Assembly (NCBI GenBank): GCA_947176335.1
Contig: CAMWQE010000003.1
Span: 1 to 38,087 of the forward strand
DNA length: 38,087 bases
Source: an uncultured Porphyromonadaceae bacterium
GTDB lineage: Bacteria > Bacteroidota > Bacteroidia > Bacteroidales > Muribaculaceae
Direction of reading: 5' to 3'
Shown: piece by piece, positions 1-38,087 of the stretch
Layout of the letters: every line of letters starts with the position of its first letter
Numbering within the stretch: the stretch's first letter is position 1
The notes under the pieces: generated by a model
What the model saw: only the letters and a program-made list of their open reading frames with translations
Database searches by the model: none
What the model was told of the DNA's origin: nothing
Program-made: the position numbers and the translations under genes

Positions 1-578
1 GCCTTCATTGCAGCCTCAAGCGCATCAAGAGAGCCATGTACTTTTTCATCAACCGGAACATAAACTTCGGTCGATGCCGCCCAAAGGACAACCACGCGCT
101 CAACTCCGGTTTCTTTTTTGAAGTTGCGGATATCCTCGCGGAGCTGTTCAACCATTTCCCAGCGGGTTTTATCAACCATGACATTGTCACCATCAAGACG
201 CTTTGCATAATCTTTATCGAAAGCGGCTTTCATTGGCACAATCTTTTCAAGTTCGTCCTTAACCGGTTCTATATCCTTGGATTGAAGCACTTCAGCATAG
301 CATGCGCTTTCGTAGGCGTTAGCGGGATATACGTCCCAAGCACCGAAAACAATGTCATCCAATTTCGCCATAGGCACAATATCCTCATACTTGAGATATT
401 TTTTCTCTGCGCCTTTGCCCACACGAATTTTATCGTACTGTGTCATGGAGCCTACCGGCTTGGCAAGACCTTTACGCGCCATAAGTACGCCGGTCATAAA
501 AGTGGATGTAACTGCTCCAAGTCCAACCACGAGAACACCGAGTTTTCCTTCAGCAGATTTTACTGTTGTTTTGCTCAT
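1..578 (-). CDS. myo-inositol-1(3)-phosphate synthase (MIPS), partial: N-terminus present, C-terminus beyond left edge
   Basis: Reverse-strand translation from ATG at 578: MSKTTVKSAEGKLGVLVVGLGAVTSTFMTGVLMARKGLAKPVGSMTQYDKIRVG..., with the Rossmann GLGAVTST and the MIPS-like VERVVVLWAASTEVYVP. The frame stays open to the window edge. Confidence 0.9.
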   Translation of the reverse strand, partial: MSKTTVKSAEGKLGVLVVGLGAVTSTFMTGVLMARKGLAKPVGSMTQYDKIRVGKGAEKKYLKYEDIVPMAKLDDIVFGAWDVYPANAYESACYAEVLQSKDIEPVKDELEKIVPMKAAFDKDYAKRLDGDNVMVDKTRWEMVEQLREDIRNFKKETGVERVVVLWAASTEVYVPVDEKVHGSLDALEAAMK

Positions 579-699
579 GATACAAATAGAGTTGGTATAA
601 TTATTTCTTATTCATTTTTCGCCGCAATATTTATGCGGTGTGGCAAAAATAAGCATTATCTATGAGATGAGGAATGCCATTACTAAATTTAAGGAAAGT

Positions 700-1611
700 T
701 CAGTCGCTTAATGTTGTCACATGACGTCCCGACAAATCGTAGGTCTGCATACGGAGGTACCAACCTAATGCCTCATAATCGCTGCCGAATTCCGCCTGTT
801 TTTCCACTGAAACCGGTTCTCCGATAGTAACATGCATCTTTTGATGGCTTTTCTTGAGCAGTTCGCGGACAAGGTTTGCGGTGCGCAATGGGATACTATG
901 ATGGCCCAGGAAGTTGAAATACCGTGAATTTGTGCCGTGGAAATATATCGGAATCACCGGAACCTTTGCTTTCTGGATGATTTGTAGGATTACAGGCTGC
1001 CACGGACGGTCGGTAATGATACCGTCTTTGTCAGTCTTGCCGATTGCTCCCGCCGGGAAAAAGCCAACAGGCTTGCCGTCCCTCAACATCGAGAGTGCTT
1101 CGCGGACCCCCGCTACCGATACCCTACGTTTCTCCGGGTCAGTAGACGCAGATTGGTCCACTGCTATAAAATTGGGACGCATAGCAGAAATATGGTTGAG
1201 TATCATATTGACCATCACCTTATATTCAGGACGCACGCGAGTAACGATATTTATAAGCATGATACCGTCGATGTGTCCAAAGGGATGATTGCTTACCGTA
1301 ATAAACGGTCCCTCTTTGAATCTCTCAAGAATTTCCATGCCGTCTACCTGAAGGTCAATCTTGAACTCATCCTTTATCAGATGTTCGGTAAACTCCGGCC
1401 CGGGTGTCTTGCACCAAGCCGAGTGGATGCGGTTCACCTCATCTATCTTGAAATAATGCATCAGCCATTTGACAAGTCGAGGATATTTTGCCGCAACAGG
1501 TGCAATCTCGATAATGTCTCTCATATTGAGCACATCCGGACGAACTTCTACATCCGGATATTCCTCAAAAACATATACCTCCTCGCCAAATTTATTTTTC
1601 TTGCTTATCAT
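700..1611 (-). CDS. 1-acyl-sn-glycerol-3-phosphate acyltransferase (PlsC/hemolysin-like lysophospholipid acyltransferase)
   Basis: 303 aa ORF with acyltransferase motifs VSNHPFGHIDG (HX4D-like) and GFFPAGAIGK, plus PVIPIYFHGTNSR. Confidence 0.85.
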   Translation of the reverse strand: MISKKNKFGEEVYVFEEYPDVEVRPDVLNMRDIIEIAPVAAKYPRLVKWLMHYFKIDEVNRIHSAWCKTPGPEFTEHLIKDEFKIDLQVDGMEILERFKEGPFITVSNHPFGHIDGIMLINIVTRVRPEYKVMVNMILNHISAMRPNFIAVDQSASTDPEKRRVSVAGVREALSMLRDGKPVGFFPAGAIGKTDKDGIITDRPWQPVILQIIQKAKVPVIPIYFHGTNSRYFNFLGHHSIPLRTANLVRELLKKSHQKMHVTIGEPVSVEKQAEFGSDYEALGWYLRMQTYDLSGRHVTTLSD

Positions 1612-2200
1612 TGTTGCTTAAGGTTGATTTTTTTGTTCCGATTCCGATTGCATTGAGGAAACGACCTATATATTTGTCAAATCGAGTCACTTTAAAGACG
1701 AAGTGGCGCTGAAGCAGGAAGTTCCAGCAGAGTGACACTGAAAGTGCAACAAAAAGACGCGCTGCAAGAAAAATACCGTCTTTTGATAAGCCCTTTATAT
1801 GATGCAGCCATTCCCAGCCGTTCACTAAAGAAAATACAGCTTCTGTACCAAAACTGTTTAGAAGCAACGAGCCCATCCATACAAACACGAATTTAGACAG
1901 TGCTATGCGCCAGTCAACTCCAAACGCATGGAATGTGAAACGATAATTGATGATACAATTGAAGATACCTCCGATAAAAGCTCCTATCGCCGTTGACAAC
2001 CATGCTGACAATCCAATAAAAGAGAATACCAGAAATGATGTCAGCGTGTCAATCCAGCCACATAGTTGGGATGACACGCTTGATCTTATCAGCGTGAAAA
2101 ACAATCCGTCGCTGTGCAGGATTTTATCCTTTATCTGTGCGATGCGGGTATTTTGCTGTTCCTGAGTCTCTTTCTTAATGGAGTCGGTATTATTATCCAT
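1592..2200 (-). CDS. GtrA family membrane protein
   Basis: Multi-pass protein with a GtrA-like core (SSQLCGWIDTLTSFLVFSFIGLSAWLSTAIGAFIGGIFNCIINYRFTF). The start is best placed at MDNNTDSIKK (2200), giving an 8-nt ATGGATAA overlap with the upstream gene. Confidence 0.8.
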   Translation of the reverse strand: MDNNTDSIKKETQEQQNTRIAQIKDKILHSDGLFFTLIRSSVSSQLCGWIDTLTSFLVFSFIGLSAWLSTAIGAFIGGIFNCIINYRFTFHAFGVDWRIALSKFVFVWMGSLLLNSFGTEAVFSLVNGWEWLHHIKGLSKDGIFLAARLFVALSVSLCWNFLLQRHFVFKVTRFDKYIGRFLNAIGIGTKKSTLSNNDKQEK

Positions 2201-2882
2201 GAAAGGGCTTTGGAGGATCAATCTTGGCAAGTGCTCTCAGGTCCTTGACCAAGGAGACGATATAGATGACAAAAAGTGCTACGGCAACGAGTGCTCCGAT
2301 TCCATCATAAATGGTCCAAGGCTCACCGAATACCTCCACAGTGTTGTCATTCAGCGGGAAGAAAATATAGAAAATGAAAACCGCGATGATTACCAATCGC
2401 ATTTCTGTTGGTCCTAAGCTTGCATAGGTAAGCCGGAACTTGCCGAGCACTATAGTGGAAATGTAAGTGTAAATCGACATACACAGGTAACCGCCCATAA
2501 TAAACAGGGAAATGCTGAGATACATCAGCGGAGATAGTCCCAGTCCGATACAGAACAGGCAGGTGGTCAGTGCATCAAGGGAATGATCAATAAAGAAACC
2601 ATATTTCGGACGCTGGGTATTACGTGTACGCGCAAGAGTTCCGTCAAGACTGTCCCCGTACCAGTTTAATACCAGACAGAATGAGGATGCCCACAGATAG
2701 TTCACATTATATCGCGCCAGCCAGCAAAATACAGCATATAACACCGCTGCGGCTACCCCGAAAAATGTAAGGGTATCAGAAGTCACCCATCTTGGCTGAC
2801 GTTTGGCAAACCACACTAATGTTTTCTTCTCAAGTCGGTTGAGAAGAGAAGTCTGGATGCGCTCCGCATTTTCATTTCCCAT
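2193..2882 (-). CDS. CDP-alcohol phosphatidyltransferase (candidate phosphatidylinositol-phosphate synthase)
   Basis: 229 aa with the CDP-OH-P motif DSLDGTLARTRNTQRPKYGFFIDHSLDA (DGX2ARX8GX3DX3D-like) and several TM segments. Located in the MIPS operon. Confidence 0.88.
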   Translation of the reverse strand: MGNENAERIQTSLLNRLEKKTLVWFAKRQPRWVTSDTLTFFGVAAAVLYAVFCWLARYNVNYLWASSFCLVLNWYGDSLDGTLARTRNTQRPKYGFFIDHSLDALTTCLFCIGLGLSPLMYLSISLFIMGGYLCMSIYTYISTIVLGKFRLTYASLGPTEMRLVIIAVFIFYIFFPLNDNTVEVFGEPWTIYDGIGALVAVALFVIYIVSLVKDLRALAKIDPPKPFHG

Positions 2883-2952
2883 TATTGGCTTATTTAAAAT
2901 GAATAAATGCCCAAAATATCAAAAGAAACAGGACATTGTGTTAAAACCGATA

Positions 2953-2985
2953 CAAAGTTAACATTTATATTTGAATTAGGACAAA
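2953..2985 (-). promoter_or_regulatory. Bacteroidetes-type promoter for the inositol-lipid operon
   Basis: On the minus strand: TTTG (2985-2982), N21, TAACTTTG (2960-2953), about 70 bp upstream of the CDP-alcohol phosphatidyltransferase start. Matches TTTG / TAnnTTTG. Confidence 0.6.
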
Positions 2986-3028
2986 ATGACAATAATTTGT
3001 ATTACGCCTTATTCACTGAGATGCATTA

Positions 3029-4144
3029 TCAGTCAGCATCATCCGATTTTGTCAGGTCAAGCACAACGTTATCGCTCTTGTTTTTCTCTATGTACTGCTT
3101 CCGGAGCGGATTGGTATGCATCCTGTCATGCACAGCCCTATTCCTGAAAATATCAATCGCTTCAAAAATCGCCTGACGCATTGAATCGGCATTGGCGATT
3201 CCGCGCCCGGCAATATCGTAAGCAGTGCCATGATCCGGTGAGGTACGCACAAACGGGAGTCCTGCCGTGAAATTTACTCCGGTGTTCATTGCAATTGTTT
3301 TGAACGGCGCCAGACCCTGGTCATGATACATGGCAAGCACGCCATCGAATTTTGTGAACTGTCCTGTGCCGAAAAAACCGTCACAGGCATAAGGACCGAA
3401 GCAATTAATCTTGTCTGTCTGGCATTCCGCTATTGCCGGCTCTATCACCTCTTTCTCCTCAGAGCCGAGCAAACCCTCTTCGCCTGCATGGGGATTGAGG
3501 GAAAGCACTGCGATGCGGGGGCGGTTGATGCCGAAATCCCTCCTCAAGGATTTGTCAAAATCTTTCAGGCGCTCCACCACCGCCTCCTTGGTTATTGCCT
3601 CCGGAACTTTCGAGATAGGGATGTGCCCGGTAACGAGTGCAACCCGGAGTGAGGTCGCGGGATCGGTAAGTATCATCAGCGCTTTCTCGCCGTTGTCGGC
3701 AAGCGATGCCTGGAGGTATTCGGTGTGCCCGGGGAAACGGAATGTCTCGCTTTGGATAGTGTGTTTGTCAATCGGAGCGGTGACAAGAACATCAATGTCA
3801 CCGGCGCGCAAGTCCGTCACGGCACGTTCAAGCGCGACAAATGCGGCATTACCCGCTTCTACCGACGCGATGCCCGGCTCAACCTTGACCTCTTCACCGA
3901 CCACATTTATAATATTGTTCTGTCCGTCCCGCGCTTCAGCCGCCCTTGATATCTGGTTCAACTGAATGGGGTTGGCAAGTGAGCTTTTCTTATAATATCC
4001 TGCAATCTTTGCCGAACCGTATATTACCGGAGTACAGATTTCAAGCATACGCTCATCTTCAAGAGCCTTGAGTATAATCTCGTAGCCAACTCCGTTTATG
4101 TCTCCTTGGGTAATTCCAACCCTTATCTTTTGTTTATCACTCAT
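3029..4144 (-). CDS. pdxA: 4-hydroxythreonine-4-phosphate dehydrogenase
   Basis: MSDKQKIRVGITQGDINGVGYEIILKAL..., RFPGHTEYLQ, SLNPHAGEEGLLGSEE, DGFFGTGQFTKFDGVLAMYHDQGLAPFK: classic PdxA motifs. Confidence 0.95.
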   Translation of the reverse strand: MSDKQKIRVGITQGDINGVGYEIILKALEDERMLEICTPVIYGSAKIAGYYKKSSLANPIQLNQISRAAEARDGQNNIINVVGEEVKVEPGIASVEAGNAAFVALERAVTDLRAGDIDVLVTAPIDKHTIQSETFRFPGHTEYLQASLADNGEKALMILTDPATSLRVALVTGHIPISKVPEAITKEAVVERLKDFDKSLRRDFGINRPRIAVLSLNPHAGEEGLLGSEEKEVIEPAIAECQTDKINCFGPYACDGFFGTGQFTKFDGVLAMYHDQGLAPFKTIAMNTGVNFTAGLPFVRTSPDHGTAYDIAGRGIANADSMRQAIFEAIDIFRNRAVHDRMHTNPLRKQYIEKNKSDNVVLDLTKSDDAD

Positions 4145-4179
4145 CGTTGTCAAGTATTTTTTCAGAAATGCCTTCCTCC

Positions 4180-5187
4180 TTATTTCTTGATTGAGGACGG
4201 ATTTGCCATATTCCACAAATTGAGATATGCCGCACGGGTAATATCAACTGTTTTCGGGTAGTTGATTTTGTCTGCATGGTCAGACGGCATGTGATAGGCG
4301 GGATGTCCGTCAGTATGGTACCATATAATGGGTATGTCACGTTTGGCAAAAGAGCCATTGTCTCCGCCACCGATAGGTCTGTCCCATGCACGGTAATCAG
4401 GTTTCAGGTTCAATCCCCGCTCCTTGATGTCATTTCTCAACCACTCTTCAAAAGCAGGATATGCGGCGGTGTAGAAATAAACCACATGCTCCGGAACATC
4501 TTCCCTGTTATTCCTTCCTATCATGTCAAAGTTGATATAGCCTTTGATTTTTTCAGGTTCAGCCCATGTCTGCATGAAATACTCGGAACCAAGCAAGCCT
4601 TTCTCTTCACCATCCCACAGAGCGAAGATGATTGTACGCTCAGGCTGTTCGCCACTCTCGATAAATGCACGGGCAATCTGAAGCACTGCGGCAACACCAG
4701 AAGCATTATCATCCGCGCCATTATATATTTTGTCCCCGTCCAGAAGTGGATCTACTCCAAGGTGATCGTAATGCGCTCCCATGACAACATACTCATCAGC
4801 ATTCTTTCCGGGAAGCACACCAAGTATATTTCTCAGATTAAGCTTCTGATGCACAGATTTTTGCAGTTCCGCAATACTATCCGGATGCACCTGATATCTG
4901 CCTCTGCGCTGCCTTTCAATCCGATATGCCTCAAATGGCTGTTCATAACCATTTGCATCCCAAGGCTTTAAACCCATAGCCTTGATGTTTGCAAGAACAT
5001 AATTGCCGGCAATCCTCCCGGACTTGTAGCCGGCTTCCCTGCCCTCCAGTTCATCGGAAGCGAGGAATCCTATATGCGCTTCGGCGGTTTCTGAATTGAT
5101 TGTACGGTATCCTTTGTCAACAGGTTTCTCCGCATTAAGCGTTGTGCAGATTGCACCGGCGAATATTGCAAGAAGAAATTTTTTCAT
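4180..5187 (-). CDS. M28 family metallopeptidase, secreted
   Basis: Signal peptide MKKFLLAIFAGAICTTLNA; M28 metal motifs VVMGAHYDHLG, NGADDNASGVAAVLQIARAF, WDGEEKGLLGSEYF, HTDGHPAYHMPSDHADKIN. Confidence 0.92.
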   Translation of the reverse strand: MKKFLLAIFAGAICTTLNAEKPVDKGYRTINSETAEAHIGFLASDELEGREAGYKSGRIAGNYVLANIKAMGLKPWDANGYEQPFEAYRIERQRRGRYQVHPDSIAELQKSVHQKLNLRNILGVLPGKNADEYVVMGAHYDHLGVDPLLDGDKIYNGADDNASGVAAVLQIARAFIESGEQPERTIIFALWDGEEKGLLGSEYFMQTWAEPEKIKGYINFDMIGRNNREDVPEHVVYFYTAAYPAFEEWLRNDIKERGLNLKPDYRAWDRPIGGGDNGSFAKRDIPIIWYHTDGHPAYHMPSDHADKINYPKTVDITRAAYLNLWNMANPSSIKK

Positions 5188-5230
5188 AAGGTATTAATTT
5201 ATAGTAAGCGCAAAAATACAAAAAAATTAG

Positions 5231-7069
5231 CTATTCTGAATGAAACGCATTGAATACAATAGAAGCTTTGGCGGGACCGACTACTGCCGCAAGGTCATCA
5301 AGATCCGCTTCCTTGATTCGCTTGACGCTCCGGAAATGCTTGAGCAAAGCTTCACGGGTCTTGGTGCCTATTCCTTTAACAGAATCAAGTTCTGATACAA
5401 GTTGCCCCTTGCTCCGTCTGTTCCTGTGATGGGTGATGCCGAAACGGTGCGCCTCATCGCGGAGATGCTGGACCACTCTGAGGCTGTCCGAATTTTTGTC
5501 GATATATAACGGCACACTGTCTCCGGGAAAATAAATTTCCTCAAGCCTCTTGGCAATGCCCACCACAGCGATTGTGCCCCGCAGTCCCATTTCATCAAGC
5601 GCCTCCACCGCGGCACTGAGCTGACCTTTGCCACCGTCAACCACAATCAGCTGCGGAAGCTCCTCCCCTTCATTGACAAGCCTCGTATATCTTCGGGTGA
5701 GCACCTCTTTCATGGAAGCGAAATCATCGGGACCTTCAACTGTCTTTATATTGAAATGCCTGTAATCTTTTTTCGAGGGTTTGCCGTCCTTGAATACGAC
5801 ACAGCTTGCAACCGGATTCGTTCCCTGTATATTCGAGTTATCGAAGCATTCAATATGGTGCGGAAGGGTTTCGAGGCGGAAATCAGATTTCATTCTTTCA
5901 AGGAGCTTTTGTGTGCGCTGCTCGGGGTCTTTGCGCGCAAGCTGGTTCAGCATATCTATTTTATGCTGCCGCGCATTACGCTCCGATACCTCCAGAAGTT
6001 TTGCTTTGTCACCTCTCTGGGGAACCATAAAAGTGACCCCGGGCATCTCTACATCCGGTTGCTCTGCAACAAGCACCGCCTCATATTCTATGTCAAATTG
6101 CTTCGCAATCTCAGCCATCGCGTAGCCGAGCAACTGGGGTGCGGTTTCATCCATACGCCTCTTATACTCCAGAGTCACGCTTCTTACAACCGCACCTCTT
6201 CTGACATGCATGTAATTTATGAATACATCAGCTCCACCATCGTCATCAATACCGAACACGTCCACATCTCCAATTGTTTGGCTCACTATGACGCTTTTCC
6301 CGCTGTAACGCTCCACAAGCTCATACTTCTCTTTTATCTCCTGCGCTTCCTCGAAACGCAACTCCGCACTTAGTTCGAGCATCTGTTTTTTGAGGTATTC
6401 AAGAAGTTCGGCAAGATCGCCCCGCAAAATCTTCTTCACGTTTTCAATCTGCTGGGCATATTCCTCCTGGCTGATTTTACCCACACATGGGCCTGAACAC
6501 CTTTTAATATGGTAATCCAGGCAAAGGCGTCCTTTCCCTTCAGCGACTGTAGACGGTGTTATCAAATGGCGACAGGAGCGCAGAGGATAAAGTTCCCGGA
6601 TAAGTTCAAGCACAGTTCGTGCCGAAGTGGTGTCAGTATATGGACCGTAATATTTGGAACCTTCAAGCTCTTTCTGCCTTGTCATGAAAACACGGGGGAA
6701 AGGCTCCTTGGTCACCACAATCATAGGATACGATTTGTCATCTTTAAGAAGCACATTGTACCTCGGCTTGTACTCCTTAATCATGGAGTTCTCAAGATTG
6801 AGGGCATCTTGCTCCGTAGGCACAACTATGTACTTCATATCTGCAATCGCACGCACAAGCAGGTTCGTCCTTGTGCTGTCGTGGGTGCGGTTGAAGTATG
6901 AGGATACTCTTCTTTTAAGATTTTTCGCTTTGCCGACATATATCACATTACCCTCGGAATCGAAATACATATATACTCCGGGGGTAGTGGGCAAAATAGA
7001 AATTTTGTCGGTGAGTTCCTGTGATTTTTTATGCTTAGCCAAATGGGGACTCCTTATATCAATAAACAA
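5231..7069 (-). CDS. uvrC: excinuclease ABC subunit C
   Basis: GIY-YIG N-terminus (PGVYMYFDSEGNVIYVGKAKNLKRRVSSYF), UvrC core (IECFDNSNIQGTNPVASCVVF, IVVDGGKGQLSAA) and C-terminal HhH. An in-frame TGA directly precedes the TTG at 7069, so the start is non-ATG. Confidence 0.95.
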   Translation of the reverse strand: MFIDIRSPHLAKHKKSQELTDKISILPTTPGVYMYFDSEGNVIYVGKAKNLKRRVSSYFNRTHDSTRTNLLVRAIADMKYIVVPTEQDALNLENSMIKEYKPRYNVLLKDDKSYPMIVVTKEPFPRVFMTRQKELEGSKYYGPYTDTTSARTVLELIRELYPLRSCRHLITPSTVAEGKGRLCLDYHIKRCSGPCVGKISQEEYAQQIENVKKILRGDLAELLEYLKKQMLELSAELRFEEAQEIKEKYELVERYSGKSVIVSQTIGDVDVFGIDDDGGADVFINYMHVRRGAVVRSVTLEYKRRMDETAPQLLGYAMAEIAKQFDIEYEAVLVAEQPDVEMPGVTFMVPQRGDKAKLLEVSERNARQHKIDMLNQLARKDPEQRTQKLLERMKSDFRLETLPHHIECFDNSNIQGTNPVASCVVFKDGKPSKKDYRHFNIKTVEGPDDFASMKEVLTRRYTRLVNEGEELPQLIVVDGGKGQLSAAVEALDEMGLRGTIAVVGIAKRLEEIYFPGDSVPLYIDKNSDSLRVVQHLRDEAHRFGITHHRNRRSKGQLVSELDSVKGIGTKTREALLKHFRSVKRIKEADLDDLAAVVGPAKASIVFNAFHSE

Positions 7070-7577
7070 TCAGGGAATCTACCTGCACATCCTCAGGCAA
7101 GGCTTTCCTGCCATTCAATGCACCCAGCTCTATAATGAAGTTGATATAAATTTTCTTCGGGTTCATGCTTTTCACGAGTTCGTAAGCCGCAGCCATTGTT
7201 CCACCCGTTGCAAGCACATCATCATGAAGCACGACTATGTCATCTTCCATAATAGCATCCTTATGGATTTCGATAGTGTCCTTACCATACTCTTTCGCAT
7301 AAGTTGCTTTGATTGTCTCTGCCGGAAGTTTGCCCGGTTTGCGCGCAGGCACAAATCCCGCTCCAAGCTCAAACGCAAGGATTGAACCGCAGATAAAACC
7401 TCGGCTCTCTATGCCCACGACCTTAGTCACACCCTTGTCACGATAGAGCTGGGATAAATCCCAGCCAAGGATATGCAGCGCACGCGGGTCCTTAAACGCA
7501 GTTGTCAAATCCTTAAACACGATTCCCTGGGTAGGGAAATCCATCACGTCCCTGATTTTTGATTTAATGTATTCCAT
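7059..7577 (-). CDS. apt: adenine phosphoribosyltransferase
   Basis: 172 aa; IRDVMDFPTQGIVFKDLTTAFKDP, GIESRGFICGSILA, VLHDDVLATGGTMAAAYELV (PRPP-binding motif). Confidence 0.95.
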   Translation of the reverse strand: MEYIKSKIRDVMDFPTQGIVFKDLTTAFKDPRALHILGWDLSQLYRDKGVTKVVGIESRGFICGSILAFELGAGFVPARKPGKLPAETIKATYAKEYGKDTIEIHKDAIMEDDIVVLHDDVLATGGTMAAAYELVKSMNPKKIYINFIIELGALNGRKALPEDVQVDSLIVY

Positions 7578-7624
7578 CTATTTATCGTTTTACTTCATAA
7601 ATCTAAATATTACGCCCTTAGCGG

Positions 7625-7640
7625 TGTTCCACGTGAAACA
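7625..7640. promoter_or_regulatory. parS centromere site (ParB/Spo0J binding site)
   Basis: TGTTCCACGTGAAACA, an exact match to the chromosomal parS consensus TGTTNCACGTGAAACA. It begins one base after the mnmG stop codon (minus strand). Confidence 0.85.
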
Positions 7641-7641
7641 A

Positions 7642-9522
7642 TCATCTACCTAAAAGCACAAGCAATATGCTGATATCACTTGGAGAAATACCCGGAATGC
7701 GGGATGCCTGTCCAACCGTCTGAGGATTGATTTTAATCAACTTCTGTCGTGCCTCAGTAGAAAGGCTCTTGACCGAATCATAGTCAATCATGCCAGATAG
7801 CTTAACATTTTCAAGACGGTTCATTTTATCAGCAAGAGCACGCTCACGCTCAATATAGCCACCATATTTCATGAGAATCTCAGCCGCCTCTATAATTTCT
7901 TCCCGACGCCGCTCCTCGATGTTGGAATCAATGAAGATGCCGAAACTACTGATTTCAGACGCAAGAATCTTGACATTCAATCTCGGGCGAAGAATCAAAT
8001 CATAAAGCTTTATGCCCTGCTTCAACGGTGACTCCCCTACTCCGACCAAAAAAACATTTATATCGTCCGGACGAACAGTAAAATCTTTCGCAAAAGAAAT
8101 AATGGAATCTCTCTGCTGCCTCTTTGATACCATAAGATTATATCTGGACTCATCAGCAAGACCGATATTGTAAGCTTTTTCCGTCAATCTCATATCAGCA
8201 TCGTCCTGGCGCAAAAGAATCCTATATTCAGCACGTGATGTAAACATCCTGTATGGCTCATCGACACCTTTAGTAACAAGGTCATCAATCAAAACACCTA
8301 TGTAGGCTTCATCACGATTCAACACAAATGGAGATTCACCTTTAGAAAAGAGAGCGGCATTTATCCCGGCAATAAGACCTTGCCCAGCGGCTTCCTCGTA
8401 GCCGGTAGTCCCGTTTACTTGTCCGGCAAGGAACAATCCTGGCACTATCTTACTCTCCAAAGAGTGGGTTAACTGTGTCGGATCAAAGAAATCATATTCT
8501 ATAGCGTAACCGGGACGATAGATGCTGACATTTGCGAATGCAGGTATAGTTTCCAATGCGCGCAGCTGCACATCGAACGGAAGTGACGATGAAAACCCAT
8601 TCAGATAAAACTCCTGAGTTTCCTCTCCCTCCGGTTCTATGAAGAGTTGATGCTCCGATTTATCGGCAAAAGTCACAATCTTCGTTTCTATGCTCGGGCA
8701 ATATCTTGGACCAATACTCCGGATTTGTCCATTATAAAGAGGTGAATCAGGCAATCCTTCACGTAGCACCTCATGCGTCCGGGGATTAGTATAAACAATA
8801 TGACATGCCCTTTGTTTCAAATCCCGATGTACATCCGGCAGGTACGAGAACCGATGGTTATCATCTTCCAGTTCCTGAACTGAAGTCTTGCTCCAGTCGA
8901 TACTTCTACCATCTATCCTGACAGGAGTACCGGTTTTCATACGCTCTGTCCGTATGCCAAGACCCTTCAATTGGTCTGTCAGTCCGTAGCTCGCCGGTTC
9001 AGAGATTCTGCCTCCCTGCATCTGCACTCTGCCTATATGCATAAGTCCGTTAAGGAATGTACCGGCTGTAATAACTACGGTCGGAGAATGAAATGTAACA
9101 CCACTTTTGGTCTTGACACCTCCTACTCTTCCATCTTCAATTAAAAGTTCAGTGACATCATCCTGCCACATATTAAGATTAGGAGTATTCTCAAGGACAG
9201 AACGCCACATACCGCTGAACTTCATCCGATCGCTCTGTGCACGGGGACTCCACATTGCAGGACCCTTTGAACTATTAAGCATCCGGAATTGTATTGCTGT
9301 CTTATCAGTAATAATTCCGGTCATACCACCCATTGCATCAATTTCCCTAACAATCTGACCTTTGGCGATACCACCTATGGCAGGATTGCAGCTCATTTGA
9401 GCAATTTTATTCATGTCAAGGGTAATAAGCAGAGTCTGAGCACCCATAATCGCGGCTGCATGAGCCGCCTCGCATCCGGCGTGCCCGGCTCCGACTACTA
9501 TCACATCGAAATCAAATTTCAT
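7642..9522 (-). CDS. mnmG: tRNA uridine-5-carboxymethylaminomethyl(34) synthesis enzyme MnmG (GidA)
   Basis: 626 aa; VIVVGAGHAGCEAAHAAA, SCNPAIGGIAKGQIVREIDAMGG, GLFLAGQVNGTTGYEEAAGQGLIAGINAA. Confidence 0.97.
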   Translation of the reverse strand: MKFDFDVIVVGAGHAGCEAAHAAAIMGAQTLLITLDMNKIAQMSCNPAIGGIAKGQIVREIDAMGGMTGIITDKTAIQFRMLNSSKGPAMWSPRAQSDRMKFSGMWRSVLENTPNLNMWQDDVTELLIEDGRVGGVKTKSGVTFHSPTVVITAGTFLNGLMHIGRVQMQGGRISEPASYGLTDQLKGLGIRTERMKTGTPVRIDGRSIDWSKTSVQELEDDNHRFSYLPDVHRDLKQRACHIVYTNPRTHEVLREGLPDSPLYNGQIRSIGPRYCPSIETKIVTFADKSEHQLFIEPEGEETQEFYLNGFSSSLPFDVQLRALETIPAFANVSIYRPGYAIEYDFFDPTQLTHSLESKIVPGLFLAGQVNGTTGYEEAAGQGLIAGINAALFSKGESPFVLNRDEAYIGVLIDDLVTKGVDEPYRMFTSRAEYRILLRQDDADMRLTEKAYNIGLADESRYNLMVSKRQQRDSIISFAKDFTVRPDDINVFLVGVGESPLKQGIKLYDLILRPRLNVKILASEISSFGIFIDSNIEERRREEIIEAAEILMKYGGYIERERALADKMNRLENVKLSGMIDYDSVKSLSTEARQKLIKINPQTVGQASRIPGISPSDISILLVLLGR

Positions 9523-9959
9523 TCTTCTTCCTTTAGTTTTCCAAGGGCAAGCAATGCAGCATCTTCATGTGCTTCCATTATTTCACGCTCACCCTCGCCT
9601 TTGTCGTTAATCCCACACAGATGAAGCAGCCCATGAACAATAACCCGGTTAAGCTCCGTTTCATAACTTGCTCCCATACCCTCGGCATTGGAGGCAACTG
9701 TGTCAAGAGAAATATACATATCGCCGCTGACAAGTTTGCGCCGGCTATAGTCAAAAGTGATTATGTCCGTATAATAATCATGGTTTAGAAATTCACGATT
9801 AACTTTCAGGATTGTTTCGTCATCACAAAAAACATAACAAAGCTGTCCCAAAATTCTGTCATGGTTTCTTGCAACCTCAGCAAGCCATTTTTCCATCAGC
9901 CTGACATCAAGGTCAGGTAAGTTTACATTTTCCGTGTTCCAGGTAATATTTGCTGCCAT
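9519..9959 (-). CDS. ybeY: rRNA maturation endoribonuclease YbeY
   Basis: 146 aa with the zinc motif RVIVHGLLHLCGINDKGEGE (HGXLHLXGYDH-like). 4-bp overlap with mnmG. Confidence 0.93.
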   Translation of the reverse strand: MAANITWNTENVNLPDLDVRLMEKWLAEVARNHDRILGQLCYVFCDDETILKVNREFLNHDYYTDIITFDYSRRKLVSGDMYISLDTVASNAEGMGASYETELNRVIVHGLLHLCGINDKGEGEREIMEAHEDAALLALGKLKEEE

Positions 9960-9977
9960 CTTGCGAATTGTTACTCA

Positions 9978-10009
9978 CAAAGTTAAATAAAACACTTATT
10001 TTATGCAAA
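9978..10009 (-). promoter_or_regulatory. promoter for the ybeY-mnmG operon
   Basis: Minus strand: TTTG (10009-10006), N20, TAACTTTG (9985-9978), just upstream of the ybeY start. Confidence 0.6.
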
Positions 10010-10196
10010 AACTATCCCGACAAGGATTTTTCTGAAAAATATCAAATTATCGCAATGTGCTAAATATCAAATTATTACACCATTTTAACGCTTTCAAAAT
10101 TGAATATTTGACAGTATTCCGATAGTTTGTATTGAAATTTTGTATTCTGAACGCGTTATTTTTTATTATATTTGTGCAAAGCTAAATAAATTAATA

Positions 10197-10958
10197 ATGA
10201 GCAAAATATCGGCAACAGTCATCACCTTCAACGAGGAGAACCATATTGCCCGATGCATCGAGTCACTCCGTGACATCGCCGATGAGATTATTGTGGTCGA
10301 TTCTTTTTCTACAGACAAGACCGCAGATATTTGTGAGGCATTAGGATGCAAAGTCACAAAACGTAAGATGCAAGGATATGGAGCACAAAGGCAGTATGCC
10401 ACCTCGCTTACCTGCCATAATTACGTTTTGGCTATTGATGCGGATGAAGTTCTTTCACCCGCGCTCCGCGCGTCACTCATAAAATTGAAAAACGGTGAAT
10501 TCAACCACCGCGGCTACTGCTTTGCACGCCTCAACTTTTATTGCGGCACACCTGTGAAACATTGCGGATGGTATCCCGATATCCAGGTTCGGCTGTTTGA
10601 CAAACGCTATGCAAACTGGAACCTGCATGATGTTGCTGAAAGGGTGATTTTCCGTGACAATGTCACACCTGTGAAACTTGACGGTGACATACTTCATTAC
10701 CGTTGCGCTACAGAAGAGGAGTTTCAGGAAACAGAGAAAGCTCATGCAGCCCTAATGGCAAAATCCCTGATAGAAAAGGGGGAAAATCCGAACGCACTTA
10801 CCCCATATATTCAGGGTATCAAAAGCTTCATCAAGTGCTATATCGCACAAGGAGGAGCATTCGATGGAATTGTAGGCACCGCAATCAGCAAGCAGCGCTA
10901 CCATTCCACACTCCTTGCCTGGAGTACCGCACGAAAAAAGAATAAAGGAAAAAAATAA
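10197..10958 (+). CDS. family 2 glycosyltransferase (WaaE/LgtF-like LPS core type)
   Basis: ISATVITFNEENHIARCIESLRDIADEIIVVDSFSTDKTADI..., YVLAIDADEVLS; start placed at MSKISATVITF. Confidence 0.88.
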   Translation: MSKISATVITFNEENHIARCIESLRDIADEIIVVDSFSTDKTADICEALGCKVTKRKMQGYGAQRQYATSLTCHNYVLAIDADEVLSPALRASLIKLKNGEFNHRGYCFARLNFYCGTPVKHCGWYPDIQVRLFDKRYANWNLHDVAERVIFRDNVTPVKLDGDILHYRCATEEEFQETEKAHAALMAKSLIEKGENPNALTPYIQGIKSFIKCYIAQGGAFDGIVGTAISKQRYHSTLLAWSTARKKNKGKK

Positions 10959-10987
10959 CCCAATATACCTCTCCCCTCCCCTATGCC

Positions 10988-12658
10988 ATGAGCAAACAAT
11001 TGAAAGTATATTGCAAGAACATCGAGGAATATGTGGACATTCAAGGTGGAAACTCCCTTCTTGACATATATAACAAGATTGCTGACCGACTGGACTTCGT
11101 TCCGGTATGCGCAAGAGTAAACTACAAGACTGAGGATTTATGTTTCCCGGTTTATGCTCCGAAAATGGTGGCATATCTGCCGGAAACCTCTCCAAGTGGA
11201 ACAAGAACCTATGTACGCTCACTATGCATGATGCTATATAAGGCTGTAGCAGAATGCTTTCCTGGCAAATCGCTTAAAATCGAACACTCTATCGCAAACG
11301 GTTACTTCTGCCGTTTGAACAACAATTGGATTCCCTCAGAAGAAAATGTCAGGGCACTGAAAAATAAAATGAGGGAATTTGTCGAGGCAGATATCCCATT
11401 TGAAAGGAAAGAGCGGTTGACAACTGACGTTGTAAAAATTTTTGAGAGACAAGGACTGAAAGACAAGGTCCTACTCCTGAATACCCTTCATGAGTTATAC
11501 ACTACATATTATCGTCTCGGAAACATCTGTGACAGCTATTACGGTCAGCTTGCCCCTTCAACTTCTTATCTGAATGTGTTTGACCTCGTTCCCTATAAGG
11601 ACGGATTCCTTCTGATGCCTTTTGACAAAAACGACATCAGTCAGGCTGCAAAACCTATAAACCAGGAAAAGATGTTCCGGGCATTCACCGACTATCTTGA
11701 TTTTAACAAGGTTGTCGGAATCCGAAATGTCGGAGAACTGAACAAAGCGGTCGAAGATGACCATTCTGCAATGGTAATCAATGTGTCAGAGGCAATGCAC
11801 AACAAGCGTATTGCAACAATTTCCGATGAAATCACCAAACGATACAATGAGGGAGGAGCCAGAGTCGTTCTAATCGCCGGGCCATCCTCAAGTGGCAAAA
11901 CAACATTTACAAAAAGGCTTGCCATACAGCTTATGACAAACCTGATGGAACCTGAATTGATTTCTCTCGATGACTATTTCGTTGACCGGCATCACACACC
12001 GAAAGATGAGTCGGGAGACTATGATTACGAGTCATTGTACGCTCTCGACCTCGAGCTGTTCAATGCCCATCTTGCGGCACTGCTGCGAGGAGAGGAAGTA
12101 GAACTCCCCTATTATAATTTCTCTACCGGAAGCAGAGAATTCCGCGGCAACAAAATAAAGTTGAAACCAAATTCAATCCTCCTTATAGAAGGGATACACG
12201 GACTGAATCCTGAGTTAACGAAATCAATCGAGCAGAAGATGAAATATCTTGTATATGTTTCTGCGCTGACCACAATATCAATTGACGACCACAATTGGGT
12301 ACCGACAACAGACAACAGGCTACTGCGCCGAATTATCCGCGACCACAAATACCGCGGCACTTCTGCTGTTGATACTATACGAAGATGGCCGAGTGTGAGA
12401 CGTGGCGAAGAGAAATGGATTTTCCCCTACCAGGAGAATGCCGATTCCACATTCAATTCATCACTATTATTTGAACTGGGTGTAATAAAGGATAGAGGCG
12501 AAGAGATTCTCCGCCATGTTCCGAGGGATGTGCCTGAATTCGGTGAAGCATCCCGACTACGCAAATTCCTGAGCTATTTCGCTTCAATAAGCGAAAAATA
12601 TGTGCCTTCAACCTCGCTCCTGAGAGAATTTCTGGGAGGCAGCTCTTTCAGCTATTAA
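10988..12658 (+). CDS. TGS-domain nucleoside (uridine) kinase-like P-loop protein
   Basis: 556 aa; TGS/ThrRS-like N-terminus, Walker A VVLIAGPSSSGKTTFTKRLA, PRK/uridine kinase motifs SLDDYFVDRHHTPKDESGDYDYESLYALD and NSILLIEGIHGLNPEL. Confidence 0.88.
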   Translation: MSKQLKVYCKNIEEYVDIQGGNSLLDIYNKIADRLDFVPVCARVNYKTEDLCFPVYAPKMVAYLPETSPSGTRTYVRSLCMMLYKAVAECFPGKSLKIEHSIANGYFCRLNNNWIPSEENVRALKNKMREFVEADIPFERKERLTTDVVKIFERQGLKDKVLLLNTLHELYTTYYRLGNICDSYYGQLAPSTSYLNVFDLVPYKDGFLLMPFDKNDISQAAKPINQEKMFRAFTDYLDFNKVVGIRNVGELNKAVEDDHSAMVINVSEAMHNKRIATISDEITKRYNEGGARVVLIAGPSSSGKTTFTKRLAIQLMTNLMEPELISLDDYFVDRHHTPKDESGDYDYESLYALDLELFNAHLAALLRGEEVELPYYNFSTGSREFRGNKIKLKPNSILLIEGIHGLNPELTKSIEQKMKYLVYVSALTTISIDDHNWVPTTDNRLLRRIIRDHKYRGTSAVDTIRRWPSVRRGEEKWIFPYQENADSTFNSSLLFELGVIKDRGEEILRHVPRDVPEFGEASRLRKFLSYFASISEKYVPSTSLLREFLGGSSFSY

Positions 12659-13150
12659 TCAGTCAAGCGCACCGCTTATACGGCGTGCAAAACCAACCAT
12701 ATGCAAGGCTGTTTCAGCAGCCTCAACCCCTTTGTGCCCTGCCGGACCTCCAACCCTATCAAGAGCCTGCTGGTCGTTTTCAACAGTAAGAACACCGAAA
12801 ATCACAGGGATATCCGACAAAGTGTTCAATTCTGTCACACCTTGAGTCACACTCTGGCACACATAATCGAAGTGCGGAGTATCACCGCGCACAACACAGC
12901 CAAAAAAAATTATAGCATCAGCCGCTCCATTCTCAATAATCTGATTGCCTGCAAAGGTAAGCTCTACGGCTCCCGGAACTTCATATACTGTTATATCCTC
13001 ATCAGGAATACCGTATGAACGCAACGTCTCAACAGCTCCTTTCGTAAGACGTGAGGTTATAAATCCATTCCATTGAGCCTGCACGATAGCAATCTTCGCA
13101 CCCTCAAAACTTTTCTTATCCAGTGTTGAATCAGGTCTGTTCTGTGACAT
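12659..13150 (-). CDS. ribH: 6,7-dimethyl-8-ribityllumazine synthase
   Basis: 163 aa; VPGAVELTFAGNQI, IFFGCVVRGDTPHFDYVCQSVTQGVTEL, PVIFGVLTVENDQQALDRVGG, HKGVEAAETAL. Confidence 0.96.
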   Translation of the reverse strand: MSQNRPDSTLDKKSFEGAKIAIVQAQWNGFITSRLTKGAVETLRSYGIPDEDITVYEVPGAVELTFAGNQIIENGAADAIIFFGCVVRGDTPHFDYVCQSVTQGVTELNTLSDIPVIFGVLTVENDQQALDRVGGPAGHKGVEAAETALHMVGFARRISGALD

Positions 13151-13159
13151 AATAATAAT

Positions 13160-14176
13160 TTAACGGGGAAATATCTTATGCCAGAAACCAAGAATATCTA
13201 CGCCATGATTTCTGGCATTTAATAAAATGTCTACAATTTTCCTATGCACTTCATCCGCATTAAGCCGCGATGCTTTATGGAGCATAGTGTTTAAAAGATG
13301 AATACCCTTGTCTTTTGAGGATTTGACAGCAAGAAGAGCCTCGCCTAAAGCCACACTCAGTTCAAGCTGATGAATGGTAAACTCATCCTCAATCTTAGTA
13401 AGATATTTCAGGGCGCGTGTAAAATACTGCACTGCTTCGCGTTGGCGCCCCATCTGCATGAGTGTCTTACCCTCCTGCTCAAGTGAATCCACTAATTTCA
13501 CAGCGGCATTTTCAACACCGGCGCTTACTTCTTCCATATATGCACCGGTAGCCTCATGGAATCTTGCAAGCATTTCTGCCTGCTTTACCCGCGAGGTATA
13601 AGCTTTTGTCGCAGCGGCAACCGCAAGCATGTGAGCGACACCGTATCGTTCCGGTGCTGTCTTTGCAAGACGCTCATAAATCTTTGCCGACTTCTCAATC
13701 TCGCGCTCGGCATTGCGGTATTGCCCACGCAAATTATTGACCCGGGCAATGTCATAAAGCAATGCAGCAAGGACACTCAAAAACGGCTCATCCCTGCGTT
13801 TGGGTTCCAATGCAAGGATATTAAGGCAAGCAGCCGCAACCCTAAGCGCTTCGTCAGTTTCACCAATATGTATAAGCAATCCTGCCTTTATCTGCAATAG
13901 AGCTGCATGGAGGTCTGCAAGCATTCCCTCCTCCTCACCTTTGCGGGTAATTAGCTCGTCGAATTCGTTGATTTTATCAACAGCCTCAAGTTCCCTACCC
14001 TCAATAACCATCTGGCGGGCGAGCTCACGGCATAAGTCATACGCACGGTTAAATTCTATCCCCACAAAATTCTTCCTGAGTTCGGCAATGTTTATCTGCC
14101 CTTTCAGCATCTCTGCCGCCTGTGCAGTATCAGCCGCCAGTTCAAGGAATATAGGTTCAAGAGGTTCTCCCATCAT
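13160..14176 (-). CDS. TPR-like helical repeat protein of unknown function
   Basis: 338 aa, helical throughout, TPR-like (AEREIEKSAKIYERLAKTAPERYG, REAVQYFTRALKYLTKI). ATGA-type 4-bp overlap with the upstream PfkB-like gene. Confidence 0.65.
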   Translation of the reverse strand: MMGEPLEPIFLELAADTAQAAEMLKGQINIAELRKNFVGIEFNRAYDLCRELARQMVIEGRELEAVDKINEFDELITRKGEEEGMLADLHAALLQIKAGLLIHIGETDEALRVAAACLNILALEPKRRDEPFLSVLAALLYDIARVNNLRGQYRNAEREIEKSAKIYERLAKTAPERYGVAHMLAVAAATKAYTSRVKQAEMLARFHEATGAYMEEVSAGVENAAVKLVDSLEQEGKTLMQMGRQREAVQYFTRALKYLTKIEDEFTIHQLELSVALGEALLAVKSSKDKGIHLLNTMLHKASRLNADEVHRKIVDILLNARNHGVDILGFWHKIFPR

Positions 14177-15081
14177 TTACCTTTGTCTCCGCACTGACAC
14201 ACACATTTATCTGACGCACTGTCAGCAATGCGGTTAACCAGCTTTTCCATCTCACCGGTGCCGATTCCAGGAAGATCTGAAAAATTAATATTCTGGTCTA
14301 TCAAAGCTGCTACCGTTCCGGCTATCGCACCTGCGTTGGTCATCATATCCTCTTTAAGCCCGGCACGCTCTGATTTGACAACAACATCCTTATGATGCAG
14401 CTTCACCTCCGAAGCATCGGTATCGATATGGATATAATTGTCGGCATAGAACCTTATATGACGTTCATAGCTTTTATGGGAATCCGTTACATTGAAGATG
14501 GTCTTCAAATCTGAACTACGGGTTAGGACCACCGTTGACATTTCCAGATTTTCAAGTATATCCGGCATCATTTTGGTAATACCCGCGCGTGGAGGTGGCA
14601 TAAGCCCTGGCACATAGATTATTATAGCTTTGCGCTCCACTGCAAGAGAAAGGAGCTCGACGAGATGTGGACGCACACGCGCGTTCAATGAAAAAAACGC
14701 GCCGAAAACAACTATATCGTCCGCATCAATACGAGGCCATACAAAATCAAACCGTTCTTTAGGATAAATGCGGCTGCTCACCAACTCATCTCCCGGTTCA
14801 AAACGCAAGTTCAAAGGGGTTATTCCATCGGAGTAACGGTCTATCGACTTGGTGTTGACACCGTGTCTGTCGAGAAAAGAAACCAGCATATCACCAGTCG
14901 GATCAGAAGCGCACTCACTCACATAGGTCACTTCATAGCCGCAGTCACCCAACATAGCCGCAGCGTTGAGCAACCTACCTCCCGGTTTCGCAGTAACAGG
15001 AACCGTGTCAAAATTCCTGTCAGCCGGAAACATCAAATCAAGCGAACATTCGCCTATAATAATTACTTTTCTCATACTCAT
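14173..15081 (-). CDS. PfkB (ribokinase) family protein, probable pseudokinase
   Basis: 302 aa; IIIGECSLDLMF, KPGGRLLNAAAMLGDCGYEVTYVSECASDPTGDMLVSFLDRHGVNT typical of PfkB; the canonical DTTGAGD is replaced by DMMTNAGAIAG. Confidence 0.75.
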   Translation of the reverse strand: MSMRKVIIIGECSLDLMFPADRNFDTVPVTAKPGGRLLNAAAMLGDCGYEVTYVSECASDPTGDMLVSFLDRHGVNTKSIDRYSDGITPLNLRFEPGDELVSSRIYPKERFDFVWPRIDADDIVVFGAFFSLNARVRPHLVELLSLAVERKAIIIYVPGLMPPPRAGITKMMPDILENLEMSTVVLTRSSDLKTIFNVTDSHKSYERHIRFYADNYIHIDTDASEVKLHHKDVVVKSERAGLKEDMMTNAGAIAGTVAALIDQNINFSDLPGIGTGEMEKLVNRIADSASDKCVCQCGDKGK

Positions 15082-15177
15082 TACTTTATTACAATGTGTG
15101 TCTCCATAGCTAATATTCGGTGGAATATATGCGGTGCAAAGTTACAAAAAAACGTGATTTTAGCTATGCTGCGCAAT

Positions 15178-16944
15178 TCAGTCCTTAATTTTTACATGAA
15201 GGCATTTTGATTGCTCGACTTTGGGTGCTTTCATCTGATTGCCCACAATCTCAACATCTTTACATCCATTAAGAATAAATACCGGCTCGGTATCACCCTC
15301 CACGATATTTTTCATAAACATCAATTGTGCCGTCGATTTGGCATATAGCACCGGACGCCCTGATGTAGAGAACTTGTTGTTGATAATCTTTACTCCTTCA
15401 TGAACCGGTGCTTTTGCCGAAACAACTGTGTTGGACGGATTGAGGGCTATGGTTGCTCCATGCGTCGCCCCATTGTAGCCGCAGTCAATGAAAGTATTGT
15501 CACGGATGGTGACATCGGTAACAGGTCCGGACTCAAACCATCCCTCGGCATCACCTTCTATCAGAACCGCCGCCATGCCGAGACGTGTAAAGGTATTGTT
15601 CTCAATAACCACCTTTCGCGGAGTAGTGGCAAGTATGCCGCGTGTGCTATGTCGAGTAAAAGTACATCCGCTCACATGGAGTGTCGGAGTACAGGTCAGG
15701 TTTTCCACGCAAGTGAATCCGGTCTTAACAGTGGAGGGAACCTCTCGGTCAAAAGCTACAATGAGATTGCGTGGATTTTCCCTTACTACAGAAGTGACCA
15801 CAGCTTTCTCGCCGCGAAGCATCGTGGAAGGATCCACAAATGCCACAGTGTCGCCGGGATGATAGGCTATGAAACCGTACGACTGGTGATGCATGAACCG
15901 TAGCCTTAGGGTATTGTCTGAAATGATGTTCTCAATCCGGAGATTTGTGCCGTGCACATTAATAGCATCATCATGCGACCCTGAGAAATTGCAATCCTTG
16001 ATTTCAACGGCACCGCTGCATCCTGAGAAATGCATGAAGTCCGCGGAAGAGGCAAGAATACGTCCGGATGTTTCAGAAGGACGGCAGTTAACACGGTGCA
16101 TGGTAACATTGCGGGTATATTGGCTCACAATGCCGAGGCCATGCATATAGCGCATATTAACATCCTCAAGCTTGACATCATGACTATCGATAATCAGGGT
16201 TCCGACCTGGTCACGGATTATATCGCGCAAAGTAAGAGTCGCACCGACTTCCGGCGAGAAATCCAGAGGAACTGTAAATGCAAGTACTCCTGGACGGATT
16301 TCCTCTACATCGCATTTGGAAAGAAGATTCCAATCGCTTGAATAAGTCGCGTGGTCAGTGGACGGGCTGTAACTGATGCAATGCACGCGGTTGGACCTCC
16401 ATCCTTCACCGATAAGGCTGATACGTCGGTCGGTAATATCGTATCTCGTATCGGGATGCACTGACATCACTACTTTGCCGGGAGTCACCTCCGCGTATGT
16501 AAGCTCAGAGCCGCCGGGACGCTCAAAGTCCACTGAAAGATTGCGCAGTGTTATCCCACCGCAACTGTCTATAGCTATCGGGGTAATCTTGCCGTGCATC
16601 ATAAGGGTAGCACCGGACCCTTCCACTGTCAGCCCCTCTATTCCGTTGAAATGCAGACCGAGCGTCTTTACCTTCGACGGACATTCAACCTCAGAAGATG
16701 TATTTGATATATAAATTTCTTTCCTGATTGCTCCCTCCGGCCATATATCATACCGTCCCGGCTCAAACAGCAGCACGGCACCCGGCACAGAGCGGCAACT
16801 GTCTATTGCCGTCTGAATAGCTGCAACTGAATTTACAAACGTTCCGGGACGACACCCGAAGTCACTAACCCGTATGGTATCAGAAGGTGCTGCGGCAACA
16901 GAAAACGCTGCGGCGACAGCTACGCAAAAAACAAAATGTTTCAT
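15178..16944 (-). CDS. GH110-like alpha-1,3-galactosidase (right-handed beta-helix), secreted
   Basis: 588 aa with signal peptide (MKHFVFCVAVAAAFSVAAA); VSDFGCRPGTFVNSVAAIQTAIDSC, SGRILASSADFMHFSGCSGAVEIKDCNFSGSHDDAINVHGTNLRIE, repeated NNTFTRLGMAAVLIEGDAEGWFESGPVTDVTIRDNTF. Resembles Bacteroides GlaA/GlaB GH110. Confidence 0.8.
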   Translation of the reverse strand: MKHFVFCVAVAAAFSVAAAPSDTIRVSDFGCRPGTFVNSVAAIQTAIDSCRSVPGAVLLFEPGRYDIWPEGAIRKEIYISNTSSEVECPSKVKTLGLHFNGIEGLTVEGSGATLMMHGKITPIAIDSCGGITLRNLSVDFERPGGSELTYAEVTPGKVVMSVHPDTRYDITDRRISLIGEGWRSNRVHCISYSPSTDHATYSSDWNLLSKCDVEEIRPGVLAFTVPLDFSPEVGATLTLRDIIRDQVGTLIIDSHDVKLEDVNMRYMHGLGIVSQYTRNVTMHRVNCRPSETSGRILASSADFMHFSGCSGAVEIKDCNFSGSHDDAINVHGTNLRIENIISDNTLRLRFMHHQSYGFIAYHPGDTVAFVDPSTMLRGEKAVVTSVVRENPRNLIVAFDREVPSTVKTGFTCVENLTCTPTLHVSGCTFTRHSTRGILATTPRKVVIENNTFTRLGMAAVLIEGDAEGWFESGPVTDVTIRDNTFIDCGYNGATHGATIALNPSNTVVSAKAPVHEGVKIINNKFSTSGRPVLYAKSTAQLMFMKNIVEGDTEPVFILNGCKDVEIVGNQMKAPKVEQSKCLHVKIKD

Positions 16945-16948
16945 ACCG

Positions 16949-16979
16949 CAAATTTACAATTATTGCGGCGCTTGCCAAA
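16949..16979 (-). promoter_or_regulatory. promoter for the GH110-like gene
   Basis: Minus strand TTTG (16979-16976), N19, TAAATTTG (16956-16949), followed 4 nt later by the ATG at 16944. Confidence 0.6.
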
Positions 16980-16986
16980 CAAACAG

Positions 16987-17457
16987 TTACAGTTTTCTGC
17001 CCTCGTATTTTTCAACGCACTCCACCCAGTGCCTGTCTACTTTAATGGATTTCGCTGTTTTCGGATCAAAACCAGCCATGACGGTATAGCCTATGCACTT
17101 GGTCTGACCGGTGGAACTGTTCACGATGCGCTGCTCCATTTTAAAACTGTGCTCGCTCACAGAAGTAACGGTGGTCCACACTTCAAGGCTTTCATTGAAA
17201 TACGACGGCGAATAGAAGTCACAGCTTATATGCACCACAACAGCGCGCAGGCTCTTCCAGTCCATCCCCTCAGGAAGCACATCGCTGAAATAGCTCACCT
17301 TGGCAAGATCCATAAACGACAGATACACATTGTTGTTCAAATGCCCCAGCATATCTATGTCGGTAAATCTCATCTGCACCGGCAGACTGTGGTAAAAGGG
17401 AAACTGCGCCGCCGGCACCTTAGGATTGTCTGACGGCAAATATGAACCTGATTGCAT
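16987..17457 (-). CDS. acyl-CoA thioesterase (4-hydroxybenzoyl-CoA thioesterase/YbgC-like hotdog)
   Basis: 156 aa; FPFYHSLPVQMRFTDIDMLGHLNNNVYLSFMDLAKVSYF matches the hotdog thioesterase motif (RXXDxDxxGHxNN). Confidence 0.9.
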   Translation of the reverse strand: MQSGSYLPSDNPKVPAAQFPFYHSLPVQMRFTDIDMLGHLNNNVYLSFMDLAKVSYFSDVLPEGMDWKSLRAVVVHISCDFYSPSYFNESLEVWTTVTSVSEHSFKMEQRIVNSSTGQTKCIGYTVMAGFDPKTAKSIKVDRHWVECVEKYEGRKL

Positions 17458-17470
17458 ACTTCTTATCTTC

Positions 17471-17761
17471 TTAATGGATGATTATTTCATTTATAACATT
17501 CCGTCCCACCGCCATGTTTATAGACTCAATGATGCGGCTGATATGAAACGAAAGCTCATGCTTCAGCGGAGCGGAAGTAATGTAGACATGGAGTGTTGAA
17601 CCGGCAACATATCTCCGTGAAGTGTAGCGGTTAACCCCCAGCCCTACTATTTCGCTCCATGCGTATGAGGCACGCTGCCGTGCAAGCATCTCGGCATTGC
17701 CGTCCTGCTCCAGGGCGGCATCAATAATCTCTGCTATGCTTTTCGGGTCTGTCCTCTTCAT
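17471..17761 (-). CDS. DUF721/DciA family protein (candidate replicative helicase loader)
   Basis: 96 aa; YAWSEIVGLGVNRYTSRRYVAGSTLHVYITSAPLKHELSFHISRIIESINMAVG is a typical DUF721 pattern; next to recF. Confidence 0.85.
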   Translation of the reverse strand: MKRTDPKSIAEIIDAALEQDGNAEMLARQRASYAWSEIVGLGVNRYTSRRYVAGSTLHVYITSAPLKHELSFHISRIIESINMAVGRNVINEIIIH

Positions 17762-17764
17762 TGC

Positions 17765-18880
17765 TCAGCTTATGCAGGATGGTGTGAAGACACCGCCCTC
17801 CACATTCCACATCTTATATGTACCCGCTGTACGTCCCATTATCTCGTCAAGATGTGCGCGGTTGGTGTCTGTAATGAAAATCTGCCCGAAATCCTCCCCG
17901 GTCACCATCCCCATTATCCTTTCCACTCGCTCAGCATCCAGTTTGTCAAAGATATCATCGAGCAGCAGCAACGGCCTCATTCCCGAAACCCTGTGGAGGA
18001 ACTCATACTGGGCGAATCTCAAAGCTGTGGTAAAAGTCTTGCATTGACCTTGCGATGCCGTGCGCTTCATAGGCATGGAATTGAGTGTCATTGCTATGTC
18101 ATCGCGGTGAGGACCCACGGTAGTATGCCGCAAAACAGTATCTTTGCTCCTAGCGCTGTCAAGCACCTCAAGCAGGCTTGCAGCGCCATCGCTCATAGAG
18201 CCTTGGAAACTGAGGGTGACGCTCTCGCTCCCCTCACCGGCTATTGCACGGTAAAACCGCTCGAACAGCACCTGAAGCTCGTGTGTCCACCGCTCACGCG
18301 CCGGATGGATATATGCAGCGGCAATATCCATCTGCAACTCCACAGCGTCAAAGAGTCCACGGTCGTTAATGCCATCCCTGAGCAGTCTGTTTCTTTGCTC
18401 TAGCGCTGTACCATACCTAATCAAAGCCTCAAGGTAACGCCTGTCACCTTGAGAAATCACCATGTCCATCCAGCGGCGGCGATCCTCGGATGTACCCCTC
18501 ACAAGGTCAATATCCGCCGGAGCAGCTATTACAAGAGGGAAAAGACCGATATGCTCGCTCAGGCGGGAATACTCCTTGCCGGCGCGCTTGAGGCTTTTGC
18601 GTTTGCCGCGTGCAAGCCCTAAAGTCAACTCCTCGGCTGTGCCTCCACGGTCGTATTTTCCCTTCGCCAGGGCAAAATCCTCACCCTCCCTGATGAGCAT
18701 GCTGTCCGGCATGCCGCTGAAACTCTTGCAGAAACTAAGGAAATATATTGCATCAAGCAGATTGCTCTTGCCCATACCGTTGTTGCCCAGAAAACAATTT
18801 ATTTTGGGAGAAAAATCCAACCGTGCTTCGGCGATATTCTTGAAATTTGTAAGTGTCAGGCTATTAAGCTGCATAGGCAC
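17765..18880 (-). CDS. recF: DNA replication and repair protein RecF
   Basis: 371 aa; LNSLTLTNFKNIAEARLDFSPKINCFLGNNGMGKSNLLDAIYFLSFCKSF, RRRWMDMVISQGD, RPLLLLDDIFDKLDAERV. Confidence 0.96.
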   Translation of the reverse strand: MPMQLNSLTLTNFKNIAEARLDFSPKINCFLGNNGMGKSNLLDAIYFLSFCKSFSGMPDSMLIREGEDFALAKGKYDRGGTAEELTLGLARGKRKSLKRAGKEYSRLSEHIGLFPLVIAAPADIDLVRGTSEDRRRWMDMVISQGDRRYLEALIRYGTALEQRNRLLRDGINDRGLFDAVELQMDIAAAYIHPARERWTHELQVLFERFYRAIAGEGSESVTLSFQGSMSDGAASLLEVLDSARSKDTVLRHTTVGPHRDDIAMTLNSMPMKRTASQGQCKTFTTALRFAQYEFLHRVSGMRPLLLLDDIFDKLDAERVERIMGMVTGEDFGQIFITDTNRAHLDEIMGRTAGTYKMWNVEGGVFTPSCIS

Positions 18881-18886
18881 TACCGC

Positions 18887-19939
18887 TTATTTCCTTTTCA
18901 AAAAAATCTGTGTGGGGAAATGGTCGCTGTAGCCGTTCAGGAAACGTCCGCCGGCATAAGTGCGGTGAGGCATACCTGTATATGGTGCCTCGGTCTGCTT
19001 GAGGAAATCAAGGTCACACACCTCCGCACCGACGAGAGTCAGCACCGCGCCATTGTCCGGAAGCAACATTCCGCCAACGATAATCTGGTCAAAAAGGTTC
19101 CACTTGCCCCGGTAAGTCAGCGTGCCTTTTCCTCCTGCAAGAATATCCCACCAGGGATTATAGAAACCGGTCGGAGGCACATCATAGGCATTTCGCCTCG
19201 CCCCTATTGTGAGGGCGCATGATGCATTCTCCGGATCATCGTTCAGGTCACCCATTATTATTATAGGTCTCAGTGGAGATGCCGCGCGGATACTGTCTGC
19301 AATGCTCTTTGACAGTTCGGCTGCCGCAATGCGCAGGTACTCGCTCGCCTCCTGTCCCCCTAAGCGCGACGGCCAGTGGTTCACTATCACACTTATGGTA
19401 TCGATGCCTAACACACCGGACACGCACAGCTGGTCACGGGTACGGAAATCCGGATTGCTCTCCACAAAGAGCCTGTGCGCCTCTACTCCCGTCACCTCAA
19501 ACAGCTCCGGGTCGTAAAGCAACGCCACATCTATGCCGCGTGCATCCGGCGAATCATGGTGCACATATTTCAGCCCGCGGCTTTGCAGCGGCTTTGCATT
19601 TACGAGATCTGCTACTACCGATTCATTCTCAACCTCAGCGATGCCTATCACCGCCGGGCCGCCCGGAGTAAGTTCGCTTACCATTCCCGCTATGGCATTT
19701 GCAAGGTTGTTCAATTTCAGATTATATTTGGTGGAATCCCATTTGCGTGCCCCGGCAGGACTGAATTCAAGGTCAAACTTGCCATTGGCGTTAATGGTGT
19801 CAAAAAGATTCTCAAGGTTATAAAAAGCGACCCCGTACACAGGAGTGCTGTCACTGACGCACACCGGCTGCGCACCGCTCATTCCTAAAGCCGCGCCGAG
19901 GGCAAGAACCAGTGAAACTAACGTTTTCTTCATGTTCAA
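18887..19939 (-). CDS. secreted endonuclease/exonuclease/phosphatase family protein
   Basis: 350 aa; signal peptide; VYGVAFYNLENLFDT, GIAEVENESVVADL, SVIVNHWPSRLGGQEASEYLR, IIMGDLNDDPEN, GYSDHFPTQIFL. Confidence 0.92.
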   Translation of the reverse strand: MNMKKTLVSLVLALGAALGMSGAQPVCVSDSTPVYGVAFYNLENLFDTINANGKFDLEFSPAGARKWDSTKYNLKLNNLANAIAGMVSELTPGGPAVIGIAEVENESVVADLVNAKPLQSRGLKYVHHDSPDARGIDVALLYDPELFEVTGVEAHRLFVESNPDFRTRDQLCVSGVLGIDTISVIVNHWPSRLGGQEASEYLRIAAAELSKSIADSIRAASPLRPIIIMGDLNDDPENASCALTIGARRNAYDVPPTGFYNPWWDILAGGKGTLTYRGKWNLFDQIIVGGMLLPDNGAVLTLVGAEVCDLDFLKQTEAPYTGMPHRTYAGGRFLNGYSDHFPTQIFLKRK

Positions 19940-20016
19940 ATAATTTTTACCGTAAAATTACCGCTTATCCTCGAACCAACCAAAAAACCGCTGAAAATCC
20001 ATGCCGCGCATTTTAT

Positions 20017-20047
20017 TTTGATAAATCCTCAAACCTCCTTATCTTTG
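20017..20047 (+). promoter_or_regulatory. promoter for the TPR/HTH regulator gene
   Basis: TTTG (20017-20020), N19, TATCTTTG (20040-20047); ATG at 20056, only 8 nt after the -7 box. Confidence 0.6.
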
Positions 20048-20055
20048 CCAAGACC

Positions 20056-21759
20056 ATGAAAGCAAGGCATATCATACTATTCCTCTTTATCTGCACGATT
20101 GCCGCGTGCACTACCCGCCATGATCCGAGGGTGGAATCACTATTTTCACTTGCCGAATCAGTGCCAGAAGCCGCTCTTGACTCCATCGACGCACTTGATT
20201 CACTCCACTTATCTTCTACAGACAGGATGCTGCTGCGCCTCGCCACAATCAAGGCTACCGACAAGGCAGACAGGCAACTGCCGGGCGACACCGCAATACT
20301 GCCGCTTGTCGACTACTACTCCTCGCACGAAACAGAACGCTACTACCCTACCGCGCTCTACTATGCCGGACGGATATACTCGGAATCGGGAGACTATCCC
20401 ACCGCACTCCGATACTTCCAGGACGCACTCGACTTACTGCCCGAAAACACGCCGGACCTCAATCTCCGGGCGGCTGCACTCAGCCAAACGGCTGCTATAC
20501 TCGCCAATCTGAGACTCTTTGACCAAGCTGAACCGTACTTCACTGAGGCATTGGAGATTGACCGACAAATGCGAGATACAATCAATATGATTTATGACCT
20601 TGAGAACCTTGCTAACATCACACTCAGAAATGGAGATTGCTATACAGCTTTATATCTGTTTCTATCTGCTGACAGCCTTACATCAAAGAAATTTCCGGCA
20701 AATACTCCTTATTCTAAGTCTAACATTGCATACGCCTATTATAAAAGCGGTGATATAAACTCTGCCTTAACCGCTGTCAAAGAATCACTTATTCCATCAA
20801 ATACAAAAGACCTGAATATCATCTATTCACAAGCAGCAACCATTTACTATAATGCGGGGTTATATGACAGTACTTACCAGTATGCAAGTAAATTGATAGG
20901 TTTGGGAAAGGACTCAAATAAAAGACTTGGCTACTATTACCTCATCCAACCAGAATTATCTGATTTCATACCGCATGATTCGATAAATAGTTATATGAAA
21001 AATTATAATGTCAATACTGAAATTTTTCTTAGCAAAAATTCAAATCAAGCTGCATTAATTCAAAATTCATATTACAACTACGCCACACATGAATTAAAAC
21101 GAATCTCTGCAGAAAAAAGCAAGAACAAGTTTCTTGTAATCGCTCTTATGCTTGCTATTATTTTATTATCACTTATAGTTGTCACACTGTTTGTTTCAAA
21201 CAGAAGCCACAAACGTAAACTGAGATTAACCGAAGCACTCAACAAAATAAGAGAACTGGAAAAAACAATTTCAGAGCAAACTATGAGCAACAAACTGAGC
21301 CCAGAACCTATACCAATAGATGTAACCGATTTGGATTCCACATCCGTAATCAGAGATTCTTTACGCAAACAATTGATAGATGCAGCAAAACTATCTAATC
21401 ATAAATATGTGATTCCGGAAGTAATATATACTTCATCTGAGTATTCAAAAGTCATAGATTTAATTCACTCTAATAAGAAAATCACTGAAGCTGTATTATG
21501 GGATAGTCTTGAAGATCTCACTAATAAGGCTTTTCCCAAATATAAAGATAATCTTTTATTGCTTTATGGAAAAACACCTCGTATCGAAGATATGAGAACA
21601 ATCCTGCTGATTAAATTGGGATGCCGTCCATCAGAACTTCAGATACTTCTCGGACTGGCAAAAGGCTCTGTGTCATCAAGAAGAGCCGAGATTTCCAAGC
21701 GCCTTTTAGGCGAATTATATGAACTGAAGACTGTAGACGCTGCAATACGCTTGTTATAA
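20056..21759 (+). CDS. membrane-spanning TPR regulator: lipoprotein-type signal, periplasmic TPRs, one TM helix, coiled coil and cytoplasmic HTH-like C-terminus
   Basis: MKARHIILFLFICTIAAC lipobox; TPR repeats (ALYYAGRIYSESGDYPTALRYFQDALDLLP); TM FLVIALMLAIILLSLIVVTLFV; C-terminus MRTILLIKLGCRPSELQILLGLAKGSVSSRRAEISKRLLG resembles LuxR-like HTHs at the end of similar Bacteroidales TPR proteins. Confidence 0.75.
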   Translation: MKARHIILFLFICTIAACTTRHDPRVESLFSLAESVPEAALDSIDALDSLHLSSTDRMLLRLATIKATDKADRQLPGDTAILPLVDYYSSHETERYYPTALYYAGRIYSESGDYPTALRYFQDALDLLPENTPDLNLRAAALSQTAAILANLRLFDQAEPYFTEALEIDRQMRDTINMIYDLENLANITLRNGDCYTALYLFLSADSLTSKKFPANTPYSKSNIAYAYYKSGDINSALTAVKESLIPSNTKDLNIIYSQAATIYYNAGLYDSTYQYASKLIGLGKDSNKRLGYYYLIQPELSDFIPHDSINSYMKNYNVNTEIFLSKNSNQAALIQNSYYNYATHELKRISAEKSKNKFLVIALMLAIILLSLIVVTLFVSNRSHKRKLRLTEALNKIRELEKTISEQTMSNKLSPEPIPIDVTDLDSTSVIRDSLRKQLIDAAKLSNHKYVIPEVIYTSSEYSKVIDLIHSNKKITEAVLWDSLEDLTNKAFPKYKDNLLLLYGKTPRIEDMRTILLIKLGCRPSELQILLGLAKGSVSSRRAEISKRLLGELYELKTVDAAIRLL

Positions 21760-21775
21760 CCATATTACGCTACTT

Positions 21776-21795
21776 TTCCGCACTTTTTCCGCACT
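21776..21795 (+). repeat. 20-bp direct repeat copy 1 (TTCCGCACTTTTTCCGCACT)
   Basis: Internal tandem CCGCAC-TTTTT-CCGCAC with 11-bp period; identical copy at 21952-21971. Confidence 0.9.
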
Positions 21796-21859
21796 ATATT
21801 CAACCGGATTTTGACCTATCAAAAAGCCGATTATATAAACATGGATTATTGCCATGACA

Positions 21860-21878
21860 ATATCGGCGCCACCGATAT
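21860..21878. repeat. inverted repeat ATATCGG-CGCCA-CCGATAT
   Basis: Perfect 7-bp arms with a 5-bp spacer in the intergenic region upstream of the small secreted protein gene. Confidence 0.75.
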
Positions 21879-21951
21879 CAGCGCCTAACATACTATTGAT
21901 TAACAAATAACTAAAGGATAACATCCACCCTTAGATGCCCTTCTAATATAA

Positions 21952-21971
21952 TTCCGCACTTTTTCCGCACT
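21952..21971 (+). repeat. 20-bp direct repeat copy 2 (TTCCGCACTTTTTCCGCACT)
   Basis: Identical to 21776-21795; ends 8 bp before the -33 TTGG element. Confidence 0.9.
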
Positions 21972-21978
21972 CAAATGC

Positions 21979-22009
21979 TTGGTATCGCTGATACCTGATT
22001 GTACCTTTG
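21979..22009 (+). promoter_or_regulatory. promoter with embedded palindrome GGTATC-GCT-GATACC
   Basis: TTG (21979-21981), N20, TACCTTTG (22002-22009); perfect 6-bp inverted repeat at 21981-21995 inside the spacer. Confidence 0.65.
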
Positions 22010-22033
22010 CATAAAACTATAAAACTAAACAAT

Positions 22034-22405
22034 ATGAAACTGAAAACACTTTGTGTGTTCTTATTTATGTTATTCGCTTTACCTTACTATGGTAAAGCTG
22101 ACATATTAATGCCGTTGGAACCTCCTATAATTGATGGGGAATCTGACCCAGACTACAGTAAACGAAAAATACCGCCTGTGCCAATTATGTGCTTTATAGA
22201 TTTTGAGGTAGGGACGGTGTCATTCAACTCCACTGCAATAGGTGAGATTGAGGAGTATCAGATTTGCAATGAATCGGGTGAAACCTGCATCGGCAGCTAT
22301 GATGACCTGGCTGAATTTGTTTCCGCATTGAGTAGCATTGACGGTGACTTATGCATCCGGTTCCTATCTCCAAAAGGATATTACACCGGATATATAACAA
22401 AATAA
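22034..22405 (+). CDS. small secreted protein of unknown function (possibly DUF3244-like)
   Basis: 123 aa from MKLKTLCVFLFMLFALPYYGKA signal peptide; mature region has four Cys and a short beta-rich core (FIDFEVGTVSFNSTAIGEIEEYQICNESGETCIGSY). Preceded by a good promoter. Confidence 0.65.
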   Translation: MKLKTLCVFLFMLFALPYYGKADILMPLEPPIIDGESDPDYSKRKIPPVPIMCFIDFEVGTVSFNSTAIGEIEEYQICNESGETCIGSYDDLAEFVSALSSIDGDLCIRFLSPKGYYTGYITK

Positions 22406-22447
22406 TTATTTCCGGACAATTACAGGAATATCTCTCTATCTTGTCAG

Positions 22448-22514
22448 GGATGGGGAAAAGGAATTGAGCTGATTTCTCGTGCCAATGTTAAATCAAGGTA
22501 CCTTTTCCCCATCC
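22448..22514 (+). repeat. long intergenic hairpin (14-bp perfect stem, 39-nt loop)
   Basis: GGATGGGGAAAAGG (22448-22461) and CCTTTTCCCCATCC (22501-22514); nested GATTT/AAATC pairing possible in the loop. Confidence 0.75.
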
Positions 22515-22598
22515 TGTTTCATCAAGTCCCTTAAAAAATAAAACAGTTGGGGCGCACCGCGTTCAACATCATGAATCAAAAATAAACAAATATATTAT

Positions 22599-24719
22599 AT
22601 GAAAATTACCCCCATCGCAGGAATTGCATTCGCACTTGCACTCGCAGGCTGCTCCGATGCAATCAATGAGCCGGAAGCACCGCAAAACCTCCCGGACTCA
22701 CGGTCCGTGGAGATTGCCGACACTACCTATAAATATGCCTACTACTATGACGACCGCGTAGAGGTGCCAATTGATGAATCAAAAAAGTATGTGATTGTCG
22801 AGGAGACGGTTGCAGACATTGCCGTTGCCGCGCCGGCAAAAGCACCGACCCGTTATGCCGGATACATAGTTGACGCCGCAGAACTACTCAAATCCGGCAA
22901 CACCTCAATAATGGCAGCCTCCGGAAACAATTCACCAATCGTTGCTATCGAAGATGTGACAGCTCACGGCACTCCGCTCAACAATTTCATATATGTGGGG
23001 CTTAAAAATGAATCCGACCTGCCTGTGCTTGAAAGGCTCGCCAAGAAAATAGGATGCATTGTACACGGCTCAATTTTAGACCACCCGAAATGGATAAAAC
23101 TGGAAACCGGCATAAACAGCGCCATGACTTCACTCCCCGCAGCAGCATACCTTTATGAAAACGGGGACTTCCAGTTCGTTGACCCCGGATTTGAGATTCA
23201 ATATGAAAGTCTTGCAAGCACCACACCTTCAGATCCTTATTTCAGCCAGCAGTGGAATTTGACTGGCGAATACGGCATAAATATCCTCCCTGCATGGGCT
23301 ATTTCTAAAGGGTCTCCTGATATAACTTTGGCTATCTATGACACGGGTGTAGTTAATATCTCAGACGAATTTACAGGAAGATTCACACAATTCTACTACG
23401 ATAACAATTTAACAATCTCAAATCCACATGGAACACAAGTCGCAGCGGTCGCAGCTGCATCCCATAATATGTCCTATATTGCAGGAGTCGCTCCTAATGC
23501 TAGACTAATGAATCTTAATTGGACATACGGTGGATATACACGTTCTGCAGAAGAGATTGCAGAGGGTTTTATATTATCTTATAAAAATGGAGCTGATATA
23601 ATAAATTGCTCATGGGGAGCATCGGCGCCTATCCAGAATCAAATTTTGGTAGAAGAAGCTTGCAAGGAAGCGATAATATTGGGTCGCAATGGTAAAGGAT
23701 GTATAGTAGTTTTCGCTGCCGGTAATAGTGATACATATGGAATCCAATATCCAGCAAGAAACATTCACGACGCAATAACTGTAGGTTCAACTAATACTTC
23801 TGGTATACGAAAAGGAACGTCATACGGTCCTCAAATGACAGTCTCAGCCCCAGGACATGAAATTCCTACCACACCAAATGAGAAAGGGGAATGTATTAAT
23901 TCTGGCACCTCCTATGCCGCACCCCAAGTCTCAGGGCTTGCGGCGCTTATTCTCAGCATACGCCCGGAGCTCACGGCGGCACAGGTAAAGCAGCTGATTA
24001 TTGAAACTGCATCCCGCTCCACACATAGCGACGAGTACGGTTGGGGTATTATAAATGCCGGATATGCTATGCAGGCTGCAAATCAGGACTATGCGATTTC
24101 ATGTCCTTCTGCTGGAGTAATCTCTCCAAATGATGGGAAATTGACATTTACCTTGTCTAACGTACCGAGGGGGGCAACTGTAAGCTGGTCAAGCAAATTG
24201 GCATCGCAGAAACTTAATTCCTCAAACTCCTCAGCTACGTTTTTCTATCCCTCTATCGGAGCTGGGTATGAAACAGTATCAGCTACTGTATCATATCTGG
24301 GCAAAACAAAAGAAGTTACATACCAATGCTATCTTACTTTAAGTACTGTGGTAAATTCAATTAATATTCTGGAAGACTATGACTGGTTAGGAGCTAACCA
24401 AATACATCTTTTTGCTGACTGTTCTAAAGAAAATGCACCGATTGAATGGAAAATAACAAGCAGTAATGGGTGCAATTTCCAACTTGTTGAATTTCCTCTT
24501 GCTGGAGATGCCAGCTTTATGAGTAATCCTAACGCATATATTACGCTTCAATATGGTGATCCTATGACACCTTTGACTTCAATACCGGAGGGAGCCTACT
24601 GTGAAATAACAGCAGAAGTGAATGAGCCGTATGGTGTGTGGCATCGTTGCACTCTCCGCTGGACAAATCTTTGGAACGGATATCAGTGGATTCTTGAGGA
24701 TAATGGTTTCCTCCGATAA
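22599..24719 (+). CDS. S8 family (subtilisin-like) serine peptidase lipoprotein with C-terminal accessory domains
   Basis: Lipobox LALAGCSD; catalytic triad blocks LAIYDTGV (Asp), NPHGTQVAAVAAA (His), NSGTSYAAPQVSGLAALIL (Ser); oxyanion VVFAAGNSD. Confidence 0.93.
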   Translation: MKITPIAGIAFALALAGCSDAINEPEAPQNLPDSRSVEIADTTYKYAYYYDDRVEVPIDESKKYVIVEETVADIAVAAPAKAPTRYAGYIVDAAELLKSGNTSIMAASGNNSPIVAIEDVTAHGTPLNNFIYVGLKNESDLPVLERLAKKIGCIVHGSILDHPKWIKLETGINSAMTSLPAAAYLYENGDFQFVDPGFEIQYESLASTTPSDPYFSQQWNLTGEYGINILPAWAISKGSPDITLAIYDTGVVNISDEFTGRFTQFYYDNNLTISNPHGTQVAAVAAASHNMSYIAGVAPNARLMNLNWTYGGYTRSAEEIAEGFILSYKNGADIINCSWGASAPIQNQILVEEACKEAIILGRNGKGCIVVFAAGNSDTYGIQYPARNIHDAITVGSTNTSGIRKGTSYGPQMTVSAPGHEIPTTPNEKGECINSGTSYAAPQVSGLAALILSIRPELTAAQVKQLIIETASRSTHSDEYGWGIINAGYAMQAANQDYAISCPSAGVISPNDGKLTFTLSNVPRGATVSWSSKLASQKLNSSNSSATFFYPSIGAGYETVSATVSYLGKTKEVTYQCYLTLSTVVNSINILEDYDWLGANQIHLFADCSKENAPIEWKITSSNGCNFQLVEFPLAGDASFMSNPNAYITLQYGDPMTPLTSIPEGAYCEITAEVNEPYGVWHRCTLRWTNLWNGYQWILEDNGFLR

Positions 24720-24739
24720 TCATATTAATTAAAATTTAT

Positions 24740-24747
24740 TATCTTTG
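24740..24747 (+). promoter_or_regulatory. -7 promoter box TATCTTTG upstream of lipoprotein copy 1
   Basis: TATCTTTG, 26 nt before the ATG at 24774; matches TAnnTTTG. Confidence 0.5.
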
Positions 24748-24773
24748 CAAATAAACTATTAAACCAAACAGAT

Positions 24774-25457
24774 ATGAATAAAATCCTCCTCGGCTTCACC
24801 GCACTTTTCGCCGTTACCCTTTTCAGCGCCTGTTCAGCAGACGACAGCTTCCTCACAGATGATGAGATTAATCAGTTGGACAAAGAAACATCCTCGAAAT
24901 TTGTAGGCTTAAACTCCCTATATGGAAATTTTTCAGAACAACTTGAATACCCAGATAATGTGACCAACTATGCCATTATAATCCGTAGCAAAAAAGAGAT
25001 GGAAGACTATGGTTTGGTAGGCGGTGAAATTGTAAATGACACTACCTCATATACTATTACTGATGATAACACTATTATCAAAAATAATATAAAACCCTTT
25101 GATGATCCTTCCCGTCCAACAAAACTTATTGATTATTATAAGGATATAAATTGGGATAAACAAAGTCTTGTGGTATTAACATGTTATAATTCATCTATTT
25201 GCCGCTATATTGCTAATCTTGATGGAAGTATATATCATAAAAAAGGAAAATATTATGTAGTGATAAAGCCTTTAGTACAGACTTATCAAATCTGCTCACA
25301 GGCTCTTTACAGGGATGGTGCTGCATTTGTTGTAAACACTCCAAACCTCAAGAAAAAAGATTTGGTCATACAAATTAATGCAAAAGTATCCATCATGAAT
25401 CCTAAAACATTTAAATTAGAAATACAGGATATTTCTAAACCTCTTGAATTCAAATAA
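24774..25457 (+). CDS. tandem lipoprotein paralog 1
   Basis: 227 aa; lipobox TLFSACSADDS; about half of the sequence shared with copies 2 and 3. Confidence 0.85.
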   Translation: MNKILLGFTALFAVTLFSACSADDSFLTDDEINQLDKETSSKFVGLNSLYGNFSEQLEYPDNVTNYAIIIRSKKEMEDYGLVGGEIVNDTTSYTITDDNTIIKNNIKPFDDPSRPTKLIDYYKDINWDKQSLVVLTCYNSSICRYIANLDGSIYHKKGKYYVVIKPLVQTYQICSQALYRDGAAFVVNTPNLKKKDLVIQINAKVSIMNPKTFKLEIQDISKPLEFK

Positions 25458-25481
25458 ATACTCCCTTCCCTATCCCCCTGC

Positions 25482-25512
25482 GGGCGTGCCGGATTTGGAT
25501 TCCGGTACGCCC
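25482..25512 (+). terminator. intergenic hairpin between lipoprotein copies 1 and 2 (no U-tract)
   Basis: GGGCGTGCCGGA-TTTGGAT-TCCGGTACGCCC, 12-bp stem with one G-U pair; followed by CACATTATAAC rather than a T-run. Confidence 0.5.
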
Positions 25513-25845
25513 CACATTATAACAGAATAATTTTGCAAAGAAAACCATAAAACCAAACAGATATGAATAAAATCCTCCTCGGCTTGACCGCACTTTTCGC
25601 CGTTACCCTTTTCAGCGCCTGTTCAGCAGATGACAGCTTCCTCACAGATGATGAGATTAATCAGTTGGACAAAGAGACATCATCTAAATTTATAGGAATA
25701 AACGCTTTAAGTGGCAATTTTTCTGAAGAATATAATCATATAGAGATCAACTACGCTATTATATTCCATAGCAAGAAAGAATTAGAAGAATACGGATTAT
25801 CCGGTAACATAGTAAATGATACAACATCATATACTATTAATGATA
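25482..25845 (+). repeat. 364-bp perfect direct repeat, copy A
   Basis: By eye, base-identical to 26241-26604 (offset 759); spans hairpin, -7 box, 5' UTR and first ~94 codons. Confidence 0.85.
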
Positions 25846-26216
25846 ATAATTATGTGTCTCAAAACTTTCACTTACGCACTACACTTAGCGAGTATTATAA
25901 GGATATAAATTGGGACAAACAAAGTCTTGTCGTATTAACATGCTATAATTCGGACGTCTGCCGCCATATTGTAAACCTTGATGGAAGCATGTATCATAAA
26001 AAAGGAAAATATTATGTGGTGATAAAGACTTTCGTCCAGAAAAATTTCATCTGCTTACAATCGACTTACAGGGATGGTGCTGCATTTGTTGTAAACACTC
26101 CAAACCTTAAGAAAAAGGATTTGGTCATACAAGTCAATGCAAAAGTATCCATCATGAATCCTGAAACATTTAAATGGGAAATACAGGATATTTCCAAACC
26201 TCTTGACTTCAAATAA
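25563..26216 (+). CDS. tandem lipoprotein paralog 2
   Basis: 217 aa; identical N-terminal half to copy 3, C-terminal part closest to copy 1. Confidence 0.85.
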   Translation: MNKILLGLTALFAVTLFSACSADDSFLTDDEINQLDKETSSKFIGINALSGNFSEEYNHIEINYAIIFHSKKELEEYGLSGNIVNDTTSYTINDNNYVSQNFHLRTTLSEYYKDINWDKQSLVVLTCYNSDVCRHIVNLDGSMYHKKGKYYVVIKTFVQKNFICLQSTYRDGAAFVVNTPNLKKKDLVIQVNAKVSIMNPETFKWEIQDISKPLDFK

Positions 26217-26240
26217 ATACTCCCTTCCCTATTCCCCATC

Positions 26241-26271
26241 GGGCGTGCCGGATTTGGATTCCGGTACGCCC
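26241..26271 (+). terminator. intergenic hairpin between lipoprotein copies 2 and 3 (no U-tract)
   Basis: Same GGGCGTGCCGGA-TTTGGAT-TCCGGTACGCCC stem-loop as at 25482. Confidence 0.5.
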
Positions 26272-26604
26272 CACATTATAACAGAATAATTTTGCAAAGA
26301 AAACCATAAAACCAAACAGATATGAATAAAATCCTCCTCGGCTTGACCGCACTTTTCGCCGTTACCCTTTTCAGCGCCTGTTCAGCAGATGACAGCTTCC
26401 TCACAGATGATGAGATTAATCAGTTGGACAAAGAGACATCATCTAAATTTATAGGAATAAACGCTTTAAGTGGCAATTTTTCTGAAGAATATAATCATAT
26501 AGAGATCAACTACGCTATTATATTCCATAGCAAGAAAGAATTAGAAGAATACGGATTATCCGGTAACATAGTAAATGATACAACATCATATACTATTAAT
26601 GATA
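26241..26604 (+). repeat. 364-bp perfect direct repeat, copy B
   Basis: Base-identical by eye to 25482-25845. Confidence 0.85.
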
Positions 26605-26972
26605 TTAATTATGTGTCTCAAAATTTTTACAATATGATGACACTGAGCGAGTACTATAAGGATATTAATTGGGATAAACAAAGTCTTGTTGTAATAACCT
26701 GTGAATATTTTACAACAAATCATACACTTATAAACTTTGACGGAAGTATATATCACAAAAAAGGAAAGTACTATATATTAATGAATCCTTTGGTTCAGAC
26801 CGGACTTATCCCCATGCAAGCTGTTGATAGAAATGGTGCCGCATTTGTTGTAAACACTCCAAATCTCAAGAAAAAAGATTTGGTCATACAAGTCAATGCG
26901 AAAGTATCTGTCATGGGTAACCCACATAAATTTGAAATCCGGGATATTTCTAAACCTCTTGACTTCAAATAA
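26322..26972 (+). CDS. tandem lipoprotein paralog 3
   Basis: 216 aa; lipobox TLFSACSADDS; diverges from copy 2 after NDI/NDN-NYVSQNF. Confidence 0.85.
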   Translation: MNKILLGLTALFAVTLFSACSADDSFLTDDEINQLDKETSSKFIGINALSGNFSEEYNHIEINYAIIFHSKKELEEYGLSGNIVNDTTSYTINDINYVSQNFYNMMTLSEYYKDINWDKQSLVVITCEYFTTNHTLINFDGSIYHKKGKYYILMNPLVQTGLIPMQAVDRNGAAFVVNTPNLKKKDLVIQVNAKVSVMGNPHKFEIRDISKPLDFK

Positions 26973-26995
26973 ATACTCCCTTCCCTATCCCTTCT

Positions 26996-27034
26996 GCGAG
27001 CGTGCCGGATTGGATGCCGGCATGCCCGCTTTTT
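26996..27034 (+). terminator. rho-independent terminator after lipoprotein copy 3
   Basis: GCGAGCGTGCCGG-ATTGGATG-CCGGCATGCCCGC (13-bp stem, one mismatch, one G-U) followed by TTTTTATTT. Confidence 0.75.
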
Positions 27035-27065
27035 ATTTAATCTCCTCGCGCCTCAAAATTTAATC

Positions 27066-27096
27066 TTGTATTATAAACCTAAGTTGAGTAATTTTG
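27066..27096 (+). promoter_or_regulatory. promoter upstream of the 453-aa membrane protein
   Basis: TTG (27066-27068), N20, TAATTTTG (27089-27096). Confidence 0.5.
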
Positions 27097-27115
27097 CAGT
27101 CATAAGCATCATGCT

Positions 27116-28477
27116 ATGACTGACTATTCATATATCTCACTATCTGTCACTCTTTTACACCCGGATGGCAAAGCTGAAAAGCTCATATCTTTCGGGCAGG
27201 AAATATCTATGCAATTCAGCGGCAACCCGCTGGAAATGTTTGTCAATGCCGATGAGGCATTTGTTTTTGACACCTCACGCAACCAGAACACTGTATCCAT
27301 CTGGGCAAAAAACGGCGCCAACACTGTCACTGCGACCCTCGGTATCGACAAAGGCTGCAAGGTAAAGCCGCAGGCAATCATCCGGCTGCTCCGCGAGTGC
27401 GTCACCCTGCCGGGGCTTAAAGCTGAGGAACTGTTTGAGGTGTTCGGCTTCCACACCGTAGCATCCCCTATCTGCTACCCGGTGGAGAGCAAACCCGCGC
27501 TGCACAGGGCAATGAGGACATTTACCTCTACTGCCGCGCTAGTCGACATTGTCTCCTCACGTTTCAGCGGAGGAGACCGCGAGGCAGCGATAATAATTGC
27601 GGTAGATGCCACCGCAGTGCCGGTCGACGAGGAGGACACTATCATCAGGCTGCGCACAGCACCGGTGCCTGACTTCGAGGTAGATGCTACCGAGTGCGTC
27701 ACCAACCGACCCGAGCCTGAGCCCGACCCGCAGAAATCATTCTACACTGACCCGAAATCACAAACCTATATTGAGGAGGATGAGGAAGAATACGTTGCCA
27801 AGCCGAAAAAACGCAGAAAAAATAATCCTTTTGTAATCATCTTGCTTGTAATCATCGCCCTTGCGGCAGGATGGGCGGCTGTACATTTCCTCCCTGCGCT
27901 TGTACCTGCATCCGATTATGCCCATATTGAAAGCACCGATGTCACTGCAATAGCCCTGAATGAGGTGCAGGTCGCAGAACCGGAGCCTGTTGTAATCGAT
28001 ACAGTGCACCATGAAGATACCTTTGCTACAGTTGTCCCGGTGCCTGACACAGTGCCTGTTTCACAGCCTGAGCCACTTCCGGTGGAGCAACCCGCGGAAA
28101 CCGCACAGCAGCCGGCAAAAGCAGATCCCGATGCTGAGAAAGCTGATCTTGACTATCTTAATTCGTCAGCCGTGTGGAAACGGTCGCAACTCAAAAGCCC
28201 CAAATACCTCGCGCTATTTGACCTCTTCGGTGCAGGAAATATTACCGACATAGTCAATGCTGACTATTTTGCCGTGCCGGGGCGATGCACCAACCGCGAT
28301 GCCGACAAGGTAGTCACATTCCTCTGGCAATCTTACCACACAGACACCCAGCACAGCAATGTGCGAGAGCTCAAGAAATTAGCCGGAAAAAATGAGATGG
28401 ACATGCACGCCCTCATGAACAATCTGGCAAAAGTACGATCACCGAAACCTAACCTCAATCCAAGACCCAAACGCTAA
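27116..28477 (+). CDS. uncharacterised single-pass membrane protein
   Basis: 453 aa; cytoplasmic-looking N-domain, basic KPKKRRKNN followed by TM NPFVIILLVIIALAAGWAAVHFLPALV, then a Pro/Glu-rich extracytoplasmic linker and small C-terminal domain. Confidence 0.75.
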   Translation: MTDYSYISLSVTLLHPDGKAEKLISFGQEISMQFSGNPLEMFVNADEAFVFDTSRNQNTVSIWAKNGANTVTATLGIDKGCKVKPQAIIRLLRECVTLPGLKAEELFEVFGFHTVASPICYPVESKPALHRAMRTFTSTAALVDIVSSRFSGGDREAAIIIAVDATAVPVDEEDTIIRLRTAPVPDFEVDATECVTNRPEPEPDPQKSFYTDPKSQTYIEEDEEEYVAKPKKRRKNNPFVIILLVIIALAAGWAAVHFLPALVPASDYAHIESTDVTAIALNEVQVAEPEPVVIDTVHHEDTFATVVPVPDTVPVSQPEPLPVEQPAETAQQPAKADPDAEKADLDYLNSSAVWKRSQLKSPKYLALFDLFGAGNITDIVNADYFAVPGRCTNRDADKVVTFLWQSYHTDTQHSNVRELKKLAGKNEMDMHALMNNLAKVRSPKPNLNPRPKR

Positions 28478-28487
28478 AAATCATAAT

Positions 28488-28877
28488 ATGAGCACAACAC
28501 CTACAGGCTACCCGGTAAAAGATTTCGGCTGTCCTACCCGCAGATATGTGCGCACACTCAGCCTGCGACCCGATTCAGTACTAATCGAGCGTTACCGTGA
28601 CCGCCATGCCAAAGGCAACATCTGGCAGGAGATAATCGACGGGCTGAAAGAAGTTGGAGTCCTTGAGATGGAGATATATATCCATGGCACCACCCTCGTT
28701 ATGATTGTAGAAGCTCCGTACGATTTCGACTGGGACAGCGCAATGACACGACTCGCAACTCTCCCCCGGCAGCAGGAATGGGAAGATTACATGGCTGAAT
28801 TCCAGCAGGCGGAACCGGGAGCAACCTCCTCCGAAAAATGGCAGCCTATGGAAAGGATGTTCTACTTCTATGATTGA
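28488..28877 (+). CDS. L-rhamnose mutarotase family protein
   Basis: 129 aa; LRPDSVLIERYRDRHAKGNIWQEIIDGLKEVGVLEMEIYIHGTTLVMIVEAPYDFDW...EWEDYMAEFQ...EKWQPMERMFY matches RhaM/RhaU. Confidence 0.88.
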   Translation: MSTTPTGYPVKDFGCPTRRYVRTLSLRPDSVLIERYRDRHAKGNIWQEIIDGLKEVGVLEMEIYIHGTTLVMIVEAPYDFDWDSAMTRLATLPRQQEWEDYMAEFQQAEPGATSSEKWQPMERMFYFYD

Positions 28878-28886
28878 GCCGGCGGA

Positions 28887-29339
28887 ATGCGTATTGTAAT
28901 CCAGAGAGTAACAGAGGCGCGCCTGTCCATTGCCGGGGAAAAATATTCCGAAATAGCACGCGGAATGATGGTGCTTGTAGGCGTGGAACACGGTGATACT
29001 CCCGAAGATGCTGCATGGCTTGCTGCAAAAACGGCAGGATTGCGCATTTTCAACGATGCCGAAGGGGTGATGAACATAGACATCCGTGCTGCACAAGGGC
29101 AGATTATGGCTGTCAGTCAGTTCACTCTCACAGCATCCACCAGAAAGGGAAACCGTCCGAGCTATATCCGTGCGGCAGGGCATGACCTCGCAAAACCTCT
29201 TTATGAACTTTACTGCGCTGAACTTGAAAGACTCCTCGCAAAACCTGTGGCAAGAGGAGTATTCGGGGCGGATATGCAGATTCAGCTGGTAAATGACGGA
29301 CCTGTCACTATAATAATTGACTCAAAATTGAAAGAATGA
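28887..29339 (+). CDS. dtd: D-aminoacyl-tRNA deacylase
   Basis: 150 aa; MRIVIQRVTEARLSIAGE, MMVLVGVEHGDTPEDAAWLAAKTAGLRIF, MAVSQFTLTASTRKGNRPSY. Confidence 0.96.
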   Translation: MRIVIQRVTEARLSIAGEKYSEIARGMMVLVGVEHGDTPEDAAWLAAKTAGLRIFNDAEGVMNIDIRAAQGQIMAVSQFTLTASTRKGNRPSYIRAAGHDLAKPLYELYCAELERLLAKPVARGVFGADMQIQLVNDGPVTIIIDSKLKE

Positions 29340-29695
29340 GTGGTGAAGAGCACATAACAGTCGCCGGTTTGCAGAAAACCGTACACGAATGGATTACCAC
29401 TGTGGGAGTCAGGTACTTCTCACCGCTCACAAACATGGCTATCCTCGCTGAGGAAACCGGTGAGGTGGCACGCATCATGGCGCGTACATTCGGCGACCAG
29501 TCGGCAAAACCGGATGAAAAGCTCGACCTTGCGGATGAGCTCGCCGATATGCTATGGGTAATCGCCGCTATAGCAAACCAGACCGGCATTGACCTCAACA
29601 CCGCTATAATGAACAATATAGCAAAGAAAAACATTAGGGACATAGACAGGCACAGAAACAATCCTAAACTTAAACAAACAACCGACAAACAATAA
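29336..29695 (+). CDS. MazG-like nucleotide pyrophosphohydrolase
   Basis: 119 aa; VRYFSPLTNMAILAEETGEVARIMAR, DLADELADMLWVIAAIANQTGIDL: MazG EEXXE..EXXD motifs. ATGA overlap with dtd. Confidence 0.9.
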   Translation: MSGEEHITVAGLQKTVHEWITTVGVRYFSPLTNMAILAEETGEVARIMARTFGDQSAKPDEKLDLADELADMLWVIAAIANQTGIDLNTAIMNNIAKKNIRDIDRHRNNPKLKQTTDKQ

Positions 29696-29708
29696 AACTC
29701 ATATACCT

Positions 29709-30593
29709 ATGGCAGACAAATATCACGACACCGTTGCAAAAAGCAACGTCACGACAAACGATGAAGAAGTAAAAGCTGCTGTTGAAAAAATCGTCAGCGA
29801 GAATATCGTGGCAGCAAATACACCCGAAACCCTCAAATTGCTCTTCAACTGCATCGACCTCACCACTCTCAAAGCAACCGACTCCCCGGTGAGCGTTGCT
29901 AAATTCACCGAAAGAGTGAATGATTTTGAAAACGAGCATGGTGACCTACCCAATGTTGCTGCAATATGCGTTTATCCCAACTTCGCCCAGGTTGTCCGCA
30001 CAGTCCTTGAGGTAAGTGAGGTAGAAATCGCGGCGGTTGCGGGAGGATTCCCCTCAGCCCAGACATTCCCCGAAGTGAAAGTTGCGGAAACAGCACTTGC
30101 TGTTGAAGGAGGCGCTGATGAGATTGACGTTGTGATGAACCTCGGTGACTTCCTTGACGGAGACTGGGAGGAAGTGTGTGACGAACTTGAGGAGATGAAG
30201 CACTCATGCCGCGATTCAAAACTCAAGGTAATCCTTGAGACCGGCGCGTTGAAAACCGCCGAAAATATCCGTGCGGCATCAATCCTCGCAATGTACTCCG
30301 GAGCCGATTTCATCAAAACATCCACCGGCAAGGAATATCCCGGTGCAAGCCTTGAAGCTGCATACATTATGGCGCAGTGCATCAAGGAATACCATGCTAC
30401 CACCGGAAGAAAAGTAGGATTCAAGGCGGCAGGAGGAATCACAACTACCCAGGAAGCCCTTGCCTACTACTGCATTGTTAAAACTGTGCTTGGAGAAGAA
30501 TGGCTTACAAATGAGTACTTCAGGATTGGGGCGAGCCGACTTGCAAACAACCTGCTCAGTGACATCCTCGGCACAGAAACAAAATTTTTCTGA
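29709..30593 (+). CDS. deoC: deoxyribose-phosphate aldolase
   Basis: 294 aa; VAAICVYPNFAQVV, AAVAGGFPSAQTFPEVKVAE, GADEIDVVMNLGDFLDGDWEEV, LKVILETGAL, GADFIKTSTGK, VGFKAAGGITT. Confidence 0.96.
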   Translation: MADKYHDTVAKSNVTTNDEEVKAAVEKIVSENIVAANTPETLKLLFNCIDLTTLKATDSPVSVAKFTERVNDFENEHGDLPNVAAICVYPNFAQVVRTVLEVSEVEIAAVAGGFPSAQTFPEVKVAETALAVEGGADEIDVVMNLGDFLDGDWEEVCDELEEMKHSCRDSKLKVILETGALKTAENIRAASILAMYSGADFIKTSTGKEYPGASLEAAYIMAQCIKEYHATTGRKVGFKAAGGITTTQEALAYYCIVKTVLGEEWLTNEYFRIGASRLANNLLSDILGTETKFF

Positions 30594-31105
30594 TGGAAAA
30601 CAACAATACACGCTACTGGGCAATTGTCAACGGAGTAAGGCTCGGTCCGATGGGACTTGAGGAACTCGCCCGCCTGTCATTGTCACCCGAAACACCCGTG
30701 TGGCATCCGGGACTTCCCGACTGGTGCGCCGCATCCACCATACCGGAGCTCCGTGCTTATATGGACGCGAACATCCCTCCGGTTCCGCCTATGCCGCCTG
30801 TCCCGCCTGTGTCTTCATATTTCAGCACACAGGTGTCGCAGACACCATATATTCCTGAAGTGCCTCGCCAGCAGCAACCTATGCCTCCAACATATCTTGT
30901 GTGGAGCATAATAACCATGCTCCTCTGCTGCGTGCCTACAGGTATTGTGGCGATTGTCTACTCCTCTAAGGTAAATTCCCGCTTCACTTCCGGTGATTAT
31001 GAAGGAGCTAAAAAAGCATCGGAAAATGCGGCGATATGGATTCTTGCAACAGTGGTTCTCGGGCTCATAGCATTGCCTTTCCAGATTATCATGGCGTTGG
31101 TATGA
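30593..31105 (+). CDS. GYF_2 (DUF4339) plus CD225/dispanin-like membrane protein
   Basis: 170 aa; YWAIVNGVRLGPMGLEELARLSLSPETPVWHPGLPDWCAA, Pro-rich linker, then YLVWSIITMLLCCVPTGIVAIVYSSKVNSRFTSGDYEGAKKASENAAIW. Confidence 0.85.
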   Translation: MENNNTRYWAIVNGVRLGPMGLEELARLSLSPETPVWHPGLPDWCAASTIPELRAYMDANIPPVPPMPPVPPVSSYFSTQVSQTPYIPEVPRQQQPMPPTYLVWSIITMLLCCVPTGIVAIVYSSKVNSRFTSGDYEGAKKASENAAIWILATVVLGLIALPFQIIMALV

Positions 31106-31482
31106 CCCGCCGCGTGAAACTCACATTAACCATCAGCGGGATTGTGGCACTCGTCGCAATCCTGCTGCTCTATGCGAGTTTCAATCCGGCGGATAATCCC
31201 TTTCCACGCTGTGTCTTCCTGTCATTGACCGGATTCAAGTGCCCCGGCTGCGGGTCACAGCGCGCACTGCATGCGCTGCTGCATGCCGAATTCTGTCAGG
31301 CATGGCATTACAATCCCCTTCTTATAATCTCTATTCCGTTCCTCGCCCTGCTTGCGTTCAGCCAGGTAATGAAGCACCGCTTCACAAAGCTGTACAACAA
31401 CCTTAATGGCGGCATGGTAATCTGGACAGTGTTCATAATCGTGATTGCCTGGTGGATTTTTCGAAATATATTTGACTGGTAA
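31102..31482 (+). CDS. DUF2752 domain-containing membrane protein
   Basis: 126 aa from the ATGA overlap; CVFLSLTGFKCPGCGSQRALHALLHAEFCQAWHYNPLLI is the DUF2752 signature. Confidence 0.88.
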   Translation: MTRRVKLTLTISGIVALVAILLLYASFNPADNPFPRCVFLSLTGFKCPGCGSQRALHALLHAEFCQAWHYNPLLIISIPFLALLAFSQVMKHRFTKLYNNLNGGMVIWTVFIIVIAWWIFRNIFDW

Positions 31483-32036
31483 TGATTATCAATATCCGTA
31501 ATATGGTCTGCCGCCACTGTGTCTCCGCTTTGACCGATATTTTGCGGGACACCGGGCTCCATGCTAAGAAAGTGGAGATAGGAATGGCGGAAATCGAGGA
31601 GGATGAAATTTCCCCTTCCACAATGGAAATACTTGACTGCAAGCTGGCAAAGGCAGGATTTGAAAGGATAACCGATGCCGACACACTGCTTATTGACAAA
31701 ACCAAACGTACTATACTCGAACACATACAGCAACCATCCTGCGCATGGAATCTCTCGGCTTGCCTTGAATCACATCTTGAAGTCCCCTACGACACAATAA
31801 GCCGGATATTCTCACAAAAAGAGGGAAGAACCATAGAACGATATTATATTGCCCAGAAAGTTGAGAGAGTCAAAGAGCTCCTTGCTTATAAAGAACTGAA
31901 CCTTGCAGAAATCGCTGACCGAACAGGATATTCAAGCGCAGCGCATCTATCCCGCCAGTTCAAGCAGGTGACAGGACTCACACCGACCGAATACAGGCTT
32001 GAAACTTGTCCGCGCAAACCGCTCAACGAAGGGTAG
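31482..32036 (+). CDS. AraC family regulator with N-terminal HMA-like (CxxC) domain
   Basis: 184 aa; N-terminal NMVCRHCVSALTDIL resembles HMA GMTCXXC; C-terminal VKELLAYKELNLAEIADRTGYSSAAHLSRQFKQVTGLTPTEYR is an AraC HTH. Confidence 0.88.
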   Translation: MIINIRNMVCRHCVSALTDILRDTGLHAKKVEIGMAEIEEDEISPSTMEILDCKLAKAGFERITDADTLLIDKTKRTILEHIQQPSCAWNLSACLESHLEVPYDTISRIFSQKEGRTIERYYIAQKVERVKELLAYKELNLAEIADRTGYSSAAHLSRQFKQVTGLTPTEYRLETCPRKPLNEG

Positions 32037-32097
32037 CTTCCCATAATTATGCAAGCGTGGCACAGAATTGTGTAACGCGGATGTATTTTTGATGCAT

Positions 32098-32127
32098 TAA
32101 TTTTGCATTGCTAAAAAAGTAATGCAA
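32098..32127 (+). promoter_or_regulatory. -7 box TAATTTTG and overlapping inverted repeat TTGCATT-N11-AATGCAA
   Basis: TAATTTTG at 32098-32105; inverted repeat arms 32103-32109 and 32121-32127, ending 2 nt before the ATG at 32130. Confidence 0.55.
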
Positions 32128-32129
32128 TT

Positions 32130-33368
32130 ATGAACTTCACTCATTTTATAAATTCCCTTTGGGCTATCATATGTGAAATGTCGCCGTACATCCTACTCGG
32201 CTTCATCATCGCAGGGCTACTCCATGTTTTTGTTCAGCAGCGCACAATGAGCCGTCATCTCAGTGGCAGAAATCTAAGCTCGGTTATCAAAGCCGCCCTT
32301 TTCGGCATTCCTCTGCCGCTTTGCTCCTGCGGTGTCCTCCCTACAGCGGTATCACTCCGCCGTCAGGGAGCCGGAAAAGGTGCTACCACCTCATTTCTTA
32401 TTGCAACTCCGCAGACCGGGGTTGACTCTATTGCCGCAACATACTCGCTTCTCGGACTTCCGTTCGCAATCCTGCGTCCAATCGCTGCGCTTACCGGTGC
32501 GGTGGCAGGAGGTGCCATGGTAAACAAATTTGACAAAGAGGATGAAGAAATTATAGTCCGCACCAATGATGATGAGGACTATTCTAAAAAATCCTTTGTT
32601 GCCAAAATGATTGAAGCCCTCCGCTATGGTCTTGTGGATATGGTTGCAAGCGTAGGACCGTGGCTTGTGACAGGATTAATCATTGCCGCACTCATAACAG
32701 TTCTTGTGCCTGACACACTTTTCGTCGGGCTCAGCCGTTATCCTCTTCTTGCGATGCTTGCGGTGGTGGCTGTCGCTGTGCCTATGTATGTTTGCGCTAC
32801 CGGTTCGATACCCATTGCACTCTCATTGATGATGAAAGGGCTATCTCCCGGCATAGCATTTGTGCTTCTCATGGCAGGGCCGGCAGCAAATTTCGCATCC
32901 ATGATGATTCTTGCGCGCACCCAGGGCAAACGGGCGACTGTCATTTATGTTGCCTCGGTAGTTGTTACCGCTATCGCTTTCGGTCTCATTATTGATACCT
33001 TCCTCCCTGCTTCATGGTTCATACCCTCATCATCGGTAGCCATGGTAGATGCCTGCCATGCAACGATAGGATGGTTTCCCACCGCTTGCAGCATTTTGCT
33101 CCTTGCCCTCCTTGCTTACACTCTCATATTAAGGAAAACTCAAAACCATAAAATAATAACGGACATGACTAAAGAATACAAAATCAAAGGAATGGCTTGC
33201 CAACACTGCAAAAACAATGTGGAGAAACAGCTTGCTAAGGTTCCCGGAGTGGAATCAGTGGAAGTAAATCTGGACAAAGCCGTGGCAACAGTGAGCGGCA
33301 ACGCCGAACCGCAGGAAATAATTGACGCAATACAGCTTGCAGGATACGAGTTTGTCAGTGTCAACTGA
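32130..33368 (+). CDS. SO_0444-like Cu/Zn efflux permease (ArsP/DUF318 family) with C-terminal HMA domain
   Basis: 412 aa; FGIPLPLCSCGVLPTAVSLRRQGAGKGATTSFLIATPQTGVDSIAATYSLLG; C-terminal YKIKGMACQHCKNNVEKQLAKVPGVESVEVNLDKAVATVSG. Confidence 0.88.
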   Translation: MNFTHFINSLWAIICEMSPYILLGFIIAGLLHVFVQQRTMSRHLSGRNLSSVIKAALFGIPLPLCSCGVLPTAVSLRRQGAGKGATTSFLIATPQTGVDSIAATYSLLGLPFAILRPIAALTGAVAGGAMVNKFDKEDEEIIVRTNDDEDYSKKSFVAKMIEALRYGLVDMVASVGPWLVTGLIIAALITVLVPDTLFVGLSRYPLLAMLAVVAVAVPMYVCATGSIPIALSLMMKGLSPGIAFVLLMAGPAANFASMMILARTQGKRATVIYVASVVVTAIAFGLIIDTFLPASWFIPSSSVAMVDACHATIGWFPTACSILLLALLAYTLILRKTQNHKIITDMTKEYKIKGMACQHCKNNVEKQLAKVPGVESVEVNLDKAVATVSGNAEPQEIIDAIQLAGYEFVSVN

Positions 33369-33374
33369 TTTCGC

Positions 33375-34253
33375 TTAATACTCGCTGAAAAGCTGAGGCT
33401 TGATTACAATACCCACACGCAATTGGGAGTGAAACTCCTTGTATGCAAGCAATCCCTCGCCGTAACCGTTGTAGTACTGGAAAAAAAGGTACTGGTTATC
33501 GCGGGGGAAAATGCGATAATTAAGCTCCACGGTGGTATTGTAGTTCAGTTCCCACCCCTTGCGCTTGGTCAGTATGACTGACGCACCGAAGCGCTTGTTA
33601 TGTGTGGAAAAAGATGTGCCTATCTGGTAGATACCGCAATAATTGAGAATATCCCTGTTTAAATTGCTGTCAATTATAGGAATCCAAACTTTGCCGTGTA
33701 CAATGAAATTTGGTTCGATCATTATGTTTGCAGCAAGAGATATTTTGTTCCATGAGCGTGATGCGGTGCCATCACGACCGTTGCTTTCATGCTCGAGAAG
33801 CAGAAGCAACTTGCCTATGAACTGGTTCTTTACAAAAAGAGGTTTTGCAAGACCTATGCCCGGATTAAAATTAAGGTCAGTCATCGGCATGGAGCGTTCA
33901 AGCACATTCCAGAAACATTTCTGGCTATAGAAAAGAAAAAGGTATGTGTGCCACGGAAGCACGCTTTTGGTAAGTCGCTGTGCTATTGAAATCTGAAACT
34001 TGATATTGGTATTTTGCTTGGTAGGTTTAGGACCGACGGAAGTGCCGAAAATAAAATAGTTGTCCTTGTACAAGGTAAAATACGGTCCATTGTCCATTGC
34101 CTTGCGGATACTGTCGCTGGTATTCTCTATCTGAATGGTGCTGGTATCCTGGTTCATAATCTGGCTATGAACTTCCGGGACTGCTGCCGCAAAAATTATT
34201 GCTGCAATCAATCCTCTCACAAATGACTGAAAATGAGATTTGAATAAAAACAT
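33375..34253 (-). CDS. outer-membrane phospholipase A (PldA-like)
   Basis: Start at MFLFKSHFQSFVRGL (34253); FNPGIGLAKPLF...LLLLEHESNGRDGTASRSWNKISLAANIMI carries the OMPLA catalytic His and Ser region. Confidence 0.85.
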   Translation of the reverse strand: MFLFKSHFQSFVRGLIAAIIFAAAVPEVHSQIMNQDTSTIQIENTSDSIRKAMDNGPYFTLYKDNYFIFGTSVGPKPTKQNTNIKFQISIAQRLTKSVLPWHTYLFLFYSQKCFWNVLERSMPMTDLNFNPGIGLAKPLFVKNQFIGKLLLLLEHESNGRDGTASRSWNKISLAANIMIEPNFIVHGKVWIPIIDSNLNRDILNYCGIYQIGTSFSTHNKRFGASVILTKRKGWELNYNTTVELNYRIFPRDNQYLFFQYYNGYGEGLLAYKEFHSQLRVGIVIKPQLFSEY

Positions 34254-34407
34254 AATGCGATAATACCGCAAAGTTACATTATTTTTTTAACCGTAAAAAG
34301 TATATTTAGCCGTAAAATTGTTAATAAGTTCAGCAATACTGGTTAATGCCTCCGGACATCACTGAGTATTTTTGTATAACTTTGCAATAATTAAACACTA
34401 CACATTT

Positions 34408-35250
34408 ATGGAATTAATCAAAAACCAAGAGTTTGAAGGAGAGCGTCCGCTGTTTGCCCGTCATAATCTCCGTCTGGAAGATGTTACTGTACATACCGGT
34501 GAATCAGCACTTAAGGAATGTTCTGACATCGAGGCAATCCACTGCCGCTTTGAAGGCAAATATCCTTTCTGGCATGTTGACCGCTTTACTATAACCGATT
34601 GTCTCTTCACTGAAGGAGCAAGGGCAGCGCTCTGGTATTCTCATAATCTTGACATGAAGTCCACCCTCGTCGAGGCTCCGAAAATGTTCAGGGATATGAC
34701 CGGAATCAAACTGACCGATGTGCAAATTCCCAACGCACAGGAGACCTTGTGGCACTGTACCGGCATAGAAGCTGAGAATGTGAGTGTGGAGCATGCCGAC
34801 TATATTTTCATGCACTGCGCTGACATAAAGCTCAACAACTGGAAACAGCAAGGCAACTATTCATTCCAATATTGCCGTAATGTAGAAATCCACAATGCTG
34901 TGATAGATTCCAAAGATGCGTTCTGGAATACGGACAATGTCACTGTCTATGACACCGAACTTACCGGTGAATACCTCGGATGGTACTCCAATAATCTCCG
35001 TCTTGTCCGTTGCAAGATTTCAGGCACTCAGCCTTTATGCTATTGTAAGAACCTTGTACTTGAAGATTGCATATTTGAACCGGACTGTGACCTCGCATTC
35101 GAGGAAAGCTGTGTGGACGCTACAGTCAACAGCTTTATCACAAGCGTAAAGAATCCGACATCAGGTATAATCCGTGCCAAAGGCTATGGCGAAATCATTA
35201 TTGATGAAAATATAAAAGCGCCGGCGGATTGCAAAATTGAAACAATATGA
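34408..35250 (+). CDS. DUF3737 family beta-helix-like protein
   Basis: MELIKNQEFEGERPLFARHNLRLEDVTVHTGESALKECSDIEAIHCRFEGKYPFWHVD... typical DUF3737; preceded by TAACTTTG at 34377-34384. Confidence 0.88.
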   Translation: MELIKNQEFEGERPLFARHNLRLEDVTVHTGESALKECSDIEAIHCRFEGKYPFWHVDRFTITDCLFTEGARAALWYSHNLDMKSTLVEAPKMFRDMTGIKLTDVQIPNAQETLWHCTGIEAENVSVEHADYIFMHCADIKLNNWKQQGNYSFQYCRNVEIHNAVIDSKDAFWNTDNVTVYDTELTGEYLGWYSNNLRLVRCKISGTQPLCYCKNLVLEDCIFEPDCDLAFEESCVDATVNSFITSVKNPTSGIIRAKGYGEIIIDENIKAPADCKIETI

Positions 35251-36407
35251 GCTACTTTGATGAGGCACCGGATAGGCGCGGAACCGGAAGCTACAAATGG
35301 GACGATACCGATGACCCGGAGATAATTCCTCTTTGGGTTGCCGATATGGATTTTCGCACGGCGCCTGTGGTGATTGATGCGTTGCGCCGAAGGGTGGAGC
35401 ATGGAATATTCGGCTATACCTTGGTAGGAGAGGATTACTACGATGCACTCACTTCATGGTTTGCCACGCGCCATAATTATAGCTTCAACCGCGGGCAGGT
35501 AATTTATACTTCCGGAGTTGTTCCCGCACTTTCGGCCATTATAAAGGCTCTGGCTCCGGCAGGAAAAGGTGTGGTTGTGCAGACTCCGGTCTATAACTGC
35601 TTTTTTTCTTCAATACGCAACAATGGATGTGAAATAATAGATGCACCGCTAAAAAGGATAGACCTTGATTCACATTCATTTACCTATCAGATGGATTTTG
35701 ATGCGCTTGAAAAGGCTTGTTCACATCCCGATGCCGCTCTAATGCTTCTGTGCAACCCGCATAATCCAGCCGGAAGATGTTGGACTGCGGAAGAACTTGA
35801 AAAAGTAAAGGAAATTTGTGCTTCACATGGTGTCAGGGTTGTAAGTGATGAAATCCATTGCGAACTCACAATGCCCGGATTCAAATATGTTCCTTACGGC
35901 ACAATTGATTCTGATGCAATAGTGTGCCTTTCACCTTCAAAAGCATTCAACACAGCCGGACTCCAGATAGCAAATATTATTTGTCCTGACCCGGAAGTAA
36001 GGAAAGCTGTTGACAGGGCGATTAACATAAACGAAGTATGTGATGTCAATCCATTCGGTCCTGTAGCACTCATAGCTTCATATTCGCCGGAAGGTGAAAA
36101 ATGGCTCGGACAGCTTAAAAGATATCTTTGGGATAACTGGCTTTATACCCGTCACACACTTGCCGGGAGACTTCCGCAGTGTCCTGTGACATTGCTTGAA
36201 GCCACATATCTCCCTTGGGTGGATATAAAAGCGCTGGGCATCTCCTCGCAAACACTTGAAGAAAAACTTAAGGAAGAAGCAAAAGTGTGGATTAATGCCG
36301 GTGATATGTACGGCAAAGAAGGATTCATACGCATTAATATAGCTTGTCCGAGGGCAACTCTTGCCGAGGGGCTTGACAGGCTGTGTAGTTACATTGAAAA
36401 AATCTGA
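35247..36407 (+). CDS. MalY/PatB family PLP-dependent C-S lyase/aminotransferase
   Basis: 386 aa; SYKWDDTDDPEIIPLWVADMDFRTAPVVIDAL, LLCNPHNPAGRCWTAEEL, VVSDEIHCELTMPG, CLSPSKAFNTAGLQIAN. Confidence 0.93.
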   Translation: MSYFDEAPDRRGTGSYKWDDTDDPEIIPLWVADMDFRTAPVVIDALRRRVEHGIFGYTLVGEDYYDALTSWFATRHNYSFNRGQVIYTSGVVPALSAIIKALAPAGKGVVVQTPVYNCFFSSIRNNGCEIIDAPLKRIDLDSHSFTYQMDFDALEKACSHPDAALMLLCNPHNPAGRCWTAEELEKVKEICASHGVRVVSDEIHCELTMPGFKYVPYGTIDSDAIVCLSPSKAFNTAGLQIANIICPDPEVRKAVDRAININEVCDVNPFGPVALIASYSPEGEKWLGQLKRYLWDNWLYTRHTLAGRLPQCPVTLLEATYLPWVDIKALGISSQTLEEKLKEEAKVWINAGDMYGKEGFIRINIACPRATLAEGLDRLCSYIEKI

Positions 36408-36412
36408 CTAAG

Positions 36413-37885
36413 TTGATATCGCTGATTCAATCCGGACAACCTTTAAGCCTCAGACAAAAAATTGTTCTGACGGCAAAACTTTCCTTTCCCGCAATAATGG
36501 CGCAATTGTCAAGCATCCTTATGCAATATATTGATGCTGCGATGGTGGGACGGCTCGGTGCTGATGACAGTGCCGCGGTAGGACTTGTTTCCACGAGCCT
36601 CTGGCTCTTCTGGGGAATTTGTTCCGCCGCTACAGTAGGTTTTTCAGTGCAGGTTGCACACAGGGTTGGAGCAAGCGACTACCGCACTGCGAGGGCAGTC
36701 CTCCGGCAGGGAATAGTCGCATCAATATGCTTCGGCATAATAATGGCGGTAATAGGCATGGCTATATCGCCGTTTCTTCCTTACTGGCTTGGGGGTGATG
36801 GCTATGTGGCGGAGCAGTCCACAGTATATTTCTTTGTTTTTGTTGCCGCGTTGCCCATGCTCACCCTCAATTATCTTGGATGTGCGATTCTCAGGGCATC
36901 AGGCAATATGAAAGTACCCGGAGGACTTAATATAATAATGTGTGTGCTGGATGTAATTTTCAATTACTTCCTTATTTTCCCATCGCGCACGCTGAATCTC
37001 TTCGGAGCTGATATTTTCCTTTCGGGTGCAGGACTCGGGGTGCTTGGTGCCGCTCTCGGCACTGTCGCTGCCGAATGTGTCTGTGCCACAGCAGTGATGT
37101 ATTACTTATGCTGGCGCGAAAAAGGTATGTGCATCATAGGAAAAAAATGCGGGTATATGGTTAATAACTCTTTCCGCAATTTCATACCTACAAAACGGGT
37201 GCTTTCAAATGCTCTTAAAGTATCGGCACCTATGACACTTGAACATGCGGTTATCTGCGGTGCACAGATAATGGTCACAATCATTGTCGCTCCTCTTGGG
37301 GTCATGGCTATCGCAGCAAATTCATTTGCCGTGACAGCGGAAGCGCTCTGCTACATGCCGGGATACGGAATCGCTGATGCGGCAACTACCCTGACCGGTC
37401 AAAGCTATGGCGCGGGACGTAAGGACCTCGCTAAAAGTTTCGGTTATATAACCGTATGCTCAGGAATAATCATCATGACAGTGATGGGAATAATTATGTG
37501 GCTTACAGCACCGCTGCTGATGGACCTTTTCACTCCTGTAAAAGAGATAGCAGAACTTGGTTCACAGGCATTGCGTATCGAAGCATGGGCAGAACCGATG
37601 TTCGCCGCATCAATAGTTGCTTACGGAGTGATGATTGGAGTAGGGGACACCATTCTTCCGGCAATAATGAATTTCGGAAGTATCTGGCTTGTGCGTATTC
37701 CTCTTGCAGCTATCCTTGCTCCTACAATGGGTCTTGCAGGAGTATGGACTGCAATGTGCATCGAACTTACTTTCCGTGGAGCCATATTCCTATGGAGGCT
37801 TATAAAAGGTGCATGGCTGAAACATGGGTTGAGCACTACGGCTATAAGTGATGTAGCTCAGCCTCAGCCTGATCCTGATGTTTGA
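36413..37885 (+). CDS. MATE family efflux transporter (TTG start)
   Basis: 490 aa, 12 TM-like; LSFPAIMAQLSSILMQYIDAAMVGRLGADDSAAVGLVSTSLWL; upstream in-frame TGA leaves only non-ATG starts. Confidence 0.92.
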   Translation: MISLIQSGQPLSLRQKIVLTAKLSFPAIMAQLSSILMQYIDAAMVGRLGADDSAAVGLVSTSLWLFWGICSAATVGFSVQVAHRVGASDYRTARAVLRQGIVASICFGIIMAVIGMAISPFLPYWLGGDGYVAEQSTVYFFVFVAALPMLTLNYLGCAILRASGNMKVPGGLNIIMCVLDVIFNYFLIFPSRTLNLFGADIFLSGAGLGVLGAALGTVAAECVCATAVMYYLCWREKGMCIIGKKCGYMVNNSFRNFIPTKRVLSNALKVSAPMTLEHAVICGAQIMVTIIVAPLGVMAIAANSFAVTAEALCYMPGYGIADAATTLTGQSYGAGRKDLAKSFGYITVCSGIIIMTVMGIIMWLTAPLLMDLFTPVKEIAELGSQALRIEAWAEPMFAASIVAYGVMIGVGDTILPAIMNFGSIWLVRIPLAAILAPTMGLAGVWTAMCIELTFRGAIFLWRLIKGAWLKHGLSTTAISDVAQPQPDPDV

Positions 37886-37910
37886 TTAATTAACCCTTAA
37901 CAAAATATTC

Positions 37911-38087
37911 ATGAAAGTTATTAATTTTGACGAGACTCCTTCGCTTGTTAGCCAGTATATGGCTGAGCTGAGGGATGTGAATGTGCAGAAGGACATGATG
38001 CGCTTCCGCCGCAATCTTGAAAGAATAGGACAGATAATGGCTTATGAAATAAGCAAGACGCTCTCCTACAAGAAAGAGGAAGTAATT
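37911..38087 (+). CDS. upp: uracil phosphoribosyltransferase, partial (N-terminus)
   Basis: MKVINFDETPSLVSQYMAELRDVNVQKDMMRFRRNLERIGQIMAYEISKTLSYKKEEVI; open to window edge. Confidence 0.85.
   Translation, partial: MKVINFDETPSLVSQYMAELRDVNVQKDMMRFRRNLERIGQIMAYEISKTLSYKKEEVI

Follow-up and report, generated by a model that had tools for sequence, protein, structure and literature searches.

In the cassettes of the RRNPP type (Rap-Phr, PlcR-PapR, NprR-NprX-NprA), the gene of a TPR and HTH receptor is followed by that of a small secreted product, often near an exported protease. The receptors, from Firmicutes, are cytoplasmic, with N-terminal Xre HTH or phosphatase-type domains, and the signals are imported short peptides. 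In the dentilisin complex of Treponema, the S8 lipoprotein PrtP is found with PrcB. The SusR-like regulators of Bacteroides are Bacteroidetes membrane one-component activators with a periplasmic sensor, a C-terminal cytoplasmic HTH-like domain and direct-repeat operators; their predicted sites, which concern glycan uptake, consist of a pair of boxes separated by 67 or 77 bp (PMC3878776). Finally, in the Bfp/Bfi pairs of Bacteroides fragilis a C10 protease has a small exported protein as its neighbour, and no regulator is mentioned for them (PMC2873492).

The window, by which we mean the whole stretch of DNA analysed here (38,087 nucleotides, an entire contig from the draft genome of an uncultured Muribaculaceae bacterium), contains a block of genes (20056-26972, Table 1) whose nearest known counterparts are SusR in design and the RRNPP cassettes in layout. 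Its first product, REG, has like the SusR-like regulators an extracytoplasmic sensor, a single transmembrane helix and a C-terminal HTH, the topology being predicted and the likeness drawn from descriptions. It differs from SusR by candidate operator units that are 11 bp apart and often doubled as an inverted pair, the 67 or 77 bp spacing not being found, and by its TPR sensor domain, its linked small secreted protein (SML) and its protease or peptide cargo. As in the RRNPP cassettes, a TPR and HTH receptor gene stands directly ahead of the gene of a small secreted product. However, REG is predicted to be membrane-bound, with a signal or lipobox N-terminus and a C-terminal HTH rather than a cytoplasmic Xre HTH, and in its model SML folds into a domain of about 75 residues and is not a short peptide. 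The Bfp/Bfi pairs resemble the cargo of a sister locus, with a C10 protease at the same site in genome G251, whereas the protease of the window is of the S8 type, and SML is also met with non-protease cargo. An S8 lipoprotein next to small lipoproteins recalls dentilisin, but neither a PrcB_C domain nor a PrcA-like gene was found. In open-licence literature, we found no description of a REG-SML cassette or of its operator, and nothing relevant on membrane regulators of the TPR/HTH kind that have direct repeats or C10, serpin or radical-SAM cargo. We propose, with a probability of about 0.62, that the core of the locus is a sensor cassette of two genes whose cargo can be exchanged, REG being a one-component activator in the membrane that has an operator of its own.

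Table 1. Positions of the features of the block within the window.
Feature	Positions	Strand	Remarks
REG promoter -7 box TATCTTTGC	20040..20048	+	TTG at 20018; leader very short
REG	20056..21759	+	lipobox/signal N-terminus, predicted periplasmic TPR domain, one TM helix (residues ~359-381), C-terminal LuxR/GerE-like HTH
Distal candidate operator block, 2-3 units of 11 bp (TTTTCCGCACTTTTTCCGCACT)	21774..21795	+	just past REG stop codon
Promoter-proximal candidate operator block TTCCGCACTTTTTCCGCACT	21952..21971	+	ends 30 bp 5′ of SML -7 box
SML promoter TTG-N20-TACCTTTGC	21979..22010	+	palindrome GGTATCgctGATACC in spacer
SML	22034..22405	+	small protein secreted by Sec; C-terminal part modelled as an Ig-type beta-sandwich like DUF3244
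Inverted repeat of 14 bp, perfect, with a loop of 39 nt	22448..22514	+	between SML and S8, without T tract
S8 subtilase lipoprotein	22599..24719	+	D248, H277, N376, S438
Lipoprotein 1	24740..25457	+	ORF 24774-25457, own -7 box (24740)
Lipoprotein 2	25528..26216	+	ORF 25563-26216, own -7 box (25528)
Lipoprotein 3	26287..26972	+	ORF 26322-26972, own -7 box (26287); its end resembles that of copy 2, its middle has diverged
Terminator-like hairpin with T tract, block end	27000..27025	+	

The original prediction had described six consecutive plus-strand genes, forming an accessory block amid housekeeping genes and closed by a terminator. All six ORFs were recovered at or near the predicted positions, and a hairpin with a T tract does close the block. 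From their sequence, the genes on either side appear to be housekeeping genes (recF-like, DUF721, exonuclease-like, D-Tyr-tRNA deacylase-like and deoC-like). The block is an accessory insertion: of the related genomes compared at this junction, five are empty (G216, G236, G074, G206 and G267), the exonuclease-like gene and the 453-aa gene that border the block in the window being adjacent there, and two contain other cargo. In G251, the junction is occupied by REG, SML, a C10 protease and a serpin instead of the cargo of the window, and in G271 by SML and a serpin alone, at a contig end. Given these empty sites and alternative contents, we consider that the insertion site is fixed and the cargo variable. 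The six genes are not one system; it is the front end, REG then SML, that is conserved as a unit. The block itself and its dedicated membrane regulator, as originally proposed, were retained, but not the unity and boundary of a self-contained six-gene protease module, as SML is associated with REG and not with a protease, and the lipoproteins have their own promoter boxes.

REG was expected to be a membrane-spanning TPR protein with an HTH-like tail. It gave many Pfam TPR matches, as well as a weak match to RapH (PDB 3q15, E=0.0017), and a single strong hydrophobic segment was present around residues 355-385. Cys18, in a lipobox-like context, is invariant in 21 relatives. The C-terminal HTH, whose recognition helix contains KGSVSSRRAEISKR, weakly resembles response-regulator effector domains of the VraR/RcsB type (best E=0.057 against solved structures). 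The C-terminus is placed in the cytoplasm because a basic stretch follows the transmembrane helix; the topology agrees with expectation, at the level of a prediction. A search of 198 genomes of the order, with a prefilter that limits sensitivity, returned no REG match outside the family at E<=1e-30.

Relatives of SML were found in 36 of 297 genomes of the Muribaculaceae family (~12% of those sampled). At about three quarters of 41 SML loci, REG lies 5′ of SML on the same strand, at 23-248 bp save one exception; SML loci without an upstream REG are mostly near contig ends. Reciprocally, SML is present at 52 of 85 non-redundant REG genes, and since it is absent from the other 33 it is not essential to every REG. 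The genome of the window itself contains a second SML, located after a REG fragment and before a serpin. Across the order (295 genomes), the SML search produced one weak match outside the family, the prefilter again limiting sensitivity.

The genes behind REG-SML are exchanged between loci. Their classes include C10 proteases with a serpin, radical-SAM peptide maturases, GLPGLI/outer-membrane barrel genes and propeller operons encoding short conserved peptides, which we take to be NVEALA on our own reading. Among 64 first cargo genes classified with Pfam, we counted 10 radical SAM proteins, 8-9 C10 proteases with a Spi domain, 5 GLPGLI-type and 5 DUF1573 proteins, together with beta-propellers; serpins (8) and outer-membrane barrels (7) were found among 53 second cargo genes. 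With NCBIfam, four loci were near radical-SAM/SPASM peptide maturases and one was assigned to GLPGLI. A subtilase with three lipoproteins was the cargo of the window only, among the loci sampled, so that the gene-neighbourhood comparison upheld the association of REG with SML and not that of the regulator with the S8 and lipoprotein genes.

This diversity bears on the role of SML, for which the original prediction had considered a substrate, a pro-form or an inhibitor of the protease. Such a function is unlikely as a general role, because SML accompanies REG across unrelated cargo, preceding radical-SAM/RiPP, GLPGLI and NVEALA genes too. A protease-inhibitor module, in which SML would be a periplasmic inhibitor or chaperone of the adjacent protease (like Spi, staphostatin or Bfi) and the pair would be placed under REG, does account for the C10 proteases that SML precedes at several loci and for the serpins among the same cargo, and in B. 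fragilis C10 genes share transcripts with small inhibitors (PMC2873492). It is nevertheless an improbable explanation: SML also stands ahead of radical-SAM maturase, GLPGLI/barrel and NVEALA/propeller operons that lack a protease, it is followed by a serpin alone in G271, and the C10 cargo carries its own Spi-type (I69) domain. Moreover, the fold match of SML, a modest one, is to DUF3244 and not to staphostatin. The AlphaFold model (pLDDT 82) is good for residues 50-123, and the most credible Foldseek matches were the DUF3244 structures 3sd2 and 3d33 (probability 0.66-0.77, E about 0.3, TM below 0.5). With Pfam PF11589 (DUF3244), the SML of the window gave no match and 2 of 37 relatives matched weakly (best E=0.01); the T9SS type A sorting domain matched weakly in 3 of 42 relatives, and an SML profile search of the PDB gave no match. 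In its model, SML resembles a DUF3244-like beta-sandwich of about 75 residues standing free. The likeness to the Ig-type sandwich of DUF3244 proteins (PDB 3D33, 3SD2, 4G5A), and the profile matches to these and to the T9SS type A sorting domain, have weak scores, and SML is not attached to a larger host protein. Rather than an inhibitor, it could be a signal or a co-sensor within the REG-SML cassette.

The S8 gene encodes an ordinary subtilase domain (PF00082, E=1.7e-39). D248, N376 and S438 were assigned by motif and H277 was counted from the DNA, which locates the intact triad (D248, H277, S438) that had been announced. No full-length relative of this protein was found in 33 other genomes of the genus. 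The window contains 24 boxes of sequence TAnnTTTGC where 7.3 would be expected, a threefold enrichment; such boxes stand ahead of REG, of SML, of every lipoprotein gene and of the housekeeping gene that comes next. As no such box was found ahead of S8 within 22301-22600, the protease is probably read from the SML promoter, and a single transcript shared by SML and S8 seems a reasonable expectation. The 14-bp inverted repeat between them could attenuate the read-through. Judging from these boxes, the likely transcription units are REG, SML-S8 and three single lipoprotein genes. The latter are, as proposed, tandem paralogues (79-83% identity to the middle copy). Profile searches including Pfam matched them to no family, and a structure prediction made from the three copies of the window (pLDDT 34) sustains no fold claim. 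Kinship with PrcB_C (PF14343) was considered for them and dropped, this domain being undetected in the lipoproteins and in 41 genomes that included the window genome and its relatives.

Could all six genes still work together in surface proteolysis, under common regulation, S8 having the lipoproteins as its substrates, inhibitors or stabilisers? The six are contiguous, on the same strand, with one T-tract terminator at the end, and an S8 gene with an adjacent small lipoprotein recalls the Treponema dentilisin operon, the denti_PrtP profile matching S8 well below its cut-off. We judge this quite unlikely, however: each lipoprotein has its own promoter box, the candidate operator is found before SML only, PrcB_C is undetected, and a related triplet (closest copy 49% identical) exists elsewhere in G236 without REG, SML or S8 beside it. 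Because this triplet stands alone, we separate the lipoproteins from the sensor cassette; that they functionally belong to S8 is doubtful, and they are best described as neighbours of the REG-SML cassette rather than proven partners.

Candidate target sites of REG were found. In the window, TTCCGCACTTTTTCCGCACT occurs twice between REG and SML, and the distal and proximal blocks are 176 bp apart (16×11). Elsewhere in the same genome, the operator was matched at one site only, with three mismatches. Within 300 nt 3′ of REG, 54% of the 85 non-redundant REG genes have a stretch of 8 nt or more that recurs identically at lag 11, compared to 1.5% of 461 other gene ends on these contigs, 2.2% of 180 upstream regions bearing a promoter and 0.6% of shuffled sequences. 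Other lags gave mostly 0-6%, with a small excess at lag 12 (12%), and the region 5′ of REG showed no excess (1.9%). A clear lag-11 repeat was missing from 46% of REG loci, a proportion reduced to 34% once lags 10-12 were accepted. The position is also fixed: in 24 of 43 cases, the repeat block ends exactly 30-31 nt before a TAnnTTTG box (30 in the window), which corresponds to the Bacteroides -7 element (PMC7366714). When loci were aligned on this box, the repeat fell at about -52 to -32, many loci having an inverted pair further upstream. These phased 11-bp repeats are candidate REG operators, and very likely REG acts on that of the window. A specific phased repeat 5′ of the next promoter after genes of the REG family also speaks for the predicted existence of a one-component regulator proper to the block.

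As read from the loci, the candidate operator sequence differs from one to the next and tracks the recognition helix of the regulator. The half-sites include TTTCCGCACT, TTTCCGTTAT, TTTCAGTCAT, TTTTCGAACC and AATTGGAACT. CCG operators were found with 22 of the 24 REG proteins having SR[RK] in the recognition helix, versus 3 of the 14 others (Fisher p=1.9e-5). Distances between HTH domains correlated with distances between operators (Mantel r=0.34, p about 0.002), and the partial correlation after removal of the TPR-domain distance was r=0.27 (p=0.0065), a figure that ancestry shared among loci still partly confounds. A fixed-register test of this covariation gave no signal and a register-free test was positive; the former result is due to blocks being shifted by one base between loci. 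In genome G588, the source of locus L107, the operator (TTTCAGTCAT, twice) had an exact match at its own locus only, as one inverted pair. The next best sites were TTTCCGTCAT repeats, one of which matches the operator sequence of another module, L119. That the repeats are instead bound by another factor (a nucleoid protein or an unlinked activator), REG being adjacent by chance, is very improbable: about a third of REG loci do lack a clear repeat, but the repeats are specific to regions downstream of REG, locus-specific, tracking the HTH and unique in the genome where tested, and a factor common to all loci would require that they have one sequence between them.

For the REG-SML cassette, we therefore envisage the following course of events. 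REG would sit in the inner membrane, with its TPR domain in the periplasm, one helix across and its LuxR/GerE-like HTH in the cytoplasm. It would bind the helically phased 11-bp repeats located 30-31 bp 5′ of the -7 box and turn on the SML promoter; we infer both DNA binding and activation, rather than repression. The SML transcript would probably run on into the cargo, here the S8 subtilase. If the operator sequence is private to each REG, several cassettes may coexist in a genome without cross-talk. SML would most likely be a partner of the TPR domain, as a ligand, a co-sensor or a feedback signal, and this signalling role is preferred because the gene order fits; an action of SML on REG is nonetheless somewhat less than an even bet. 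More tentative still is the broader proposal that Muribaculaceae possess a family of insulated cassettes, in each of which SML would be a pheromone or autoinducer of protein nature, sensed by the membrane TPR receptor encoded next to it, and this receptor would command exchangeable cargo (for proteases, RiPPs or peptide uptake) by way of a private operator phased at 11 bp.

In the mouse gut, Muribaculaceae belong to the most abundant bacteria, and we found no account, in open-licence literature, of how the family regulates its secreted proteases, its serpins and its RiPPs. With a regulator that recurs and an operator that can be read, predictions can be made directly, promoter by promoter, for dozens of secreted systems as yet uncharacterised, including some of cultured strains (locus L124 of Duncaniella muris), and the REG paralogues form a natural series for testing the specificity of HTH for operator. 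If SML proves to be the signal, a bacterial TPR receptor would have a protein ligand of a new class, and the cassette, if our reading of it is correct, would be a Gram-negative counterpart of the RRNPP logic.

The two operator blocks, proposed binding sites for the TPR/HTH membrane regulator (REG) that lie between its gene and that of the small secreted protein (SML), are spaced by 176 bp. As this is exactly 16 x 11 bp, both stand in the same phase, a disposition that possibly reflects looping, or else chance. A putative 15-codon ORF, MDYCHDNIGATDISA, is located between them.

The same genome carries two further regulator homologues. One belongs to another REG-SML module, which includes a serpin lipoprotein; there the SML reading frame stops early, at 109 aa, and the operator has a period of 10 bp. 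The other is full-length and has no SML; downstream of it, no clear lag-11 repeat (exact, at least 8 nt, 11-nt offset, in the 300 nt after REG) was found.

Elsewhere, one contig (L133) holds three clustered REG genes, and locus L075 has two SML genes, the second of which has a promoter box of its own and lies downstream of REG at a distance of about 3.6 kb. Inside the L049 REG-SML operon, a 90-aa peptide with a GG, a candidate RiPP precursor, adjoins a radical SAM/SPASM maturase; the peptide matched no NCBIfam model.

Lipoprotein copies 2 and 3 are almost identical at their 5′ ends, similar at their 3′ ends and diverged in the middle (lowest identity 45-50% per 40 nt), a pattern resembling that left by gene conversion with a variable core.

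Coordinates of the features described
Locus	Feature	Position
Window	Operator blocks	21776; 21952
Window	15-codon ORF	21841-21888
Window	Lipoprotein copies 2 and 3 (+)	25563-26972
G000:C92 (L010)	Second REG-SML module	1-2091
G000:C81 (L011)	Third REG homologue	1828-3513
L133	Three REG genes	1-6182
L049	90-aa peptide	11186-11458
L075	First SML	7150-7566
L075	Second SML	10689-11072

Follow-up and report, generated by a model that had tools for sequence, protein, structure and literature searches.

A duplicated 20-bp DNA element in front of a gene for a small secreted protein very probably serves as the docking site for a membrane-spanning regulator encoded next to it. The element lies in a 38,087-nucleotide stretch of DNA from an uncultured Porphyromonadaceae bacterium (Muribaculaceae); this whole analyzed stretch is referred to below as the window. 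The arrangement very probably represents a family-wide design, in which dozens of regulators in related bacteria would each have a short tandem DNA address before a small secreted-protein gene. From the sequences, we give a probability of about 0.8 to the view that the operator is private to the adjacent TPR-TM-HTH protein, is bound by it head-to-tail, and activates the downstream gene. The features of the locus, with their basis in brackets, are as follows.

20056 to 21759, forward strand: presumed regulator gene (TPR match, hydropathy, and fold of the last 150 aa)
21307 to 21756, forward strand: codons of the regulator's C-terminal 150 aa, predicted HTH with the recognition helix ..KGSVSSRRAEISKRLLG.. 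(AlphaFold2)
21776 to 21795, forward strand: putative distal operator, with CCGCAC half-sites at 21778 and 21789, spaced by 11 bp (sequence; relatives share the position relative to the stop codon)
21796 to 21951, no strand: 156-bp spacer between the operators, containing the palindrome at 21860-21878 (sequence, genus search, shuffles)
21952 to 21971, forward strand: putative proximal operator, with CCGCAC half-sites at 21954 and 21965, spaced by 11 bp (31 bp from the end of the 7-mer core to the -7 element)
21979 to 21981, forward strand: -33 element TTG (sequence; consensus in PMC7366714)
22002 to 22009, forward strand: -7 element TACCTTTG, TAnnTTTG type (sequence; consensus in PMC7366714)
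22034 to 22405, forward strand: presumed target gene for a small secreted protein of 123 aa, DUF3244-like family (alignment, profile, fold)
22599 to 24719, forward strand: S8 subtilase gene (Pfam; 193-bp gap after the small gene)

The 20-mer TTCCGCACTTTTTCCGCACT occurs as two exact copies 176 bp apart, and each copy contains CCGCAC twice with a spacing of 11 bp, at the very coordinates that a first-pass annotation of this DNA had reported. When the 274-bp intergenic region was shuffled 2000 times by dinucleotides, no exact 20-bp repeat arose, and the duplication is not due to chance. The data are MAGs, and the window genome as searched comprises 2.09 Mb and is 78% complete. It contains no third copy of the 20-mer with up to two mismatches and a single further match at three mismatches. 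The pattern CCGCAC-N5-CCGCAC, whose abundance the first-pass annotation had named as a point to check, occurs three times in this genome, and two of these occurrences are the copies at the window promoter. A broader regulon in the window genome was rejected on the basis of the missing near-copies at two mismatches; among the CCGCAC-N3-8-CCGCAC matches, the one on contig C92 was examined and is described below. Rfam gave no element in the window.

The distal copy begins 17 nt past the stop codon of the presumed regulator gene. The open reading frame of this gene has 615 codons and runs from 19912, with the likely start at the ATG at 20056, and the N-terminus of its product carries a lipobox-like signal (IAAC). 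From hydropathy, Pfam, and fold analyses, the protein is predicted to have exported TPRs, a cytoplasmic HTH, and between them a single TM segment that lies about 208 residues from the C-terminus. A PF17874 (TPR_MalT) match in the protein is weak and below the cut-off. By hydropathy, 95 of the 96 full-length family proteins have an internal TM segment, and the predicted topology places their TPRs outside the membrane. AlphaFold2 models the last 150 aa of the regulator with a mean pLDDT of 94.6, a confident model in which the C-terminal domain probably folds as an HTH. In a Foldseek search of the PDB, made with a four-helix HTH fold in view, the neighbors of this domain are mostly of NarL/LuxR type (VraR, RcsB) at weak scores (E 0.27 or worse); the VraR DNA-binding domain has a TM of 0.67 by target length in the same weak search. 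By profile, the window domain matches no HTH family and a search of the PDB returned nothing. For 64 members of the regulator family, GerE was absent from the 25 matched families that were listed, beyond which 12 more families each matched a single member.

We propose that this protein is a membrane-spanning one-component regulator whose exported TPR part would sense a signal. Its cytoplasmic HTH domains would bind as a head-to-tail pair to tandem half-sites that are spaced by one helical turn and so share a face of the DNA, and the distal pair would be a second binding site of the same regulator. Autoregulation through CCGCAC was considered and rejected, because no CCGCAC lies near the regulator start and family regulators show no upstream excess of period-11 repeats.

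The same arrangement recurs across the family. An HTH-domain profile was run against 226 same-family genomes, nearly all of them with a completeness of 90% or more, and detected the regulator in 54. The set analyzed comprised 116 distinct regulator loci. In the typical unit, about 110-200 bp separate the regulator gene from a gene for a small secreted protein. Exact direct repeats with at least 7 non-trivial positions were counted in the gap between the regulator and the next gene. A repeat of period 11 is present in 65 of the 116 gaps, as compared to 0.35 expected from shuffles. Period 10 was found at 9 loci and period 12 at 8. A repeat with a period of 10-12 bp is present at 76 of the 116 loci and in 55 of 83 regulator clusters that share less than 60% HTH identity. 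Most other periods occur at 0-4 loci; periods 20, 22, and 30 are slightly in excess, which suggests further repeat copies. The period-11 repeat is specific to the regulator-target gap: it appears in 1 of 112 other intergenic regions at the same loci, in 3 of 97 stretches of 300 bp upstream of the regulator ORFs, and in 1 of 115 mostly coding stretches. An exact 10-12 bp repeat is absent from 40 of the 116 gaps, and a looser repeat score applied to these 40 gave no period-11 excess. Outside the family, a DUF3244-type gene also comes after distantly related regulators in two genomes from another family of the order (G333 and G402). Read by eye, their loci (L190 and L194) have TGTCAC/TGTCAA and GTGTGAA/GTGTAAA repeats 11 bp apart. 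This similar layout in distant relatives implies that the tandem-operator design may be older than the family.

The half-sites differ between regulators and follow their DNA-binding domains. They include CCGCAC, CCGTAC, CCGTAA, CCGCTC, CGAAC, TGAAC, and GCACAC, among others. Regulators whose HTHs are more nearly identical have more similar half-sites (Mantel r=0.32, p=0.0005). The association survives the removal of TPR identity, whereas the reverse does not hold (partial r 0.22 for the HTH vs 0.05 for the TPR), and it persists among representatives of less than 60% identity (r=0.19, p=0.0004). Among such representatives, the sequence SRR in the recognition helix goes with a CCG half-site (16 of 19, vs 6 of 36 without SRR, p=1.5e-6). 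These p values describe associations among related sequences, in which the tree is accounted for only through the use of representatives. Paralogues within one genome mostly have different half-sites. Each regulator of the family has its own half-site, and each unit would therefore be a largely private, locally wired switch. These results bear on whether the neighboring protein is the reader at all. The element could instead be read by another factor that is common before small secreted-protein genes; binding by the neighbor is deduced from sequence, and the half-sites do share a loose common form, with a CCG, CGA, or TGA core followed by A/C and T-runs in between. Against this, the half-sites covary with the neighboring HTH and differ between paralogues of one genome, and the repeat is specific to the gap beside the regulator; we regard a common factor as highly improbable. 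The first-pass annotation had named the upstream TPR-HTH protein as the candidate 'ligand' of the element, and its role as the predicted binder is strengthened by this co-occurrence in the family and by the regulator-specific half-sites.

Conservation among close relatives agrees with the assignment to the neighboring regulator. Four relatives of the window protein keep CCGCAC half-sites, whose positions relative to the start codon are roughly -98, -88, and -68. One of the four is on contig C92 of the window genome itself, where a second such unit (L179) combines CCGCAC half-sites spaced by 10 and 20 bp with a serpin gene that follows the small one. Since this paralogue shares the CCGCAC half-site at 10-bp spacing, the window site may not be fully private, and cross-talk of the C92 unit with the window regulator is possible. 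Both in the window genome and in another genome, G190, the full operator lies at its own locus and nowhere else. In genome G089, the complete inverted operator module of the regulator there recurs at four places outside any regulator locus that the search detected, and some family regulators may therefore act beyond the neighboring gene. These extra modules (L216-L219, at C13:29407, C21:3869, C77:6250, and C6:47445) adjoin long repeat-rich stretches without a clear gene, with unit repeats of 19-95 nt at L216. At the C13 site, TATCTTTA lies 32 bp from the end of the site and faces the repeat-rich stretch. Two other extra sites have, by eye, apparently the same promoter on the opposite strand.

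The position of the operators relative to the promoter points to activation. A binding site that lies upstream of the -33 element at a near-constant distance and does not overlap it is typical of activators. TAnnTTTG together with TTTG is the consensus of the primary sigma factor (PMC7366714). Among the 57 family promoters with a recognizable -7 element, the distance from the end of the proximal pair to TAnnTTTG is 30-33 bp in 44, and it is 31 bp in the window. The second copy of the window element lies directly upstream of the TTG, as had been noted before, at a gap of 7 bp and not the 8 bp given then. The proximal pair, just upstream of -33, would recruit RNA polymerase to the promoter of the small DUF3244-like gene. 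Among 75 family loci, a second pair is inverted in 29, direct in 7, and absent in 39, which have a single pair only. The window has a direct second pair and not the commoner inverted two-pair layout, and in its small clade the half-sites all point forward. The presence of two operators at one promoter, and of a second inverted pair upstream in those 29 loci, could also be taken as a sign of repression, in which the membrane-held regulator blocks or loops the promoter through both pairs until a signal releases it. Against this stand the near-constant location of the proximal pair upstream of the -33 element, and not over it, and the large share of loci with a single pair, so that repression by the adjacent regulator is unlikely. 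The earlier suggestion of two activator-type tandem sites fits well with the family co-occurrence, the fixed spacing to the -7 element, and the half-sites conserved in the four relatives.

Two perfect palindromes, GGTATC-GCT-GATACC (21981-21995) and ATATCGG-CGCCA-CCGATAT (21860-21878), are present exactly where the first-pass annotation had placed them. When the same intergenic region is shuffled, however, one or more perfect inverted repeats turn up in 37% of cases for arms of at least 6 and in 12.5% for arms of at least 7. Neither palindrome is conserved in relatives of the window locus, and a palindrome in the promoter spacer was found in 5 of the 57 family promoters (1.3 expected), a weak excess at most. 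Being near chance and unconserved, the palindromes leave the earlier proposal of a repressor operator unsupported, and they were rejected as operators. A control region in which the activator pairs loop over 176 bp and a repressor sits on the palindrome at 21981-21995 can draw on the existence of both palindromes and both 20-mer copies. This model is very unlikely, given the palindrome statistics and the relatives that do without the 176-bp separation. In those relatives the same distal half-sites are merely 20-30 bp from the proximal one and the 156-bp spacer is missing, and the separation is thus peculiar to the window locus. The spacer itself (21796-21951) has no match in 33 other genomes of the genus. 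This result led to the rejection of mobile or repeated DNA as its source, and it implies that the 176-bp separation is a local feature and not a conserved distance, possibly resulting from an insertion.

A narrower form of the preferred explanation, compatible with it, is that only the proximal pair works and that an insertion or duplication left the distal pair, the spacer, and the palindromes behind as passive remnants. The spacer restricted to this one genome among those examined in the genus and the near-chance palindromes are in its favor. However, the distal half-sites of the window keep both the CCGCAC sequence and the distance from the stop codon seen in the four relatives, which argues for an old, retained site. 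A proximal-only operator is possible, if somewhat doubtful.

The genes behind the operator suggest what such a regulator might control. The gene after the regulator encodes 85-150 aa in 79 of the 116 loci, and the 123-aa window protein aligns with these products at 41-58% identity to the nearest. Among 62 aligned family members, 8 match PF11589 (DUF3244), with a best value of 7.9e-9. The window protein itself has no Pfam match to PF11589; in a fold search, the DUF3244 structure 3d33 is its second match (E 0.089, probability 0.96). The S8 subtilase is possibly part of the same controlled locus, and recruitment of RNA polymerase might perhaps extend to it. In 64 scanned genes following the small protein gene, the families found were radical-SAM (16), Spi/C10 propeptide (9), C10 peptidase (7), Porph_ging of the GLPGLI type (6), serpin (4), and S8 (1, in the window). 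The radical-SAM members would be peptide maturases. From these families we infer that the regulators head loci for secreted peptides and proteases. Several other features were observed in these regions. A long inverted repeat, CAGGGATGGGGAAAAGG ... CCTTTTCCCCATCCTG, was seen by eye between the small gene and the S8 gene (about 22437-22522) and is possibly a terminator or processing site. Behind the S8 protease (24774-26972), three closely similar genes in tandem encode secreted proteins of 216-227 aa that resemble lipoproteins and match no Pfam family. At two family loci (L071 and L119), the third gene, directly behind the DUF3244-like gene, encodes a short cysteine-rich protein with a GG motif, and these proteins are probably RiPP precursors.

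A literature search found no published description of this regulator-operator pairing, nor any paper on membrane regulators that combine TPRs and an HTH in this way. Only unrelated papers contained the motif, and DUF3244 came up only in tables or passing mentions. If the pairing is correct, dozens of uncharacterized membrane regulators would gain a readable DNA address, and their target promoters would become predictable from sequence. It would also link these regulators to secreted peptide, protease, and serpin loci. The rule relating HTH to half-site becomes directly testable, and natural regulator/operator pairs could be used in gut bacteria as parts that are insulated from one another.

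Parts of the design resemble several known systems. MalT-type activators join a TPR-like sensor to a LuxR-like HTH, a layout that the window regulator may share, as the weak sub-threshold PF17874 match recalls. MalT is a cytoplasmic ATPase, whereas no ATPase domain was matched in the window regulator. ToxR and CadC have N-terminal OmpR-type winged HTHs. As in ToxR, TcpP, and CadC (PMC10269533), a single membrane-spanning protein here would combine an outside sensor with a cytoplasmic DNA-binding part, and the title of a reference in that paper reports that ToxR recognizes a direct repeat. Unlike in ToxR and CadC, the HTH is C-terminal, the outside part consists of TPRs and apparently carries a lipid, and every regulator of the family comes with an operator of its own. 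The likeness to the SARP/SARP-LAL regulators lies in the operator, with its 11-bp direct repeats near -35, and not in the protein family. The operator of PimR from Streptomyces natalensis has heptameric direct repeats with 4-bp spacers, giving an 11-bp period, and a second operator has a 10-bp period (PMC5930380). PimR acts in the manner proposed for the window regulator, as an activator that binds two or three repeats as at least two monomers and exerts local control of a biosynthetic locus (PMC5930380). PimR binds through its SARP domain, whereas the window HTH, which appears NarL/LuxR-like, is C-terminal and predicted to be membrane-tethered, with a half-site that varies per regulator. The SARP hallmark, an OmpR-like winged HTH with a BTAD domain, gave no Pfam match.

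The remaining two comparisons concern peptides. TPR genes beside RiPP clusters of Bacteroidales have been suggested to be pheromone-type regulators, and the parts of that report available to us describe no operator or DUF3244-like partner (PMC10352776). The RRNPP receptors of Firmicutes (PMC10075063) are also TPR and HTH proteins encoded beside a gene for a small exported product, with peptide and protease functions nearby. They are intracellular and sense peptides there, whereas the TPRs of the present family are predicted to lie outside the membrane. A more speculative and rather unlikely extension is that Bacteroidales-type bacteria have a large class of trans-envelope sensing switches, so far undescribed, to which the window unit belongs and which would be the Gram-negative equivalent of the RRNPP systems. 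In such a switch the exported TPR part would sense the small secreted protein or a modified peptide of its own locus, and the membrane-held HTH would fire the private operator. If this is true, many insulated copies with different DNA addresses could coexist in one genome.
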